Shown here: positions 1-64,000 of the stretch, one piece after another
How positions within the stretch are numbered: the stretch's first letter is position 1
How the letters are laid out: each line of letters opens with the position of its first letter
NCBI RefSeq assembly: GCF_029626035.1
Contig: NZ_JARUBE010000003.1
Coordinates: forward strand, 3,286,001 to 3,350,000
Direction: 5' to 3'
Source of the DNA: Micromonospora sp. WMMD980
GTDB lineage: Bacteria > Actinomycetota > Actinomycetes > Mycobacteriales > Micromonosporaceae
DNA length: 64,000 nucleotides
The notes under the pieces: model-generated
Seen by the model: only the letters and a program-made list of their open reading frames with translations
What the model was told of the DNA's origin: nothing
Databases searched by the model: none
Translations under genes and position numbers: made by a program

Positions 1-3000
1 CGCGAGCGGCCCGGCCTGACCCGCGACGGCACCATGCTGGCGATGGCCAGCTTCGCCTTCGACATGTCCGTGCCGGAGCTGTTCCTGCCGCTGGTGGTCG
101 GCGCCCGCATGCTGCTGGTGGACCGGGACGTCGCCTACGACGCGTCCCGGCTGGCCGCGCTGCTCGCCGCCGAGCGGGTCACGCTGGCCCAGGGCACGCC
201 GACGACCTGGCGGCTGCTGATCGAGTCCGGGTGGGCCGGAACCCCCGGGCTCACCGCGGTCTGCGGCGGCGAGGCGGTGCCCGCGCCGCTGGCCCGGCAA
301 CTGGCCGGCCGGGTCGACGCGCTGTGGAACCTGTACGGCCCGACCGAGGCCGCGGTCTGGGCCACCATGGACCGGGTCACCCCCGACGAGACCCGGCCCA
401 CGATCGGCCGGCCGATCGGCAACATGCGGGCGCACCTGCTCGACGCGGCGTCGCGTCCGGTCCCGGTCGGCGTGCCCGGCGAGATCCACCTGGGCGGGCC
501 GGGACTGGCCCGCGACTACCACGGCGACCCGGCGCTGACCGCCGCGCGTTTCGTGCCCGACCCGGACGGCGTCGGCCGGCTCTACCGCACCGGTGACCTC
601 GGCCGCCGGCTCGCCGACGGCCGGATCGAGTTCCTCGGGCGGGGCGACTCGCAGGTGAAGGTGCGCGGGTTCCGGATCGAGCTGGGCGAGATCGAGGCGG
701 TGCTGCGCCGCCACGACGTGGTCCGCGACGCCGCCGTGGTGGTCCGCGAGGACGCGGGCGAGAAGGCCGTGGTGGCCTACCTGACCCTGGCCGACGGGCC
801 CGAGCCCGACACCGGGAGCGAGCTGACCGCCGACTTCGCCGCCGACCCGGCGCCGTGGCGGGCGTTCGTGCGGGCCTGGCTGCCGGACTACATGGTGCCG
901 TCGGCGTTCGTGCCGCTGAACCGGATGCCGCTCAACGCCAACGGCAAGGTCGACCGGGCGGCGCTGCCCGCGCCCCGCCGCGACCGCGCGGCGGCCGGCG
1001 CCGGTGAGCCGGACACCCCGCTGCGGGCGGCGCTGGCCCGCCGCTGGGCGGAGGTGCTCGGCTACGACCGGGTCGGCATCGACGACGACTTCTTCGACCT
1101 GGGCGGCGACTCGTTCCGGGCGATCAAGGCGCTGGCCGGCAGCGACCCGGCGATCAGCGTGCTCGACCTGTTCCGCCATCCGACCATCCGGGCGCTGACC
1201 GAGCACCTGGACGCCACCGGCGGCTCGGCCGGGAAGCTGCTGCACGAGCTGACGCCGGCCCGGCCGGGCACGACGACCACGTTGACGCTGCTCTGCGTAC
1301 CGTTCGGCGGCGGCTCCGCGATCACCTTCCAGCCGCTCGCGGACGCCCTGCCGGCCGGGGTGTCGCTCTACGCGCTGGAACGCCCCGGGCACGACCTGAA
1401 CCGCCCGGACGAGCCGATGCTCGACCTGGACGAGCTGGTGGACCGCTGCGTGGCCGAGGTGGTCGGGCAGCTCACCGGGCCGGTCGCGGTGTACGGGCAC
1501 TGCGTGGGCGGCGCCGAGGCGGTCGAACTGGCCCGCCGCCTGGAGGCGGCGGGCGTCGAGGTGACCGGCGTGGTGATCGGCGCGCACTTCCCCGCCCCCC
1601 GGCTGCCCGGTCGGGTGTTCGGCTGGCTGCGCCGGTGGTTTCCGGTGGAGCGCTGGGCGTCGAAGCGGCGCACGCTGGAGTCGCTGCGCGCGATGGGCTT
1701 CTTCACCGAGGTCTTCGACGCGGCCGAGAAGGACTTCGTGATGCGGGTCGTCCTGGCCGACGCGGCCCGGGGCGAGGACTACTACACCGACGTCTACGCC
1801 GCCGGCCTGCCGGCGAAGCTGTCCGCGCCGCTGGTCTGCGTGGTCGGCGGCGGTGACCGGGCCACCGAGCTCTACCAGGAGCGCTACCTGGAGTGGGAGT
1901 TCTTCGCCGACCGGGTGTCGCTGGAGGTGATCGACGGCGCCGGGCACTACTTCGCCAAGCACCAGCCGGCCGAGCTGGCCGGAATCATCCTGGCGCACTG
2001 CGCCGCCGCGCCTGCGGAGCCGGACGGTTCCACCGCCGCACCGGAGCCGGCGGAGGCGGACCGGCGCGCCGCCGTACCCGCGTCGGCGCAGCCGGACGGG
2101 ACGGCCCGGACCGCTCCGGCGGCGGCGTCTCCGGCGGACGTCGCGCCCCGGCGGACGGCGGCGCCCAGCCTGGCGGTGTTCTATCTGGTCGCGATCGGCC
2201 AACTCGTGTCGCTGATCGGCAGCGGGCTGACCGCGTTCGGCATGGGGTTGTGGGTCTACCAGCGCACCGGCTCGGTGTCGCTGTTCGCCACCGCCACCGT
2301 GCTGGCGCTGCTGCCGGCCGTGGTGCTGTCACCGATCGCCGGCGCGCTCGCCGACCGGTGGGACCGCCGCCGGATCATGGTGCTGGCCGACTGCCTGGCC
2401 GCCACCGGCACGGTGAGCCTGGCGCTGCTGCTCTGGCTCGGTCAGCTCCACCTGTGGCACATCCTCACCGCGATCACCGTCACGGCCGTGGCCACCGCGT
2501 TCCAGCAACCCGCCTACCAGGCGGCGGTCACCCAACTCGTGCCGAAGCGCTACTACGGGCGGGCCAACGGCATCGTCTCGCTCGGCACCGCCACCAGCAC
2601 CGTGCTGGCCCCGCTGGTCGGCGGCGCGCTGGTGCTCGCGGTCGGGCTGCGCGGCATCGTGGTGATCGACCTGGTCACCTTCGCGGTCGCGGTCACCGTG
2701 ACGCTGTCGGTCCGCTTCCCGGACACGCTCTTCGTGCGCCGGGAGGAGCCGTTCCGGCGTGAGGTGCTGGGCGGCTGGCGGTTCATCGTCCGGCGGCACG
2801 GGCTGGTCGCCCTGGTCGTCCTGGTCGCGTCGCTGAACTACTTCTTCGCCATGGTCGAGGTGCTGGTCACCCCGCTGGCGCTCTCCTTCGGCGATCCGGC
2901 GGTGCTCGGCCGGGTGCTCGCCGCCAGCGGCGTCGGCATGGTCGTCGGGTCGGTGCTGATGGGCGTCTGGGGCGGCACCGCCCGGCGGACCACGGGCATC

Positions 3001-3513
3001 CTGGCCAGCGTCGTGCTGCTCGGCGTCTCGCTGCTCACCGTCGGGCTCCGGCCGGACCCGCTGTTCCCGGCGCTCGGCCTGTTCGGCATGGGCCTGGCCA
3101 CCGCGCTGGTGAACACGCACTGGCTGGCGATCGTGCAGGCCAAGGTGGGCCTCGAACTCCAGGGCCGGGTGCTCGCCATGGCCCAGATGCTGTCCTGGCT
3201 GATGGTGCCCGCCGGGTTCCTCAGCGCCGGGCCGCTCGCCGAGCACGTGCTCGCCCCGCTGGCCCGGCCCGGCGGCCCGCTCGCCGGGCTGGTCGGCACC
3301 GGGCCCGGCCGGGGCATGGCGCTGGCCGCGATCCTGGCCGGGCTCTGCGCGCTCGCGCTGGCCGCCGGCGGCATCGCGTACCGGCGGATCCGGCGGCTGG
3401 AGGACGAACTGCCGGACAACGACCCGGGCCGGGTCGTGCTCGCCGACAAGGACCGCATCCAGGAGGAGGCGGACCGCCGCCTCGCGGCCGTGACCGGCGG
3501 TGGTTCCCGGTGA
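1..3513 (+). CDS. NRPS (A-PCP-thioesterase) fused to MFS exporter, 5' partial
   Basis: Terminal part of a nonribosomal peptide synthetase, open at the left edge; 1170 residues visible. In order: the back two thirds of an adenylation domain (FDMS core, YGPTE, GELG, and the A10 motif NGKVDRAAL near residue 313); a carrier protein (LGGDS, residue ~369); an alpha/beta-hydrolase thioesterase (about 429-665); a Pro/Ala-rich linker; and an MFS permease of about 11-12 helices (about 724-1147). The thioesterase elbow reads GHCVGG (TGC codon at 1501), so the usual nucleophilic Ser is Cys; a GDR and a GAGH follow as candidate Asp and His. By hand alignment to GrsA the substrate code reads roughly D-M-P-Q-V-G-L-V-W-K, which I cannot assign. 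The fusion suggests release and export are tied together. The next gene overlaps by 4 nt (GTGA). Domain calls are secure; the substrate is unknown. Confidence 0.93.
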
Positions 3514-6500
3514 GCGCGCCCGCCCGGCCCGCCGGCCCGACCCGCCGCGCCGCCGCCCGCCGGGCCGGCCCCGCCCCGGCGCCGGTGGACTGCCTGCACC
3601 GGATGGTCGCCGCGCAGGCCGCCCGCACCCCGGCCGCGGACGCGGTCCGGCACGGCGACACCACGCTGTCCTACCGGGACCTCGACGAGGCGGCGAACCG
3701 GCTGGCCCGGGCGCTGCTGGCGCGGGGGGTCGGGCGCGGCGACCGGGTCGGCGTCTGCCTGCCCCGTACGCCGGAGCTGGTGGTCGCGCTGCTCGCGGTG
3801 CTCAAGGCCGGAGCCGCGTACGTGCCGCTGGACCCGGCGTACCCGGCGGCCCGGGTGGCGTTCATGACCGCCGACTCGGGGGCGCGGCTGGTGCTGACCA
3901 CCACCGGCCTCGCCGACCGGTTCCCCGGCCCGACCGTGCTCGTGGACCGGCTCGACCCGACCGGTGACGCCACCGACCCGGCGACGCCGGCCACCCCGGA
4001 CGACCTGGCGTACGTCATCTACACCTCCGGCTCCACCGGACGCCCCAAGGGCGTGGCCATCGAGCACCGCTCGGCGTCGACGCTGCTGCACTGGGTCCGG
4101 CAGACCTTCGACGACACCGAGCTGGGTGGGATGCTCGCCGCCACCTCGGTCTGCTTCGACCTCTCCGTCTTCGAGATCTTCGGCCCGCTCGCCTGGGGCG
4201 GCCGGGTGCTGCTCGTCGACGACGTGCTGGCGCTCGCCGCGCCGGGCGCGGACCGGCTGCCGGTCACGCTCGTCAACACCGTGCCGGCCGCGATGGGCGA
4301 ACTGCTCACCGCCGGGGCGCTGCCGCCCGGCGTCCGCACGGTCTGCCTGGCCGGTGAGCCACTGACCGCCGCGCTGGCCGCCCGGGTGTGGGCGCGTCCG
4401 CACGTGCGCCGGCTGTGCAACCTCTACGGCCCGTCCGAGGACACCACGTACTCCACCTGGGCCGAGGTGCCGCGCGACGGCGGTGACCCGCCGATCGGCC
4501 GTCCGCTGCCGGGCACCCGGGCGTACGTGCTCGACCCGGACGGGCGGCCGGTGCCGCCCGGCGAGGCGGGTGAGTTGTACCTGGCCGGCGCCGGGCTGGC
4601 CCGCGGCTACCTGGACCGGCCGGCGGAGACCGGGGCCCGGTTCCGGCCGGACCCGTTCCGGCCGGGCGAGCGGATGTACCGCACCGGGGACCGGGTCCGG
4701 TTGCGCCCGGACGGGCAGCTCGCCTACCTGGGCCGGCTGGACGACCAGGTGAAGCTGCGCGGCTACCGGATCGAGCTGGGCGAGGTGGCCGCCCGGCTCG
4801 CCGCCCTGCCCGGCGTGCGCGAGGCGACCGCCGCCGTCCGGCCCGGCCCGAGCGGGGACCCGCTGCTGGTCGGCTACCTGGTCGGGGACCGGCGCGACGA
4901 CGTCCGGGCCCGGCTGGCCGAGGTGCTGCCGGCGCCGCTGGTGCCGGCGGCCGTGGTCTGGCTGGACCGGCTGCCGACGCTCCCCAACGGCAAGGTGGAC
5001 CGGGCGGCCCTGCCCGCGCCGGACCTCGGCTCCGCCGCCGACCACGATTCGCTCGACGGCACCGCCGCCGTGGTGGCGGAGGTCTGGTGGGACCTGCTCG
5101 GGGTGCCGGTCACCGGCCCGGACGACGACTTCCTCGCGCTCGGCGGCGACTCGCTGCTGGCCGTCCGGTGCGCCACCCGGCTGACCGACGTGACCGGCCA
5201 CCGGGTCGACCCCGGCGACCTGTTCGCCCACCCGACCGTCGCCGCGCTCGCCGCCCGCCTCGACGCGCTCGCCCCGCCCCGGGGTGAACCGGCGCACCGG
5301 CCCGACGGTCCGGGCGCTGCCGGCCACCCGGCGGCCCGGCTCGACCCCGGGCCGGCAGCGGCCGGATCCCCGACCGGGGACGGGCCGGCGCCGCTGTCCG
5401 CGGCGCAGCGGCGGTTCTGGTTCCTGCACCGGCTCGACCCGGCCGACACGTCCTACCTGCTGGCGTTCGCGGTCCGCTTCGCCGCGCCACTGAAGGCGGA
5501 CCGGCTGACCCGGGCGCTGCACCGGGTGGTCGACAGGCATCCCGCGCTGCGCACCGTCCTCGCCGCCGGGCCGGACGGGCCGGTGCAGGTGGTCCGCCCG
5601 GACGCCCGACCGGACCTCGTCGTCGCGCCGCCCGAGCCGGGCACCGCGCTCGACGACCGGCTCGCCCGGCTGACCGCCGGGGCCACCGCCGACCCGATGG
5701 ACCTGGCGACCGGGCCGCTGCTGCGCGCCTGCCTGGTGCCCGACGCCGCCGGCCGGGCGGAGGCGCTGCTGCTGGTGGCGCACCACGCGATCGCCGACGA
5801 CTGGTCGTTCGGGGTGCTGGTGCGCGACCTCGCGGAGTCCTACGACGACCCGGACGCGCCCGCCGAGCCGGCGCCCGGGCCGGCCGTCCTCGCCGCCGCG
5901 CAGCACGCCTGGCTCGCCGGCCCCGCCGGCCGCCGCGCGCTCGACGAGCTGCTCCGCGAGCTGCGCGGCGCCCCCACCCTCCTGGAGATAAGGAGGGGCC
6001 CCCGCTTAACGCCTGCGGTAGAGCAGGGGCCCCCTGCTAACCACCCGGCCCGGCGCGGCGCCGCGCTGCGGACCACGGTGGACCTGACGACCGCGGCGGC
6101 GGTGCGGGAGCTGGCCCGGACGCGCCGGGTCAGTTTGCACATGGTGGGGCTGGCCGCGTTCGCCGCGCTGCTCGGCGCGGAAACCGGCCGGGACGACCTG
6201 CTGGTCGGTGTCGCCTTCGCCGGGCGCACCAGCGTGGCCGCCGAACGCGGCGTCGGGTGCCACGTCAACACGCTGCCGCTGCGCCTGCGCCCGGCCCCGG
6301 ACCGGAGCTTCGCCGACCTGCTCGCCGAGGCGCGTCGGGCCACGCTGTTCGCCGCCGCCCGCCAGGACGTCCCGTTCGACAGGCTTGTCGAGCGGCTGCG
6401 CCCGGTCCGCCGGGCGGACCGCAACCCGCTGGTGCAGGTCGCGTTCGGGGTGCAGAACGCCCCACCGGCCCGGCACCGCAGCGTCGCCGGCGGCGCGTTC

Positions 6501-6725
6501 ACCGGCGTCGAGCTGACCCCGGACACCGCCCGCCTCGACCTGACGCTCTGGCTGGACGACAGGCGCGGCGGGCTGGCGGCGCTCTGGACCTACCGCACCG
6601 ACCTGTGCGACCACGACACGGTGGCGGCCTGGCACCGCCGCCTCACCGCGCTGCTGCGCACCGCCGCCGCCGACCCCCGGCGCAGTCTGGCCGACTGCGT
6701 CGACACCGCTGGGAGTGAGAGATGA
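3510..6725 (+). CDS. NRPS, A-PCP-C (AmbB-like)
   Basis: Nonribosomal peptide synthetase of 1071 residues. The adenylation domain (about 25-510) has [11 protein letters not shown] near 170, YGPSE and [10 protein letters not shown] carrier protein (LGGDSL near 545) and a condensation domain (about 630-1065, HHAIADD near 758) follow. By hand alignment the specificity code reads about D-L-F-N-C-A-L-T-Y-K, close to alanine-type codes as I recall them (low certainty). The A-PCP-C layout, followed by two Fe/2OG oxygenases and a methyltransferase-containing NRPS, is that of AmbB, which activates alanine in AMB biosynthesis. It starts with GTG overlapping the previous stop and ends in an ATGA overlap. 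Oddity: a dispersed GC-rich repeat lies in frame inside the C domain at 5986-6041, adding about 18 residues after the HHxxxD motif. Confidence 0.94.
5986..6041. repeat. Dispersed GGGGCCCC repeat inside NRPS coding sequence
   Basis: Two GGGGCCCC cores lie about 30 nt apart, with TTAAC/GTTA-type ends. The reverse complement shares the GTTA..AGGGG..CCC..GCGTTAAGCGGGGGCCCCTCC layout with a second copy at 23636-23687. It is read in frame through the C domain without a stop. Probably a non-autonomous mobile or REP-like element of this genus (inference). Confidence 0.75.
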
Positions 6726-7765
6726 CCGATCAGATCCGGGTCGCGCGGCCCGTCCCCCGCCGCGGCCGGGAACGGAACCTGGTGGACGTACGACCGGACT
6801 GGCCCGGCGGCCCGCTGCCGGCGCTGGTGCGGGCCAATGTGCCCGACGTGGACCTGGCCGGCTGGCTGGCCGGGCACCGCGACGAGGTGGACGAGCTGGC
6901 CCGCCGCGCCGGCGCGGTGCTGTTCCGCGGCTTCGCGGTGGCCGGCGCGGACGACTTCCGCACCGTGATGGGCGCGCTCTCCGGCGACGTGCTGGCCTAC
7001 GGCGAACGGTCCTCGCCGCGCAGCCGGGTCGCCGACGGCGTCTACACCTCCACCGAACACCCGGCCGACCAGCCGATCGTGCTGCACAACGAGCAGTCGT
7101 ACACGGTCACCTGGCCGCTGCGCATCGTGTTCCACTGCGAGGTCGCGCCGGCCGCCGGTGGGCGTACGCCGCTGGCGGACAGCCGCCGGGTGTTGGCCCG
7201 GCTGCGCCCGGAGACGGTCGACGGGTTCGCGCGACGGGGCGTGCTCTACCGGCGCAACTACCTGCCCGGCATCAGCCTGTCCTGGCAGACCGCGTTCCAG
7301 ACCGACTCCCGTGCCGAGGTCGAGGCGTACTGCGCGCGGGCGCTGATCGACGTGGAATGGGTGGGCGAGACGCAGTTGCGCACCCGGCAGGTGCGCCCGG
7401 CGGTGCGACGGCACCCGGTCACCGGGGAACGCACCTGGTTCAACCACGCGTTGTTCTTCCACGTCACCTCGCTGCCGGCGGACGTGAGCGCCGGGCTGCG
7501 GGCGGCGCTGGCCGATGAGGACCTGCCCTACCAGACCGCGTACGGCGACGGCACGCCCATCGGAGACGACGTGCTGGCCGAGCTGCGCGCCGCGTACGCC
7601 GCGGAGACCCGCTCGTTCGACTGGCACGAGGGGGACGTGCTGCTGGTGGAGAACATGCTCGCCGCGCACGCCCGGGAGCCGTTCACCCCGCCCCGGCGGA
7701 TCCTCACCGCGATGTCCGACCCGGTCGCGGCGCCGGAGCTGCACACCGAGGACGGTGCGTCATGA
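6722..7765 (+). CDS. TauD/SyrP-like Fe(II)/2-oxoglutarate oxygenase (AmbC/AmbD-like) 1
   Basis: Non-heme iron, 2-oxoglutarate-dependent oxygenase of 347 residues. The iron-binding triad is visible as HNE (near residue 121) and the distal His in AAHAREPF (near 318), followed by the 2OG-binding Arg region. The stretch between HNEQSY and GGRTPLADS is typical of the SyrP/AmbC branch that hydroxylates amino acids bound to NRPS carrier proteins. ATG overlaps the upstream stop (ATGA), and the next gene overlaps in the same way, so translation is coupled. In the AMB pathway two such enzymes act on the glutamyl residue on the carrier protein; the same role is inferred here. The site of oxidation cannot be read from sequence. 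Confidence 0.92.
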
Positions 7766-8781
7766 GCGCCCCCGGACCCCGCCGCCGTGCCGCTGGTGGC
7801 ACGGTCACCGCGCCGGTGACCCGCCGCACGCTCGGCCCGGACGACTTCGTGCTGCTTGTCGAGGCCGCCGTGCCCGACCTCGACCTGGCCGGCTGGCTCG
7901 CCGGGCGGCGGGCCGAGCTGCTGGCCGACCTGGACCGGCACGCCGCGGTCTTCTTCCGCGGCTTCGACGTGCGCAGCGCCGACGACTTCGGCCGGGCGGC
8001 CCGGGCGGTCGGCCCGGACCTGCTCGGCTACCTGGAGCGGGCCGCGCCCCGGCACGAGGTGGCCGACAAGGTGTTCACCTCCACCGAGTTCAACGCCGCC
8101 CAGTGGATCCCGCTGCACCACGAGATGTCGTACTCGCACAACTGGCCGACGCACCTCTACTTCCACTGCGCGCAGCCGGCCACCGGCAGCGGCGGCGCGA
8201 CCCCGCTGGCCGCCGAGCGGGTGATCACCCCGTTGATCCCGGCGGAGGTGCGGGAACGGTTCGCCCGCGACGGCGTCCGCTACGTGCGCAACTACGGCCC
8301 GCACCTGGACCTGCCCTGGCAGGAGGCGTTCCAGACCACCGACCGGGCGGCGGTGGAGGCATACTGCGCCGCCTCGGCGACGGAGTTCACCTGGCTGGGC
8401 GCCGACGGGCTGCGGACCGTGGCGCGGCGGCAGGCGACGGCCGTCCACCCGCGTACCGGCGAGACGGTGTGGTTCAACCACGCCCACCTGTTCCACGTGT
8501 CGAACATGCCGCCCGAGGTGGCCGCCGCGCTGAGACGCGAGTACGGCCCGGAGGGGCTGCCCCGCAACGCCCACTACGGCGACGGCGAGCCGATCGAGGA
8601 CGAGGTGGTCGGCGGCATCCGCGAGCTGTACCGGCAGCACGCGATCTCCGTGCCCTGGCGGCGCGGCGACGTGCTGGTGGTGGACAACTTCCTGGCCACC
8701 CACGGCCGGGAACCCTTCACCGGCGACCGGCAGATCCTGGTCGCCATGTCCGACCTCTACGTCAACCGGAGTGTGTGGTGA
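7762..8781 (+). CDS. TauD/SyrP-like Fe(II)/2-oxoglutarate oxygenase (AmbC/AmbD-like) 2
   Basis: Second oxygenase of the operon, 339 residues, clearly paralogous to the preceding one (shared [11 protein letters not shown]-terminus, FFRGFDV versus LFRGFAV, and matching metal motifs). The metal ligands are HHE in PLHHEMSY (near 115) and His in ATHGREPF (near 313). Both genes sit between the AmbB-like and AmbE-like synthetases, as ambC and ambD do in Pseudomonas. Start and stop overlap the neighbours by 4 nt (ATGA upstream, GTGA downstream). Two successive oxidations of one carrier-bound residue is the likely role (inference from the amb system). Confidence 0.92.
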   Translation: MSAPGPRRRAAGGTVTAPVTRRTLGPDDFVLLVEAAVPDLDLAGWLAGRRAELLADLDRHAAVFFRGFDVRSADDFGRAARAVGPDLLGYLERAAPRHEVADKVFTSTEFNAAQWIPLHHEMSYSHNWPTHLYFHCAQPATGSGGATPLAAERVITPLIPAEVRERFARDGVRYVRNYGPHLDLPWQEAFQTTDRAAVEAYCAASATEFTWLGADGLRTVARRQATAVHPRTGETVWFNHAHLFHVSNMPPEVAAALRREYGPEGLPRNAHYGDGEPIEDEVVGGIRELYRQHAISVPWRRGDVLVVDNFLATHGREPFTGDRQILVAMSDLYVNRSVW

Positions 8782-11700
8782 ACGGATACCGGCTGTCCCC
8801 GGTCCAGCGGCTGGCCTGGGCCGGCAAACAGGATCTGGTCCGGGCCCGGGTGCGGCTGGACCGGCCGCTCGATGCGGCCCGGTTGCAGGCCGCCGTGGAC
8901 GCGGTGGTGGCCCGGCACGAGGCGCTGCGGCTGACCCTGGTGCACCACCCGGGCCTGCGGGTGCCGTTGCAGGACGTGGACGACGACCGGACCGTCACCG
9001 TCGGCGCGCAGGGCGAGCTGTCGGTGACGCTCACCGACGACGCGCTGGAGCTGGCCGCCACCCCGCTGGTCGCCGACCCGGCCAGCCTGCGCCTGGTCCT
9101 GGCCGACCTGGCCGGGGCGTACGCGGGTGACCTGCCGCCGGCCGACGAGGAGGCGTTGCAGTTCCTCGACGTCACCGAGTGGCAGGTGGAGGAGCGGGAC
9201 GCCGCGCCGGCGCCCGCGCCGGTCGCCCCGGCCGCCCGGCTGGTCGAGCCGCACGGTGACGACCCGGGCGCGGTGGTCACCGGCACGCTGCCCGCCGCCG
9301 ACCTGGCCGGCATCGCCGAGGCCGCCGGTTGCCCCGCCGAGACGGTGCTGCTGGCCGCCTGGGCGGTCGCGGTCGCCCGCCGGGCCGAGGCGCCGGACGG
9401 GGCCGAGGAGTCGGACCTGGTGCTGGCCCGCTGGCACGACGGCCGCCGGGCCGAGGGCACCGCCGCCGTGGTCGGTCCGCTGGGCGGCTACGGCCCGCTG
9501 CGGCTGGCCCTGCCGCTGCCGGCCGCGCCGGCCGAGCTGCTGGCCGCCGTACGCGCCGCCGAGGCCGCCGCCGACGAGACGTTCCACCTGGTCGACCCGG
9601 TCGACGACAGCACCGGCGCGGTCGCCGGGTTCGCGGTGCAGCCGACGGTCGCACCGGACACCCTCGCCGCCCTGGGCGCGGTGACCGCCGAGGTGCCCGT
9701 CCCGCCGCCGCCGACCGGCCCCCGGCTCACCGTGCTCACCGGCGACGGCACCGGCGACGGCGAGGGCGACGGCGACGGCGAGGGCGACGGCGACGGCGAG
9801 GGCGACGGCGACGGCGAGGGCGACGGCATCGGCACCGGCGAGGGCGAGGTCACGCTCCGGGTCACCGGCGGGCAGTGGCTGCTCGACTCGCTGGTGGCGG
9901 TGCTGCGCAGCCTGCCGGCCGCGCTGGCCGGGGACGCGCCGCTGGCGGTGCTCGGCGCCGGCGAGGCGAGCTGGCTGTCCGGGGCCGGCGGAACGGCGGC
10001 CACGGCGCCGGCGCGTACCCTCGCCGACCTGCTCGACGCCGGCCTGGCCACGATGGCGGCGCAGGCCCCGGCCGTGGTGGCGGCGGACGGCGCGTACCCG
10101 GTCGAGGAGCTGGACCGGCGGGCCGCGCGGGTGGCCGCGGCGCTCGCCGCGCGCGGCCTGACCGGCGCGCCGGTGGGCGTGCTCGCGACCCGGTCCCGGG
10201 AGACCGTGGTGGCGTTCGTCGGCGTGCTGCGGGCCGGCGCGGTGTTCGTGCCGCTCGACCCGGACGCCCCGGCGCCACGCCTGGCCGCGCAGGTGCGCGC
10301 GGTCGGCGCGGAGTGCGTGATCGGCCTCGGCGGCCCGGCGACCGTGTCCGTGGACGAGCTGGTCGCGGCCGGCGGCCCGCCGCCGGCGGCGCCGGCCCCG
10401 ACCGACCCGGCGTACGTCATCTTCACCTCCGGCTCGACCGGCACGCCGCGGCCGGTGCGGGTGTCGCACGCCGCCGCCGCGCACCTGACCGGCGCGCTGG
10501 AGGAGACGGTGTACGCGAGCAGCCCGCCCGGCCTGCGGGTGGCGGTGAACGCGCCGCTGACGTTCGACGCCTCGGTGAAGCAGCTCGTGCAACTCGCGCA
10601 CGGGCGCGGCCTGTTCCTGGTGCCGGAGGGCGTGCGGCGCGACGGCGCGGCGCTCGCCGGCGCGCTGGCCGCGCACCGGGTGGACGTGCTCGACCTGACC
10701 CCGTCGCAACTGCGGATCCTGCTCGCCGGCGCGGGGGACGCCCGGCTGCCCGGGCTGCTGCTGCTCGGCGGCGAGGCCGTGCCCGAGGACCTGTGGGCCG
10801 AGGTGGCGGCGCTGCCGGGCGTGCGCGCGGTCAACCTCTACGGCCCGACCGAGTGCACGGTGGACAGCACCGCGGCGGAGATCCGGGCCGGCGACCCACC
10901 GACGATCGGCCGGCCGCTGCCGGGCGTCGCGGTGCGGGTGCTCGACGAGCGGCTGCGCCCGGTGCCGCCCGGCGTGGCCGGGGAGCTGTGTGTGGCCGGC
11001 CCGCAGCTCGCCGACGGCTATCTCGGCGACGAGGAGGCGACCGCCCGCCGGTTCGTGGCGCTGCCGCTGCCCGACGGCGGCGTCGAGCGGGTCTACCGCA
11101 CCGGTGACCGGGTCCGCTTCGACGCCGAGCGGCGGTTGCGCTACCTGGGTCGGCTCGACGACCAGGTGAAGATCCACGGTTTCCGGGTGGAGCCGGGCGA
11201 GGTCGCCGCCGTGCTGCGCGGCCACCCGGAGGTCGCCGACGCCGCGGTGGTCGCCCGCGACGACGACGGGTACGGCGACCGGCTGGTGGCCTACGTCCGG
11301 CCCCGTGCCGGCGCCGCGCTGGACCTGACCCGGGTCACCGGGATCAACCCGCACGAGACCCGCTACCTGTACGACGAGATCTTCACCCAGCGGGTCTACC
11401 TCCGGGACGGGATCGTGCTGCGCCCCGGCGCGACGGTGCTGGACGTGGGCGCGAACATCGGCATGTTCTCGCTCTTCGTGCACCAGGTCTGTCCGGACGC
11501 GACGATCCACGCGTTCGAGCCGGTGCCGACCGTGGTGGAGGCGTTGCGCCGCAACGTCGCCGAGTTCGGCGTGCCGGCCACGGTGCACGCGCACGGGCTG
11601 TCCCGGAAGCCCGGCGAGGTCTCGTTCACCTACTACCCGGGCTATTCGATGATGTCCGGCCACGCCGCGTACGCCGACCCGGACGCCGAGATCGGCGTGA

Positions 11701-14138
11701 TCAAGCGGTACCTGGCCAACGAACGCGACGCCGGCGCGGGTGAGCGGGACGTGCTGCTCGACCGGGCCGACGAGCTGCTCGCCGAGCGCTTCGCCGGCCG
11801 GGAGCTGACCGTGCCGGTCCGACCGCTGTCGGCCGTGCTCGACGAGCTGGCACCGGCCCGGATCGACCTGTTGAAGATCGACGTGCAGCGCGCCGAGGCG
11901 GACGTCCTGGCCGGACTGGACGACCGGCACTGGCCGCTGGTCGCGCAGGTCGCCATGGAGGTGCACGACGCGCCGGGCACCGCCACCGCCGGCCGGTTGG
12001 CCGAGCTGGTGGCGGTGCTGGAGGAGCGGGGCTTCACCGTGGTCACCCGCCAGGACGACCTACTGGCCGGCACCGACCGGCACACCCTGCACGCGGTCCG
12101 CCCGGAGTACGCCGCCACCTCGGACGCGGTGGCGGACACCGCCCCGGCGACCGGATCCGTCGCGCCGCCCCGGGAGTGGCTCGCCGAACGGCTGCCGGCG
12201 CACCTGGTGCCGGCCGCGGTGGTGGTGCTGGACGAGCTGCCGCTGACCCGCAACGGCAAGCTCGACCGGGCGGCGCTGCCCGCGCCCGCACCGGAGCGAC
12301 CGGCCGGCGACCCGGCGGCGACACCCGCGAACCGGGCCGAGGAGATCCTGGTCGAGGCGTGGCGCGAGGTGCTCGGCGTGGCCACGTTCGGCGTGACGGA
12401 CAGCTTCTTCGCGCTCGGCGGCGACTCCATCCGCAGCATCCAGATGCAGGTGGCGGCGCAGAAGCGCGGGCTGTCGTTCCAGCTCAACGACATCTTCACC
12501 CACCAGACCATCCGGGAGCTGGTGGCGCACGGCCGGATCACGCTGGACGGCGTCGTGCCCGAGCCGGCCGCGGACCAGGGGCGGTTCGCCCTGGTCGGCG
12601 CCGCCGACCGGGAGCGGCTGCCGGACGGGCTGGCCGACGCGTACCCGATGACCGCGCTCCAGCTCGGCATGGTCTACCACGGCGAGCTGACCGGCGACCC
12701 GGCCGTCTACCACAACGTCACCGCGCACGAGGTGGCCGCGCCGCTGGACTCCCCGGCGCTGCGCCGGGCGCTCGCCGCGCTGGTGGACGCGCACCCGGTG
12801 CTGCGCACCGGCTTCGCGCTCGGCGCGTACGCCGAGCCGTTGCAGCTCGTGCACGCGCGGGTGCCGGTCGACCTGCCGGTGACGGACCTGACCGGCCTCG
12901 ACGCGCCGGCCCGCCGGGCCCGGATCGACGCGCTGGTCGCCGAGGAGCGCCGCCGCCCGTTCGACCTCACCCGGCCGCCGCTGTTGCGGCTGCACGCGGT
13001 CCGCACCGGCGGCGACGGGTTCACGCTGCTGGTCGCCGAGCACCACGCCGTCCTCGACGGCTGGAGCCTGCACCTGTTCCTGGCCGACCTGCTCGCCGGG
13101 TACGACCGGGAGCGGGCCGGCACGCCCGCGCCCATCGACGCCGGGCTGCCGTTCCGGGAGTACGTGGCGGCCGAGCGGGCGGCGCTGGCCGACCCGGCGA
13201 CCCGCCGGTTCTGGCTGGACGGCGCCGGTGCCGCGGCGCCGCTGCTGGTCGGTGGCGCACGGCCGCGGACCACCACCACCCAGCGGGTGCCGCTGCGGGC
13301 CGGCACCACCGAGCGGGTCGCCGCTGGCGCCCGGGACGCCGGGGTGCCGGTCAAGTCCTGGCTCTTCGCCGTGCACCTGCGGCTGCTCGGCGAGCTGGCC
13401 GGCCGGGACGACGTGGTCAGCGGCCTGGTCGTCGGCGGCCGGCCGGAGGGCGAGGGCAGCGCCGACACGCTCGGGCTGTTCCTCAACACGCTGCCGGTGC
13501 GCATCGCGCTGGGCAGCCGGTCGGTGGCCGAGCTGGCCGCCGAGGCGTGGCGGGCCGAGCGGGAGCTGATGGGACGCCACCGCTTCCCGCTCGCCGAGAT
13601 CGTCCGGGCCGGCGGCGCGGGTCCGCGCTTCGACCACTTCTTCAACTGGACGCACTTCCCGCCGCCGCGTCCGGCCGGTGACGGCAGCCGCATCGTGGAC
13701 AGCCGGGGCGTCACCGTGGACGTCGCGTTCAGCCTCGCCGTCGACGCCGAGCTGGACGCCGGGCGGCTCGGGCTGATGGTCCAGTACGACCACCGGCACG
13801 TCCCGGCCGACCGGGTGGACGCGTTGGCCGACGGCTTCCGCCGGTTGCTGGCGGCCGACCCGGACGCGCCGCTGCCGTCGGTGGCCGCACCGTCGCCGGT
13901 GGCCGCCGAGGACGCGCGGCAGCGGTGGGCGGGCCGGGTGGCGGCGGCCTGGCAGGAGGTGCTGGGCACCGCGCCACGCGACCCGGAGGCCGGCTTCCTC
14001 GCCGCCGGCGGCGACTCGCTGCGCGCGCTGCGGCTGGTCACCGTGCTGCGCCAGCGCCACGGCAGCGACCTGACGCTGCCGGAGTTCACCACGCTGGGCA
14101 GCTACCGCGCGCTGGTGGACCGGGTGGCGCGCGGATGA
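8778..14138 (+). CDS. NRPS, C*-A(methyltransferase)-PCP-C-PCP (AmbE-like)
   Basis: Synthetase of 1786 residues starting at a GTG that overlaps the upstream stop; the longer open frame upstream is a shadow of the oxygenase gene. Residues 1-320 look like a worn condensation domain (LSPVQRLAW start, but VADPASL where HHxxxDG should be). A low-complexity Gly/Asp/Glu tract follows (about 322-357). The A domain (about 411 onward, FTSGSTGTP near 548) is interrupted after GFRVEPGEV by an FkbM-like methyltransferase (about 852-1110, VLDVGANIGMF and LLKIDVQRAE) and resumes to NGKLDRAAL (~1158). Then PCP (LGGDSIRS ~1213), C (HHAVLDG ~1423) and a final PCP (GGDSLRA ~1744) without its own A domain or thioesterase. 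The hand-aligned specificity code D-A-K-D-L-G-L-V-D-K is near identical to glutamate codes. AmbE has this layout plus a terminal thioesterase; here release probably falls to the TE of the first gene. Confidence 0.94.
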   Translation: MNGYRLSPVQRLAWAGKQDLVRARVRLDRPLDAARLQAAVDAVVARHEALRLTLVHHPGLRVPLQDVDDDRTVTVGAQGELSVTLTDDALELAATPLVADPASLRLVLADLAGAYAGDLPPADEEALQFLDVTEWQVEERDAAPAPAPVAPAARLVEPHGDDPGAVVTGTLPAADLAGIAEAAGCPAETVLLAAWAVAVARRAEAPDGAEESDLVLARWHDGRRAEGTAAVVGPLGGYGPLRLALPLPAAPAELLAAVRAAEAAADETFHLVDPVDDSTGAVAGFAVQPTVAPDTLAALGAVTAEVPVPPPPTGPRLTVLTGDGTGDGEGDGDGEGDGDGEGDGDGEGDGIGTGEGEVTLRVTGGQWLLDSLVAVLRSLPAALAGDAPLAVLGAGEASWLSGAGGTAATAPARTLADLLDAGLATMAAQAPAVVAADGAYPVEELDRRAARVAAALAARGLTGAPVGVLATRSRETVVAFVGVLRAGAVFVPLDPDAPAPRLAAQVRAVGAECVIGLGGPATVSVDELVAAGGPPPAAPAPTDPAYVIFTSGSTGTPRPVRVSHAAAAHLTGALEETVYASSPPGLRVAVNAPLTFDASVKQLVQLAHGRGLFLVPEGVRRDGAALAGALAAHRVDVLDLTPSQLRILLAGAGDARLPGLLLLGGEAVPEDLWAEVAALPGVRAVNLYGPTECTVDSTAAEIRAGDPPTIGRPLPGVAVRVLDERLRPVPPGVAGELCVAGPQLADGYLGDEEATARRFVALPLPDGGVERVYRTGDRVRFDAERRLRYLGRLDDQVKIHGFRVEPGEVAAVLRGHPEVADAAVVARDDDGYGDRLVAYVRPRAGAALDLTRVTGINPHETRYLYDEIFTQRVYLRDGIVLRPGATVLDVGANIGMFSLFVHQVCPDATIHAFEPVPTVVEALRRNVAEFGVPATVHAHGLSRKPGEVSFTYYPGYSMMSGHAAYADPDAEIGVIKRYLANERDAGAGERDVLLDRADELLAERFAGRELTVPVRPLSAVLDELAPARIDLLKIDVQRAEADVLAGLDDRHWPLVAQVAMEVHDAPGTATAGRLAELVAVLEERGFTVVTRQDDLLAGTDRHTLHAVRPEYAATSDAVADTAPATGSVAPPREWLAERLPAHLVPAAVVVLDELPLTRNGKLDRAALPAPAPERPAGDPAATPANRAEEILVEAWREVLGVATFGVTDSFFALGGDSIRSIQMQVAAQKRGLSFQLNDIFTHQTIRELVAHGRITLDGVVPEPAADQGRFALVGAADRERLPDGLADAYPMTALQLGMVYHGELTGDPAVYHNVTAHEVAAPLDSPALRRALAALVDAHPVLRTGFALGAYAEPLQLVHARVPVDLPVTDLTGLDAPARRARIDALVAEERRRPFDLTRPPLLRLHAVRTGGDGFTLLVAEHHAVLDGWSLHLFLADLLAGYDRERAGTPAPIDAGLPFREYVAAERAALADPATRRFWLDGAGAAAPLLVGGARPRTTTTQRVPLRAGTTERVAAGARDAGVPVKSWLFAVHLRLLGELAGRDDVVSGLVVGGRPEGEGSADTLGLFLNTLPVRIALGSRSVAELAAEAWRAERELMGRHRFPLAEIVRAGGAGPRFDHFFNWTHFPPPRPAGDGSRIVDSRGVTVDVAFSLAVDAELDAGRLGLMVQYDHRHVPADRVDALADGFRRLLAADPDAPLPSVAAPSPVAAEDARQRWAGRVAAAWQEVLGTAPRDPEAGFLAAGGDSLRALRLVTVLRQRHGSDLTLPEFTTLGSYRALVDRVARG
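9741..9849. repeat. In-frame 18-bp tandem repeat in NRPS linker
   Basis: About four copies of an 18-bp unit (GGCGACGGCGACGGCGAG) with degenerate flanks, encoding alternating Gly-Asp and Gly-Glu. It lies between the degenerate C domain and the A domain. The unit length is a multiple of three, so copy-number change would only alter linker length. Confidence 0.85.
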
Positions 14139-15307
14139 CCGGGTTCGGCACCACAGCGGTGCACGGCGACGACGGCCTGGTCCCCGGCGGGGCGGTCGCG
14201 CCGCCGATCGTGCAGAGCGCCACCTTCAGCGCCGAGTCCGACGAGCGGTTCGCCGAGATCGCCACCGAGGCGCGCGGCAGCACGTTCTACACCCGCTACG
14301 GCAACCCGAACCACGCGCAGGTGGCCGCCGTGGTCGCCGGACTGGAGGGCGCGGAGACCGGGCTGGTCACCGCGTCCGGGATGGGCGCGATCAGCACTGT
14401 CGCGCTGGCGCTGCTCGCCGCCGGCGACCACGTGGTGGTGCAGCGCAGCACGTACGGCGGCACCACCTCGCTGGCCACCGGGCTGCTGCCACGCTTCGGC
14501 GTGGACTGCACCCAGGTCGACCAGACCGACTCCGACGCGTTCGCGCGGGCGCTGCGGCCGGAGACCCGGCTGGTGCTGGTGGAGACGCCGAGCAACCCGC
14601 TGCTGGAACTGACCGACCTGGCCGCCGTCGTCGAGGTGGCGCACGCGGCCGGCGCGCTGGTGGTGGTGGACAACACGTTCGCCACCCCGGTGAACCAGCG
14701 TCCGCTGGCGGCCGGCGCGGACCTGGTCTGGCACAGCGGCACGAAGTTCCTCGGCGGGCACTCCGACGTGTCCGCCGGGGTGGTGGTCGGCGGCGCGGAG
14801 CTGGTCGAGCGGGTGTGGCGCACGTCGATCGTCACCGGCGCCACGCTCGGCCCGGTGGACGCCTGGCTGCTGCTGCGCGGCCTGCGCACCCTGTCGCTGC
14901 GGGTGGAGCGGCACAACGCCAACGCGCTCGCCCTGGCCGAGGCGTTGGCGGACCACCCGGCGGTGGCCCGGGTCCGCTACCCGGGGCTGCCCTCGCACCC
15001 CCAGCACGAGCTGGCCCGGCGGCAGATGACCGGGTTCGGCGGGGTGCTCGGCGTCGAGCTGGCCGCCGGCCGGGACGGCGCGGCGGCGCTGCTGGCCGGG
15101 TTGCGCCTGGCCAAGCGGGCGGCCAGCCTCGGCAGCGTCAGCACGCTGGTGGTGCACCCGCGCTCGATGTGGGCCGGGATCGTGGACGCCGAGCAGCTCG
15201 CCGCGGCCGGGATCGGCGCGGGCCTGGTGCGCGTCTCCACCGGCATCGAGGACACCGACGACCTGGTGGCGGACTTCCTGGCGGCGTTGGCGGACGCGCC
15301 GGCCTGA
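14135..15307 (+). CDS. PLP-dependent gamma-family enzyme (methionine gamma-lyase / cystathionine gamma-synthase type)
   Basis: Fold-type I PLP enzyme of 390 residues in the Cys/Met metabolism family. YTRYGNPN near residue 50, GMGAIS, VVDNTFATP, and the cofactor lysine in HSGTKFLGGHSD (near 206) are all present. The start is the ATG that overlaps the NRPS stop (ATGA), so it is the last gene of the biosynthetic operon. It could supply or process a gamma-substituted amino acid. Alternatively it could be a tolerant copy of a PLP enzyme: vinylglycine antimetabolites such as AMB, AVG and rhizobitoxine inactivate PLP enzymes, including cystathionine-type enzymes. Sequence alone does not separate gamma-lyase from gamma-synthase. 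The stop lies only 4 nt from the convergent photolyase gene. Confidence 0.9.
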   Translation: MTGFGTTAVHGDDGLVPGGAVAPPIVQSATFSAESDERFAEIATEARGSTFYTRYGNPNHAQVAAVVAGLEGAETGLVTASGMGAISTVALALLAAGDHVVVQRSTYGGTTSLATGLLPRFGVDCTQVDQTDSDAFARALRPETRLVLVETPSNPLLELTDLAAVVEVAHAAGALVVVDNTFATPVNQRPLAAGADLVWHSGTKFLGGHSDVSAGVVVGGAELVERVWRTSIVTGATLGPVDAWLLLRGLRTLSLRVERHNANALALAEALADHPAVARVRYPGLPSHPQHELARRQMTGFGGVLGVELAAGRDGAAALLAGLRLAKRAASLGSVSTLVVHPRSMWAGIVDAEQLAAAGIGAGLVRVSTGIEDTDDLVADFLAALADAPA

Positions 15308-15311
15308 CCGC

Positions 15312-16754
15312 TCAGGGCGCCTCGTCGCCGCGCTTCTCCTCCTGCGCCAGCACCGCGTCGCGGCGCTGCGGGTCGGCGCGCTCGGCCAGCTCGGCGGCGA
15401 GGCGCGGGTCGGCCGCGAGACGCTCCCGGTTGCGGTGCAGGAACGCCTCGAAACCACCGGTGTACGGGCACGCGTCGTCGCCGAGCGTCTCCTTCGGCAC
15501 GTACCGGCAGCCGCCGCAGGGTGCGCCGATCCGGTCCAGGTGCGCGCCGTCGAACGCCCACGGGTGGGTGTCGATGCGGGCCAGGTCGGCGTACTGGCTC
15601 ATGCCGATGACGGTGGCGTTCATGACCCAGTCGGCGCCGTCGACGAAGCTGCGCCGGAACCAGTCGGCCAGCTCGGTGGGGCGCCAGCCGCGTTGCAGGC
15701 CGTAGTTGCCGAGCACGGTCAGCCGCGCGGTCTGGTGCGCCCACCCGGTGTCGCGTACGCCGGCGAGCACGTCGGCGAGGCAACGCGCCTCCACCGCGTC
15801 GGCGTCGAGCCGGTCGAACCACCCGGGCAGCGGCCGGTTCGCGCCGAGCCAGCCGGCGCCCCGGTAGCGCGGCTCGAAGTACCAGTAGAGCTGCCACAGG
15901 AACTCGCGCCAGCCGAACAGTCCGCGTACGAACCGGTGCACCGCCGCCGGCGGCGCGGCGCCGGTGCGGCCGGCGCGCTCGGCGGCCCGGATCGCGGGTT
16001 CCGGGTCGAGCAGGCCGAGGTTGAAGGAGGACGACAGCACGCTCCGCGCGAGCAGGCCGTCGCCGAGCACGCCGTCGGTGTCGGCGTACGCCGGCAGCCG
16101 GTGGTCGAGGAAGTGGGTGAGCCGGGCCCGCGCCTCGGCGTGCGTGGCCGGGTAGCGGCGCGGGGCGTCCCGGCCGACGAACCGGATCCCCTCGGCCTGC
16201 CAGCGGTCGAGGTCCCGGCGCACCTGCGCGTCGATGTGGTCCTCGACGATCGGCGGCGGCGCCGGCACCTCGGCCGGGGTGCGGTGGCGCGGGCGGCGCG
16301 CCGGGACGGGCAGGTCCCGCAGCACGCCGTGCCGGCCCCGCGCGTACCGGTAGAAGTCGGCCATCCGGAGCTGGCCGCGCCGCCGGTCGGCCCAGGCCGC
16401 GAAGTCGGCCCGGTCGGTGACGAAGCCGCGCGGCGGCAGCACGGTCAGCCCGTCGACGGTACGGGCGAACGCGAGCGCCGCCCGCGACGACGGGTGCACC
16501 ACCTCGACCGGCTCGCCCAGGGCGGTGAGCGCCTCGCGGAAGGTGTCGGCGCGGACCAGGCGCGCCCGGTCGCCGAGCTCCGCCGCCCGGTGTCGCAGCG
16601 CGGACAGGATCAGGTGTGCCTTCTGCCGGTGCAGCGGCCGGTGGGCGAACAGCGCCCGGGTCTCCACCAGCAGGACGCGTTGCGCGTCGTCGTCGAGGAA
16701 GTGGGGACCCACCTGGTCCGCCAGGAGCCAACGCCAGGGTGACATGTCCATCAT
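15312..16754 (-). CDS. FeS-type bacterial cryptochrome/(6-4) photolyase-like protein
   Basis: 480-residue flavoprotein of the photolyase-related family (PhrB/CryB type). The N-terminal Rossmann domain starts WRWLLADQVG, and the C-terminal helical FAD domain contains GWREFLWQLYW, WAHQTARLTVLGNYGL and a GMSQYAD segment. Four Cys are spaced as in FeS-BCPs: one near residue 325 and three in PCGGCRYVP...DACPYT near 413-430, so a 4Fe-4S cluster is expected. Predicted role: light-dependent repair of (6-4) photoproducts or blue-light sensing. The start follows MMDM; ATG codons occur at 16754, 16751 and 16745 and cannot be separated. It lies 16 nt downstream of the winged-helix regulator on the same strand, so the two are probably cotranscribed. 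Confidence 0.88.
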   Translation of the reverse strand: MMDMSPWRWLLADQVGPHFLDDDAQRVLLVETRALFAHRPLHRQKAHLILSALRHRAAELGDRARLVRADTFREALTALGEPVEVVHPSSRAALAFARTVDGLTVLPPRGFVTDRADFAAWADRRRGQLRMADFYRYARGRHGVLRDLPVPARRPRHRTPAEVPAPPPIVEDHIDAQVRRDLDRWQAEGIRFVGRDAPRRYPATHAEARARLTHFLDHRLPAYADTDGVLGDGLLARSVLSSSFNLGLLDPEPAIRAAERAGRTGAAPPAAVHRFVRGLFGWREFLWQLYWYFEPRYRGAGWLGANRPLPGWFDRLDADAVEARCLADVLAGVRDTGWAHQTARLTVLGNYGLQRGWRPTELADWFRRSFVDGADWVMNATVIGMSQYADLARIDTHPWAFDGAHLDRIGAPCGGCRYVPKETLGDDACPYTGGFEAFLHRNRERLAADPRLAAELAERADPQRRDAVLAQEEKRGDEAP

Positions 16755-16770
16755 CTTCCCCTCTCGGCCG

Positions 16771-17388
16771 TCAGCCGCCGCGCACGCTCGGTCGACGGTG
16801 GTCGGTCAGCCGTAGGCCGACGCCGCGCACCGCGACGACGGTGACCCCGGTGCCCAGCTCGCCGAGCTTCCGGCGCAGCCGTTTGACCAGGGACTGCACG
16901 TCGGCGCGGTGCCGGGTCGGTGCGTCGTGCCAGACCGCGCGGTGCAGCTCGGCGTAGCCCCACACCCGCACCGGCTCGGTGGTCAGGCAGGTGAGCAGGT
17001 CGCGTTCCAGCCGGGTGAGAGCGACCTCCCGGTCGCCCCAGCGGGCGGTGGACCGGGCCGCGTCGATCACCAACGCGCAGTCCGGCGGGGGCCCGGGGGT
17101 GTCAGGCGGGGGCCCTCGCCTGACATCCTCCCCCGGGGCGATCAACTCGCGCAGCTCGTCCAGGTCGGCGACCAGTAGCAGCGGGGCCACGCCGTCCAGC
17201 AGCTCGGTGAGCCGTAGCCGCTCGGCCGGGGACGGCGTCACGCCGATGACGAGCGAGAAGGGGCGCTCCGCCGGGTCGGTGCCGGCGGAGGCCGCGTTCG
17301 TGTCGTCTGCTGCCACCGCGCCCCCACCGTGACAATGACTGTCAACCAGGTCCTCGATCAGTAAACCTGTTGGTGACAAGTTGCTCAC
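16771..17388 (-). CDS. Winged-helix (OmpR/PhoB-type) DNA-binding regulator 1
   Basis: 205 residues. The C-terminal half is an OmpR-type winged helix (LTRLERDLLTCL, VWGYAELHRAVW, VQSLVKRLRRKLGEL, VVAVRGVGLRL). The N-terminal half is not a standard receiver: SLVIGV followed by a degenerate alpha/beta segment without a phospho-Asp pocket. It is paralogous to the regulator at 22148-22768 on the other side of the S8 protease gene. A 46-bp palindromic element (17092-17137) is read in frame between the two halves. A GTG at about 17314, preceded by GGTGGGGG, is an alternative start that would put the TGACA-N5-TGTCA dyad in the promoter. Signal unknown. Confidence 0.8.
   Translation of the reverse strand: MSNLSPTGLLIEDLVDSHCHGGGAVAADDTNAASAGTDPAERPFSLVIGVTPSPAERLRLTELLDGVAPLLLVADLDELRELIAPGEDVRRGPPPDTPGPPPDCALVIDAARSTARWGDREVALTRLERDLLTCLTTEPVRVWGYAELHRAVWHDAPTRHRADVQSLVKRLRRKLGELGTGVTVVAVRGVGLRLTDHRRPSVRGG
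17092..17137. repeat. Large palindrome inside regulator coding sequence
   Basis: Nested inverted repeat: outer arms CCCGGGGG/CCCCCGGG and inner perfect 9-bp arms TGTCAGGCG/CGCCTGACA around GGGGCCCT. It encodes the Pro/Gly-rich linker of the winged-helix protein without breaking the frame. Its GGGGCCC core recalls the other dispersed repeats here, but it is not the same sequence. Confidence 0.75.
17330..17344. promoter_or_regulatory. TGACA-N5-TGTCA dyad (candidate operator)
   Basis: Perfect 5-bp inverted repeat with a 5-bp spacer, between the divergent winged-helix regulator and the S8 protease. It lies in the 5' coding region of the regulator if the 17388 start is right, or in its leader if the GTG near 17314 is used. 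Confidence 0.35.
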
Positions 17389-17574
17389 GTGCGGTCATTG
17401 ATCGCCCATTGGTGTCGATCATAGTGTCCACACAGGTGACCGGCGTAGACCCGCACGGCGCCTAGGGGGCCTGGGGGTTCGTCTCAAACCGGTGTGACCA
17501 GTCGGGAGCGCATGCTCCTGGCCCTTCTGTCATGGCTCGATCATCCGCGGGTCGTCCTCAAGGAGGCAGCACCG

Positions 17575-20500
17575 ATGCTGAGACGTCCACACAGAAGGGG
17601 TCCGGCCGGGCGGCTGGTGAGCGCGGGAGCGGCACTGCTCCTCGCCGCGACCACGCTGGCCGCGACCGGCGCTCCCGCGCAGGCCGGCACCGGCACCGGC
17701 GCGTCCGCCGGTGACAAGATCCGCCCGGAGGTCACCCACCAGCTCCAGGGCAAGAGCGAGGGCGACTTCTGGATCCACTTCGCCGACCGGGCCGACCTGG
17801 GCAAGGCCACCGCGGTCAAGGACTGGGGCCAGCGGGGCGCCGCGGTCGCCGCGATGCTGAAGAAGACCGCCGCCGACAGCCAGGCGAAGATCCGCGCCGA
17901 GCTGGACCGCTCGGGCACGAAATACCAGACGTTCTGGGCCACCAACGCCATCAAGGTCAGCGGCGGCTCGCTGACCATGGCGCAGAACTTCGCCGCGCAC
18001 GCCGAGGTCGACGGCATCTACCCGCCGGTCGCCTACGAGCTGCCGAAGACCGTCCCCGGCACCAACGAGAAGTCGACGAACGCCCTGGAGTGGGGCATCG
18101 CCAACATCAACGCCGACGACGTCTGGTCGCAGTACGGCGTCAAGGGCGCCGGCATCACCGTGGCCAGCATCGACAGCGGCGTCCAGTACGACCACCCGGC
18201 GCTGGTGAACTCCTACCGGGGCAACAACGGCGACGGCACCTTCGACCACAACTACAACTGGTACGACGCGGCCGGCGAGTGCGCCAGCGCCCCCTGCGAC
18301 TCCGACGGGCACGGCACCCACACCATGGGCACCATGGCCGGCTCGGACGGCGCCAACCAGATCGGCGTCGCCCCCGAGGTCAAGTGGATCGCCGCCAACG
18401 GGTGCTGCCCGACCGACGCCGCGCTGATCTCCTCCGGGCAGTGGATGCTGGAGCCCACCGACCTGAACGGGCAGAACCCGGACGCCAGCAAGCGGCCGAA
18501 CATCATCAACAACTCGTGGGGCACCACGCAGCCGTCCAACGAGCCGTTCATGGAGGACGTCACCGACGCCTGGACCGCCTCCGGCATCTTCGGCGTCTGG
18601 TCCAACGGCAACAACGGCCCGTCCTGCCAGACCAGTGGCTCACCGGGCAGCCTGGCCAGCAACTACTCGGCCGGCGCGTACGACATCAACAACAACATCG
18701 CCAGCTTCTCCTCCCGGGGCACCGGGCAGAACGGCGAGATCAAGCCGAACATCTCGGCGCCCGGTGTGAACGTGCGCTCCAGCGTGCCGAACAACTCGTA
18801 CGCCAGCATCAGCGGCACCTCGATGGCGGCGCCGCACCTGGCCGGCGCGATCGCGCTGCTCTGGTCGGCGGCGCCTACCCTGGTCGGTGACGTCACGGCG
18901 ACCCGCGCGCTGCTCAACGACACGGCGGTGGACAAGGCCGACACGCAGTGCGGTGGCACCGCCGACGACAACAACGTCTACGGTGAGGGCCGCCTCGACG
19001 CGCTTGCGCTGGTCGCCGCCGCCCCGATCGGCGACAACGGCACCCTGGCCGGCAAGGTCACCGACGCGGCCGGCGCGCCGATCGCCGGCGCGACGGTCAC
19101 CCTGACCGGCGCGGCGGACCGCACGCTCACCACCGGCGCCGACGGCACCTACTCCTCGCTGCTGCCCGCCGGCGACTACCAGGTCGTCGTCTCCGCCTTC
19201 GGGTACGCGAGCCGGACGCTGACCGCGACCGTCACCAAGAACACGACCACCACGCTCGACGTCACGCTCACCGCGGTCGCGAGCGTCACGGTCGGCGGGC
19301 AGGTCACCGACGGCTCCGGGCACGGCTGGCCGCTCTACGCGAAGGTGAGCGTCGAGGGCACGCCGATCTCCGACTACACGACGCCCGCCACCGGTCGCTA
19401 CAGCCTGAGGCTGCCGGCCGGGGCGACGTACCGGCTCAAGGTCGAGCCGCAGTACCCCGGCTACCTGACCGTCACCAAGGAGGTCACGGTCGGCACCGGC
19501 AACCTGACCGCGAACGTCGCGGTGCCGGCCGACCCGGAGGCGTGCACCACCGCGCCCGGCTACACCACCAGCTCCGACGGCGTCTACGAGACGTTCGACG
19601 GCACCGGCGTGCCGGACGGCTGGTCCGTGGTGGACAACGCCGGCACCGGCCAGGTCTGGGAGTTCGACGACAAGGGCGAGCGCGGCAACCTGACCGGCGG
19701 CAGCGGCAACTTCGCCATCATCGACAGCGACAACTACGGCAGCGGGGGGCGACAGGACACCTCACTGGTCAGCCCGGTGGTCGACCTGACCGGGGTGAGC
19801 GCCCCGGTGATCCGGTTCAACCAGGACTACAACTGGCTCAACAGCGACCGGGCGGACGTCGATCTGAGCCTCGACGGCGGCACCACCTGGAGCAACGTGC
19901 TCCGACAGGCCGCCGACGTGCGCGCCAAGGTGACCGAGGTGCCGATCCCGCAGGCGGCGGACCAGTCGCAGGTGCGGGTGCGCTTCCACTACCACGACGC
20001 GAGCTGGGAGTGGTGGTGGGAGGTCGACAACGTGCTGATCGGCAGCAAGCTGGTCTGCAAGCCGGTCGACGGCGGCCTGGTCCTCGGCCACGTGCGCGAC
20101 AAGAACGACAACGGCTACGTCAACGGCGCCACGGTGACCAGCAAGGACCGCCCGGCGGAGAAGGCCACCACGGTCGCCACCCCGGACGACACCGAACTGC
20201 CCGACGGCTTCTACTGGATGTTCTCGTCGCTGACCGGAAGGCACCCGTTCACCGCCAGCGCCGGCAACTACGTCAGCCAGACCAAGCAGGTGGACGTCCA
20301 GACCGACTGGGCCACCGCGGCCAACTTCCAACTGGCCGCCGGGAAGCTGTCGGTGCAGCCGACGTCGCTGACCGGCACGGCCCGGATGCCCAGCGGCAAG
20401 GTCAGCAAGTCGTTCACGGTGACCAACACCGGCGGGGCCCCGGTCGACGTCGAGTTCTCCGAGCGTGACGGCGGGTTCGTGCTGCAACGCGCGGACGGCT

Positions 20501-21966
20501 CGCAGCTCTCCGAGCAGGCGCTGCTCGGCTCGACCGGCGCGCCGGCGCAGCGACTGACCGCGGCGACGTCGCTCGCGGCCCGCTCGTCCGGCAAGTCGTC
20601 CACCTCGGTGGCGGCCCCCGCGCCGGCCGCGGACCCGTGGACCGCGATTCCGGGCTACCCGGCGAACGTGATGGACAACCGGGTCGTCACCGTCGACGGC
20701 AAGGTCTACTCGATCGCCGGCGGCGACGGCACCACGTCCAGCGCGAAGAACTACCGGTACGACCCGGTCGCGCAGTCCTGGTCCGGCATCGCCGACCTGC
20801 CCGGCGCCCGCAACGCCGTGACGGCCGGCGTGATCGACGGCAAGATCGTCGTCACCGGCGGCTGGGGCGCCTCCGGTCCGGACGCCGGCACCTGGTCGTA
20901 CGACGCGGCGGCGAACACCTGGACGCCGAAGGCGGCCAACCCGGCGCCCCGGGCGGCGGCCGGTCAGGCGGTCGCGGGCGGCAAGCTGTACGCGATCGGC
21001 GGCTGCACCACCGCCAACTGCCTGCCGATGTCCAACACGGTGGTCCGGTACGACCCGGGCGCCGACTCCTGGGAGACGCTGCCGGCCTACCCGAAGTCGG
21101 TGGCGTTCCTGTCCTGCGGCGGGATCGACGGCGTCGTCTACTGCACCGGCGGCAACGACGGCACCAACTCGCAGAAGGCCGGCTACGCCTTCGACCCGGG
21201 CGCCAACGCCTGGACCGCCATCCCGGACGCGCCGGCCGACAACTGGGCCTCCTCGTACGCGGTGGCGAACGGCAAGCTCCTGGTCGTCGGCGGGTCGCAG
21301 GGCGGCGCCATCACCAACGCCGGGTTCGCGTTCGACCCGGCGACCAACTCCTGGGCCAACCTGCCCAACGCCAACGCCCCCCGCTACCGGGGCGGCGCGG
21401 CCTGCGGGTTCTACAAGGTCGGCGGCTCGTCGGGCGGCTTCACGGCCACCAAGGACAGTGAGGTCCTGCCCGGCTTCGGTGAGTGCGCCGAGGGCTCGGC
21501 CGACGTGAGCTGGCTGACCGTCGACAAGTCGAAGGTCACGCTGGCACCGGGTGAGAAGGTCACGGTCACGGTCGGCATGACCGCGAACGTGGACCAGCCG
21601 GGCACCTACTCGGCGTCGGTCGTCATCAAGGAGAACACCCCGTACACGGTGGCGCCGGTGGCGGTCACCATGATCGCGCTGCCGCCGACCACCTGGGGCA
21701 AGCTGTCCGGGACGGTCACCGGCCGGAGTTGCCAGGGCGGCACCGCGCCGCTGCCGGGCGCGACCGTCCAGGTCGACTCGTGGGCGAACTCCTACACGTT
21801 CACCACGAACGCCGACGGCACGTACGCCTACTGGATGGACCGGCGCAACAACCCGCTCACGTTGATCGTCGCCAAGGACGGCTGGAAGCCCCAGACCCGC
21901 CAAACGAAGATCAACTCCACCACGCCCACCGTGGAGGACTTCACCCTCTCCCCCACCCGCTGCTGA
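17575..21966 (+). CDS. Secreted subtilisin-family (S8) protease with kelch and carboxypeptidase-regulatory-like domains
   Basis: Exported serine protease of 1463 residues. ATG 17575 is chosen because AAGGAGG lies 8 nt upstream and a Sec signal follows at once (Arg-rich start, hydrophobic stretch, APAQA cleavage). An N-terminal prodomain (about 40-160) precedes the S8 catalytic domain with Asp in VASIDSG (~200), His in GHGTHTMG (~246), the oxyanion Asn in NNSWGT, and Ser in SGTSMAAPH (~416). Downstream are two carboxypeptidase-regulatory-like repeats (about 495-640), an MAM/immune-inhibitor-like beta domain, another regulatory-like repeat, a kelch propeller (about 1020-1300), a BACON-like segment and a final regulatory-like repeat ending RC-stop. 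It resembles bacillopeptidase F-type proteases but is larger. Neighbouring winged-helix regulators may control it (inference). Confidence 0.9.
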   Translation: MLRRPHRRGPAGRLVSAGAALLLAATTLAATGAPAQAGTGTGASAGDKIRPEVTHQLQGKSEGDFWIHFADRADLGKATAVKDWGQRGAAVAAMLKKTAADSQAKIRAELDRSGTKYQTFWATNAIKVSGGSLTMAQNFAAHAEVDGIYPPVAYELPKTVPGTNEKSTNALEWGIANINADDVWSQYGVKGAGITVASIDSGVQYDHPALVNSYRGNNGDGTFDHNYNWYDAAGECASAPCDSDGHGTHTMGTMAGSDGANQIGVAPEVKWIAANGCCPTDAALISSGQWMLEPTDLNGQNPDASKRPNIINNSWGTTQPSNEPFMEDVTDAWTASGIFGVWSNGNNGPSCQTSGSPGSLASNYSAGAYDINNNIASFSSRGTGQNGEIKPNISAPGVNVRSSVPNNSYASISGTSMAAPHLAGAIALLWSAAPTLVGDVTATRALLNDTAVDKADTQCGGTADDNNVYGEGRLDALALVAAAPIGDNGTLAGKVTDAAGAPIAGATVTLTGAADRTLTTGADGTYSSLLPAGDYQVVVSAFGYASRTLTATVTKNTTTTLDVTLTAVASVTVGGQVTDGSGHGWPLYAKVSVEGTPISDYTTPATGRYSLRLPAGATYRLKVEPQYPGYLTVTKEVTVGTGNLTANVAVPADPEACTTAPGYTTSSDGVYETFDGTGVPDGWSVVDNAGTGQVWEFDDKGERGNLTGGSGNFAIIDSDNYGSGGRQDTSLVSPVVDLTGVSAPVIRFNQDYNWLNSDRADVDLSLDGGTTWSNVLRQAADVRAKVTEVPIPQAADQSQVRVRFHYHDASWEWWWEVDNVLIGSKLVCKPVDGGLVLGHVRDKNDNGYVNGATVTSKDRPAEKATTVATPDDTELPDGFYWMFSSLTGRHPFTASAGNYVSQTKQVDVQTDWATAANFQLAAGKLSVQPTSLTGTARMPSGKVSKSFTVTNTGGAPVDVEFSERDGGFVLQRADGSQLSEQALLGSTGAPAQRLTAATSLAARSSGKSSTSVAAPAPAADPWTAIPGYPANVMDNRVVTVDGKVYSIAGGDGTTSSAKNYRYDPVAQSWSGIADLPGARNAVTAGVIDGKIVVTGGWGASGPDAGTWSYDAAANTWTPKAANPAPRAAAGQAVAGGKLYAIGGCTTANCLPMSNTVVRYDPGADSWETLPAYPKSVAFLSCGGIDGVVYCTGGNDGTNSQKAGYAFDPGANAWTAIPDAPADNWASSYAVANGKLLVVGGSQGGAITNAGFAFDPATNSWANLPNANAPRYRGGAACGFYKVGGSSGGFTATKDSEVLPGFGECAEGSADVSWLTVDKSKVTLAPGEKVTVTVGMTANVDQPGTYSASVVIKENTPYTVAPVAVTMIALPPTTWGKLSGTVTGRSCQGGTAPLPGATVQVDSWANSYTFTTNADGTYAYWMDRRNNPLTLIVAKDGWKPQTRQTKINSTTPTVEDFTLSPTRC

Positions 21967-21991
21967 CCCAGAACTCCAGCAGCGACCCAAC

Positions 21992-22022
21992 GGCCCGCCC
22001 GGTGCCCCGCACCGGGCGGGCC
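21992..22022 (+). terminator. GC-rich hairpin after the S8 protease
   Basis: Perfect 13-bp stem GGCCCGCCCGGTG/CACCGGGCGGGCC with a 5-nt loop, 26 nt after the protease stop. There is no U-tract, as is common in actinobacteria. Confidence 0.7.
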
Positions 22023-22046
22023 GCCCCCACCCCACCCCGCCCCGCC

Positions 22047-22114
22047 CGATCTTGCACTTTCGGCCCCCGCAAAGAGGACATAAGCCATCTTTGGGGGCAC
22101 AATCTGCAAGATCG
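22047..22114. repeat. 68-bp imperfect palindromic element
   Basis: Ends are the 10-bp inverted repeat CGATCTTGCA/TGCAAGATCG; inside, GGCCCCCGCAAAG pairs imperfectly with CTTTGGGGGCAC. It sits between two converging genes, so it could act as a bidirectional terminator or be a small palindromic mobile element. Confidence 0.7.
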
Positions 22115-22147
22115 GCGCACTTGCCCGGGGCGAGATGGGGGGGTCGG

Positions 22148-22768
22148 TCAGGAGGGGGCCAGGCGGAAGCCGACGCCTCGGACGGCGTGGATCGTGGCGG
22201 TGGCGTCCAGGCGGCCCAACTTGTGCCGAAGGCGGCGGACCACCGAGTGCATGTCGGAGCGCCGGCCGAGGTGGTCGTTCCCCCAGACCGCACGGTGCAG
22301 CCGGGCGTACGTCCACACCTGACCCGGAGTGCCGGTGAGACAGACCAGCAGGTCGTGCTCCAGCGGCGTCAACCCGACCTCCCGATCACGCCAGCGCAAC
22401 ACTCGCCGGTCGGAGTCGACGGCCAGCTCCGGTGCGGACGGACCGGCCGACCCGGCGGCGTCGTCGACCAACCGCCCGCCCCCGGCACGCGGCCGGGCGG
22501 CGTCGGCCTCCGCCGGGACCACGCCGGCAGGCGACCCCTCGGGCTCGGCGCCCGTGAGGACGGGTCCGTCGATCGTGGTCGCCGGCGCCGCGATCGGGGC
22601 CACGGGCGCCCGGGGGCCCGGCCGGCGGACCAGGTCGAGGAACCGGCGGGCCTGGTGGGCGCTGGAGACGATCAGGAACGTCTCGGTGCCGCCGAGCAAC
22701 TGGGCGAGCTGCCGGCGCTCGGTGGCCGTGGTCGCGATGCCGATGACCAAGGACGGGATCGCTGTCAT
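22148..22768 (-). CDS. Winged-helix (OmpR/PhoB-type) DNA-binding regulator 2
   Basis: 206 residues from ATG 22768, preceded by GGTGGG; the open frame extends further but without a better start. The C-terminal winged helix (LTPLEHDLLVCL, VWTYARLHRAVW, MHSVVRRLRHKLGRL, IHAVRGVGFRL) is closely similar to that at 16771-17388. The N-terminal SLVIGI segment also matches, and the middle is a long Ala/Gly/Pro-rich linker. No receiver phospho-site is seen, so it is probably an orphan, non-phosphorylated regulator. It flanks the S8 protease on the other side from its paralogue. A dyad at 22950-22972 lies in its divergent promoter region. Confidence 0.8.
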   Translation of the reverse strand: MTAIPSLVIGIATTATERRQLAQLLGGTETFLIVSSAHQARRFLDLVRRPGPRAPVAPIAAPATTIDGPVLTGAEPEGSPAGVVPAEADAARPRAGGGRLVDDAAGSAGPSAPELAVDSDRRVLRWRDREVGLTPLEHDLLVCLTGTPGQVWTYARLHRAVWGNDHLGRRSDMHSVVRRLRHKLGRLDATATIHAVRGVGFRLAPS

Positions 22769-22949
22769 CCGTTCCCACCTTTCCGGCAGGCTGGCGCAGC
22801 TCACGGCAATTGCCCGCACAAGTTCCAGCGTGGAGAGATCGAACGCAGTCGTTGCGGGACGCGGCCTGAGGCGTGCTGGAGCTGCTGTTTCGTGAGGCTT
22901 CGGGATGAGCTACCGCGGATCATATAGCCGCGCACCGATGATTGGTATA

Positions 22950-22972
22950 GCAGTTAACGTCGATGTAACTGC
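22950..22972. promoter_or_regulatory. GCAGTTA-N9-TAACTGC dyad between divergent genes
   Basis: Perfect 7-bp inverted repeat in the AT-richer 255-bp gap between the winged-helix regulator and the DHFR-fold reductase gene. Its centre lies about 60 nt upstream of the reductase start. Candidate operator; the binding protein is unknown. Confidence 0.4.
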
Positions 22973-23023
22973 GTCCGGCAAGATGACCGGAGGAAATTGC
23001 GTCGACAGGCCGGGAGGCAATCG

Positions 23024-23602
23024 ATGACGGCAGCCACGACCGGCGTCCACCCCGAGCCGCAGACCGCGGCGGGCAAGGTGCTCTGGCACTTCACCATGTC
23101 GTTGGACGGCTTCGTGGCCGGCCCGGGACACGAGATGGACTGGATGACCGGCTTCACGATGCGCCCGGGTCTGATCGGCGAGTACGTCGCCACCACCGGC
23201 GCGGTGCTCGCCGGCCGCAGCGCCTTCGACGCCGCCCCGAACTACCACCGCCCGTACGGCGGGGCCTGGCAGGGGCGGGTCTTCGTGCTCACCCATCACC
23301 CGCAGGATGCGCCGCCCACCGACGGCGTGACGTTCCTCGACTGCGACCCGGCCGAGGCGGTGCGGATCGCGCTCGACGCCGCCGATGGCAGGAACGTCGA
23401 GGTGTTCTCGTCGAGCATCGGCCGGCAACTGCTCCAGCGCGGCCTGATCGACGAGATCGACCTGCACATCGCGCCGATCCTGCTCGGCGAGGGCATCCGC
23501 CTCTACGACAACCCCGGCGGTGTCCCGATCCGCCTGGACCGGGTCGGCGGTGACGGCCCCACGTCCGCTGTCGACGTGCGCTACCGGCCCCGGCCGGCCT
23601 GA
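23024..23602 (+). CDS. Dihydrofolate-reductase-fold protein (RibD C-terminal family)
   Basis: 192 residues, RibD_C/DHFR-like fold: FTMSLDGFVAGPGHEMDWM at the N-terminus, GRSAFDA, VFVLTHHPQ, VEVFSSSIGRQLLQRGLIDEI and HIAPILLGEGIRLY. These small NADPH-dependent reductase-like proteins are common in actinobacteria and their substrates are mostly unknown. ATG 23024 is preferred because CGGGAGG lies 8 nt upstream; a TTG at 22997 with GGAGG is an in-frame alternative. A dispersed GGGGCCCC repeat follows 33 nt after the stop. Confidence 0.85.
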   Translation: MTAATTGVHPEPQTAAGKVLWHFTMSLDGFVAGPGHEMDWMTGFTMRPGLIGEYVATTGAVLAGRSAFDAAPNYHRPYGGAWQGRVFVLTHHPQDAPPTDGVTFLDCDPAEAVRIALDAADGRNVEVFSSSIGRQLLQRGLIDEIDLHIAPILLGEGIRLYDNPGGVPIRLDRVGGDGPTSAVDVRYRPRPA

Positions 23603-23635
23603 ACCCGCACCGTCCCGTCGATCCGGGCGCCGGTT

Positions 23636-23687
23636 GTTAACAGGGGCCCCCTCCTATGCAGAATGCGTTAAGCGGGGGCCCCTCCTT
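23636..23687. repeat. Dispersed GGGGCCCC repeat, second copy
   Basis: Begins GTTAACAGGGGCCCCC and ends GCGTTAAGCGGGGGCCCC plus TCCTT. In inverted orientation this is the same family as the element inside the NRPS gene at 5986-6041. Here it is intergenic. Confidence 0.75.
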
Positions 23688-23847
23688 GCACCGCTGCCCA
23701 GGCGCACACGGTTCCGGCGGTGAGGTGCCGGTCGAGCAGCGTGGCCGCGTACCGGCCCCGGGTGGGTGTGGCGCGGCCCGACCTGCGGCTCCCATCGCGG
23801 CAACCCCACCCGGGCGTACGTGGTCATGGTCCTCGCCTTCGAGAGCG

Positions 23848-24276
23848 ATGAGTACGGCGTGGCACGCCGGTCTGACCGGCGTGACCACCTTCGTGCTCCG
23901 GCTGGCCGGTCCGGCACCGAACCGCGCGGACGTCGCGGCCCTGTGCGCGGAGCTGTCCGGGGCGTTGCGGGGCCGGGACCGGGGGGTGGTGGTCTGCGAC
24001 GTGTCCGCCGTGACCCGGCCGGACCTGGTCACGGTCGAGGCCCTGGCCCGACTCCGGCTGACCGCCCGGCGGTTCGGGTGGCGGCTGGAGATCCGGGGCG
24101 CGAGCGTCGACCTACGCGATCTGGCCGGCCTGTTCGGGCTGGCCGGCGCCCTCCTCGATCCGGTCCGGCAGGCCGAAGAGCGGGAACAGGCGCTCGGCGT
24201 CGAGGAAGTGGTTGAGCGACGTGATCCGGCCGCCGGCGAGCCCGACCACGATCAGCGACCAGGGCACGTGCCCTGA
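23848..24276 (+). CDS. STAS-domain protein
   Basis: 142 residues from ATG 23848. The pattern of beta strands and the [30 protein letters not shown]-like core (written in part) fit a STAS domain of the anti-anti-sigma type, with [10 protein letters not shown] and [12 protein letters not shown] following. The last ~55 codons overlap the convergent ECF sigma gene by 165 nt, so the C-terminal tail after about residue 95 is probably unstructured. A role in partner-switch control of a sigma factor is possible but not shown; no cognate kinase is in the window. Confidence 0.6.
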
Positions 24277-25143
24277 GTCGGGGTCGCGCCGGTACTGCCC
24301 GAACGCCGGCATGCCGTTGGCCGCCACCGGCACCAGGCGGGAGCCGCGGCAGCCGCTGCCCGTGCCGGTCATCCAGGCCACGATGTCGTCGGGGCCGCGC
24401 ATCCACAGCGGCACCGGCGGCATGGACAGCGTCGCGTCCTCGTGCAGCAGCGCGGTGAGCGCCGTCAGGTCGTATTCCGCGAAGGCGCGCACGTAGCGGG
24501 CCAGCAGCGCCTGCTGCTCCTCGTCGAGCGGACGGCGCACCTCGGCGTCGGTGTCGGCGGACGCGATCGTGACGCGGGCCCGTTGCAGCGCGCTGTTCAC
24601 GCTCGCCACCGACGTGTCGAGCAGGTCCGCGACCTCCTGGGCGGACCAGGCCAGCACCTCGCGCAGGATGAGCACGGCCCGCTGCTTCGGCGGAAGGTGC
24701 TGCAACGCCGCGACGAACGCCAACCGGACCGACTCCCGCCCGGCGACCACCTCGGCCGGGTCGCCGGCGGTGGGCAGCACCCGGTCGTCCGGCACCGGGC
24801 CGAGCCAGATCTGCTCCGGACGCGGCTCGCCGGGGTGGCTCGCGGTGCCGCTGCCGGCCGGCCCGAGGTCCATCGGCCGGACCCGGCGCTGCGCGCTGGC
24901 GGTCATGTTCAGGCAGACGTTCGTGGCGATCCGGTAGAGCCAGGTCCGCAGCGCGGACCGCCCCTCGAAACGGTCGAAGTTGCGCCAGGCCCGGACGAAC
25001 GTGTCCTGCACCGCGTCCTCCGCCTCGAAGGCCGAGCCCAGCATCCGGTAGCAGTAGCCGGTCAGTTCCGGCCGGTACGCCTCGAGTCGCGTCTCGACGG
25101 GGACGCTCGCCACCTCGCTCACCTGGTCGAAACTAGACCACAT
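24112..25143 (-). CDS. ECF-type RNA polymerase sigma factor with C-terminal SnoaL-like domain
   Basis: 343 residues from ATG 25143 (a GTG at 25119 is also possible). Region 2 is visible in [20 protein letters not shown] and [16 protein letters not shown]. Region 4 is visible in [18 protein letters not shown] and the helix-turn-helix [22 protein letters not shown]-terminal SnoaL/NTF2-like domain (about 215-330) follows, as in the ECF groups that carry their own regulatory domain instead of a separate anti-sigma factor. Divergent from the flavin reductase gene at 25299; the 3' end overlaps the STAS gene. Target promoters are unknown. Confidence 0.9.
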
Positions 25144-25298
25144 GCTGCGCGAACGCGAGCACCCGGATGAACCCGACACCCCGCACGCCACACCCCCACT
25201 ATCGCGGCTACGGCCCGTCGCGGCGGGACGGGATGCGCGGTTGGGTGGCTCCGTTCCGGGTACGGCGGCAGGGTCACCGCAACCGAGGAGGCCCCGCC

Positions 25299-25907
25299 GT
25301 GAGCACCGTTCGTGCCCTGGTCCTGAACTGCACGTTGAAGCCGTCACCCGCCGAGTCCAGCGCCGACCTGCTCGGTCGGGAGCTGCTGGCCGCGCTCGCC
25401 GACCACGACGTGGACGGCGAGGTGGTCCGGGTGGTGGACCACCACGTCAGGTTCGGCGTGTCGCTGGACGAGGGCGACGGCGACGAGTGGCCGGCGATCC
25501 GGGAGAAGCTCATCGCCGCGCAGATCCTGGTGATCGCCACCCCGATCTGGCTGGGTCAGCCGTCGAGCGTCTGCAAGATGGTGCTGGAGCGCCTCGACGC
25601 CGAGCTTGCCGAGACCGACGGGCAGGGACGACTGCTCACCTTCGGCAAGGTCGCGGCGGTGGCGGTGGTCGGCAACGAGGACGGCGCGCACCACGTCAGC
25701 GCCGAGGTGCTCCAGGCGCTCAACGACGTCGGCTTCTCGGCCGCCGCCACCGCCTCGACCTACTGGGTGGGAGAGGCGATGGGCAGCGTCGACTACCGGG
25801 ACGCCGGGCCGAAACCGGACACCACCGGCAGCACCACGAGGACGGTCGCCGCGAACGCCGCCCACCTGGCCCACCTGCTCGCCGACAAGCCCTATCCGCC
25901 GAGCTGA
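25299..25907 (+). CDS. NADPH-dependent FMN reductase / flavodoxin-like protein
   Basis: 202 residues. The start is GTG 25299 because GAGGAGG lies 7 nt upstream; the longer frame upstream has no homology-like content. Flavodoxin fold: [12 protein letters not shown] (phosphate loop), [26 protein letters not shown] (written in part), [15 protein letters not shown] and [15 protein letters not shown]. Likely an NAD(P)H:quinone or FMN oxidoreductase. It is divergent from the ECF sigma factor, which could control it. The 3' end overlaps the convergent DivIVA-like gene by 16 nt. Confidence 0.87.
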
Positions 25908-26158
25908 CCGACCGCGTCGTCGACCTGCTCGGACTGCCAGGTGCGCAGCGCGGTCTTGATCTGGTGGTTCTCGGCGGCGACCACGCTCAGTTGGCGGGAT
26001 CGTTCGGCCAGTTCGTGGGCGAGGCGGCGCAGGACGGCGTCCACGTCGTCGATGCGGTAGCCGCGCCGCAGCCGCGACGTCAGCGGCAGCCTGATGGCCT
26101 CGATCCGGGCGGGGGTGAGCGGCCCGGTCAGGGCGTGGCGGCTGCGGTAGACGCCCAT
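25892..26158 (-). CDS. Small DivIVA-like coiled-coil protein 1
   Basis: 88 residues, starting at the ATG that overlaps the reductase stop (ATGA). The SRLRRGYRIDDVDAVLRRLA segment matches the DivIVA N-terminal pattern (a RGY-x-x-x-x-VD-x-x-L core), followed by a short coiled coil. Full DivIVA/Wag31 is over 250 residues; this is only the N-terminal module. It is the last gene of a four-gene overlapping cassette (27652 down to 25892). Function unknown; membrane-curvature or complex-scaffolding roles are known for the family. Confidence 0.7.
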   Translation of the reverse strand: MGVYRSRHALTGPLTPARIEAIRLPLTSRLRRGYRIDDVDAVLRRLAHELAERSRQLSVVAAENHQIKTALRTWQSEQVDDAVGQLGG

Positions 26159-27150
26159 CACCGGTTCCCGATCACCGGCAGGTGCAGCCGGTCGGCGGGC
26201 ACCCCGGCGATCGTGAGCCAGCGGCGGGCGGCGGCGAGCATGGCGGGTGGGCCGCACACGTGCACGTGCTGCCCGGGCCGGTGGTGGTAGGTGGCCAGGG
26301 CGACAGCGGTCCCCTGCTCGGCCGGTTCGGCCTCCGGGTCGTCGGAGAACGCCGGCACGATGCGCAGCCAGGCGTGCGCCTGTTGGAGCTTGTCCAGGGT
26401 GATCGCGTCGTGCAGGTCGGCGAACGTGCGCGCGCCGACGATCAGCGTGACCGGCCGCCCGGCCGGCGCGGCGGCGACCTGCTCCACCAGGGCGCGCAGC
26501 GGCGCCAGCCCGGTTCCGCCGGCCACCAGCAGCAGCTCGTCGGAACCATCGGTCAACTCCAGGCCGGTGTCGGCGGGCGCGCCGAGGTGCAGCAACTCGC
26601 CGGGGCGTACCTCGTGCACGAGGCTGCCGGAGACGGACCCGGCGGGCACGGCCCGGACGTGGAACTCCAGCGTGCCGTCCGGGCGCGGCACGCCGGCCGG
26701 GGACAGCCACCGCCAGCGCCCCGGCCGGCGCGACGTGTGCACCGGGATCGCCTGACCGGGCCGGTGGGGCAGCCGCCGCCAGGGGCGTACCGTCAGGACG
26801 GCGACGGTGTCGACGGGCCGGTCGTGGTCGACGACCTCGACCGGCCACCACGGCGGCGTGTCGGCGAGGCGGGCGGCGGTGCGCTCGACCAGCCGCCAGG
26901 CCCGCCACCAGCGCAGGCCGGGCGCGGGCAGCAGGGCGTGGCCGACCGCCGCCGCGTGCCACGGCCGCAGGCCGAAGCTTCGGTACGCGGACCCGAGCAC
27001 CCGCAGCAACGCCAACCGCCCGGCGCGGTCGTCGCCGCCGTCGAGCAGCCGCAGCAGGCCGGCGTGCAACAGCGGCGCGTCGCGTTCCGGCAGCAGCCCC
27101 GGGCAGCGGTCCTGCACCGCCGCCCAGAACCGGTGCGCCTCGCCGGTCAC
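26158..27150 (-). CDS. Flavohemoprotein-type FAD/NAD(P)H oxidoreductase
   Basis: 330 residues from a GTG that overlaps the preceding stop (GTGA). Residues about 1-85 resemble a worn globin-like helical segment (HRFWAAVQDRCPGLLPERDAPLLHAGL). They are followed by an FNR-type FAD domain (PGQAIPVHTS, RWLSPAG in the RxYS position) and an NAD-binding domain (LVAGGTGLAPLRAL, VHVCGPPAML). No clear heme-proximal His in the usual context was found, so this may be only an electron-transfer reductase. Genes of the same cassette encode two DivIVA-like proteins and a Cys-rich small protein. Partner unknown. Confidence 0.8.
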   Translation of the reverse strand: MTGEAHRFWAAVQDRCPGLLPERDAPLLHAGLLRLLDGGDDRAGRLALLRVLGSAYRSFGLRPWHAAAVGHALLPAPGLRWWRAWRLVERTAARLADTPPWWPVEVVDHDRPVDTVAVLTVRPWRRLPHRPGQAIPVHTSRRPGRWRWLSPAGVPRPDGTLEFHVRAVPAGSVSGSLVHEVRPGELLHLGAPADTGLELTDGSDELLLVAGGTGLAPLRALVEQVAAAPAGRPVTLIVGARTFADLHDAITLDKLQQAHAWLRIVPAFSDDPEAEPAEQGTAVALATYHHRPGQHVHVCGPPAMLAAARRWLTIAGVPADRLHLPVIGNR

Positions 27151-27407
27151 GGAAGCTGGCCCGCGCCGAAACCGGCCGCGCGCAGCGTCGCGTGCCCCCA
27201 CCGGGCCAACCGGCAGGGGCACGGGACGCGCTCGCTGCGGCACAGCGGGCTCTGCGGCCACCGCTTCGGCACGTGCACCCGCACGGCCAACTGGGCCAGG
27301 AGCAGATCCTCGTCGGGGACGGGGACGACGACGGGAAAGTCGGCGAGCAGGACGGACATCGGCGGGTGCCTCCGGGATCGGGTGTCGGGGATGCGGGGCG
27401 CGGTCAT
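27147..27407 (-). CDS. Small Cys-containing protein of unknown function
   Basis: 86 residues; ATG 27407 has GGAG 5 nt upstream and overlaps the previous stop (ATGA). A second ATG at 27359 with GGAGG is also plausible. The C-terminal part carries a Cys/Arg motif, LCRSERVPCPCRLARWG, which I recall from short actinobacterial proteins but cannot name. Three Cys within nine residues suggest metal or redox function (inference). Sits between a DivIVA-like gene and the reductase gene. Confidence 0.6.
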   Translation of the reverse strand: MTAPRIPDTRSRRHPPMSVLLADFPVVVPVPDEDLLLAQLAVRVHVPKRWPQSPLCRSERVPCPCRLARWGHATLRAAGFGAGQLP

Positions 27408-27652
27408 CGGTGCTCCGGGGCGTCCGGGTCACGGCAGCGGCGGTGCCGGGACTGCCACCGCCGGAGCACCTGACGCGCCCGTTCGGTCTCGGATCTCGCG
27501 GTGGTCAGCTCGCGGCTCAGGCGGTCGAGTTCGTCCGCCACCCGGTCGAGGTGGTCGCGCACCTGACCGGGGTCCAGGCCGCGCCAGCGCCGATCGAAGA
27601 CCGCAGACCTGACGTGGTACGGAAGCAGCCGTCTCGCGGTCACGCGGATCAT
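27404..27652 (-). CDS. Small DivIVA-like coiled-coil protein 2
   Basis: 82 residues from ATG 27652, preceded by GGAGG. The FDRRWRGLDPGQVRDHLDRVA segment followed by a heptad-like ADELDRLSRELTTARSE stretch resembles the DivIVA N-terminal domain plus a short coiled coil. It is the first gene of the cassette; its stop overlaps the next ATG. The presence of two such modules at both ends of one operon is unusual. Confidence 0.68.
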   Translation of the reverse strand: MIRVTARRLLPYHVRSAVFDRRWRGLDPGQVRDHLDRVADELDRLSRELTTARSETERARQVLRRWQSRHRRCRDPDAPEHR

Positions 27653-28419
27653 CACGCCTCCGGCTGTCGAAAGGGGACCGACACCGGGGCGGGCACCGGG
27701 ATGAGGTTCGGGGAATGGTGCCCGCTCCGGGCGAACGCTGCCGGATCGCGGCAGGCACCACGAATGGTCATTTCGGTGCTGGCCTGTGGCAATGTTTTGG
27801 AGAAGAATGCGGACCAAGGGATGAGGTGCCTTACGCGACAACAGCAGAGGAGATGACGTGGACGACTCGGGCAGCACCGTCCCGCGTAGGCAGCTCGGCA
27901 GATATCTGAAGGAGATTCGCGAGGACGCGCACATCACGGTGAGCGCGGCGGCGAAGGAACTCGAATGGTCGACGCCCCGGATCTGGCGTTACGAAACGGG
28001 CCAGGTCTCCATGCATCCAAACGACGTGGAGGCGATGTGCCGGGTGTACGGCGCGTCCCGCGAAACGATCGAGACGATGCGGGCGCTGGCCCGGGAAACC
28101 AAGGCCCACGGCTGGTGGCACAGCTACGGCGAGGCGGTGAAGGACTGGTTCAAGCTCTACGTCGGACTGGAGTCCGCCGCCACCAAGATCCGCCACTACG
28201 AGGCGAATTTGGTGCCGGGACTGCTGCAAACCGTCGAGTACATGCACGAGGTTATTGCCGCCGACAATCCCCAGATGAGCGCAGCCGAACGGCAGGCAAA
28301 GGTAGACGTGCGGCTACACCGACAGCGACTGCTGGCACGCGCGGTGCCCAGAGCACCCTATCTGGACGTGGTGCTCAACGGAGCCTGTCAAGTCAACTGA
28401 GACATTTTCTTGATTTTGT

Positions 28420-29532
28420 TTAGCTTTGTGCTGCTGGTTGGTTGGGCACGGGCGAGGCGGTGGTCTGTTCGGGGTCGCTGTTGTCGGGTTTGTTGATCCA
28501 TGCCCGGTCCGGGAGGCGGGGCGGGCGTGGACGGCGGCGGCCGAACCGTTGCGGGTGCGCTGCCCAGGCCGCGTCGAGGGTCTGTTGCCGCTGTTCACGG
28601 ATCTGCCCGGCGGTGCCGTGATGCACCGATGCCGGGGTGTGCAGGCCGACCCCGGAGTGCCGGTGCTCGTGGTTGTAGTAGGTGTAGAACGCCTCGCAGT
28701 GCTGCCGGGCGTGCTGGATCGACCCGAACCGCTCGGGAAACGTCGGGTCGTACTTCAACGTCTTGAAGCTCGCCTCGATGTACGGATTGTCGTTCGATGT
28801 CTTCGGACGGCTGTGGCTACGGCCGATCTTCAGATCGGTCAGCAGCTGGGTGACGGTCTTGCTGGTCATCGCGGCGCCACGGTCGGCGTGCACGGTCAAC
28901 TGATCGGCATCGACGCGTTCGCGGGCGGCCGCGTCAGCGATCAGCGCCTCGGCGAGCTGGCCGTCCTCGTGCGCGGCGACCAGGTGCCCGACGACGTAAC
29001 GGGACCAGATGTCGATCACGGTGTAGAGGTGGAACCAGACGCCCTTCTGCGGGCCGCGCAGCTTGGTGATGTCCCAGGACCAGACCTGGTTCGCCGCGTC
29101 GGCCACGAGTTCGGGTTTGGTGCGGGCCGGATGGCTGGCCTGGCTGCGGCGTTCGCCGCTCTGCCCGGCAGCCCGCAAGATCCGGTACATCGTGGACTCC
29201 GAGCACCACCAGCGGCCCTCGTCGAGCTCGCGGGCCCACACCTGCGCCGGCGCCAGATCTTGGTACTCGGGCCGGTTTAGCAGTTGCAGCACCTGCTCAC
29301 GTTCCGCCTCGGACAACGCCGACGGCGGTGGCCTGCGCGCGGTCCGCGGCCGTGAGATTAGCGGTGGTACGCGGTGCCGGTAGAGCGTCGCGCGGGAAAC
29401 ACCGGTCAGCCGGCAGGCCCCGGCGATGCCCCACGCCGGGGTCAGCGCCTGCTGTGCCTCGGCGAGGACGGGTTCGGCATCGGCGCGGAATCCGCGCTCT
29501 CGGAGAGCAGTTCCAAGAGCGCGTGCGCTTTT
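28420..29532 (-). CDS. IS3-family transposase OrfB (DDE integrase core, transframe)
   Basis: Reading frame entered by -1 slippage at GGGAAAA; a TTG at 29316 would give a 298-residue stand-alone product. HTH_21-like N-terminal part (PEYQDLAPAQVWARELDEG, MYRILRAAGQ), then the rve core with catalytic Asp in WSWDITKLRGP, Asp in VHADRGAAM and Glu in NDNPYIEASFKTLKY, ending in the family-typical YYNHEHRHSGVGLHTPASVH. Appears intact, so the element may be active. Confidence 0.85.
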   Translation of the reverse strand, partial: KSARALGTALRERGFRADAEPVLAEAQQALTPAWGIAGACRLTGVSRATLYRHRVPPLISRPRTARRPPPSALSEAEREQVLQLLNRPEYQDLAPAQVWARELDEGRWWCSESTMYRILRAAGQSGERRSQASHPARTKPELVADAANQVWSWDITKLRGPQKGVWFHLYTVIDIWSRYVVGHLVAAHEDGQLAEALIADAAARERVDADQLTVHADRGAAMTSKTVTQLLTDLKIGRSHSRPKTSNDNPYIEASFKTLKYDPTFPERFGSIQHARQHCEAFYTYYNHEHRHSGVGLHTPASVHHGTAGQIREQRQQTLDAAWAAHPQRFGRRRPRPPRLPDRAWINKPDNSDPEQTTASPVPNQPAAQS

Positions 29533-29879
29533 CCCATGATCTGCAAAGCGGTCTCAGTCTTGGCCAGCTTGGCCTGCAAGCGGGCGTTCTCCCGCTGAAG
29601 ACGGGCAAGTTCGGCGCTCTCGGCCTTCTTCGCTGCCCGCGCGGCCGATTGCCGCCGGTCCGTCAAGCCGGCCGACGCTCCGGCGTCTCGGGCCTTGCGC
29701 CAGTCGAGAATGTGTGACCCGTACAACCGTTCCCGGCGCAGAATCGCCCCGCGAGCCGCCGCGTCCGGCGCCGCGTCGTACTCGTCCAGGATCCGCGCCT
29801 TGAACTCTGCGGTGAATGTCCGCCGCTGGGGCCGGGCGTCCGGATCCAGGCTCTCGTGGGGCTTCGACGTTATGCTAAT
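29442..29879 (-). CDS. IS3-family transposase OrfA
   Basis: About 145 residues. No ATG fits; an ATT at 29879 preceded by GAGGAGAG is the best start. It encodes RRTFTAEFKARILDEYDAAP, then the LYGSHILDWRKARDAG turn and a Leu-zipper-like stretch (RLQRENARLQAKLAKTE). It ends in TGA beyond the GGGAAAA heptamer at 29535-29529, where a -1 shift leads into OrfB. DNA-binding part of the transposase. Confidence 0.75.
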   Translation of the reverse strand: MSITSKPHESLDPDARPQRRTFTAEFKARILDEYDAAPDAAARGAILRRERLYGSHILDWRKARDAGASAGLTDRRQSAARAAKKAESAELARLQRENARLQAKLAKTETALQIMGKAHALLELLSESADSAPMPNPSSPRHSRR

Positions 29880-30307
29880 GATCTCTCCTCAGGACCGTCC
29901 AGGAAGAGTATCCCCTGGTAGACGGGCTGTCTCACATCAGCGTGACAGGGAGGGCAACGAGGCCGTGCTGCGCCGACCGTTGCGCGGCTCGGGTGCGATG
30001 GCCCGGCAACTCGATGCCTTGGTGGTGTCCAGCCAGCGGCACAACATCGGCATCCGGGTGCTGCCGTTCAGCGTCGGGCTCCATCGCTGGGCGGTAGCCG
30101 GCACGTTCACCATGCTCGACTTCCCCACCGACGTGCGAGAACAGGAGCCGACCACGATCTACATGGACGGGCCGTGCGGTGCGGTCTACCTTGACAAGCC
30201 ACACGAAATTCAGACCTACGAGGAAGCGTGGCGCTCGCTCGCTGAGCGGGCGCTCGATGAGGACGAGTCCCGTGAGCTGATCACGGAGATCGCGAAGGAG
30301 ATGACCC

Positions 30308-30505
30308 ATGGGACGTGACGGGATGTGGCGCAAGTCGTCCCGATCCGGCGGCGAGGGCAACTGCGTCGAGGTGGCGGGCTTCGCCGACTCGGTGGGAGTG
30401 CGGGACACCAAGGATCGGCAGGGACCGGCGCTGAGCTTCGCACCGGCGAGCTGGACCCGGTTCGTCGCGGCCACCCGCACCGGCCGCTTCGACCACCCGG
30501 CCTGA
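30308..30505 (+). CDS. DUF397 protein, copy 1
   Basis: 65 residues (MWRKSSRSGGEGNCVEVAGF, VRDTKDRQGPALSF, WTRFVAATRTGRFD), a typical DUF397 protein. These are small partners of XRE/DUF5753 regulators in actinobacteria. ATG 30308 overlaps the end of the interrupted regulator by 11 nt, so the pair was one operon. Confidence 0.9.
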   Translation: MGRDGMWRKSSRSGGEGNCVEVAGFADSVGVRDTKDRQGPALSFAPASWTRFVAATRTGRFDHPA

Positions 30506-30605
30506 ACCGGCCGACCGGTCAGCCGAGCGCGCTCGCTCGGCGAGCGGGCGCTCGACGCGGACGAGTCCCGTGAGCTGATCACGGAAATCGCGAAGGAGAT
30601 GACCC

Positions 30606-30803
30606 ATGGGACGTGACGGGATGTGGCGCAAGTCGTCCCGATCCGGCGGCAACGGCGACTGCGTGGAGGTGGCGGGCTTCGCCGACTCGGTGGCAGTGCG
30701 CGACACCAAGGACCGGCAGGGACCGGCGCTGAGCTTCGCACCGGCGAACTGGACCCGGTTCGTCGCGGCCACCCGCACCGGCCGCTTCGACAACCGGCCG
30801 TGA
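30606..30803 (+). CDS. DUF397 protein, copy 2 (tandem duplicate)
   Basis: 65 residues, nearly identical to copy 1; differences are concentrated at GNGDC, SVAV, ANW and the last residues. It lies exactly 298 nt downstream and is preceded by a duplicated stump of the XRE gene 3' end (30530-30605). It should be expressed as part of the same transcript, if any promoter upstream of the IS insertion still reaches it. Confidence 0.88.
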   Translation: MGRDGMWRKSSRSGGNGDCVEVAGFADSVAVRDTKDRQGPALSFAPANWTRFVAATRTGRFDNRP

Positions 30804-30860
30804 TGCGGTGACAGTGGGTCGGGTGCCGGTGTCGCTGGCACCCGACTCGTCCGGCTGCCC

Positions 30861-31050
30861 TCAGACGACCGGTAGGCCGAGTTGCTGAGCGACCGCTTTC
30901 CCATCACGCCCGGCGAACGGGTCGTAGGAGCGTTGGCCGGCGGTGACCTCGGCGTTGAGCGCCATCAGCCGAGCGCTCCGTGCCGGAATAGTCCTGCCAT
31001 CGCCCGACGAACGTGACCAGTGCCGACCGGATCTGCTCACCACTGCGCAT
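30861..31050 (-). pseudogene. Gene fragment, possibly ends of an MmeI-like restriction-modification protein
   Basis: ATG 31050, 2 nt after the stop of the preceding small gene, opens SGEQIRSALVTFVGRWQDYSGTERS, which resembles the start of MmeI-like type IIG DNA methyltransferases from memory. The frame then closes. A shifted frame continues ALNAEVTAGQRSYDPF to a stop at 30861. This looks like an N-terminus joined to a C-terminus after a large internal deletion. Low certainty. Confidence 0.35.
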
Positions 31051-31052
31051 GG

Positions 31053-31316
31053 TCAGAAGAGCTTAGGCGAATCCGCCGAGAAGTAGGCGCCCTGAAACGG
31101 GTCCTTGCGAGCGATTTCCAGGTTGCGGGCTGCCGTGTCCAGCATCCGCGCGAGGTCGTCACAGCCGACGGTCATCGAGACCGTGCGCTTTGCCCGCTGA
31201 GTTCTCTTGATCGCCTGTTCGATGTTGAGCAGCGCTTCGGAGACCTCGCGAAGCCCGGCCCCCGGCTGACGTTTCGGCGGCGGAGTCGGGCGGCCGAAGA
31301 ACTGGAGGGATGGCAT
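31053..31316 (-). CDS. Small hypothetical protein (SLQFFGRPTPPPKR type)
   Basis: 87 residues with a protein-like sequence: SLQFFGRPTPPPKRQ, then an amphipathic helix (LREVSEALLNIEQAIKRTQ) and VGCDDLARMLDTAARNLEIA. ATG 31316 overlaps the ATG of the divergent ATPase gene (31315) by 2 nt and has no ribosome-binding site, so leaderless initiation or a start further upstream (GTG 31367) must be considered. The fragment at 31050 follows after 2 nt. Function unknown. Confidence 0.5.
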   Translation of the reverse strand: MPSLQFFGRPTPPPKRQPGAGLREVSEALLNIEQAIKRTQRAKRTVSMTVGCDDLARMLDTAARNLEIARKDPFQGAYFSADSPKLF

Positions 31317-31860
31317 GAGCAGCCGGTTCGTGGTGGTCACCGGTGGCCCCGGCGCAGGTAAGACCACGCTCGTCGACGCACTGCGCCGTGCCGGTCACGC
31401 CTGCGTGGCGGAAGCGGGCCGGCAGATCATCCAGGACCAGACGGCGATCGGTGGTCGGGCGACGCACACCCGGGACTCGCGGCTGTTCGCCGAGGTCATG
31501 CTGAGTTGGGAGATCCGCTCCTACCGCCAGGCCGGCCGGCACCCCGGGGTCGTCTTCTTCGACCGGGGAATCCCGGACCTGGTCGGCTATCACCTCCTGC
31601 TCGGCCTGCCCGTGCCGGAGCATGTGACGGCCGCGGCGCGATTGTTCCGCTATCACCGGCGGGTGTTCATCGCCCCGCCCTGGCCGCAGATCTACACCGC
31701 CGACGGCGAGCGGCAGCAGGACTTCGCGGAGGCCGTGCGCACCCACGACGCGATGGTCGCCGCCTACACCGGACTCGGCTACGAACTCTGCACGCTGCCG
31801 CGCGCCGACGTCGCCGCTCGCCTCGACTTCGTCCGACGGTGGTGCCCAGCACCTGCTTGA
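31315..31860 (+). CDS. P-loop AAA-type ATPase/kinase-like protein
   Basis: 181 residues, with Walker A GGPGAGKTT at residues 10-18 and an FFDRGIPDLVGY segment that fits the AAA_28 family of small nucleotide-binding proteins. ATG 31315 has GGAGGG 7 nt upstream. These proteins may phosphorylate a small substrate; no partner is encoded next to it. A strong hairpin follows at 31913-31964. Confidence 0.85.
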   Translation: MSSRFVVVTGGPGAGKTTLVDALRRAGHACVAEAGRQIIQDQTAIGGRATHTRDSRLFAEVMLSWEIRSYRQAGRHPGVVFFDRGIPDLVGYHLLLGLPVPEHVTAAARLFRYHRRVFIAPPWPQIYTADGERQQDFAEAVRTHDAMVAAYTGLGYELCTLPRADVAARLDFVRRWCPAPA

Positions 31861-31912
31861 CGGGTTCGCCGTCCACCTAGCCGGATTGATGTTCCACATC
31901 ATGGAGCCCGTA

Positions 31913-31964
31913 GAGATCTTGGAAGGGAACGGCCCCCATCGGGGCCCTGCCGTTCCAAGATCTC
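31913..31964. repeat. Palindromic element / terminator GAGATCTTGGAA
   Basis: 12-bp perfect arms GAGATCTTGGAA/TTCCAAGATCTC enclose a second stem (GGCCCC..GGGGCC). It lies 53 nt after the ATPase gene and 46 nt before the next gene. It can act as a terminator; similar elements are probably dispersed in the genome (inference). Confidence 0.7.
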
Positions 31965-31998
31965 CCGTCCGGGCCCCGATCGGTCGGGCTGCCGCCAC

Positions 31999-32004
31999 TA
32001 CGAT
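31999..32004 (+). promoter_or_regulatory. -10 box TACGAT for a leaderless transcript
   Basis: TACGAT lies 6 nt upstream of the GTG at 32011, with no Shine-Dalgarno between, the usual spacing for leaderless actinobacterial genes. Confidence 0.5.
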
Positions 32005-32010
32005 GCGAGC

Positions 32011-35000
32011 GTGGCTCGGATTCGGCGCCCGTACCAACTGGTCGCCGCCCTCGTGGTGGTGCTGCTGCTCGGTGCGGGCGTGGCCTGGGGTGTCGACGAC
32101 ACGTTGGGGCTCAGCCACACCCCGGCCGACGTGCCGCCCGAGCGGGCCGTCGCCGCGCCGTCCCGGGCACCCGCGCCGGTCCCGCCGCTGACCTCGATCG
32201 TGGTGCCGGACCAGCTCCGCACCGTCAAGGCCGCCGCGGCCGTGGCCGACGCGCTCGCCGCCCGGGGCCGCCCCCGTCCCACGGTCACGATGACCGCCTC
32301 CCCGAACACGAACACCGGGCCGGCAACCGCGAGCATGTCGGCGGTGACCACCCTGCGGGCGGAGCTGCGCGCCGGCGGGGCCCCGGAGGCGTACCGGATC
32401 GGCGTCCGCCGCGAGGAGCTGACCGTCACCGGCGACCTCGCGGGCGTCGCGGCCGGGCTCTACCGGCTGGCCGACCGGATCCGCTCGGGCGCCGAGGTGC
32501 TGCCGGCGGCGGAGGCCGGGCGGCCGGTCGCGCCCCGGCTGGGGTTGCGGCTGACCGACGCGGGTTCGGTGGGCCGTGAGCCGGATGCGGCGGCGTTCGC
32601 CGCCGGCGACGACTATCGCCTGAACACCGACGTGGTCACCTCGGCGCTGCTGCCCGAGGCGCCGTGGGTGGACGCCGCGGCGGTGGCCCGCGTCGACGCG
32701 CAGTTCCGACAGTTCGTCGACCACGCGGCGGCGCAGGGCTACACCGGCGTCGTGGTGCCCGGCTTCCTGGAGTACGTCACGTTCGACAAGGTCGGTGACG
32801 GGCACGCGGTCTACCCGGCCGGCGATCCGCACGTGGCACGGGCGCGGGCCATGGTGGCGGCGTTCGGGCCGGTCTTCCGGTACGCCGACGAGATGGGCCT
32901 GAAGGTCTTCCTGCTCACCGACATGCTGGCGGTGTCGCCGCCGCTGGAGGCGTACCTGCACCGCACCGTGGGCGGGCTCGACACCGGCGACCCCCGGCTC
33001 TGGGCCGTCTACCGGGCCGGGCTGGCCGAGGTGTTCGCGCGGATGCCGTTCGTCGCCGGGCTGATGGTCCGCGTCGGCGAGGGCGGCGAGGTGTACGCGG
33101 GCAGCGGCTGGGACTACACGTCCAAGCTCGCGGTCACCACCGCCGACGGGGTGCGCGCGATGCTGCGGGCGCTGCTCGACACCGCCGGACCGGCCGGCAA
33201 GGAGATCATCTTCCGCACCTGGACCGTCGGCGTGGGAGAGGTCGGCGACCTGCACACCAACCCGCAGGAGTACGCGCGGGTCCTCGGCGGGTTCGACGAT
33301 CCGCACCTGATCGTGTCTACCAAGTACACGCTCGGCGACTTCTACAGCCACCTGCCGTTCAACACCACCCTGTTCGGCGGCACGCAGCGGCGGATCGTGG
33401 AGTTCCAGGCCCGGCGCGAGTTCGAGGGGTTCGGCGCGCTGCCCAACGACCTCGGCCCGCTGCACGCGGCGGCGCTGCGCGCGTTCCTCGCCGCGAACCC
33501 GCACGTCGAGGGCGTGTGGAACTGGACCCAGGACGGCGGGCCGCTGCGCGCCGGCCCGATGTCGCTCTACCTGCGCGCCGGCTTCTGGCAGCTCTACGAC
33601 CTGAACACCTACGCGGTGGCGCGGCTTGCCTGGGACCCGGACACCGACCCGGCGCGGGTGACGGCGGACTGGGCCTACCGCACGTTCTCCGCCGACCCGG
33701 CCACCGTGGCGGCGATCGGGGCGGCCATGGCGCTGTCCCGCACGGCGGTCACCACCGGCCTCTACGTCGGCCCGTACGCGGACACGTCGGTGCGGGCGCT
33801 CGGGCTGGAACCACCACCGATGATGTGGATCTTCGAGTGGGACATCCCGACCGGCGACTCGGCGGCGCTGGACAGCATCTACGCGGTCACCGGCGACCGG
33901 GTCGACGAGGCGGTCGCCGAGGGCGGCGCGGCGGTCGCCACGGCCCGGCGGATGCGGGCACTGGTCGCCGGCACCGACCCGGCGACGTGGCGGGACGCCG
34001 CGCTGCGGCAACGCTTCGTCGACACGCTCGACTACCAGGTGGACCTGTTCGCGACGCTGGCCGCCTACCGCGCCATGGTGCTGCGGCACGCGCAGTGGCT
34101 GGACACCGGTTCCGCCGACGCCTACGCCGACTGGCGGTCCGCCGCCGGGGCGTACCGGGAGGCGCGCGACCGGCACCGGCAGCGCTACGGCGGCGACCTC
34201 GACCTGCCGGCGTACCGCTTCACCGCGGCCGACCTCGGCGCGCAGCGGGCCGACCGCGACCCGGCGATGGCCTGGGCGGCGCGGGCGCTGCTGGCCCTGG
34301 TCGGCGTCGTGGTGGTGCTCGGCCTTCGCGGGCGCCGACGCGACAGCGGGCGCCGGCCGGGCGGCGCTGCGGCGCGGGCGCTGCTGCTGGGCGCGCTGCG
34401 GCCGTGGCGGCTGGCCGGGCTGCCGGCCCCGGCGTACCGGGCGGACCGGGTGCTGGTGTGGCTGGTGCCGGCGGCGGTACTGGTGGCGAGCCGGCTGGTG
34501 TTCACCTGGTTCGCCGCGCCCGCGCACCTGCTTGTCACGCTCGGCGGTTGGGCGCTGTTCGCGCTCGTCGCACGCCTGGCCGTGGGCCGGCGGGACCCGT
34601 TCGCGCTGTGGGCGGTCGTCGGCGGGGTGGCGTTGCTGCGCAGCGTGCTGCTGCTGGCGGTGCTGGCCGGGCGTGGGCCGGGCGGCTACTGGATGGTGTT
34701 CTGGACCGCGCCGGCCCGCCGGGCGGTCTACCTGACGATCGCGGTGGCGGCGTTCTGCTGGCTGTTCGTGGCGACCGCTGTGGTGCTGCGCGACCGCTAC
34801 GGGGTGACCCGCCGCCGCGCCGCCGGGCTGGTGCTCGCCGCCGCCGGAGTGCCGCTGGCGGTGCTCGCCGGGCTGGTCGCCTGGATCGGCGCGGAACACG
34901 CGCTGACGGTGTGGAACGACCAGATGGCGTTGCTGCCGTGGGGGCTGTCGCGCATCCTCGGCATCACCGTCTACCTGGGCATCCCGACCGGGCTGCCCGG

Positions 35001-35175
35001 GCACGCGGCCGGGGTCGGGGTGGCGCTGGTCGCCGCCGGGGCGCTGCTGTCGACAGGGCGTCAGGTCAACGGCGACGGCGACTCCGCGCCGGGCAGCAGC
35101 AGCCGGGGTGCGCCGGAGCCGTCCGCCGGCACCGACCAGACGTCCGGACGGCCGTCGTCGGCGCGCAGCGTGTAG
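32011..35175 (+). CDS. Membrane-anchored glycoside-hydrolase-like protein
   Basis: 1054 residues from a leaderless GTG. An N-terminal signal anchor (LVAALVVVLLLGAGVAW) is followed by a large exported region (about 40-740). It has a GH20b/GH67-like N-terminal subdomain (TVTGDLAGVAAGLYRLADRI) and a TIM-barrel-like core (GYTGVVVPGFLEYVTF, ADEMGLKVFLLTDML, NPHVEGVWNWTQDGGP). It closes with about 7 membrane helices (about 755-1030). Alpha-glucuronidase-type families have this layout without the membrane part. Glu/Asp in VRVGEGGEVYAG may be catalytic (inference). The last 115 nt overlap the convergent TolB-like gene, so the natural C-terminus may be only a tail. Substrate unknown; the neighbours suggest envelope or polysaccharide work. 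Confidence 0.65.
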   Translation: MARIRRPYQLVAALVVVLLLGAGVAWGVDDTLGLSHTPADVPPERAVAAPSRAPAPVPPLTSIVVPDQLRTVKAAAAVADALAARGRPRPTVTMTASPNTNTGPATASMSAVTTLRAELRAGGAPEAYRIGVRREELTVTGDLAGVAAGLYRLADRIRSGAEVLPAAEAGRPVAPRLGLRLTDAGSVGREPDAAAFAAGDDYRLNTDVVTSALLPEAPWVDAAAVARVDAQFRQFVDHAAAQGYTGVVVPGFLEYVTFDKVGDGHAVYPAGDPHVARARAMVAAFGPVFRYADEMGLKVFLLTDMLAVSPPLEAYLHRTVGGLDTGDPRLWAVYRAGLAEVFARMPFVAGLMVRVGEGGEVYAGSGWDYTSKLAVTTADGVRAMLRALLDTAGPAGKEIIFRTWTVGVGEVGDLHTNPQEYARVLGGFDDPHLIVSTKYTLGDFYSHLPFNTTLFGGTQRRIVEFQARREFEGFGALPNDLGPLHAAALRAFLAANPHVEGVWNWTQDGGPLRAGPMSLYLRAGFWQLYDLNTYAVARLAWDPDTDPARVTADWAYRTFSADPATVAAIGAAMALSRTAVTTGLYVGPYADTSVRALGLEPPPMMWIFEWDIPTGDSAALDSIYAVTGDRVDEAVAEGGAAVATARRMRALVAGTDPATWRDAALRQRFVDTLDYQVDLFATLAAYRAMVLRHAQWLDTGSADAYADWRSAAGAYREARDRHRQRYGGDLDLPAYRFTAADLGAQRADRDPAMAWAARALLALVGVVVVLGLRGRRRDSGRRPGGAAARALLLGALRPWRLAGLPAPAYRADRVLVWLVPAAVLVASRLVFTWFAAPAHLLVTLGGWALFALVARLAVGRRDPFALWAVVGGVALLRSVLLLAVLAGRGPGGYWMVFWTAPARRAVYLTIAVAAFCWLFVATAVVLRDRYGVTRRRAAGLVLAAAGVPLAVLAGLVAWIGAEHALTVWNDQMALLPWGLSRILGITVYLGIPTGLPGHAAGVGVALVAAGALLSTGRQVNGDGDSAPGSSSRGAPEPSAGTDQTSGRPSSARSV

Positions 35176-36035
35176 GCGAGGGTGCCGCCGTCGAGCCACG
35201 CGGCCTGGTCGTCGACGCTGGCGCGCTCGGCGGTGGCGGTCACCCGCATGGTGCGCAGGTCCAGCACGGACAGTCGCCAGCCCTTCGAAGGGTCGGCGTC
35301 GACCGCCTCCTTGAACGCGATCCGGGTGCCGTCCGGCGACAGCGACGGACACTCGACGTTCTCGCGTACCGTCGCCACCGTCCGGGCGGCGGCGTCGCCG
35401 CGCACCAGCCACCGTTTCCCGGCGCTGGACATGGTGGCATAGAAGGTGTTGTCGTCGCCCGCGAACGTGACGCCCCAGAAGTTGACGTCGGCGTTGCGGT
35501 AGGGCCGGCCGTCGCGCCGGACCGCGAACGCCTCCAGCGAGGCGACGGTGACGCCGGTGCGGGCGTCGAGGAAACCGGTGCGGGTAGAGAAGCCGCCGCC
35601 ACTGTAGGAGTCGCCGCCGACGAACGTGGTCCACGACACCATCCGGCCGGACGCCGAGACCCGGGCCCGGTTGGGCAGCCCCGGCACGTCCAGCCGCCGG
35701 ACCGGGCGCAGCTCCGCGTCGAGCACCACCACCTGGTATGACCACGCGCTGCTCGGGGCCAGGCAGACGCCGGTGCCGGCGGCGGCGTACACCCGCAGGC
35801 ACTCCAGGGCGGCGACGGCGCGCGGCCCGGCGGGGTCGGCGAGCGCGGCGGTGGAGACGTGCCGGTCGGTGACGGCGAGCAGCCGGGGGCCGGGACGGAG
35901 GGTGACCGCCCGGTCGGCGGCGGCGGCCGGCACCGGTGCGGGCCGGGCCGACACCACCGCGTAGCCGGTGGCCAGCGCGCCGAGCGCGACGGCCGAGGCG
36001 GCCAGCGTGGCGAGCTTCGCGCCTGTCGACATCAT
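35061..36035 (-). CDS. TolB-like beta-propeller protein with N-terminal signal anchor
   Basis: 324 residues, ATG 36035 overlapping the stop of the MFS gene (ATGA). The hydrophobic N-terminus (LATLAASAVALGALATGYAVV) directs export or anchoring. The rest shows WD40/TolB-type repeats (RVSASGRMVSWTTF, VECPSLSPDGTRIAFKEA, DDQAAWLDGGTLAYTL, DVWSVPADGSGAPRLL). Probably an extracytoplasmic binding protein of unknown partner, cotranscribed with the MFS transporter. Confidence 0.8.
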   Translation of the reverse strand: MMSTGAKLATLAASAVALGALATGYAVVSARPAPVPAAAADRAVTLRPGPRLLAVTDRHVSTAALADPAGPRAVAALECLRVYAAAGTGVCLAPSSAWSYQVVVLDAELRPVRRLDVPGLPNRARVSASGRMVSWTTFVGGDSYSGGGFSTRTGFLDARTGVTVASLEAFAVRRDGRPYRNADVNFWGVTFAGDDNTFYATMSSAGKRWLVRGDAAARTVATVRENVECPSLSPDGTRIAFKEAVDADPSKGWRLSVLDLRTMRVTATAERASVDDQAAWLDGGTLAYTLRADDGRPDVWSVPADGSGAPRLLLPGAESPSPLT

Positions 36036-37300
36036 CGGGCCGTCCTTTGCCGGGGAGCGAGCAGGAACACGCTGGCCAGCAGCGTGACGGTCACGGCCAC
36101 GGCGGCGGCGACGCTCGCCGGGCGCGGGCCCCACACCTGCCAGGCCAGGCCGAACAGGACCGAGGAGAGCAGGTACGCCAGCGCCTGGCCGGTCTGCACG
36201 AGCGCGATGCCGGTGGTGCGTACCCGCGCCGGCAGCACCGGACCGGCGAGCGCGATCAGCACCCCGTCGGTGGCCGCGTAGAACGCGCCGTACAGCGTCA
36301 ACGTCAGCACGAGCAGCGCCCAACCGTGCACCGGCCCGGCCAGCAGCAGGTAGGTCAGGCCGAGCGCGACGTAGCCGCCGGCCACCACGGGCAGCCGGCC
36401 GACCCGGTCGGCCAGCGCGCCGAGCGGGCCGGCCAGCAGCAGGTACGCCAGGCTGGTGCCGACCGCGAGCAGCGGGAACCAGCGCAGGCCGATGTCCTCG
36501 CGTCGTTGCAGCAGCAGGTAGACGAAGCCGTCGCCGATGGTGGCGAGCCCGAGCAGCGCGGCGGCGACCACCAGGCGGCGCGTCGACGTGTCCCGGAGCA
36601 GGGCGGCGGCCTCCCGGACGGTGACCCGGCGGTCGTCCGCACCGCCGGCCGCAGCGACCGGCGCGGGCCGTTCCCGCACGAAGAGCACCAGCACGACGAC
36701 GGCGAGCGCGGCCACGCAGAAGCTGGTGACGAAGACCGCGTCGTAGTTCGGCCCGACGGCGAGCAGCACCGCGAGCGCGACAAGCGGCCCGAGGAACGCC
36801 CCGACGCTGTCCATGGTCCGGTGCACCCCGAACGCCCGGCCGAGCGCCTCGGGCGGCGTGGCGAGTGTGATCAGCGCGTCGCGAGGCGCGGTGCGCACGC
36901 CCTTGCCGAGCCGGTCCACGGCGATCACCGCGCCGATCGCCGGCACCGACCGGCCGGCGAGCAGCAGCCCGAGCTTGGCCACCGCGGAGAGCGCGTAGCC
37001 GGCGCCGGCGACCAGCTTGCGCCGGCGGAACCGGTCGGCCACGAACCCGCCGACGACCCGCAGCACTGCGGTAGCCCCGGTGTGGACGCCGTCGAGGACG
37101 CCGAACGCGAGCGGGCCGAGGTTCAGCCCGAGCACCAGATAGAGCGGCAGCACCGCGGTGACCATCTCGGCGGACACGTCGGTGATCAGGCTGACCGTGC
37201 CGAGCGCCAGCACGGTGCCGCCGACCCCGGTGAGGCGGCGGCGCGGCCGGGCGGCGGCCGGCGGGTCGGCCGTCGGCCGGGACACGGTCGACAGGTACAC
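36032..37300 (-). CDS. MFS transporter
   Basis: 422 residues, about 12 membrane helices. GTG 37300 is preceded by GAGGGG. The loop DRFRRRKLVAGAG and the signature GKGVRTAPRDALI are typical of the MFS group that includes bacterial multidrug and metabolite exporters with this GxGxRxxPRDAL motif. It is coupled by ATGA overlap to the TolB-like gene. Divergent from the metallophosphoesterase gene. Substrate unknown. Confidence 0.9.
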   Translation of the reverse strand: MYLSTVSRPTADPPAAARPRRRLTGVGGTVLALGTVSLITDVSAEMVTAVLPLYLVLGLNLGPLAFGVLDGVHTGATAVLRVVGGFVADRFRRRKLVAGAGYALSAVAKLGLLLAGRSVPAIGAVIAVDRLGKGVRTAPRDALITLATPPEALGRAFGVHRTMDSVGAFLGPLVALAVLLAVGPNYDAVFVTSFCVAALAVVVLVLFVRERPAPVAAAGGADDRRVTVREAAALLRDTSTRRLVVAAALLGLATIGDGFVYLLLQRREDIGLRWFPLLAVGTSLAYLLLAGPLGALADRVGRLPVVAGGYVALGLTYLLLAGPVHGWALLVLTLTLYGAFYAATDGVLIALAGPVLPARVRTTGIALVQTGQALAYLLSSVLFGLAWQVWGPRPASVAAAVAVTVTLLASVFLLAPRQRTAR

Positions 37301-37527
37301 GGGCGGTCCCCTCGCAGTCGGCGGCCTGACGGACAGCCATCGTCCGGGCGGGCGCCGCTAACCACAACGGACGCTCGGCACCGCTCGGGTGTGCGCTCGG
37401 CGAACAGCGCGCGAACATCGAGAAGTTTGCCTACCCGGACGCGGCGTTCACCTTTCCGCCGCCCGCCGGTCCATCGGCGTCCCTACATTCCGTGGGCTGT
37501 CATCACCCCCACGGAAGGGGCCCTTGG

Positions 37528-38901
37528 ATGGGCATTCGACTCCCCCGGCCGCCGGTCACCCTGAGCGCGGCTGCCGTGCTGGTCGCCGCCAGCGCCGCCG
37601 CCGTCCTCACCGGCTCGGGCGCCGCCTCGGCGGCGAGCGCCACGTTCACCCCGGTCGCCGACACGTACGTGCAGAGCGACACGGCCGGCACCAACTACGG
37701 CACCGCCACGCAGATCGTGGTGGACACCTCCCCCACCCGCCGGATGTTCCTGCGGTTCACGGTCAGCGGCGTCAGCGGCACGGTCACCAGCGCCAAGCTG
37801 CGGCTGCGCACGATCAGCGGCAACAACGGCAGCGACGTCGGCGGCACCGTGCGGGCGATGTCCAGCACGAGCTGGTCGGAGACCGGCACCACCTGGAACA
37901 ACCAGCCGGCCGTCGACGGCGCCACCCTCGGCTCGATCGGGTCGGTCGGAGCGAGCACCTGGTACGAGGTGGACGTCACCGCGGCGGTCACCGGCAACGG
38001 CACGGTCAGCTTCGGCGCGACGTCCACCAGCAGCGACGGCGCCTACTACTCCGCCCGGGAGAGCGGCGGCAACGCCCCGCAACTGGTGGTCACCACCGGC
38101 AGCACCGCGCCGTCCGGCGACCCGGTGCTGGTGGGCGCCGGTGACATCAGCGACTCCGGCTCCGGCGACAGCGCCACCGCCGCGCTGCTCGACGGCATCT
38201 CCGGCACGGTGTTCACCATCGGCGACAACGTCTACGACAGCGGCACCGCGTCGCAGTTCAGCAGCTACTACGCGCCCACCTGGGGTCGGCACAAGGCCCG
38301 CACCCGCCCGTCGCCGGGCAACCACGACTACAACACCTCCGGCGCGAGCGGCTACTACAACTACTTCGGCAGCCAGGCCGGGCCGAGCGGGCGCGGCTAC
38401 TACTCCTACGACCTGGGCAACTGGCACATCGTGTCGTTGAACTCCAACGTCAGCATGTCCGCCGGGTCGACGCAGGAGCAGTGGCTGCGCTCGGACCTGG
38501 CGGCCAGCACCAAGCCGTGCACGCTTGCCTACTGGCACCACCCGCTCTACACGTCCAGCTCCAACCACGCGCCGTCGACCGGCACCCGACCGCTCTACCA
38601 GGCGCTCTACGACCACAACGCGGACGTCGTGGTCTGGGGGCACAACCACGTGTACGAGCGGTTCGCGCCGATGAACGCCAACGGCAGCCTGGACACCAGT
38701 CGGGGGCTGCGCAGCTTCGTCGCCGGGATGGGCGGGGCCGGCCACTACAGCTTCGGCACCATCCAGCCCCACAGCGAGGCGCGCAACAGCAGCGCGTACG
38801 GGGTCTTGAAGTTCACCCTGCACGCCAACACCTACGACTGGCAGTTCGTGCCGGTGGCGGGGCAGACCTACGGCGACACCGGCACCGGCACCTGCCACTG
38901 A
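37528..38901 (+). CDS. Secreted metallophosphoesterase with N-terminal DNRLRE/CBM-like domain
   Basis: 457 residues from ATG 37528 (GGAAGGGG upstream). A Sec signal ends near SGAASAAS. Residues about 40-200 form a DNRLRE/CBM96-like beta domain (ADTYVQSDTAGTNYGTATQI, MFLRFTVSGV, TWNNQPAVDG, WYEVDVTAAV). Residues about 210-455 are a calcineurin-like phosphoesterase with GAGDISD, GDNVYD, GNHDY, YWHHPLY and GHNHVYER. Expected to be an exported phosphatase with two metal ions. Divergent from the MFS gene and followed by a strong terminator. Confidence 0.92.
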   Translation: MGIRLPRPPVTLSAAAVLVAASAAAVLTGSGAASAASATFTPVADTYVQSDTAGTNYGTATQIVVDTSPTRRMFLRFTVSGVSGTVTSAKLRLRTISGNNGSDVGGTVRAMSSTSWSETGTTWNNQPAVDGATLGSIGSVGASTWYEVDVTAAVTGNGTVSFGATSTSSDGAYYSARESGGNAPQLVVTTGSTAPSGDPVLVGAGDISDSGSGDSATAALLDGISGTVFTIGDNVYDSGTASQFSSYYAPTWGRHKARTRPSPGNHDYNTSGASGYYNYFGSQAGPSGRGYYSYDLGNWHIVSLNSNVSMSAGSTQEQWLRSDLAASTKPCTLAYWHHPLYTSSSNHAPSTGTRPLYQALYDHNADVVVWGHNHVYERFAPMNANGSLDTSRGLRSFVAGMGGAGHYSFGTIQPHSEARNSSAYGVLKFTLHANTYDWQFVPVAGQTYGDTGTGTCH

Positions 38902-38907
38902 CCGCGG

Positions 38908-38941
38908 CACCGCCCGGCCGGGAAACCCCGGCCGGGCGGTG
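38908..38941 (+). terminator. Strong GC hairpin after the phosphoesterase gene
   Basis: CACCGCCCGGCCGGG and CCCGGCCGGGCGGTG pair as a 15-bp stem with a 4-nt AAAC-type loop, 6 nt after the stop codon. Confidence 0.8.
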
Positions 38942-38996
38942 TGCACCGGTCCGCGGACGGGTACCGGTGGGGGCAGGAACCGGTGAGGAGGACGAG

Positions 38997-39221
38997 ATGA
39001 CCGACCCCAGGTACGCACCGATCGGGCTGGCCGCCGGGCAGTTGGTGGACAACGACAGCGAGACCGACGGTGGCGAGGTGGTCGGCGCGGACGACGCGGC
39101 GGCCGACGCCGCCCGGGCCGGCGCCGACGTGGACCTGTCCGCGGCCACCCGGGACAGCGACGGCACCCCGGTCGGCGCCGCCGACGCCGAGGCCGACCGC
39201 GAGCGCGCCGCCGACGGGTGA
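38997..39221 (+). CDS. Small acidic protein
   Basis: 74 residues, ATG 38997 with GAGGAGG 6 nt upstream. Very acidic and Ala-rich (DNDSETDGGEVVGADDAAADAA), with no hydrophobic core, so probably disordered. I do not recognise a family. It is free-standing between a terminator and a 490-bp gene-poor stretch. Confidence 0.6.
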   Translation: MTDPRYAPIGLAAGQLVDNDSETDGGEVVGADDAAADAARAGADVDLSAATRDSDGTPVGAADAEADRERAADG

Positions 39222-39347
39222 CGTGACCAGCCGCCCCGCCGCCGGAGCACCCGGTGGCGGGGCGGTGTCACACGTCGACCGGCACCGTCACCGCACCGGC
39301 CGGCAGGTCGGGCACGTTGCGGTTCGGGGGCGGGAAACAGCCACCGG

Positions 39348-39456
39348 GTTCCACTCAGCGGCTGCCATGCCGACGGGTGGAACACGGTGGAGGTCTGCGA
39401 GGGGCTGAGAGGCGCGTGGTGTTCCACTCGCCGGCGTACTCGCCGGTGGGTGGAAC
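39348..39456. repeat. Two tandem GTTCCAC...GTGGAAC hairpins
   Basis: Two related inverted repeats, 39348-39383 and 39421-39456, each with GTTCCAC/GTGGAAC ends. In the second the stem extends through CGCCGGCG/CGCCGG. They lie in the gene-poor stretch 39222-39580, where I see no convincing gene. They could be a REP-like pair or RNA structures. Confidence 0.6.
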
Positions 39457-39568
39457 GTGGTGGTTGTCCGGCCGGGGCAGGCAGCCCCCGAGGGGGGTAC
39501 GCGAATACGAGCTGGTCGCGCACGCCGACGCCGAGCGGCTGGCGGCCCCCGCGACGTCGCCTGACCGC

Positions 39569-39574
39569 TATCCT
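39569..39574 (+). promoter_or_regulatory. -10 box TATCCT for a leaderless transcript
   Basis: TATCCT lies 6 nt upstream of GTG 39581 with no Shine-Dalgarno between them; the spacing fits a leaderless start for the short ORF leading into the HAD gene. Confidence 0.45.
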
Positions 39575-39580
39575 CCTGCC

Positions 39581-39715
39581 GTGATCCGCACTCGCACCGC
39601 CGTCTCCCTGGCTCCCTACCACTCGTCTCGGTTGCTCACCCGACGATGCCCCCGCCTCCGCCCCGATGAGCACGCGGCCCGCTCCCATCGGTCCTACCTG
39701 GAGGCGTCCACGTGA
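39581..39715 (+). CDS. Candidate short leader ORF upstream of the HAD gene
   Basis: 44 codons from a leaderless-type GTG. The stop TGA overlaps the GTG of the HAD gene by 4 nt (GTGA). The peptide is basic (SSRLLTRRCPRLRPDEHAA) and matches no family I know. Either a coupled leader or an upstream N-terminal relic. Weak, based only on promoter spacing and overlap. Confidence 0.35.
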   Translation: MIRTRTAVSLAPYHSSRLLTRRCPRLRPDEHAARSHRSYLEAST

Positions 39716-40368
39716 TCGGGGCGGTCTTCTTCGACATCGGCGGGACGATCCTCGACGAGACCCGCGAGTTCGCCGACTGGGCGGACTGGTTGGGCGTGCC
39801 CCGGCACACCTTCTCGGCGGTCTTCGGCGCGGTCATCGCCCGAGGGCAGGACTGGCAGGAGTCGTTCCGCACGTTCCGGCCCGACTTCGACCTCGCGACC
39901 GAACTGGAGCGCCGGGCCGCCGCCGGCCGGCCGGAGGCGTTCGGCGAGGAGGACCTCCATCCCGACGCCCGGGCGTGCCTGGCCGCCCTGAAGGCACAGG
40001 GCCTGCGCGTCGGCCTGGCCGGGAACCAACCGGCGCACGCCGAGGCGAGCCTGCGCGCGCTCGACCTGCCGGTCGACGTGATCGGCACCTCGCACGGGTG
40101 GGGGGTGGCGAAGCCGGCGCCGGAGTTCTTCGACCGGGTCGTCCGGCAAGGCGGCGGCGACCCGTCCACGATCCTGTACGTGGGCGACCGGCCCGACAAC
40201 GACGCCCGCCCGGCCATGGCGGCGGGGATGCCGGCGTGCCTGATCCGCCGCGGCCCGTGGGGCCACATCCTCGACCTGCCCGAGGTGGCCGCGCGTTGCC
40301 TGTTCCGGATCGGGTCGCTGGACGAACTTCCGACCCTGGTCGCCGCGCACAACGCGGCCGAACGCTAG
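39712..40368 (+). CDS. HAD-superfamily phosphatase
   Basis: 218 residues. Motif I is FFDIGGTILDE (Asp nucleophile; the second Asp of DxDxT is Gly), motif II GLAGNQ (Asn in place of Ser/Thr), motif III lysine in GVAKPAPEFF, motif IV GDRPDNDA. The loss of the second Asp may weaken phosphatase activity. A 5' fragment of an approximately 95% identical copy lies at 44981. Convergent with coaD-like gene 40439-40861. Confidence 0.88.
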   Translation: MIGAVFFDIGGTILDETREFADWADWLGVPRHTFSAVFGAVIARGQDWQESFRTFRPDFDLATELERRAAAGRPEAFGEEDLHPDARACLAALKAQGLRVGLAGNQPAHAEASLRALDLPVDVIGTSHGWGVAKPAPEFFDRVVRQGGGDPSTILYVGDRPDNDARPAMAAGMPACLIRRGPWGHILDLPEVAARCLFRIGSLDELPTLVAAHNAAER

Positions 40369-40438
40369 GCCGGCGGTCGCCGCCCACCCGCGCGCCCGCA
40401 CCACCGGCGACGAACGCGGCCGGACGCCGACGCGGCCG

Positions 40439-40861
40439 TCATCCACCGGCCGCCCGCGCCACCGTCGACGACACGCCGGCCAGTTCGGACCGGGCAGGCA
40501 GGAAGACCGTGGCGACACCCAGCGACTGGTTCATCGCGGCGAGCCGGTGCTCGGCCTGGAGATCCGTGGTGTTCCGCACGCCCCGGACGATCACCGCGAC
40601 GTCGTGGCGACGGCAGTAGTCGGCGGTGAGCCCCCGCCAGGCCGCGACCGTGACGGTGGTCCAGTCGGCCGGCACGACGGCGCGGACGGCGGTCGCCCGC
40701 TCCTCCTCGTCGGCAACCGGCTGCTTGTCGCCGTTCACCGCGACGAGCACGACCACCTCGTCGAACAGGCCGCGGGCCCGGTCCACCACGTCCAGGTGCC
40801 CGGGCGTGAACGGGTCGAAGCTGCCGGGATAGACCGCGCGCACCCGATCGTCGCTGCCCAT
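40439..40861 (-). CDS. coaD: CoaD-like phosphopantetheine adenylyltransferase
   Basis: 140 residues, somewhat shorter than the usual ~160. The nucleotidyltransferase motif YPGSFDPFTPGHLDVVDRA (TxGH), RGVRNTTDLQAEHRLAAMNQ and a shortened C-terminal VSSTVARAAG are present. Would transfer AMP to 4'-phosphopantetheine in CoA synthesis. The truncated tail and the HAD neighbour, instead of the usual rsmD or rpmF context, suggest a second, accessory copy. A 5' fragment of a related copy is at 45108-45146. Confidence 0.82.
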   Translation of the reverse strand: MGSDDRVRAVYPGSFDPFTPGHLDVVDRARGLFDEVVVLVAVNGDKQPVADEEERATAVRAVVPADWTTVTVAAWRGLTADYCRRHDVAVIVRGVRNTTDLQAEHRLAAMNQSLGVATVFLPARSELAGVSSTVARAAGG

Positions 40862-40883
40862 GACCCGATCCTAGTGTCCTGAG

Positions 40884-41211
40884 TTGTCACTCAGCCGGCA
40901 GATATTGGGCTGTCGGGGTAGCTGGTCGTCCGCGTGGTGGGTGGAACTGACTGACGATGAGCGTGCGTGTCTGACCCGGTGGGCGCACCTCGTTGACGAG
41001 CTGCGGCCCGGGGCACCCCGTCGGATCACCGACGACCGGGTCGAGGAGCTGATCGTCAAGACCCTCGAACGGCAGCCGGCCAATCACGACAGTCACTGCT
41101 CGACTCGGTCGATGGCCAAAGCGATTGGACTGTCGCAGACCGCGGTGTCGCGGATCTGGCGGGCGTTCGGTCTCAAGCCCCATCTGGTGGACACCTGGAA
41201 GCTGTCGCGGC
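40884..41211 (+). pseudogene. IS630-type transposase remnant (N-terminal part)
   Basis: Encodes the DNA-binding half of an IS630-type transposase: VELTDDERACLTRW, then RRITDDRVEELIVKTLERQP, STRSMAKAIGLSQTAVSRIWRAFGLKPHLVDTWKLS. The sequence stops being transposase-like at 41211, where the tail of the convergent lipoprotein gene begins. The first part looks internally deleted. It is unrelated in sequence to the intact IS630-type element at 43340. Confidence 0.75.
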
Positions 41212-41216
41212 TGCCA

Positions 41217-41870
41217 TCATCCCTCCTGGGGACGGGCCGTGTCCTCCTTGAGAGTTGGCTGGTCGATCACGGTCCCGTCCTGCCGGTACAGCGTGCAGAC
41301 GGCGCGCTTGCCGTCGGGGACGTCCTTGCTCATCGGCACGCCGCGGCGCGACACCCAGAACAGGGTCACCTCCTGATCGCCGGGGTATGGCCGCAGCGCC
41401 GTACTGACCCGGGGCGCGCCGTCCTGAACGATCGTGGCGACGCCGACGCGGGTGAGAGCGTAGCCGTAGGTGAGTAGCCGACCGTCCGGAGTGACGACCT
41501 CTCTGACCTGGAAGCGCCCGGCGGTGCCGCCACCCTTCTCCGCCCGCCGGGTCTGCTCGTCCAACTCGAGCCGGCGGTCGTAGTCCTGGGTCCGGGTGTT
41601 CCACCAGCTCGTCCAGAGGTTCCGGTCCCGGTCGAGCGCCAACACGAGTTCATCCGCATCGACCCGCAGGCCGGTCCGCACCGGCTCCCCTACCACCGCG
41701 ATGCTGGGGTTCGGCCATGGAGCGGGCGCACCGGTGGCGCTGGCCCCGCTCTCCCGCCCAGCGCCGCTACCAGGGCCGCCAGGCTGACCGGAGGAGCCGC
41801 TGTCACATCCCGACGCCGCCAACATCAACACGCTAACCACCAGGGCAGCCCTCCGGCCAAACACACTCAC
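41217..41870 (-). CDS. Lipoprotein of unknown function
   Basis: 217 residues. GTG 41870 is preceded by TTGGAG. A lipobox LAASGC (Cys near 22) is followed by a Gly/Ser-rich linker and a globular domain (VRTGLRVDADELVLALDRDRN, RFQVREVVTPDGRLLTYGYAL, VTLFWVSRRGVPMSKDV). I do not recognise a family. It lies 68 nt downstream of the interrupted trypsin-like gene and was probably its operon partner. Confidence 0.75.
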   Translation of the reverse strand: MSVFGRRAALVVSVLMLAASGCDSGSSGQPGGPGSGAGRESGASATGAPAPWPNPSIAVVGEPVRTGLRVDADELVLALDRDRNLWTSWWNTRTQDYDRRLELDEQTRRAEKGGGTAGRFQVREVVTPDGRLLTYGYALTRVGVATIVQDGAPRVSTALRPYPGDQEVTLFWVSRRGVPMSKDVPDGKRAVCTLYRQDGTVIDQPTLKEDTARPQEG

Positions 41871-43353
41871 GCCATGCTCCAAATGCCCGGTGTGGCCGGC
41901 TCCGGTTGCGGAGCCGGCCACGATCCCGAATTGGTTGATCAGGAAACAGTCTTCAGCTTGAAACCGTAGTCGATACCTTCGAGGCTGATGGTCTGGTTGC
42001 GGACGTGGGACAGGATCTTGTCGATCGGCGTGTAGCGGTTCCATTCAGAGCCGGGACTGCCACAGGCGCCGCTCGCGTCCTTGCCGTACGACAGGATGCC
42101 GTACGGCTTGTTGTCGACCTCGCTGAACAGCGGACCGCCGCTGTCACCGGAGCGGGCGCAGATGTTCGCCTCGAGGCCGCCGCCGTAGTGCTGTGTGATG
42201 CTCCCGCATCGGGTGCCAGGAACGTAGCCGAGATTGGTGTGGTAACCGGAGTCCGAGCCGGCATCTCCGCTGCCTGTCTCGCATACCACCCAACCGTCGA
42301 CAACCTGTGGATAGGAATAGTAGCCGGTGATCGAGTAGCTGCCGTCCTGGCAGCCCTGCCAGGTCGACTCAGTCCAGTAGCACCAGGACACTACCCGATT
42401 CTTTGGCACGCCACCCGGCCAGTAGTCGTACCAGTTGGTCCCGCCTTCGGAACGGTATGGCATGAGCGCGTAATCGTACGGATAGACCCGCGAGCCGTTG
42501 ACGTTGGCGTTCTCGAAGTTGTAGACCTCGTAGCTGATGGGCGTGCCGGACTTGGACTTGGTGAAGCCGATCCCGCTCTTGTACGGGCCGACCGTGCAGT
42601 GCCCCGCCGTCATGACGTAGTGCCAGTTGCGCGAGTCGGTGACGTTGAAGCCGTTGCTGCACTGGCCCCACCAGGCGTTCATGTTCTCGCCGTTGGGGTA
42701 GACCGGGGCGGCCTGGTTCCGGCTGGTGTTAAGCCGCATGCCCCCGCGCATCGGCCAGGCACAGTCGCGCGGGTCACACCCGTCGTTCGCGGCGGGCCCG
42801 CCCTTCTCGACGCCCGGCTCCAGGAGCTGCTTGACCACGGCACGGCCCTGCTGGGCGGCGGCTGCTGCACTCACCGCCGCGTTCGGCCTAAGCACGGTCT
42901 CGCGCTGCGCGACACCCTGCGTCCGGGCGACGTTCTGCCCGCCCGAGCGCCGGGTGGTTTCTGCGGCGCCGTCTCGCTGGTAGACCATGACGGCGTTCGA
43001 TCGGACATCGACGTTAATCTCCGCCGTGTGCCGGTCGAAGCTCGGGTTGAGCTTCTTGTCGATTCGCTCCTCGGTGGCACGCAGGTCCTTCATCGACCAC
43101 CGGACCTTGTCGGTGCGCACGTTGGTCTTGTCACGAAGCGAGGCGATCACGGCGTTGGCGGATTCCGGCCGGGTGGTCGCGATGTGCAGCACACCCCCAT
43201 TGTCCTGATCGAGCCACATGCCGGCGTACTCGTTCGGCTGATTCCTGCCCATCCATTCACCGAGCACCGCCGACGTCCGCTGCAGTTCGAGCCGGCGTAG
43301 CGCTTCCTCTTGACTGATGCCGTAGGCGCTAGTGAGATACAGATCTTGAATGG

Positions 43354-43950
43354 TCAGGTTGTGTCGGGTTCGAGGGTCAGGCCGGTGTGAGCGAGGAACC
43401 CGTCGAGTAGGTCGGGTCGGTACTGGATGCTCTTGAGCCGATTCTTGATGATCGCAAGGAGGTGGTCGACGCCGGTGACGGCGAGGTTGCCGATGCTGCG
43501 TTTCAGGTGAGACCAGACGCCCTCGGTCGGGTTCAGGTCGGGGGCGTAGGCGGAGAGCCGAATGACGTGGAGCCAGTCCCGGGCGTTGATCATCTGCCGC
43601 ATGGCGGCGGAGACGTGGGTGTTCAGGTTGTCCCAGACGCACACGATCGGGCCGCCGAGCTGCTGGTGGGCGGCGTCGAGCAGGGCGATGTAGTCGCGTT
43701 CGCTGAAGCTGCGTCGTTCGTTCTTGCGGCCGCGGTGCACGATCGTGCGGTAGATCAACCGGGACCGTTCGCCGGGCCGGTAACAGGTCAACCCGGCGAT
43801 CGACACGCGACCGGACCCCTTGCCGGACACCGGGACGACCGGGGTGCGGCCGCGTCGGCCCCAGGTGCGGGCCTTCGGGGGGCGCAGCGTCTGACCGGCC
43901 TCGTCCTCGAAGACCAGCCACGCCTGTCGCTGCGCCGCTACCGTTTTCCC
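43354..43950 (-). CDS. IS630-type transposase OrfB (DDE domain, transframe)
   Basis: Continues from the slippery site: WLVFEDEAGQTLRPP (first Asp), VCVWDNLNTHVS (second Asp) and LNPTEGVWSHLKR (Glu), the DDE triad of the IS630/Tc1 family. The fused OrfAB would be about 360 residues. Looks intact. Confidence 0.85.
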   Translation of the reverse strand, partial: GKTVAAQRQAWLVFEDEAGQTLRPPKARTWGRRGRTPVVPVSGKGSGRVSIAGLTCYRPGERSRLIYRTIVHRGRKNERRSFSERDYIALLDAAHQQLGGPIVCVWDNLNTHVSAAMRQMINARDWLHVIRLSAYAPDLNPTEGVWSHLKRSIGNLAVTGVDHLLAIIKNRLKSIQYRPDLLDGFLAHTGLTLEPDTT

Positions 43951-44432
43951 GCCGGCCACGTCTCCCGCCGCCAGGTGGTAATCGCGGCCTCGTCGCGCTC
44001 GACCGCGCGGTGCTTGGGCACCTGCACCGACCAGCCCAGCCGGTACATCACATTCGCGGTGCCACGCAGCGTGTACCGGACGCGGAACATCCGGGCGATC
44101 AGGTCCGACACCCGCGCCAGGGTCCACCGCTGATCGACACCGAACCCGTGCGCCGCCGGACCCTCGTCCAGGGCGTCGGCCAGGCGCCGCAGCCGGGCCT
44201 CATCCAGGCGGCACCGAGACCCGCCAGGTCCCTTCGAGGCAAGGGCATCCTCGCCGCCGGCCTTCCACCGCTTGCGCCATCCGTACACCGCGGTCTGCGA
44301 CACCCGCAGCCGGCGCGCGATTTCCGGCACCGACACGTCCTGGGCGAACCACCCGGCCGCCTGCCGCCGCACCGCCTCACGCTTTGCCCGCCCCCGCGCG
44401 GACAATCCACCTCCATCGGGATACCTCATCAT
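43938..44432 (-). CDS. IS630-type transposase OrfA
   Basis: 164 residues with helix-turn-helix (VPEIARRLRVSQTAVYGWRKRW) and winged-helix parts (WTLARVSDLIARMFRVRYTL, MYRLGWSVQVPKHRAVERD). The stop follows a GGGAAAA slippery heptamer (43950-43944), where -1 shifting joins OrfB. Confidence 0.82.
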   Translation of the reverse strand: MMRYPDGGGLSARGRAKREAVRRQAAGWFAQDVSVPEIARRLRVSQTAVYGWRKRWKAGGEDALASKGPGGSRCRLDEARLRRLADALDEGPAAHGFGVDQRWTLARVSDLIARMFRVRYTLRGTANVMYRLGWSVQVPKHRAVERDEAAITTWRRETWPAGKR

Positions 44433-44980
44433 CCCGGCCTACGCCTCCGCGCCACGAAGATCACGCCGACACGCCGAACCACAGTGGACAAACCTGGCCG
44501 TTCAAGATCTGTAGCTGATGGAGCCGGCCACATCAGCGGGCTCCAGCGCCGGAAGATTCGGCACCGGTACGTCGGCCGAGCCCGACGGCGCCGGATTCGG
44601 GGCCGTCGTCTCGGCCGATGGCGAGGGTGCCGGAAGGCTCGGACCCGAGGCGCCAGCCGAGGCTGTCGACATGGAGGCTGTACCCAGCCCCAGAACAGCG
44701 GCCGCCACAGCGGCGACGCGGACACTGGCCCGCGATTTGGACATAGACAATTGCCCTCCCCCGTGCACGTTCATCGATGCGATATCGACGACTGTATGAG
44801 TCTTGGCATCGGGCCCCGCGCCGAGGCAAGACACCACGGACAAGTAGAAGGGAGCGGGTTCAGGACGCGCCTCAACCTCACCCAAGTGGGCGTGCGCGAC
44901 TTCGCCTGACCCGCGCTGCGCCGCGTCGCAGGTCCGCGGCCGGCTCGATCGCCGCTACGTCCCGACGGAGGAATGCCGTG

Positions 44981-45146
44981 ATCGGGGCGGTCTTCTTCGA
45001 CGTCGGCGGGACGATCCTCGACGAGACCCGCGAGTTCGCCGACTGGGCGGACTGGCTCGGCGTGCCCCGACACACCTTCTCGGCGGTCTTCGGCGCGGTG
45101 ATCGCGCGCCGGGGTAGACGGCCCGTACGCGATGGTCGCTGCCCAC
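44981..45146 (+). pseudogene. Fused remnants of HAD gene and CoaD-like gene 5' ends
   Basis: 44981-45110 is about 95% identical to the first 130 nt of the HAD gene at 39712. It joins directly to 45108-45146, which matches the coaD-like start in reverse (a minus-strand frame begins GSDHRVRAVYPG). This is a copy of the HAD-coaD locus with about 1 kb deleted internally. It ends just before the D-amino-acid oxidase gene. Confidence 0.8.
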
Positions 45147-45195
45147 GACCCGACCCTATGCGGCGCTGTCGTGGCCGAAGGTCGCCGCCGAGGCG

Positions 45196-46140
45196 CTAGC
45201 CGGCCAGGATCAGGTCCGCGACCTCGGCAGCGCAACCCCAGGACAGCGTCACCCCCGCCCCGCCGTGCCCGTAGGCGTGCACCAGCCGCCCGCCCCCGGG
45301 GTCCACCTCGACCCGGGGCCCGCCGAGCCGGGCCGGCCGCAGCCCGATCCGCTCCCCCAGCACCGGCGCGCCGGCCAACCGGGGCACCAGGGCGACGCAC
45401 CGCCGCCGGATCGCCGCCGCCGTGTCCGGGTCGGGCCGGGTGTGCGCCACGCCGGGCTGGTAGGTGCCGCCGAGCACCACGTCGTGGCGGCGCGGGTGCA
45501 CGTAGGTGATGCCGGCCGGGTCGTCCTCGTCGCGCACCGACACGGTCAGGCCGGGGTTCGCCACCAGCAGGACGTGCCCGCGCGCCGGGTACACGGCCGG
45601 GTCGGCGGCGAGCTGACCGGCGGCGAGGCCGGTGGCGTTGACCACGGCCGGCGCGATCTCGTACGCCTCGGAGAGCTTGCGCAGCGGACGGCGGACGACC
45701 TGCCCGCCGCCGGCCTCGACCTGGCGGTGCAGCCAGGTCAGGTAGCGGGTCATCTCCACGGTCGGGGCGGTGAACCGCAGCAGCGCCGTCCAGGGCGCGG
45801 TGGCCGGCTCGGCCACCAACCCGCCGCACGCGTCGGCCCACCACGGCGGCCCGGTGTAGGGGCGGCGCAGCCACATCCGGGTGGGCCGGTCGACCACCCC
45901 GGGCACCCCGTCGGCGGCCTGTCGGCGCAGCTCGGCGTGCGTGTCCCGGGCCCAGCGCAGCACCCGCGGGTCCGCCTCGGTGTGGCTCGGGTACCAGACC
46001 GCGGCGGCCACCGTGGACACGAGGTCCGCCGGTTCGTCGGCGGTCAGCACGGTGACCCGCGCGCCGCGCCGCTGGAGCGTGACCGCCGCCGTCAGGCCGA
46101 TCACTCCCGCACCGACCACCACCACGTCCGCTGCCGCCAT
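45196..46140 (-). CDS. D-amino-acid oxidase-like FAD enzyme
   Basis: 314 residues from ATG 46140 (GGGAG upstream). The N-terminal dinucleotide motif VVVVGAGVIGLTAA, the DAAO-type VSTVAAAVWYPSH, VNATGLAAGQL, RGHVLLV, and the C-terminal YGHGGAGVTLSWGCA all fit DAAO. It would oxidise D-amino acids to keto acids with H2O2. Divergent from a LysR gene, with a LysR-type box between them. Confidence 0.9.
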   Translation of the reverse strand: MAAADVVVVGAGVIGLTAAVTLQRRGARVTVLTADEPADLVSTVAAAVWYPSHTEADPRVLRWARDTHAELRRQAADGVPGVVDRPTRMWLRRPYTGPPWWADACGGLVAEPATAPWTALLRFTAPTVEMTRYLTWLHRQVEAGGGQVVRRPLRKLSEAYEIAPAVVNATGLAAGQLAADPAVYPARGHVLLVANPGLTVSVRDEDDPAGITYVHPRRHDVVLGGTYQPGVAHTRPDPDTAAAIRRRCVALVPRLAGAPVLGERIGLRPARLGGPRVEVDPGGGRLVHAYGHGGAGVTLSWGCAAEVADLILAG

Positions 46141-46229
46141 GGTCCGCTCCCGTCGCCCGTACCGTCGATGTGGTGCCGATGGTGACCGCCCGGTGACCGT
46201 GCCGTCCAAGACGGATCGGACAGTCGGCG

Positions 46230-46244
46230 ATAAGCGGCGCTTAT
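46230..46244. promoter_or_regulatory. LysR-type box (T-N11-A palindrome)
   Basis: ATAAGCGGCGCTTAT is a perfect 6-bp inverted repeat with a 3-bp centre and fits the T-N11-A consensus. It lies 10 nt upstream of the LysR start and about 90 nt upstream of the oxidase start. Probable site for autoregulation and control of the oxidase gene. Confidence 0.6.
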
Positions 46245-46253
46245 GATGGCGGG

Positions 46254-47150
46254 ATGGTGGAGGCCACGGGCGCCTGGTCGGACCTGCGCCGGCTGCGCTC
46301 CTTCGCGGTGCTCGCCGAGGAGTTGCACTTCACCCGCGCGGCCACCCGGCTGCACATCGCCCAGCCCGCGCTGAGTCAGCAGATCCGGGCGCTGGAGCGC
46401 CAGCTCGGCGCGCCGCTCGTGCACCGCACCAGCCGGGGCTGCACGCTGACCGAGGTCGGGGCACGCGTGGCGGAGGAGGCGGCGCGGCTGCTCGCCGAGG
46501 TGGACGCGTCGACCGCCCGCATCCGGGACCTGGTGCGCGGCCGGGGCGGCCGGCTGCGGCTGGCGTACACCAGGTCGGCGCGCGGCGGCCGGGTCGACGC
46601 GCTGATCGGCCGGTTCCGGGCCGCCCACCCCGGCGTCGAGGTGGTCTCCGAGACGGCGTGGACCGCCCCGAACGTCGCCGGCCTGCTCGCCGGCCGGCTG
46701 GACGCGGCGTTCGTCCGCCCGCCGGTGGACGAACCGGCGCTCGCCTGCCGCACGGTCGACACCGAGGAGTTGCTGCTGGCGCTGCCGGCGGGCCATCCGC
46801 TCGCCGCCGGCCGCCGCCGGATCGGCCGGGCCGAGGTGGTCGACCTGCCGGCGGTGATGTGGCCCCGGGAGAACGGGCCGGGCATGTTCGACCGCACCAT
46901 CGCCCAGGTGTGGCCGCACGGCGGGTTCCGGCTGGTCCGGCAGGAGCCGGACGACGAGCAGTTGCTGCGCGCGGTGGCGCAGGGCGACGTGGTCGCGGCC
47001 GTGCCCGCCGGCCGGGCCCGGGCGCTACGGCTGCCCGGCGTGCGGCTGCGCCGGTTCACCGCCCCGACGCCCACCGTGGACGTCGGACTGGCCTGGCCGG
47101 TCGACAGCACCAACCCGGCGCTGCACGCGCTGCTCGCCCTGCTCGGCTGA
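46254..47150 (+). CDS. LysR-family transcriptional regulator
   Basis: 298 residues. N-terminal winged HTH (LRSFAVLAEELHFTRAATRLHIAQPALSQ in part) and a periplasmic-binding-like effector domain (LRLAYTRSARGGRVDALIGRF, LLLALPAGHPLAAGRR). Divergent from the D-amino-acid oxidase gene, which is its likely target. The effector is unknown. Confidence 0.92.
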   Translation: MVEATGAWSDLRRLRSFAVLAEELHFTRAATRLHIAQPALSQQIRALERQLGAPLVHRTSRGCTLTEVGARVAEEAARLLAEVDASTARIRDLVRGRGGRLRLAYTRSARGGRVDALIGRFRAAHPGVEVVSETAWTAPNVAGLLAGRLDAAFVRPPVDEPALACRTVDTEELLLALPAGHPLAAGRRRIGRAEVVDLPAVMWPRENGPGMFDRTIAQVWPHGGFRLVRQEPDDEQLLRAVAQGDVVAAVPAGRARALRLPGVRLRRFTAPTPTVDVGLAWPVDSTNPALHALLALLG

Positions 47151-47153
47151 GCG

Positions 47154-48017
47154 CTATCCGGCCACCGGGACGGACACCGCCGGCGCGTCGCGGTCCACCC
47201 CTGCCAGCCCCGCGACGAGCAGCAGGTACGCGGTCAGCTCCACCGCCACGGTGAGCGCCCCCACCGGCTGCGGCATCGCCGCCGTGGGCGTGATGGCGTG
47301 CCAGGCGAACAGCGCCGTCCCGTCGCCGGCGAAGTGCGACACCGGCACCGCTTCGATGCTCGCGTCGATCAGCCGCAACGCGACGAGGGCGAGCACCGCC
47401 GCGCCGGCCGCGGCGAGTCGCCGGCCGCGCCCGGCCAGCAACGCGGCGAGCACCAGCGCGGCCACCGCGAGAGCGAGCGCCGGCAGCACCGCGAGCACCA
47501 TCGCGCTCGTCACGTCCGTCACGTCGGGGCCGCTCGGGTACGGTGCGTCGTCGGCGACCAGGTGGTGCCGGATGTCGGCGACCCGGACCGCGGCGTAACC
47601 GAGGATCGGCAGCGCCGCCACCCCGGCGAACGCCGCCGGTCGACGCCGGAGCCGACCACGCCATCCGACCAGCAGGAGCACGGTCGCGGTCAGCGCCGCC
47701 CAGCCGGCGGTGAGGCCCGCCTCGACGCCGGCCGTGACGTCGACGGGGTCGCTCCCGTCGATGACCCGCCAGCCGAAGTCCCCGCCGCCCGGGGCCGCCG
47801 GCATGGTGCGGATCGCGTCGGCCAGCAGCACCGCCAGCGCCGCCGGCACCACCCAGCGTGGCGCCGGCAGCCCGCCGGCCACCGCGTACGCGAGAAGCAG
47901 GGCCAGGCACAGCACCTCGGCGCCCCGCCACACCGGGTGAGCCACCAGGACACCGGCGACGTGCAGCGCGGCGCACGCCGCGGCGGCGGCGATCAGGAGC
48001 AGGGGGCGACGAAACAC
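47154..48017 (-). CDS. Polytopic membrane protein of unknown function
   Basis: 287 residues with about 7-8 hydrophobic segments (LLLIAAAAACAALHVAGVLVA, LCLALLLAYAVAG, WAALTATVLLLVGW, MVLAVLPALALAVAALVLAAL, VALRLID, LTVAVELTAYLLLVAGLAGV). No family recognised. Its stop is 3 nt from the convergent LysR stop. Confidence 0.75.
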   Translation of the reverse strand: MFRRPLLLIAAAAACAALHVAGVLVAHPVWRGAEVLCLALLLAYAVAGGLPAPRWVVPAALAVLLADAIRTMPAAPGGGDFGWRVIDGSDPVDVTAGVEAGLTAGWAALTATVLLLVGWRGRLRRRPAAFAGVAALPILGYAAVRVADIRHHLVADDAPYPSGPDVTDVTSAMVLAVLPALALAVAALVLAALLAGRGRRLAAAGAAVLALVALRLIDASIEAVPVSHFAGDGTALFAWHAITPTAAMPQPVGALTVAVELTAYLLLVAGLAGVDRDAPAVSVPVAG

Positions 48018-48060
48018 GCCGGAGATCCTGTCACGACGGCGACGCCCGTCGCTGCCCCGC

Positions 48061-48675
48061 TCAGTTACCGGCCGGCACCTGCTCCTTGACGTCCTCGTAG
48101 CCGACCTTGCCCGGCGCCTCGGCCGGCGTGTAGATCACCCGGATGACGCCGGTGGGGAACGCCTCCGTCGCGCTGACCCGCAGATGGTACGGCGAGTCAC
48201 CCTCGTCGAACAGCTTGCGGCCCTTGCGGGCGGCGACCGGGTGCACCAGCAGGCGCAGCTCGTCGACCAGCCCGGCGCCGAGCGACTGCTGCACCACCGA
48301 GATCGATCCGGGGATGAGGATGCCCTTGACACCCGGGTCGGCCTTGAGGGCCGCGACCGCGTCGACGAGGTCGCCCTGGACCAGCTCCGAGTTGCGCCAG
48401 GAGAACTCCAGCGGCTGCCGCGAGACGACCACCTTGCGCATGTCGCCGAGCTGCTTGGCGAACGGCGCGTCCTCGCCGCCGGCCGCCTCCCGGTCGGGCC
48501 ACGCGCCGGCGAAGCTGTCGTAGGTCTCCCGGCCGATGAGCAGGACGTCGGCGGTGTCGTAGTCCTCGGTGACCGCGCGACCCATGTTGTCGTCGAAGTA
48601 GGGGAAGTGCCAGTCGGGGTCGATCTCGGCGACGCCGTCGGCCGAGATGAACAGCGTGGAGATGACCTTCGCCAT
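48061..48675 (-). CDS. Dihydrofolate-reductase-fold protein (RibD C-terminal family)
   Basis: 204 residues. STLFISADGVAEIDPDWHFPYF, LLIGRETYDSFAGAWPD, KVVVSRQPLEF, GILIPGSISVVQQSLGAGLVDEL and HPVAARKGRKLF are hallmarks of the RibD_C/DHFR-like family. It is the second such gene in the window and only distantly similar to that at 23024. Substrate unknown. Confidence 0.87.
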   Translation of the reverse strand: MAKVISTLFISADGVAEIDPDWHFPYFDDNMGRAVTEDYDTADVLLIGRETYDSFAGAWPDREAAGGEDAPFAKQLGDMRKVVVSRQPLEFSWRNSELVQGDLVDAVAALKADPGVKGILIPGSISVVQQSLGAGLVDELRLLVHPVAARKGRKLFDEGDSPYHLRVSATEAFPTGVIRVIYTPAEAPGKVGYEDVKEQVPAGN

Positions 48676-48764
48676 CGCGGTGCTCCTTCAGGTCAGGTGA
48701 TGTCGACGGGAAGACCGCCGCAGCATGCCAAACTCATCGGCCCGCGAACGGGTTGTCCGCCGCC

Positions 48765-49307
48765 TCAGAACGTGAAGTCCGACGGCGCGCCCTCGCCGAC
48801 CCGCCCGTCCACCGCCTCGCGCAGCAGGTCGGCGTGCCCGGTGTGGCGCGCGTACTCCTCGATCATGTCGAGGAGCATCGCGCGGACCGTGGGTGTGCGA
48901 CCGTCCGGCCAGGTGAAGGACGCCGGGCCGGACAGGCCGCGCTCCTCGATCACGGCCGCCACCAGCGTGCGGGAGCGCTCGACAGCGGCCCGCCACAACG
49001 CGTCCGCCTCGCCCGGGGCGTCCGTCGCGCCGGTCCGCCACTCCCAGTCCGGCTCGGCGTCGAAGTCGACGCCGTCCCACGGGGCGCCGTAGTCCTCGCC
49101 GGCCAGCTTCACGGCCAGCCAGTCCGTCTCGACCAGGGCCATGTGCTTGACCAGACCGCCGAGCGTCATCGAGGAGGCGGCGACGGTCGCGCCGAGGCCC
49201 TTCTCGTCGAGCCCGGACGTCTTCCAGGCGAAGGTGCGCCGGTTGCGCTCCAGGACCGCGAGCAGGGACTCCGCCTCGGTGGGAGCGAGGTTCGCTTCTT
49301 GACCCAT
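48765..49307 (-). CDS. DinB/DUF664-family protein
   Basis: 180 residues from ATG 49307. Four-helix metal-binding fold: VLERNRRTFAWKTSGLDEKGL, LGGLVKHMALVETDWL (first His), LLDMIEEYARHTGHADLLREA (HxxxH), as in DinB/YfiT-like thiol-dependent enzymes of the mycothiol-dependent group. Specific reaction unknown. The ribosome-binding site is weak, so the start is uncertain. Confidence 0.82.
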   Translation of the reverse strand: MGQEANLAPTEAESLLAVLERNRRTFAWKTSGLDEKGLGATVAASSMTLGGLVKHMALVETDWLAVKLAGEDYGAPWDGVDFDAEPDWEWRTGATDAPGEADALWRAAVERSRTLVAAVIEERGLSGPASFTWPDGRTPTVRAMLLDMIEEYARHTGHADLLREAVDGRVGEGAPSDFTF

Positions 49308-49457
49308 CGCCGGAGCATGGGTCACCCCGACCTGCCCGGCTGTCCCGACGCGACGCGACCTGGTCAGGATTCGAGAAGCGGTCGGCCCAGGTGGGGACAT
49401 AGCGTTCCTCCTGAGCGGGCGGCACCGGCCGACCGCCGACGACGAGGGGGAACCGGG

Positions 49458-49883
49458 ATGAGCGAGGGCTTCAGCGCCGAGGAACGCGCCGCGATGAAGG
49501 AGCGCGCCGCCGAGCTGCGCAACGAGGGGAAGAAGGGGGCGAAGAAGGCCGACGACCTGCAGGCGGTCCTCGACCGGATCGCGCAGATGGCGCCGGACGA
49601 CCGGGAGCTGGCCGAGCGCGTGCACGTCACGATCACCGCCAACGCGCCCGAGCTGTCGCCGAAGACGTGGTACGGCATGCCCGCCTACGCGAACGCCGCC
49701 GGCAAGATCGTCGTCTTCTTCCAGGACTCGGGGAAGTTCAACTACCGCTACTCGACGGTGGGTTTCCAGGACGCGGCCAATCTCGACGACGGCGACATGT
49801 GGGCGGCTTCGTTCGCCCTGCTGAGGTGGAGCCCCGAGGTGGAGAAGAAGCTCGCGGAGCTGGTCCGGGCGGCGGTCTCCTGA
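49458..49883 (+). CDS. DUF1801 (iron-chaperone-like) protein
   Basis: 141 residues, ATG 49458 with GAGGGGG upstream. A charged N-terminal helix (ERAAMKERAAELRNEGKKGAKK) is followed by the DUF1801 core (LSPKTWYGMPAYANAAGKIVVFFQ, FNYRYSTVGFQDAANLDDGDMW). Function not established. Convergent with the lipoprotein gene at 49900. Confidence 0.85.
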   Translation: MSEGFSAEERAAMKERAAELRNEGKKGAKKADDLQAVLDRIAQMAPDDRELAERVHVTITANAPELSPKTWYGMPAYANAAGKIVVFFQDSGKFNYRYSTVGFQDAANLDDGDMWAASFALLRWSPEVEKKLAELVRAAVS

Positions 49884-49899
49884 GGACCGGGGCGTCGCC

Positions 49900-50643
49900 T
49901 CACCGCTGCCAGGAGTCGAGGCCCCGGACGGCGGCCCGGGCGAAGTCGTCGGCGAAGTCGGGGTTGTTGCTGGTGCCCTCCCAGCCCTGGTCGTGCACGA
50001 CGGTGACCGCGTCGGCGACCTTGACCACCGTGATCTGGCTGGTGGCCGTGCCCCCGACGGGGGTGCCGTCGAGCCCGGTCGCCGGCCGGGTCAGGGTTAC
50101 CAGCAGGGCGTCGTCGCCCGTGCCGGCCAGCGGCTGCGACCGGACGGTGACGGTGTTGCCCGACTCGTCGAAGGAGCGGCAGGGCTGGAGCGCCGCGCGG
50201 ACGCGACGCAGGTAGTCGGCGGCGCCGGTGCCGGCGAAGGCGAAGACGGTCTGGTGCAGGGTGCCGTAGGGGACGTTCTCCGGCGGGTCCTTCGGCGTCT
50301 TGTAGATGCTCATCATGGCGGCGGCCGCGGTGGACCGCCCGCCGGTGGCGAACTCCTCGGCGCACAGTTTCGGCAGGGCGTCGGCGACCTGCATCGGCTG
50401 CGGGGCGCTCTTGCGCAGCTCGGCGGGCAGGTCGACGAAGGCGGACTTCGGGATGGTCACGGGCCCGCCGGTCGACGGTGCGGCCGACGGTGTGCCGGCG
50501 CTCGTCGACGTCGACGCCGGTGCCGTGGTGGCGCCCTGCCCCTGGTCGGTGCCGCCGCCGTCGGTGCACGCGGCGGCCAGCAGCGCGGTGACGAGCAACG
50601 GCAGGGCGAGCACCCGCCGGTGGCGTCGATGCGGTCCGTTCAC
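49900..50643 (-). CDS. Lipoprotein of unknown function
   Basis: 247 residues. GTG 50643 has GGAG 9 nt upstream. The signal peptide ends in LLAAAC (lipobox Cys ~26), then a Thr/Ser/Ala-rich linker, then a globular domain with two Cys (LCAEEFATGG, ALQPCRSF), probably a disulfide. It resembles the sensor-domain/PknH-like lipoproteins in general layout only. Divergent from the ArsR operon. Confidence 0.8.
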   Translation of the reverse strand: MNGPHRRHRRVLALPLLVTALLAAACTDGGGTDQGQGATTAPASTSTSAGTPSAAPSTGGPVTIPKSAFVDLPAELRKSAPQPMQVADALPKLCAEEFATGGRSTAAAAMMSIYKTPKDPPENVPYGTLHQTVFAFAGTGAADYLRRVRAALQPCRSFDESGNTVTVRSQPLAGTGDDALLVTLTRPATGLDGTPVGGTATSQITVVKVADAVTVVHDQGWEGTSNNPDFADDFARAAVRGLDSWQR

Positions 50644-50670
50644 GTCGATCTCCGTCCGATGGTCCGAACC

Positions 50671-50695
50671 TGCAAACCAGTGCTTGTGCAAACCA
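50671..50695. promoter_or_regulatory. Direct repeat TGCAAACCA (x2), candidate ArsR-type operator
   Basis: TGCAAACCA at 50671 and again at 50687, 16 bp apart, between the lipoprotein gene and the ArsR gene, ending 23 nt before the ArsR start. Confidence 0.4.
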
Positions 50696-50717
50696 ATACT
50701 TTCATAAAGCTGACGCC

Positions 50718-51041
50718 ATGCCTGATCTCGACCTCGCCTTCGCGGCGCTCGGCGACCCGGTCCGCCGGGCACTGGTGACCCGCCTCGCCCACGGTGACGC
50801 CACCGTCGGCGAGCTGGCCGAGCCCTTCGACCTCACCCCACAGGCGATCTCCCATCACGTCGGCGTCCTGCGGCGCTGCGGGCTGGTGGAGCAGCGGCGT
50901 GCGGGCACCCGGCGACCCTGCCGGCTCCGGGCCGACCAGCTCGCACTGATCGGCGCCTGGATCGACGAGCAGCGGCGGGCCTGGCACGACCGGCTCGACG
51001 CGCTCGAGGAGCACCTTACCGACGAGGAGGGCGTGCGGTGA
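50718..51041 (+). CDS. ArsR-family HTH regulator
   Basis: 107 residues. Winged helix LAFAALGDPVRRALVTRLAHG, VGELAEPFDLTPQAISHHVGVLRRCGLVEQRRAG. No Cys cluster for metal binding, so it belongs to the metal-independent ArsR type that is paired with SRPBCC proteins. It overlaps the next gene by 4 nt (GTGA). Confidence 0.9.
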   Translation: MPDLDLAFAALGDPVRRALVTRLAHGDATVGELAEPFDLTPQAISHHVGVLRRCGLVEQRRAGTRRPCRLRADQLALIGAWIDEQRRAWHDRLDALEEHLTDEEGVR

Positions 51042-51508
51042 GCGCCCGCGCCGAGCTGCACGGCGACGAACTGGTCGCCCGACGCCATCTGGACGCCGCG
51101 CCCGCGCGGGTCTGGACCGCCTTCACCACCCCGGCGCGCATCGCCGCGTTCTGGGGCGGCTCGCACGCCACGGTGCCGCCCGGGTCGGTCACCGTCGACC
51201 TGCGCGCCGGCGGCGAGTTCGCGCTCGACACCCGCGCGCCGGACGGCGCGACCCGTCGGCTGCGCTTCGTCTACGTCCGCGTCGACCCACCACGCGAACT
51301 CGTGTTCGACGAACCGGTCACCGGCCTGCGCACCATCGTGACCCTGCGCCCTGCCGACGGCGGCACCGACCTCACCGTGCACCAGTGCCGGCTGCCGCCG
51401 GAACTGCGCAGCACCCGGGCGACCGACGGGCTCGCCTCGATCCTCGACGCCCTGGCCGACCATCTCGACCACGAAGGAGACAGCCATGCCCCGAACGACC
51501 CAGCGTGA
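51038..51508 (+). CDS. SRPBCC (AHSA1-like) protein
   Basis: 156 residues. ARRHLDAAPARVWTAFTTPARIAAFWGG, GGEFALD, FVYVRVDPPRELVF and TVHQCRLP give the START-like fold of the AHSA1 group. Coupled to the ArsR gene and overlapping the next by 23 nt. ArsR-AHSA1 pairs are widespread; the ligand is unknown. Confidence 0.88.
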   Translation: MSARAELHGDELVARRHLDAAPARVWTAFTTPARIAAFWGGSHATVPPGSVTVDLRAGGEFALDTRAPDGATRRLRFVYVRVDPPRELVFDEPVTGLRTIVTLRPADGGTDLTVHQCRLPPELRSTRATDGLASILDALADHLDHEGDSHAPNDPA

Positions 51509-51842
51509 CCTGGTCGGCGAATACTTCGCCGGCTTCCGGGCCGGCGACCACCCGCGCATCCTGGCGACCCTGACCGACGACGTCGAGTGGGTCATCCACG
51601 GCCACCGGACCACCCGGGGCCGCGCCGAGTTCGACGGCGAGATCGAGAACCCGGCCTTCGCCGGCAGCCCGCAGCTCGACGTGCAGCGGGTGCACGAGGA
51701 CGGCCCGGTGGTGGTGGTCACCGGCGAGGGCCGTGGGGTCAGCGTCGCGCACGGGCCGTTCCGCTTCGCCTTCAACGACCTGTTCACGTTCCGCGACGGG
51801 CTCATCGCCCGCGTCGACTCCTACGTCGTGCCGTTGCCGTGA
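51486..51842 (+). CDS. NTF2/SnoaL-like protein
   Basis: 118 residues. YFAGFRAGDHPRILATLTDDVEWVIHGH, FNDLFTFRDGLIARVDSYVV, the cone-shaped NTF2 fold of ketosteroid-isomerase-like proteins. Third gene of the ArsR operon, with ATG 51486 (GAAGGAG upstream) inside the SRPBCC gene. Confidence 0.87.
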   Translation: MPRTTQRDLVGEYFAGFRAGDHPRILATLTDDVEWVIHGHRTTRGRAEFDGEIENPAFAGSPQLDVQRVHEDGPVVVVTGEGRGVSVAHGPFRFAFNDLFTFRDGLIARVDSYVVPLP

Positions 51843-51854
51843 CCCGGCCGGCGA

Positions 51855-52253
51855 TCAGTGGCAGGCGACGAGCACCTCGACCGCGAGGCAGCAGGACGCG
51901 GTGAGCGCCAGCAGCACGGCGGCCGCCGCCCGCAGCGTGATCTCCACCGGTTGCCGGTGACGCCAGGCCACCGGCAGGGCCTGCTCCACCACGACCGCGG
52001 CCGGCCAGCCGAGAAGCAGCAGCACGAACACGAGGTCCAGGCGTTCGTCGCCGAAGGAACTCGCGTTTCCGTTCCCTCCGTGGTTGGGACAGTCCCGACT
52101 GTCGACGATCGGGCGCAGGATCAGCAGCGCCACCGCGATGACGACCGCCCCGCCACCCAGCGCCCGGAATCCGCCGAACCGGGCCGGCCTCCCGGCGGGT
52201 GGAACGTCACCGGCCTCTCCGCGGCCCGGTGGCACCCGTGGTGTGCCACTCAC
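51855..52253 (-). CDS. Small membrane protein coupled to pyrE
   Basis: 132 residues from the GTG overlapping the pyrE stop (GTGA). Three hydrophobic segments (GGGAVVIAVALLILRPIV, LDLVFVLLLLGWPAAVVVEQAL, ITLRAAAAVLLALTASCCLAVEVLVAC). No family recognised. Confidence 0.65.
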   Translation of the reverse strand: MSGTPRVPPGRGEAGDVPPAGRPARFGGFRALGGGAVVIAVALLILRPIVDSRDCPNHGGNGNASSFGDERLDLVFVLLLLGWPAAVVVEQALPVAWRHRQPVEITLRAAAAVLLALTASCCLAVEVLVACH

Positions 52254-52768
52254 CGCGCGAAATCGTCGCGGACGAGGAGCGGACGCAGCGTGACCCCCTC
52301 CACGGCCAACGCCTCGGCCCCGCCCTCCTGGCGATCGATCACGCATACCGCGTCGTCGATCCGGGCACCGAGGTTCCGCAGCTCCCGCGTCGACAGCACC
52401 ACCTGCCCGCCGGAGGTCACCACGTCCTCGACCACGAGCACCTGCCGTCCGGCCACGTCCGCGCCCTCCGCCAGACGCGCCGTACCGTACCGCTTCGCGG
52501 CCTTGCGAACGAACGCGCAGGGCAGGCCGGTGTGGCGGCCAAGTGCCGTCACGATCGCGATGCCACCCATCTCCAGGCCGGCCAACACCTCGGTTCCGGC
52601 GGGAACCAGGCCGGCCATCTGCGCCGCGACGGCATCCAACAGCAGCGGATCGGCCTCGAACTGATACTTGTCGAAGTACTCGTCGGCGGTGCGGCCGGAC
52701 CGGAGGAGGAACGTCCCGGTGAGCCGGGATCTTTCCTCGATCTGACGTACGAGATCGTCACGCGTCAC
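52250..52768 (-). CDS. pyrE: Orotate phosphoribosyltransferase
   Basis: 172 residues from GTG 52768. The PRPP-binding motif VLVVEDVVTSGGQ is intact, with GTFLLRSGRTADEYFDKYQF at the N-terminus, GLEMGGIAIVTALG and FVRKAAKRYGT (catalytic Lys region). Converts orotate and PRPP to OMP in pyrimidine synthesis. No other pyr gene is nearby; overlaps the following membrane-protein gene by 4 nt. Confidence 0.93.
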   Translation of the reverse strand: MTRDDLVRQIEERSRLTGTFLLRSGRTADEYFDKYQFEADPLLLDAVAAQMAGLVPAGTEVLAGLEMGGIAIVTALGRHTGLPCAFVRKAAKRYGTARLAEGADVAGRQVLVVEDVVTSGGQVVLSTRELRNLGARIDDAVCVIDRQEGGAEALAVEGVTLRPLLVRDDFAR

Positions 52769-52838
52769 GTCGGGATCCTGGCACGCGAGGTGTCGTCTCC
52801 GTGTAAGCCCCATGTGTGATCTTGTGTACGCGGGCGCC

Positions 52839-53741
52839 CTACCGCGTGGCGGGTTCCTGGCCGTCGCGCGTCCCGACGGCCTCGTCGCGGGCCGGATAGC
52901 CCAGCACCTCGGCCAGGTCGCCGGCCGCCCGGGTGTAGGCGGCGTAGATGTCGTCGTCGAAGTGGTTGCGCCAGTCGCCGGCCGCGCCCTTGCGGTAGTG
53001 CGAGACCCGGCCCGGCACCTCCTTGCCCTTCTTCATGTTGGTGAAGCTGTACCGGGCGAGCAGGGCCGCCAGCTCGGCCGGCGGCAACGTGATCCCGCAG
53101 TGCCGCAGCAGCCGGTCGACCTCCTCGGCCTGCCGCTCGCCGGTCAGATCCTCGTAGCGGAACAACCGGAACGTCTCCGCTGGCGGGGCCGTCGCCCACG
53201 ACCGCATCTGCCCGAACTGCTTCTTGTCGCGGAGGCGCTCGATGACGTGGAGCATGCCCTCCTTCTTCGGCTTCTCCTGGAGCACCTTGCGCGCCTGCGG
53301 GATGTCCCCCATCGGGGCGTGCGAGTTCCGCAACGAGAAGTAGCTCGACACCACCACGTCCCGCGGGTCGCGGATCACGAAGAACGCGCGGTACGTACCG
53401 GCCTTCGGGACGGACTCGAAGCGCCTGTGGGACAGGAAGATCGCCAGGCCGGTGCGGCCCGCCGGGACGGGCGCGGTCACCCCGCCGGAGTAGAAGCGCG
53501 GGTCGTAGGGCAGTAGGCCGGAGTGCCGGTAGACGGCCGGGTCGCTGAACAGCGCCTTGATCCACTGGCTGCCCGTCTTGCGGACGGTGCAGTGGAAGAC
53601 GTTGTCGAATTCGCTGCGGGTGACCACCGGGACGGTGAGCCGCATCCGGGCGTTGCGTGCTTCCATCTGCGCCCGCCGGCCCGCGACCCGGAACGAATTC
53701 GGCGAGTGGTGCTTGGCGAATTCGACTGCGCGATCAATCAT
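52839..53741 (-). CDS. Sulfotransferase-family protein
   Basis: 300 residues from ATG 53741. The PAPS-binding 5' loop is VRKTGSQWIKALF and the 3' phosphate motif FVIRDPRDVVVSSYFSLRNS. A C-terminal GRVSHYRKGAAGDWRNHFDDD corresponds to the RKGxxGDWKxxFT signature of cytosolic-type sulfotransferases. The acceptor is unknown; its isolation between pyrE and an IS-disrupted gene gives no clue. Confidence 0.9.
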   Translation of the reverse strand: MIDRAVEFAKHHSPNSFRVAGRRAQMEARNARMRLTVPVVTRSEFDNVFHCTVRKTGSQWIKALFSDPAVYRHSGLLPYDPRFYSGGVTAPVPAGRTGLAIFLSHRRFESVPKAGTYRAFFVIRDPRDVVVSSYFSLRNSHAPMGDIPQARKVLQEKPKKEGMLHVIERLRDKKQFGQMRSWATAPPAETFRLFRYEDLTGERQAEEVDRLLRHCGITLPPAELAALLARYSFTNMKKGKEVPGRVSHYRKGAAGDWRNHFDDDIYAAYTRAAGDLAEVLGYPARDEAVGTRDGQEPATR

Positions 53742-54051
53742 CGTGGAAGCCCTAACCGCACCCTGTCGAACAGGGGCAACGCCGACAGTTTCGCGCACGT
53801 CGCGCAGCAGAGATCCGCAGACTCCGCCTGCTCCGCCCACGCCCCGTCGCGCGCTAGGAATATCCCCGACCATCCAGTTGATGTCAACGCCGCAGACCTG
53901 AGAATTCGCTGAAAATTCGCTATTTCTATAGGAATTTCGAGTAATGCGCGACCAGGTCGTCCTCGGCTCCGCTCTCGCGGCCCACTTCCCGAAGGACGCG
54001 AGACTGGCCAGGACGTGCGACTGGCCTCTTCCGCTCGGTCGGGAGTGCGGG
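53742..54051. other. 310-bp gene-free stretch
   Basis: No plausible gene. Contains an AT-rich island near 53892-53944 (GAATTCGCTGAAAATTCGC and TATTTCTATAGGAATTTCG), low GC for this genome. Likely the sulfotransferase promoter region plus decayed sequence after the TetR gene end. Confidence 0.5.
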
Positions 54052-54288
54052 TCAGCGCGCCGACGTCCAGCCCTGCCGGTGCAGCCGTTCGATGCCGTCC
54101 AGCAACAGGTCCAGGGCGAACTCGAACTCGAACTGGTCGTCACAGCCCGGACCCACCACCGACCCGTCGTCGTGCGACGCCGCCCTGGCGATTTCGGCGA
54201 GGTGCGGGAAGCGGGCGGCGGCCTCCGGCGGGAAACTCGCCGCCGGCGCGGGCTCGGTCGCGCCGGAGCAGCCCGCCCGGCGGGCGTC

Positions 54289-55176
54289 AGGGACGTCTCG
54301 TAACTGGGTGAAGGCGTTGCCGGGGGCCGGCCCCCTGGTCAGCCGGTGAGGATGATGTTGTGGAGGTTGGCGATGCCGGAAGCGGCGTCGGCCAATGTGT
54401 GGGCGGCACGGCGGTAGTCGCGCAGGATCTTGAAGCACTTCATCCTGGCCAGGGCGTGTTCGACCCCTGCTCGGACGGTCCGGTGTTCGACGTTGAGGGC
54501 TTCCTTCCAGTCCGGCAGCGTGCTGCCGTCGGACGGCTTGCGGTACGGCATGATCACCTCCGGGTTGCCCCGGTAGCCGCCGTCGGCCATCACCGGCCGC
54601 CCGTCCAGCTTCTCGGCTATGCCCGAGGTGCGGTAGACGATGGTGTCGTTGCGGTTGCCTGGCTGCGGTTCACCCACGGCGATGACCAGGCGGGTGCTGG
54701 CGTCGATAGCGACCTGCAGGTTCGTCGAGTACCGGTAGTTCTTGCTCCGGGCCGCCAGCCGGTGATCACGGGTCGGGACCAGCGTGCCGTCGACGATCGC
54801 GATCTGCTCCACCGGCCGCTTGCGGACCGGCGCCAGCGCCAGCAGCGGGGCGAGGGTGTCGATGACCCGGTGCGCCGCGGAGTGCGACACCCCGAACAAC
54901 GGGCCGATCTGCCGCATCGTCAAATTCGTGCGCCAGTACGCGGCCACCAGCAGCACCCGATCAGCGAGGTCAAGAGCCCACTGCCGGCCCGGCCGGCCGT
55001 CAGCGATGCCGTCACCGCCACGTTCGGCGACCAGCCGGACCAGCTTGCGAAACTGGTCGGGCTGCAGCCCGGTGAACGGAAAGATCCACTCCGGGCGGGC
55101 TGCCGAGATCACCTGCACCCCGGCATCCTGCCCTACCGTCCTCAACAGACAGACGCCAGGGTTACGAGACATCCCT
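54289..55176. mobile_element. IS5-type insertion sequence (888 bp)
   Basis: Terminal inverted repeats AGGGATGTCTCGTAAC and AGGGACGTCTCGTAAC (15 of 16 identical), flanked by TC dinucleotides on the plus strand (54287-54288, 55177-55178). One transposase gene, on the same strand as the gene it interrupts. Confidence 0.88.
54339..55118 (-). CDS. IS5-family transposase (DDE)
   Basis: About 259 residues from GTG 55118; a longer in-frame start inside the terminal repeat is possible. Helix-turn-helix (LTMRQIGPLFGVSHSAAHRVI), then DDE nuclease: Asp in AIVDGTLVPTRDH, Asp in VMADGGYRGN, Glu in VEHALARMKCFKILRDYRR. Family-typical length, no visible lesion. Confidence 0.85.
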   Translation of the reverse strand: MQVISAARPEWIFPFTGLQPDQFRKLVRLVAERGGDGIADGRPGRQWALDLADRVLLVAAYWRTNLTMRQIGPLFGVSHSAAHRVIDTLAPLLALAPVRKRPVEQIAIVDGTLVPTRDHRLAARSKNYRYSTNLQVAIDASTRLVIAVGEPQPGNRNDTIVYRTSGIAEKLDGRPVMADGGYRGNPEVIMPYRKPSDGSTLPDWKEALNVEHRTVRAGVEHALARMKCFKILRDYRRAAHTLADAASGIANLHNIILTG

Positions 55177-55652
55177 TCGTCGAACAACTCCTGGCTGAAG
55201 CCGAGGATCCGGCTGCCCATCGCGTGCATGACGTGGTGCGCCAGGTCGGTGGAGAACCCGCCGGACCGGAGCACCCCGACCATCGAGTCGAGGTAGGCGA
55301 GGACCCCCGGCGTGGCGGTGTTCCGCGACTCGATCGCCAGCGCGGCCCACGGGTGGCGGCCCAGCATCCGCCGCGCGGCGAGGATGCGCAGCCGGACCGT
55401 CCGCTTCCAGTCGACTCCGGGCACCGGCGGGTCGATCTCGCCGACGACCACGTCGATCATGCCGTCGAGCAGTTCGTCCTTGTTGGCCACGTGCTTGTAG
55501 AGGGCCATCGGCACGACGCCCAGGTCCTGGGCGAGGTTGCGCATGCTGAGCGACTCGATCCCCGAGCCGTCGGCGAGCGCGACGGCGGCGCGCAGGACCC
55601 GGTCCCTGCTCAGGGGCGTCCGACGCAGCACCTCTGCTCGTCGCGCCCCCGG

Positions 55653-55825
55653 GCGCGCATCCGCGGCCGCGACGTCGCCGGCCGGGTCGAGGCGGTCGGC
55701 GCGGACGTCCGACAGGTGCGACCGGGCGACGCCGTCTTCGCCGACCTCGGCGACGCCAACGGCGCGTTCGCCGAGTACGCGTGCGTACCCGAGACGCTTG
55801 TCGCGCCCCGGCCGGCGAACCTGAC
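55653..55825 (+). pseudogene. Fragment of a zinc-type/quinone alcohol dehydrogenase
   Basis: About 58 codons encode IRGRDVAGRVEAVGADV, VRPGDAVFADLGDANGAFAEYACVPE and ANLT, the N-terminal GroES-like part of an MDR-family oxidoreductase. Both ends are missing: it abuts the TetR start on one side and runs into the leader of the PAP2 gene on the other. Confidence 0.75.
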
Positions 55826-55940
55826 CCGCGTCCGGGGCCCTTCGGGATCGATCCTCCGGCGGCCCTCGGGACTTCGCGATTCGCCGGATCGGCGGCCGGC
55901 CCGCGTGCGAGCGTGGAACCGCGGGACCGAGGAGGGACGC

Positions 55941-56507
55941 GTGAACTACCACCTGTTCCAGATGATCAACGCGGGTGCGGGGAGGGTCGACGCCGTCGAC
56001 GACGTCCTCGAGTGGGCGGCGATCTGGCTGATCTACGTGCTGGCGGCGCTGGCGGTGGTGCCGGTGCTGCGCCGGGGCCGGTCCGCCGCCGGCCCCGCCC
56101 TGCGGGTGGTCGCCTCGCTCGGGACCGCGTTCCTGCTGGGGCGGGTCGCCGCCGCGCTCAGCACGGAGGTACGCCCGTTCCAGACCCACCACGTGCACCA
56201 GTTGATCCCGCACACGGCCGGCCCGTCGCTGCCCAGCGACCACGCCACCGCGGCATTCACCCTGGCCTTCGCCGTCGGCGCCTTCCTGTCCCGACGCTGG
56301 GGGGTGGCGCTCACGGTCCTGGCGGCGATCATCGGATTCGCCCGGGTCTGGACCGGCGTGCACTATCCCGGCGACATCGCGGCCGGCGTTCTCGTCGCCG
56401 GCGTCGCCGTCACCGCCGTCGCGGTCACCGCGCGCCTGCTCGGGCCCCGGCGTCAGGCGCCGGTGGGCCGGGACGGCCGGGGCGACACCTTCGTGCCCTG
56501 GGGTTAA
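55941..56507 (+). CDS. PAP2-family membrane phosphatase
   Basis: 188 residues from GTG 55941 (GGAGGG 5 nt upstream); the same frame is open far upstream but this is the start with a ribosome-binding site. Five membrane helices and the acid-phosphatase motifs VRPF, PSLPSDHATAAF and RVWTGVHYPGD. Likely dephosphorylates undecaprenyl-PP or a lipid phosphate. Confidence 0.9.
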   Translation: MNYHLFQMINAGAGRVDAVDDVLEWAAIWLIYVLAALAVVPVLRRGRSAAGPALRVVASLGTAFLLGRVAAALSTEVRPFQTHHVHQLIPHTAGPSLPSDHATAAFTLAFAVGAFLSRRWGVALTVLAAIIGFARVWTGVHYPGDIAAGVLVAGVAVTAVAVTARLLGPRRQAPVGRDGRGDTFVPWG

Positions 56508-56516
56508 CTGTGAGCC

Positions 56517-57260
56517 GTGGATCGCCAACGGCTCAGCAGCATCGCGCACTCGCACCATCCGATCGCCGCGCCGGTCTCCGGCGTGAACGTCAACCGGCTC
56601 CTGCGCCGCGCGGACCGGCGACCGGCGGCCCGCATCCTCGACCTCGGCTGCGGGCAGGCAGCCTGGGCGATGCAGGCCCTCGCCCACTACCCGGACGGGC
56701 ACGCGGACGGCGTGGACACCAGCGGACCCGCCCTCGAACGCGCCGCCGCGGCGGCCGAGGCACGTGGGCTCGCCGACCGGCTCACCCTGCACGAGCGCGA
56801 CGCCCGGGGGTACGTGCCGGACGGCGACTACGACCTGGTGCTGTGCGTCGGGTCGACCCACGTCTTCGACGGTGTCGCAGGCACGCTGAAGGCGGCCGGT
56901 CGACACGTGCACCCGGACGGCATCCTGATGCTCGGCGAGGGCTTCTGGCAGGCTCCGCCGACACCGGAGGCCCTGGCCGCGCTCGACGCCGATCCGGCGG
57001 ATCACACCGACCTCGCCGGTCTGGTGGACGTCGTCGAACAGGCCGGCTGGACCCCGATCTACGCGCACGTCAGCGACACCGCCGAGTGGGACAACTACGA
57101 GTGGTCGTGGATCGGCTCGCTCACCGAGTGGGCGCTCGACAATCCCGGCCATCCGAATGCCGCCGAGGCGCTCGCGGTCGCCCGGGAGCATCGTGACCAG
57201 TGGCTCCGCGGTTACCGCAACCTGCTGGGCTTCGCGACCATGGTGCTGCGCCGCGCCTGA
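56517..57260 (+). CDS. Class I SAM-dependent methyltransferase
   Basis: 247 residues. Motif I is ILDLGCGQAAWAMQ, motif II acidic residue in ADGVDTSGPAL, then LTLHERDARGYVPDG, YDLVLCVGSTHVF and GILMLGEGFWQ. It belongs to the generic small-molecule methyltransferase group; substrate unknown. GTG start 9 nt after the PAP2 stop. Confidence 0.88.
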   Translation: MDRQRLSSIAHSHHPIAAPVSGVNVNRLLRRADRRPAARILDLGCGQAAWAMQALAHYPDGHADGVDTSGPALERAAAAAEARGLADRLTLHERDARGYVPDGDYDLVLCVGSTHVFDGVAGTLKAAGRHVHPDGILMLGEGFWQAPPTPEALAALDADPADHTDLAGLVDVVEQAGWTPIYAHVSDTAEWDNYEWSWIGSLTEWALDNPGHPNAAEALAVAREHRDQWLRGYRNLLGFATMVLRRA

Positions 57261-57277
57261 CGTGCGCACCGGCGGCG

Positions 57278-58402
57278 CTACCGGGTGCCGCGGCCGGCCC
57301 GGTCCTCGAGTCGGAGGCGACCGGCGCAGCGGACGTCCGGGTCGGCGACCGGACGCCTGAGCATCATCCAGTCCAGGACGGTCTCCTCCACCGGCCACCC
57401 GTGCACCGCCACGACGCTGTAGGGCACCGGGCGCGCCTGTGGGCAGAGGACCTGCGACCGCACCCACTCGTTCGGCAGGAACCGCACGGCGGCGGACCGG
57501 TCCAGCATGACCGTGGCGGTGTCGGTGACCGTGATCAGCGCGCCGAGCACCACCTCCGGCGGGACCTCGTCGGCGCGCCCCGCGGTGTCCGAGTCCGGTG
57601 GGGCGACCACGACCGCGGTGGTGGGCAGCACCGGCGCGGCCAGGAAGACCGCGCCGGTCACCAACGGCAGCACCGCGGCAACCGCGTACGTCAGGCCGTG
57701 GGTCACCGCCCGGGCGCTCTCCGCCGGGATCGGGCCGGTGAGCAGGACGGTGGCGACCGGCGGCACCGCCAGGAGCACGGCGGTGGCCGGCTCACCCGAC
57801 CGCAACGCCGTCCACGCCGCCGGCGCCAGCGCGGCGTACGCGAGGATCGCCGCGGCCACCGGCAGCGCCACGCCGACCAGCAGGATCCTGGTCGGCTGAT
57901 CCGGGTACAGGTAGCGGGTGCGCAGCGCGAGCAGGCAGAGTGCCAGCATCAGCAGCGTGGGCAGGAAGCGGAGCTGCCAGGTGAGCGCGCCGAGCGCGAC
58001 CGCCCCGGTGGCCACCCAGCCCGGGGTGCGCGCCGTCCAGGAGGCGAGCAGCGAACGCTCCGGGTCGAAGCGCTCGGGCGCGCTCAACCTCAGCAGCCGA
58101 CCGAGCACCCCGAACGTCAGCACGACCAGGGGGAACGCCCAGACCAGCGCGATCAGCAGGGCGCTGAGCAGACCGAGCGGGCTGACGTACTGCACCAGCA
58201 GCAGCATGGTGGACATGTCCTGCCGGCTGAGCTGCCACAGCCGCAGCACCAGGAGCAGGACGGGAAACGCGGGGAGGAGGGTCAGCAGCCACTGCTGCGC
58301 CTGCCGCGCCGCGGGCGTCCGGCGGGGCCGAACGCTCCGACCGGGGCCGCCGGCGAGCCCGGGTACGCCGGGGCCGGTAACGCGATCCTCTCCCACGGCC
58401 AC
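57278..58402 (-). CDS. Polytopic membrane protein downstream of solute-binding protein
   Basis: 374 residues from GTG 58402 (GGAGG 7 nt upstream), overlapping the end of the binding-protein gene by about 120 nt. Hydrophobic segments include LLTLLPAFPVLLLVLRLW, LLSALLIALVWAFPLVVLTFGVL, LPTLLMLALCLLAL, ILLVGVALPVAAAILAY and LTYAVAAVLPLVTGAVFLAA. No ABC-permease EAA loop is seen, so it is not an obvious transporter partner. Function unknown. Confidence 0.72.
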   Translation of the reverse strand: MAVGEDRVTGPGVPGLAGGPGRSVRPRRTPAARQAQQWLLTLLPAFPVLLLVLRLWQLSRQDMSTMLLLVQYVSPLGLLSALLIALVWAFPLVVLTFGVLGRLLRLSAPERFDPERSLLASWTARTPGWVATGAVALGALTWQLRFLPTLLMLALCLLALRTRYLYPDQPTRILLVGVALPVAAAILAYAALAPAAWTALRSGEPATAVLLAVPPVATVLLTGPIPAESARAVTHGLTYAVAAVLPLVTGAVFLAAPVLPTTAVVVAPPDSDTAGRADEVPPEVVLGALITVTDTATVMLDRSAAVRFLPNEWVRSQVLCPQARPVPYSVVAVHGWPVEETVLDWMMLRRPVADPDVRCAGRLRLEDRAGRGTR

Positions 58403-59418
58403 TGCCGCACCTCCACCTTCCGGGGATCGGGTTGCTGCTGGACCGCGACCGACTGCGGGAGGTTGTAGCGCTGCTGCCACCGGAAGTTGGCGGTGTACGC
58501 CTCCTCCCAGGCCGAGTTCCGCGGATCCCGCGCCGACGCGTAGAGCGCCATGTCGACCAGGTCCCGCAGGGCCTCCTTCGGGCCGGTGTTGACGCCCCAG
58601 CGCTCGGCTGCGGACTCGCCGATGTCCCAGTGCCGGAGCGGCTTCACGTTGCGCAGGGTGACCGGGAAGCGTCGACCGTCGTCGCTCGGCCGGTCGCCGG
58701 TGACGAAGCCGGCGAGGATCGCCGCGTCGCTGGTGACCGCGCTCACCTTCCCGTCGAACATCTCCTGGACGCAGTCGCTGATCCGGTTCCGGCCGATCGG
58801 CCGCGCGCCGGCCTGGCGCAGGCGTGGGATGGCGGTCGAGGTGGTCAGCGTGCACACGGTGCGGTCCGCCAGGTCCTCCAGGCTGCTCACCGGGCCGGGG
58901 TCGCCGCGCAGGGTGATCACCGACTGCTCCGTCTGGAGGTAGGCGGCGGAGAAGACCGCGCCCTCGTCCTCCTGCCGCTGCCGGGTGATGCTGTAGGAGG
59001 CGATCACCAGGTCGACGGTGACGAACCCGTCGCCGTCGCGGGCCTGGCGGCGAGCCCGGTCCTCGCTCTCCACCGGCAGGAACCGCACCTGGGACCGGTC
59101 GAAACCGAGGTAGCCGGCGATCATGTACGCGATGTCGACGTCGAAGCCCTTCCAGACGTCGTTCGGCAGCCGCTGGGAGACGCCCGGCTGGTCGTCCTTG
59201 ACCCCGACGAGAAGCTGCGGCTTGCCCTTCAGGCCGGCCTGCTCCATCAGCTCGTCCCGGGTCGGCGGGCCGAGCCGCAGCACGATCGGGACCATCGCCG
59301 CCGCGAGGACGGCGAGCACGACCGCCAGCGCCACCAGCCGGAGCCGGCGGGCCCGGCCGCGCCGCGGTGGTGCGCTCGCCGCCGGTTCGGGGGTGCGCGG
59401 TTCGCCTGCCTCGTTCAC
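58282..59418 (-). CDS. Membrane-anchored solute-binding protein (SBP_bac_3 type)
   Basis: 378 residues from GTG 59418 (GGGGAGG upstream). One N-terminal membrane anchor (LRLVALAVVLAVLAAAMVPIV), then a glutamate-type periplasmic binding fold: LLVGVKDDQPGVS, FDVDIAYMIAGYLGF, VRFLPVESEDRARR, VTVDLVIASYSITRQR, DLADRTVCTL, DAAILAGFV and WGVNTGPKEALRDLVD. No ATPase or permease is adjacent, so it may be a sensor subunit and not a transporter part (inference). Confidence 0.85.
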   Translation of the reverse strand: MNEAGEPRTPEPAASAPPRRGRARRLRLVALAVVLAVLAAAMVPIVLRLGPPTRDELMEQAGLKGKPQLLVGVKDDQPGVSQRLPNDVWKGFDVDIAYMIAGYLGFDRSQVRFLPVESEDRARRQARDGDGFVTVDLVIASYSITRQRQEDEGAVFSAAYLQTEQSVITLRGDPGPVSSLEDLADRTVCTLTTSTAIPRLRQAGARPIGRNRISDCVQEMFDGKVSAVTSDAAILAGFVTGDRPSDDGRRFPVTLRNVKPLRHWDIGESAAERWGVNTGPKEALRDLVDMALYASARDPRNSAWEEAYTANFRWQQRYNLPQSVAVQQQPDPRKVEVRQWPWERIALPAPAYPGSPAAPVGAFGPAGRPRRGRRSSGC

Positions 59419-59430
59419 CCTGGCCTCCCC

Positions 59431-60189
59431 TCACCCGACCGGTGCCGGCGGCTCCATTGTGGGGTCCCCGGCAAGGCCGGGACGACCTCCGCCGCGCGGT
59501 CGGACCGACCGCGGCTCCGCCGGCTCGCCGAGCAGGTCGGGGACCTCGCCCAGGCTGGTGATCATCCGTCCGCCCCAGCTCGGGTCGGTGTCGGCGTGCT
59601 CCGTGGTCCGGAGCACCGTCATCCCGACCGCTGCCGCGCCGGCCAGTTCCCCGTCCGCGCCGTCGCCCACGTAGACGCATGCGTCCGGCGCGACGCCCAG
59701 CCGCTGCGCGGCGGTGCGGTAGATCGCCGGGTCCGGCTTGGCCAGTCCGACCGTGCAGGAGAAGACCGTGACGTCGAAGCGGGGGGCGAGCGGGCCGTCC
59801 GGCCACGCCTCGGCGGTCTCCGAGGTGGCGTTGCTGATCAGGGCCAGCGGGTGGCCGTCCGCGCGCAACGCGTCGAGGACCGCCAGGGTGGAGGCCGCGA
59901 CCCGGCCCAGCACCCGACGTGCCAGGGCGATTCGTCGGTCGGCGGCCCGGGCCACCTGCTCGGCGGTCGGCCTGCCGCCGAGGCGACCGGCGAGCACCCG
60001 GACGGTTTCCTCGGCGTCCCACCGGACCAGTCGGTCGCGCCAGGACGCGTGGTAGGCGGCGACGAGCGCAGCCGGTTCCACCCCGACGTCGAGTGCCATC
60101 TCGCCGACCACCCGGTCACGCTCGTCGTCGGCGCCGGGCACCAGAGTGTGGAAGAGGTCGAAGATCACCGGTCGGGACACGCGTCGCAT
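59431..60189 (-). CDS. HAD-superfamily hydrolase
   Basis: 252 residues. VIFDLFHTLVPG (Asp nucleophile, Phe in place of the second Asp), LALISNAT (motif II), LAKPDPAIY (motif III Lys), YVGDGADGEL (motif IV). ATG 60189 is taken; GTG 60180 with GGTAGG upstream is equally possible. First gene of a three-gene operon with the binding protein and membrane protein. Confidence 0.85.
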   Translation of the reverse strand: MRRVSRPVIFDLFHTLVPGADDERDRVVGEMALDVGVEPAALVAAYHASWRDRLVRWDAEETVRVLAGRLGGRPTAEQVARAADRRIALARRVLGRVAASTLAVLDALRADGHPLALISNATSETAEAWPDGPLAPRFDVTVFSCTVGLAKPDPAIYRTAAQRLGVAPDACVYVGDGADGELAGAAAVGMTVLRTTEHADTDPSWGGRMITSLGEVPDLLGEPAEPRSVRPRGGGRPGLAGDPTMEPPAPVG

Positions 60190-60256
60190 CCTACCGAGAT
60201 TCACCGCCGGTGATGGTTGGCGGTTTTGCCGTCCCATCGATGACGTCGGTGCGACT

Positions 60257-60631
60257 ATGGAGGGCGTGGGAACTGCGAAGACTGCCGCCATGCCGTCCAT
60301 CTCGCCGCTGACCGGCGAGCCGATCAAGCGTGCCGACGCCGAGCGCCTCGCCGGGGTGCTGAAGGCGTTCGCCGATCCGGCTCGGCTGCGGCTGATCAGC
60401 CTGATCCAGTCCGCCCCGCAGGGCGAGGCGTCGGTGAGTGACCTCACCGCTCCGCTCGGGCTGTCCCAGCCGACGGTGAGTCACCACCTGCGCATCCTCA
60501 CCGAGGCCGGGCTGCTGGAGCGGGAGAAGCGCGGTGTCTGGGCCTACTACCGGGTGGTGCCGTCCGCGATCGCCGCGATCGCCGACCTGTTGACGCCGCC
60601 CCGCAAGCGGGCGACGAAGCGCGCCCGCTGA
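60257..60631 (+). CDS. ArsR/SmtB-family HTH regulator
   Basis: 124 residues from ATG 60257; ATG 60290 would give 113. Winged HTH LKAFADPARLRLISLIQS, VSDLTAPLGLSQPTVSHHLRILTEAGLLEREKRG. The alpha-3 metal motif (ELCVCDL in ArsR) is replaced by ASVSDL, so it is probably not an arsenic sensor. Divergent from the HAD operon. Confidence 0.9.
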   Translation: MEGVGTAKTAAMPSISPLTGEPIKRADAERLAGVLKAFADPARLRLISLIQSAPQGEASVSDLTAPLGLSQPTVSHHLRILTEAGLLEREKRGVWAYYRVVPSAIAAIADLLTPPRKRATKRAR

Positions 60632-60637
60632 GCGCCC

Positions 60638-60926
60638 TCACTTCGGCCGGCGTGACCGCTGCCGGAGCAGGCGCGCGGCGACGCGCACACAGAGGACCAG
60701 CATCACCGCGACCGCCGGCAGGGACCAGCAGCGTCCCCCGGCCGTCGAGCAGGTTGCCGGCGCCGATCAGGACGAGCGCGCCGCCCTCCCAGAGCAGCTC
60801 GCGGGCGGTGAACGGCCCCCGGCCACGCTCCTGACGGCCCCGCCGCTCCGCCCGGATCAGCCGCGTCGACCGCAGCGCCAACAGCACGCCGAAGGCGATG
60901 CAGAACCAGGCGGACACCACGCTCAC
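60638..60926 (-). pseudogene. Small membrane protein with a 1-nt frameshift
   Basis: The frame starts WFCIAFGVLLALRSTRLIRAE and runs to GAGNLLDGRGTLLV; a shift of frame at about 60720-60724 (CCC run) then restores a second membrane helix, VAVMLVLCVRVAARLL, ending RRPK-stop at 60638. Without the shift the reading frame runs on into low-quality sequence over the ArsR gene. Real mutation or sequencing error. Confidence 0.55.
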
Positions 60927-61049
60927 GGCGTCGGGCGCCGCACCTCCTCCGGGATTGCTCGGACCGGCCCGGGCCGAGGTTCACGCAAGTCCGCCCGATC
61001 CTCGACCGGCGCGTCGCCCCGCCAGATGTGTTCTATTTATTTACGTCGC

Positions 61050-61063
61050 TGTTTGCGCTAACA
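61050..61063 (+). promoter_or_regulatory. LacI-type operator TGTTTGCGCTAACA
   Basis: 14-bp near-palindrome (TGTTAGCGCTAACA with one mismatch) in the 317-bp gap before the ricin-type lectin gene. This sequence is typical of LacI-family control of secreted carbohydrate-active genes in actinobacteria. AT-rich TTCTATTTATTTACG just upstream may hold the promoter. The rest of the gap shows nothing else. Confidence 0.6.
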
Positions 61064-61243
61064 TCAATGGCCGGTCGCCACCACCTCGGCACCCCGGCAT
61101 CGTGACGCGTGCGGGCCTCGCGCCGGAACCGGGCGCCGGCGGTGGTTCCCCTGCGCGCGCCAGCGTCCCATCGACGGCCATCACCCGGAAGGCTCCGCGC
61201 CGGCACGGAAGGGCCCGGAGCCCTGCGCATCCGAGGAGCCGTC

Positions 61244-61762
61244 ATGCCCATCCCCCGTCCCCGATCCGTCCGGTCCAGACCCGCGCGCCTGGCGTTCGCG
61301 GCCCTGGCCCTCGTCCTGACCGTCGGCGGCGCCGCCCTGGTCACCCAGGCCCGCACGGCCGTCGCCGCGCCCGGGCCGGGCTCCGTCGTGGGGGTGCAGT
61401 CCGGCCGCTGCGTCGACGTGCCCAACGGCAGCACCACCAACGGCACCCAGGTCCAGCTCTACGACTGCACCGCCGCCGCCGGGCAGACCTGGACCTGGAC
61501 GTCGGCGCGACAGTTCACCGTGTACGGCGCCAAGTGCCTGGACGCCAACGGCCAGGGCACCAGCCCCGGCACCACGGTGATCATCTGGGACTGCAACGGC
61601 CAGAGCAACCAGCAGTGGACCGTCAACGCCAACGGCACCATCACCGGCCAGCAGTCCGGGCTCTGCCTCGACGCCAACGCCGCCGGCACCGCCAACGGCA
61701 CCAAACTCATCCTCTGGACCTGCAACGGCCAGGCCAACCAGCGGTGGAGCCTGCGTGGATGA
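61244..61762 (+). CDS. Secreted ricin-type beta-trefoil lectin
   Basis: 172 residues from ATG 61244 (GAGGAG upstream). Sec signal (LAFAALALVLTVGGAALV ... AVAAP), then one beta-trefoil of three repeats: GRCVDVPNGSTTNGTQVQLYDC, KCLDANGQGTSPGTTVIIWDC, LCLDANAAGTANGTKLILWTC, each followed by a QxW motif (QTWTW, QQWTV, QRWSL). Such domains are normally fused to a glycosidase; here it stands alone, so it is probably a sugar-binding secreted protein. Confidence 0.92.
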   Translation: MPIPRPRSVRSRPARLAFAALALVLTVGGAALVTQARTAVAAPGPGSVVGVQSGRCVDVPNGSTTNGTQVQLYDCTAAAGQTWTWTSARQFTVYGAKCLDANGQGTSPGTTVIIWDCNGQSNQQWTVNANGTITGQQSGLCLDANAAGTANGTKLILWTCNGQANQRWSLRG

Positions 61763-61821
61763 GCGGGCGACCCGCGACGGGGCAGGCGCGTCGGGACCGC
61801 CGGGAGCCCGCCACGCCGGCC

Positions 61822-61857
61822 GCTCCGGTCGGGCCGCACGTCCGGCCCGACCGGAGC
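61822..61857 (+). terminator. GC hairpin after the lectin gene
   Basis: 15-bp perfect stem GCTCCGGTCGGGCCG/CGGCCCGACCGGAGC, loop CACGTC, 60 nt after the lectin stop and facing the convergent GntR gene. Likely bidirectional. Confidence 0.75.
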
Positions 61858-61881
61858 CGGCCCGCGTCTCGTGCCCGAGCG

Positions 61882-62622
61882 CTAGCCCGGCGGCGCCTCG
61901 AGCCGGCGCCGTCGCCAGGAGGTGACGAGGTGGTCGCGCATGGCGCGTTCGGCGCCCGCCGCGTCCTGGCGGGCGATGGCGTCGACCACGAGCGCGTGCT
62001 CGTCGAGCGTCTACTCGACGGCGCTCTCGTACGTCAGCCCGTGGAACCGGCTGCTCTCCCTGGCCCGCCGGTAGAGGCGCTTGCAGATGTTCTCCGCCAG
62101 GCGGTTACGGGACAACTCCATGATCGTGAAGTGGAAGACCACGTCCGCCTGGCGGAAGGAGTCCGTCTCGCGCCGGATCTCGCGCATCGCCGCGAGCGCG
62201 TGCTCGACCCGGGTCAGCTCCTCCGGCGTGCGCCGGGTCGCCAGGGCGCCCGCCATGGCGGCCTCCAGGCTGCCCCGGACGACGGTCAGCTCGTCCAGCA
62301 CACCCAGCGACGCGTCGTTGTCGATCAGCGCGGAGAGGACGACCGGGTCCAGCATGTTCCACGAGCCGACCCGGGCCACCTGGGTCCCGCACCCCTGCGA
62401 GACCACTACCAGCCCCTTCTCCTCGAGCCGCTTGACCGACTCGCGGACGACCGTGCGGCTCACCCCGAAGTGCTCGCTGAGCGGCCCCTCCGGGGGCAGC
62501 ATCTGCCCCTCGCCGAGCTGACCGGTGACGATGAGTTCGACCAGCTCGCTCACCACCGCCACGCCCAGGCGCTCGGCCGGGCGGCGGGGCGGGAAGGCGA
62601 ACCCGTCCACGCGCGCCGTCAT
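61882..62622 (-). pseudogene. GntR/FadR-family regulator with in-frame amber codon
   Basis: ATG 62622 opens a winged HTH (VVSELVELIVTGQLGEGQML, SEHFGVSRTVVRESVKRLEE) and an FCD effector domain (LVVVSQGCGTQVA, FHFTIMELSRNRLAENI). A TAG at 62013-62011 cuts the FCD domain; the same frame continues TLDEHALVVDAIARQDAAGA to a stop at 61882, including the conserved His of LDEHALV. Uninterrupted it would be 246 codons, normal for the family. The truncated product lacks the last helix. Confidence 0.8.
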
Positions 62623-62669
62623 GGCGACACCCTAGTAGTGCAGCGCCGCGCCGGCCGACCGCGACCGGA

Positions 62670-63536
62670 TCACCCGCCGATCGCGCCCAGCTCGGCGAGC
62701 GCGTCGGCGGGCAGGTCCAGGGCCGCGCCGGCGACGTTCTCGCGCAGGTGCGCGACCGAGGACGTGCCGGGGATGAGCAGGATGTTCGGCGAGCGGCGCA
62801 GCAACCAGGCCAGCGCGACGGCCATCGGCGTGGTGTCCAGTCGCTTCGCGACCCCGTCCAGGATGCCGGACTGCAACGGCGAGAAGCCGCCCAGCGGGAA
62901 GTAGGGCACGAACGCGACGCCCTGCCGGGCGGTGGTGTCGACCAACGCGTCGTCGGCGCGGTTGGCCAGGTTGTAGAGGTTCTGCACGCACACCACCGGG
63001 GCGATCGACTGAGCCTCGGCGAGTTGGTCCGCGGTGACCGTGCTCAGCCCCAGGTGCCGGATCAGCCCCTGCTCGCGCAGCTCGGCGAGCGCGCCGAACG
63101 GCTCGGCGACCGAGCCCGGCTCGGGGGTGTCGAAGCCGCCGACGCGCAGGTTCACCACGTCGAGCGCCTCGACACCGAGGCGGCGCAGGTTGTCGTGCAC
63201 CTGCTGGGTCAGCTCGGCCGGCGTGCGGGCGGGCGGCCACCCGCCCCGCTCGTCGCGGCGGTTGCCGACCTTGGTCACGATGTGCAGGTCGTCCGGGTAG
63301 GGCGCGAGCGCCGCACGGATGATCTCGTTGGTGACGTGCGGGCCGTAGAAATCCGCCGTGTCGATGTGCCGGATGCCCAGCTCGACCGCCGTCCGCAGCA
63401 CCGCCACGGCGGCGTCGCGGTCCCGGGGCGGGCCGAACACACCCGGACCGGCCAGTTGCATGGCGCCGTAACCCATCCGGGTCAGGGTGAGGTCGCCGAC
63501 CTGGTAGGCGCCTCCGGGAAGCTGCTCGCCGGTCAT
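62670..63536 (-). CDS. Aldo/keto reductase
   Basis: 288 residues from ATG 63536 (GGAAGGG upstream). TIM barrel: LTRMGYGAMQLAGPG, IDTADFYGPHVTNEI (Asp and Tyr), VTKVGN (Lys), LSTVTADQL, VAFVPYFPLGGF. The usual active-site His (LHWPD) is replaced by NLRVGG, a variant seen in a subset of the family. NADPH-dependent carbonyl reduction is expected; substrate unknown. Confidence 0.9.
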   Translation of the reverse strand: MTGEQLPGGAYQVGDLTLTRMGYGAMQLAGPGVFGPPRDRDAAVAVLRTAVELGIRHIDTADFYGPHVTNEIIRAALAPYPDDLHIVTKVGNRRDERGGWPPARTPAELTQQVHDNLRRLGVEALDVVNLRVGGFDTPEPGSVAEPFGALAELREQGLIRHLGLSTVTADQLAEAQSIAPVVCVQNLYNLANRADDALVDTTARQGVAFVPYFPLGGFSPLQSGILDGVAKRLDTTPMAVALAWLLRRSPNILLIPGTSSVAHLRENVAGAALDLPADALAELGAIGG

Positions 63537-63639
63537 GGTTCCCTTCCGCACGCCGGAGTCTCCGGCGGGCACCCCTCACGGTGCCCGCCGGCGGCCGGCG
63601 CAACCAGGCCCCGTCGATCCCAGGATCGGCGGGGCCGGG

Positions 63640-64000
63640 TCACCGGGGCCGGAGCAGCCCGCGCCCGGCCATGAAGGCGCGCAACGTCTCGGCGTCCGCG
63701 TCGGACATCAGCCGGCGCGGGATCACGGTCGCCGGCATCCGGCCGACGTGGACGATCCAGAACTCCGGATCGTCAGTCACCCGGGTGACGCCGTCCCAGG
63801 CGATGCCGCCGGACTCCGAGCCGCTGCGCATCATGATGTTGTCGTCGGTGATGTCGTAGCCGCCCTCGACGGCGTAGTTACCGGAGCGTCGCCGGGCACG
63901 CCACCGCACCCACGGCGCGTAGAGCATGGACAGCAGGCCGCCCAGGAGCAGCGCGGTCCACAGCGACGCGAACCGGTCGCCGGACCCGAGCGCCCACGAG
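63640..64000 (-). CDS. YcxB-like membrane protein, 5' partial at window edge
   Basis: At least 119 residues visible; the N-terminus lies beyond 64000. A hydrophobic helix (LWTALLLGGLLSMLYAPW) precedes a soluble domain with the pattern GGYDITDDNIMMRSGSESGGI, WDGVTRVTDDPEFWIVHVG and VIPRRLMSDADAETLRAFM, which fits the YcxB-like family. Function unknown. Confidence 0.75.
   Translation of the reverse strand, partial: SWALGSGDRFASLWTALLLGGLLSMLYAPWVRWRARRRSGNYAVEGGYDITDDNIMMRSGSESGGIAWDGVTRVTDDPEFWIVHVGRMPATVIPRRLMSDADAETLRAFMAGRGLLRPR

Follow-up and report, generated by a model that had tools for sequence, protein, structure and literature searches.

A methoxyvinylglycine-type gene cassette that may open a longer peptide-polyketide assembly line in Micromonospora

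PLP enzymes are the targets that AMB and related oxyvinylglycines put out of action, in bacteria as well as in animals and plants (passages of PMC4357302). The window studied here, a stretch of 64,000 nucleotides from Micromonospora sp. WMMD980, carries genes that a sequence-only reading had taken for an actinobacterial counterpart of the amb operon of Pseudomonas aeruginosa (AmbA-AmbE), with AMB or a small AMB peptide as its implied product. The question raised by this locus is whether such a compound is where the pathway ends, or whether it is built into something larger. We favor the second answer and, with a probability of about 0.6, consider that the AMB-type (methoxyvinylglycine) cassette works as the opening section of an extended assembly line. 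Passages of further papers (PMC10880069, PMC8968710, PMC12181424, PMC6668435, PMC11298585) were also drawn on.

An amb-type core within a larger operon

All the parts described by the sequence-only reading are present on the plus strand (Pfam domain scan, DNA check), and the order it gave, an A-T-C synthetase, two oxygenases and a methyltransferase-interrupted synthetase, was borne out, as were the 4-nt overlaps (GTGA or ATGA), which occur at each successive gene junction of the operon. Positions 3510-14138 encode counterparts of AmbB, AmbC, AmbD and AmbE, arranged as in amb: an AmbB-like A-T-C NRPS (3510..6725; Pfam, code reading), an AmbC-like Fe(II)/2OG oxygenase, the first TauD, with its HxE...H motif (6722..7765; Pfam, tree), an AmbD-like Fe(II)/2OG oxygenase, the second TauD (7762..8781; Pfam, tree), and an AmbE-like NRPS (8778..14138; Pfam, PDB match, residues, code) composed of a degenerate C-like N-terminal domain, an A domain with an FkbM methyltransferase insert, T1, a dehydrating C domain and T2. 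A PLP enzyme of the cystathionine gamma-synthase/gamma-lyase/methionine gamma-lyase class follows (14135..15307; Pfam, PDB match, distribution, tree). The operon does not start at 3510, as had been thought, since its true first gene, a hybrid NRPS-PKS gene, extends to 3513 and overlaps the AmbB-like gene by 4 nt as well. The 3' part of this gene occupies 1..3513 (Pfam, locus/window DNA identity, start candidates), and its start lies probably at G000:C3:3277409, that is at -8591, about 8.6 kb before the window. The minus-strand genes at 15312-16754 and 16771-17388 were rejected as cluster members, good cassette-adjacent matches being limited to the close relatives G230, G271, G286, G235 and G190, of which G271 has no more than a fragment of the first gene; other genomes gave weak regulator-type matches. 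Genes 5' of the synthetase in its own genome (Ig-like, P450-like, sensor-type, opposite strand) were rejected likewise.

No P. aeruginosa locus is among the 80 loci compared, so comparisons were made with two Pseudomonas species other than that one and with the 7r9x chain. Every tested domain is homologous to the amb-type clusters of these two species, in the same order, with identities to P. mangiferae of 53% for the Ala-like A domain, 52% and 55% for the first and second TauD, 42% for the Glu A domain, 47% for the methyltransferase and 41% for the C domain. In a tree of 21 chosen sources, where the comparators are those two species and not P. aeruginosa itself, each TauD groups with the Pseudomonas TauD of the same rank, the first at support 98/95 and the second at 100/99, and both retain their motif in 31/31 rows. 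By code reading, the AmbB-like A domain carries the Ala-like code D-L-F-N-C-A-L-T-Y-K in all 31 cassette rows and the AmbE-like one the Glu-like D-A-K-D-L-G-L-V-D-K, identical in 32/32 and exactly as it had been read by hand; the comparators have DLYNNALTYK and DSKDLGLVNK, respectively. Code positions follow what we take to be the GrsA numbering.

The amb-type interpretation of the core is thus upheld by part homology and order, oxygenase orthology, the codes and most of the AmbE C-domain signature. As for the best matches to a different pathway that would have spoken against it, none emerged for the core proteins as such; the AmbB-like C domain alone is closer to non-AmbB PDB entries, AmbB (7x0e) being the 8th of its 16 matches, with 132.6 bits vs 180 for the best, so that several other C domains precede it. 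The Ala-like A domain matches microcystin McyA with 454 bits in one stretch, vs 320 for the better of two LgrA domains, and the McyA module concerned presumably takes Ala. McyA is thereby matched twice, since its dehydrating C domain is also the second PDB match of the AmbE-like one; to our knowledge, however, it has neither oxygenases nor methoxyvinylglycine chemistry.

The upstream synthetase and the release of the chain

In 29 of 31 rows the AmbE-like protein terminates directly after T2 (no T2 match was obtained in G314 and G027), and the C-terminal thioesterase (TE) found in its P. mangiferae counterpart is absent. Because of this lack of a TE, Ala-AMB would be passed to the C domain of the upstream synthetase, a hand-over that we regard as fairly probable. 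The whole upstream protein reads C-A(Asn-like)-T-KS-AT-T-C-A-T-TE-MFS (Pfam), of which the window holds the remainder of the last A domain, the T, the TE and the MFS transporter; its gene is a single open frame in 22/23 rows (own included). There is no loading module, and the C domain with which the protein begins is matched best in the PDB by C domains of the elongation type. Both A-domain codes are invariant (21/21 and 23/23 rows), the first being Asn-like and the last, DMPQVGLVWK, pointing to no clear substrate: Gly was considered on account of a partial fit to the Gly code, but the aligned residues of the second LgrA A domain disagree with that code, so that an assignment to Gly is weak. 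With the synthetase gene in first place, the gene order does not follow that of the proposed chemistry, and no docking domains were identified in these proteins without a dedicated tool.

The TE aligns with ObiF1, which ranks top by sequence (148 bits vs 86 for the next) and also first by fold; typing relies on sequence, as the structure model is only moderately good (pLDDT 65, poor lid). The signature of the ObiF type (GxCxG, Asp after strand 7, His; strand positions from literature passages) is present, the motifs GHCxGG, GDRAT and GHYF are retained in 23/23 rows, and the TE is, by these residues, of the ObiF cysteine type. ObiF-type thioesterases close beta-lactones from a beta-hydroxy residue. 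The TE described here shares with that of obafluorin the Cys nucleophile, the Asp in late position and the His; it differs in following a PKS-NRPS stretch and preceding an MFS domain, and nothing points to a beta-hydroxy group on the last residue. Of the genes scanned in the operon and next to it, none encodes a LysE-type AmbA exporter, and the operon has the MFS domain instead. The guess that release and export parts would be new was thus right in kind. The implied product fared less well: with no TE on the AmbE-like protein and a second assembly line in need of a donor, the pathway probably does not end at AMB or a small AMB peptide.

It is nevertheless conceivable that one operon makes two products, free Ala-AMB, which a different hydrolase, or the cysteine TE in trans, would release, plus an unrelated compound from the synthetase. 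In Pseudomonas, Ala-AMB is indeed the end product according to literature passages, and in a second actinobacterial lineage one or two separate thioesterase-type stretches lie 3' of the AmbE-like gene, which would allow a release in trans in that lineage. We consider two products unlikely, however, given the synthetase's missing loading module and elongation-like first C domain, the 4-nt overlap between both halves in the window, and the joint retention of both halves in 24/24 lineage-1 genomes as far as contigs extend. A cassette-type C domain occurs in 33 genomes, in 29 at at least 69% in one piece, in G244 in two and in 3 at 46-48%, and neighborhoods were compared in 32 of the 33 (all but G244). 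The whole unit is syntenic in all 24 genomes examined with a C domain at 77% or above, complete in 19 and cut by contig ends in 5 (in G257 the contig end falls inside the AmbB-like gene). Its retention in so many genomes argues that the operon arrangement is not due to chance.

The residue made by the cassette and the proposed pathway

The dehydrating C domain (12606..13910; PDB match, key residues, tree) has AmbE 7r9x as its best PDB match. Published passages on AmbE report H1497, R1605, D1726, D1734 and Q1747 as essential in this domain. H1497, D1726, D1734 and Q1747 are identical in 31/31 C domains (own included), whilst all four differ in 4/4 second dehydrating-type domains of lineage 2. 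In a quick C-domain tree, from which 12 Micromonospora loci were omitted as near-duplicates, a 99% branch separates AmbE and 8 cassette domains from 68 other such domains; only this split is used and not the root, because of the long outgroup branch. An AMB-type residue is very probable as the product of the cassette. A related but different residue, such as a methoxylated, dehydrated or dihydroxylated Glu without decarboxylation, or another enol ether, could account for the replacement of R1605 by Lys in 31/31 and of D1728 by Ala or Gly in all 31, as well as for an identity to AmbE of only 44-45%, but with all catalytic parts and four of the five reported essential residues in place, and with the same part order in the Pseudomonas comparators, this is quite unlikely.

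At the other end of the AmbE-like protein, an extra 'Q'-type domain of about 390 aa (8778..9962; AlphaFold2, Foldseek) adopts a condensation fold in its model (pLDDT 78), all 50 Foldseek matches listed being condensation-superfamily domains or synthetases containing them. Its HHxxxDG motif is replaced, with both active-site His lost, and the site is without His in 30/31 rows (the 30 with variants printed). The corresponding AmbE domain is described as of unknown function in passages of PMC4357302, and this open detail of amb would, from the model, be an inactive condensation-type domain.

If such interpretation is correct, the AmbB-like protein would load Ala and the AmbE-like A domain Glu on T1; the two oxygenases would hydroxylate the carrier-bound Glu at C3 and C4, the inserted methyltransferase would methylate the C4 oxygen, the AmbB-like C domain would add Ala, and the AmbE-type C domain would dehydrate, with loss of CO2, to leave Ala-AMB on T2. 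Up to this point enzymes and signatures are read by homology and the chemistry is taken as known in P. aeruginosa, where, in literature passages, the later assignment of the amb product is Ala-AMB; the third Ala loaded in trans, adopted by the sequence-only reading, belongs to an older model. Architecture and synteny then suggest that the first C domain upstream accepts Ala-AMB, and that the chain is then lengthened by an Asn-like residue, a malonyl-type C2 unit, which would be kept as a ketone as there is no KR, and a last residue, giving approximately Ala-AMB-Asn-malonyl-X. The cysteine TE would release this chain, probably as a ring (a tetramate or some different cyclic or strained structure), for export by the fused MFS domain, and the PLP enzyme might protect the producer from free AMB or act on AMB. 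That the synthetase instead takes another starter (fatty acyl or outside peptide), with Ala-AMB joining later or never, draws on the conjectural hand-over from T2 and the lack of identified docking domains, and is very improbable, as no other operon gene supplies a donor carrier and the first C domain resembles those of elongation modules.

The PLP enzyme and the wider family

The PLP enzyme of the window has the Schiff-base Lys, YTR and YG motifs; the Lys motif is found in 24/28 rows, the other 4 being gaps, and the motifs are retained in the rows reaching them. In methionine gamma-lyase proper, an active-site Cys after the YG motif has a role. This Cys was not found here, 27 of 28 rows having YGGT at that place and the other a gap. 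Tailoring of the product, rather than protection, would suit the 4-nt overlap of the PLP gene with the AmbE-like gene, the retained catalytic motifs and the occurrence of the enzyme in two assembly-line contexts (2/5 lineage-2 genes were complete enough for inclusion in its tree). However, the enzyme also occurs in 6 genomes of other genera and in 7 Micromonospora genomes for which no intact cassette was detected (G222 by search alone): it accompanies a decayed cassette in G155 and G241, and in G220, G247, G174 and G211 the stretch analysed shows no cassette. Protection or a general role therefore fits better than tailoring, which seems rather doubtful, and self-protection of the producer is a possible role that we put forward tentatively. 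In the three lineage-3 genomes no counterpart of this PLP enzyme was detected at the search threshold used.

Like amb of P. aeruginosa, the locus has an A-T-C protein followed by two Fe/2OG oxygenases and then by A-MT-T-C-T, with Ala and Glu codes, an AmbE-type dehydrating C domain and an extra N-terminal domain; unlike it, it has no TE on the AmbE-like protein, carries Lys for R1605, overlaps an NRPS-PKS-TE-MFS gene and adds a PLP enzyme. The threopeptin (sna) cluster of Stackebrandtia is likewise an actinobacterial NRPS-PKS with one KS-AT-T module, but the gene list in the passages of PMC11212132 has neither oxygenases nor an AmbE-type protein, and identity with it was rejected for these different parts. 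No actinobacterial AMB cluster or TE-MFS fusion was found in literature titles and abstract openings, where subscription journals are thinly covered. An AMB set that seems to feed a larger peptide-polyketide line points to an undescribed natural-product family.

The cassette looks portable, because two further actinobacterial lineages carry it beside other NRPSs. At even odds, the same Ala-Glu-to-AMB cassette serves as a warhead module that is plugged into different lines in no fewer than three actinobacterial lineages; in Micromonospora lineage 1, AMB would head a peptide-polyketide (about Ala-AMB-Asn-C2-X) that the ObiF-type TE cyclizes and the transporter of the same polypeptide exports. 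If true, extension, cyclization and export would all be done by one polypeptide chain. The two oxygenases, the A-MT-T-C-T protein without TE and the invariant codes offer a handle for genome mining; it would lead to a family of compounds not yet described, for which a warhead is predicted, and would help to test the reason for making AMB in the form of a protected peptide. In this common soil genus, the AMB residue seems to be incorporated into a larger exported molecule, and the same four-gene cassette seems to be reused in several contexts.

Extent of the operon

The genes and domains proposed in the sequence-only reading for an AMB-like (methoxyvinylglycine-type) pathway, namely a cassette of AmbB-, AmbC-, AmbD- and AmbE-like genes (window 3510-14138), are all present. 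A PLP enzyme gene (14135-15307) follows them, and consecutive genes overlap by 4 nt. The window (G000:C3:3286001-3350000) is part of a 6.83 Mb genome, and the gene ending at window 3513, which likewise shares a 4-nt overlap with the AmbB-like gene, begins outside it. The long open frame of this synthetase encodes C, A, T, KS, AT, T, C, A, T, thioesterase (TE) and MFS domains (Pfam). Its likely start is a GTG at C3:3277409, with the first C domain at the N-terminus of the resulting protein, or alternatively an ATG 18 nt further in; a scan of the start region found no clear ribosome site at any candidate. The genes adjoining the synthetase and those scanned further upstream lie on the opposite strand. 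Because of this, and of the 4-nt overlap, the operon runs from the synthetase through the AmbB-, AmbC-, AmbD- and AmbE-like genes to the PLP enzyme, about 23.9 kb.

This order is complete in 19 of the 24 genomes, our own included, whose C domain matches at 77% or more (lineage 1); in the other five a contig ends inside the unit and the remaining genes are in order. The synthetase, TE and MFS included, is a single open frame in 22 of 23 rows, with a frame break in G243. Next to the operon, on the minus strand, lie genes for a deoxyribodipyrimidine photolyase-related protein (15312-16754) and a winged-helix regulator (16771-17388), with good matches near the operon in close relatives only. Beyond are a large protein with subtilase, carboxypeptidase-regulatory and Kelch repeats (17494-21966) and, on the minus strand, a SnoaL-like domain fused to a sigma-70 type factor (24112-25347).

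The AMB core in Micromonospora, Pseudomonas and plasmids

Pseudomonas mangiferae (locus L112) and Pseudomonas sp. RIT-PI-AD (L113) carry the same gene set, with a C domain 62% identical to that of AmbE (7r9x), and L112 reads A-T-C and A-MT-T-C-T-TE (Pfam). The order of parts is common to these loci and the window cassette. Identities of the window domains to L112/L113 are 53/52% for the Ala A domain, 52/52% and 55/55% for the first and second TauD oxygenases (AmbC- and AmbD-like), 42/41% for the Glu A domain, 47/44% for the methyltransferase and 41/40% for the AmbE-like C domain. A tree built on 36 TauD proteins from 21 sources pairs each cassette oxygenase with its Pseudomonas counterpart, the first with support 98/95 and the second with 100/99. 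Both TauD genes and the methyltransferase stand beside the C domain in 14 of 80 loci (2 Pseudomonas, 12 Micromonospora), scanned at a 1e-8 limit over up to 21 kb, some loci being short.

A-domain codes were read in 37 sources, at positions that we take to follow GrsA numbering. The AmbB-like code is DLFNCALTYK in 31/31 cassette rows (G257 is outside this count, its contig being without that domain and its match being its Glu domain), DLYNNALTYK in the Pseudomonas pair, and different in plasmid loci L109, L110 and L013. The AmbE-like code is DAKDLGLVDK in 32/32 cassette rows, DSKDLGLVNK in both Pseudomonas and DSKDLGVVNK in Rhizobium, with other codes in L110 and L013. All lineage-1 rows reaching the respective synthetase domains read DLTKVGEVGK, presumably Asn-like, in the first (21/21) and DMPQVGLVWK in the second (23/23).

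The top PDB match of the AmbE-like C domain is AmbE 7r9x itself, at 270 bits, followed by McyA at 242. H1497, D1726, D1734 and Q1747 (AmbE numbering) are identical in all 31 C domains, own included, and E1736 is retained in 26; Lys replaces R1605 throughout, and D1728 is replaced by Ala in 30 domains and by Gly in one. As a control, second dehydrating-type C domains of another group of genomes (lineage 2, below) have N, E, E and H in place of the four identical residues in 4/4. A 99% branch sets AmbE, the two Pseudomonas and eight cassette domains apart from 68 other such domains, in a tree where a very long Rhizobium row near AmbE is of unsure placement.

The same queries were run on four plasmid loci, one of which, from Rhizobium rhizoryzae (L109), has both TauD genes, the methyltransferase, a C domain (29%) and a TE; this unannotated amb-like cluster (L109:3707-13836) comprises an A protein, two TauD and A-MT-T-C-T-TE. 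A Streptomyces sp. NBC_01361 plasmid (L013:17983-19979) holds an orthologue of each oxygenase (71% and 68%), adjoining GNAT, desaturase, diaminopimelate decarboxylase-like and M28 peptidase genes; an AmbE-type methyltransferase match is absent from the 37 kb taken, and the locus may belong to another pathway using dihydroxyglutamate. A plasmid of Streptomyces sp. NBC_00015 (L110:1056-14142) carries an NRPS set with TauD, FkbM methyltransferase, M20 metallo-hydrolase, carbamoyltransferase and P450; it is remotely related to the cassette and may include a peptide-cleaving step. Klebsiella pneumoniae plasmid pC696_1 (L018:6831-15296) has NRPS genes, a TauD oxygenase sharing 44% identity with the AmbC-like one of the window, a CoA-ligase-like protein, an aminotransferase and a PPTase; going by its annotation, it is no amb cassette.

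The N-terminal domain of the AmbE-like protein and chain release

The N-terminal domain of AmbE is named Q, of unknown function, in a review. For its counterpart in the window protein, a model from 20 sequences, P. mangiferae included (pLDDT 78), has 50 listed fold matches, all of them condensation or X domains of NRPSs or else synthetases containing such domains. At the HHxxxDG site, the 30 of 31 rows with printed variants show ATPLIADPASLR or the like and lack His. We take the domain here to be an inactive condensation-type domain; perhaps the oxygenases would use it as a platform, in the way P450s use X domains.

The AmbE-like protein ends 0-13 residues past the match to its second carrier domain (T2) in 29/31 rows, and G314 and G027 have no T2 match with this query. 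In G314 a second T is followed by some 450 residues of no listed Pfam family, and an ornithine/lysine N-monooxygenase lies near this extended protein (L100:335-6919). For the synthetase TE, ObiF1 is the top PDB match (148 bits vs 86 for the next) and also first by fold (model pLDDT 65). All 23 rows (23/23) retain the elbow Cys (GHCxGG), the late Asp (GDRAT) and the His (GHYF); a cysteine and a moved Asp are described in PMC6668435 and PMC11298585 as marks of the beta-lactone/beta-lactam forming TEs ObiF and SulM. Closure to a tetramate would be as reasonable as to a lactone, since the chain is expected to end in a keto-C2-amino acid.

Distribution of the cassette and of the PLP enzyme

The cassette-type C domain is undivided and matches at 69% or higher in 29 of 354 genomes of the family (own included); G244 has it in two pieces, and three others reach 46-48%. 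After the same cassette, lineage 2 (G264, G186, G227, G232 and G246) has one or two stretches of thioesterase type, more NRPS genes, whose codes read Thr-like and Ser-like (5/5), and the PLP enzyme; the lineage-1 synthetase is absent from the DNA taken. Beyond the cassette, G264 has A-T, T-C and A-T-C-T-TE proteins, then AzlC and CN-hydrolase genes. The NRPS genes of this strain (Micromonospora sp. C31, L094:5541-19493) and its four relatives hold another dehydrating-type C domain. In lineage 3 (G209, G314, G027) the same cassette codes stand beside other NRPS genes.

The PLP enzyme is of the Cys/Met metabolism class (Pfam, PDB matches), and its own genome has three other long family matches at 39-44% identity. 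At E <= 1e-120 it is found in 43/354 genomes: all 30 of lineages 1 and 2 (G244 included), seven further Micromonospora and six of other genera, whose enzymes (64-67% identity) group in the PLP tree with the two lineage-2 genes included. Cassettes were looked up in six of the seven further Micromonospora (G222 being left out): remnants are present in G155 and G241, and none were found within the stretch taken in G220, G247, G174 and G211. These decaying cassettes (L212 in G155; L215 and L216 in G241) keep AmbB-like remnants and the PLP gene, which in G241 has an in-frame stop and is accompanied by a fragment of the second oxygenase. From this distribution, the PLP enzyme accompanies the cassette but occurs without it too. 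As oxyvinylglycines inactivate PLP enzymes (PMC4357302), our first guess at its role would be self-protection, with tailoring second.

Since lineages 1, 2 and 3 pair the same cassette with different neighbours, it occurs in no fewer than three assembly-line settings. No report of an actinobacterial AMB-type cluster of this kind was found in the literature searched, coverage of which was incomplete. The predicted AMB-type chemistry in an actinobacterium, here probably wired to a larger peptide-polyketide line, is a variant of the known amb chemistry.
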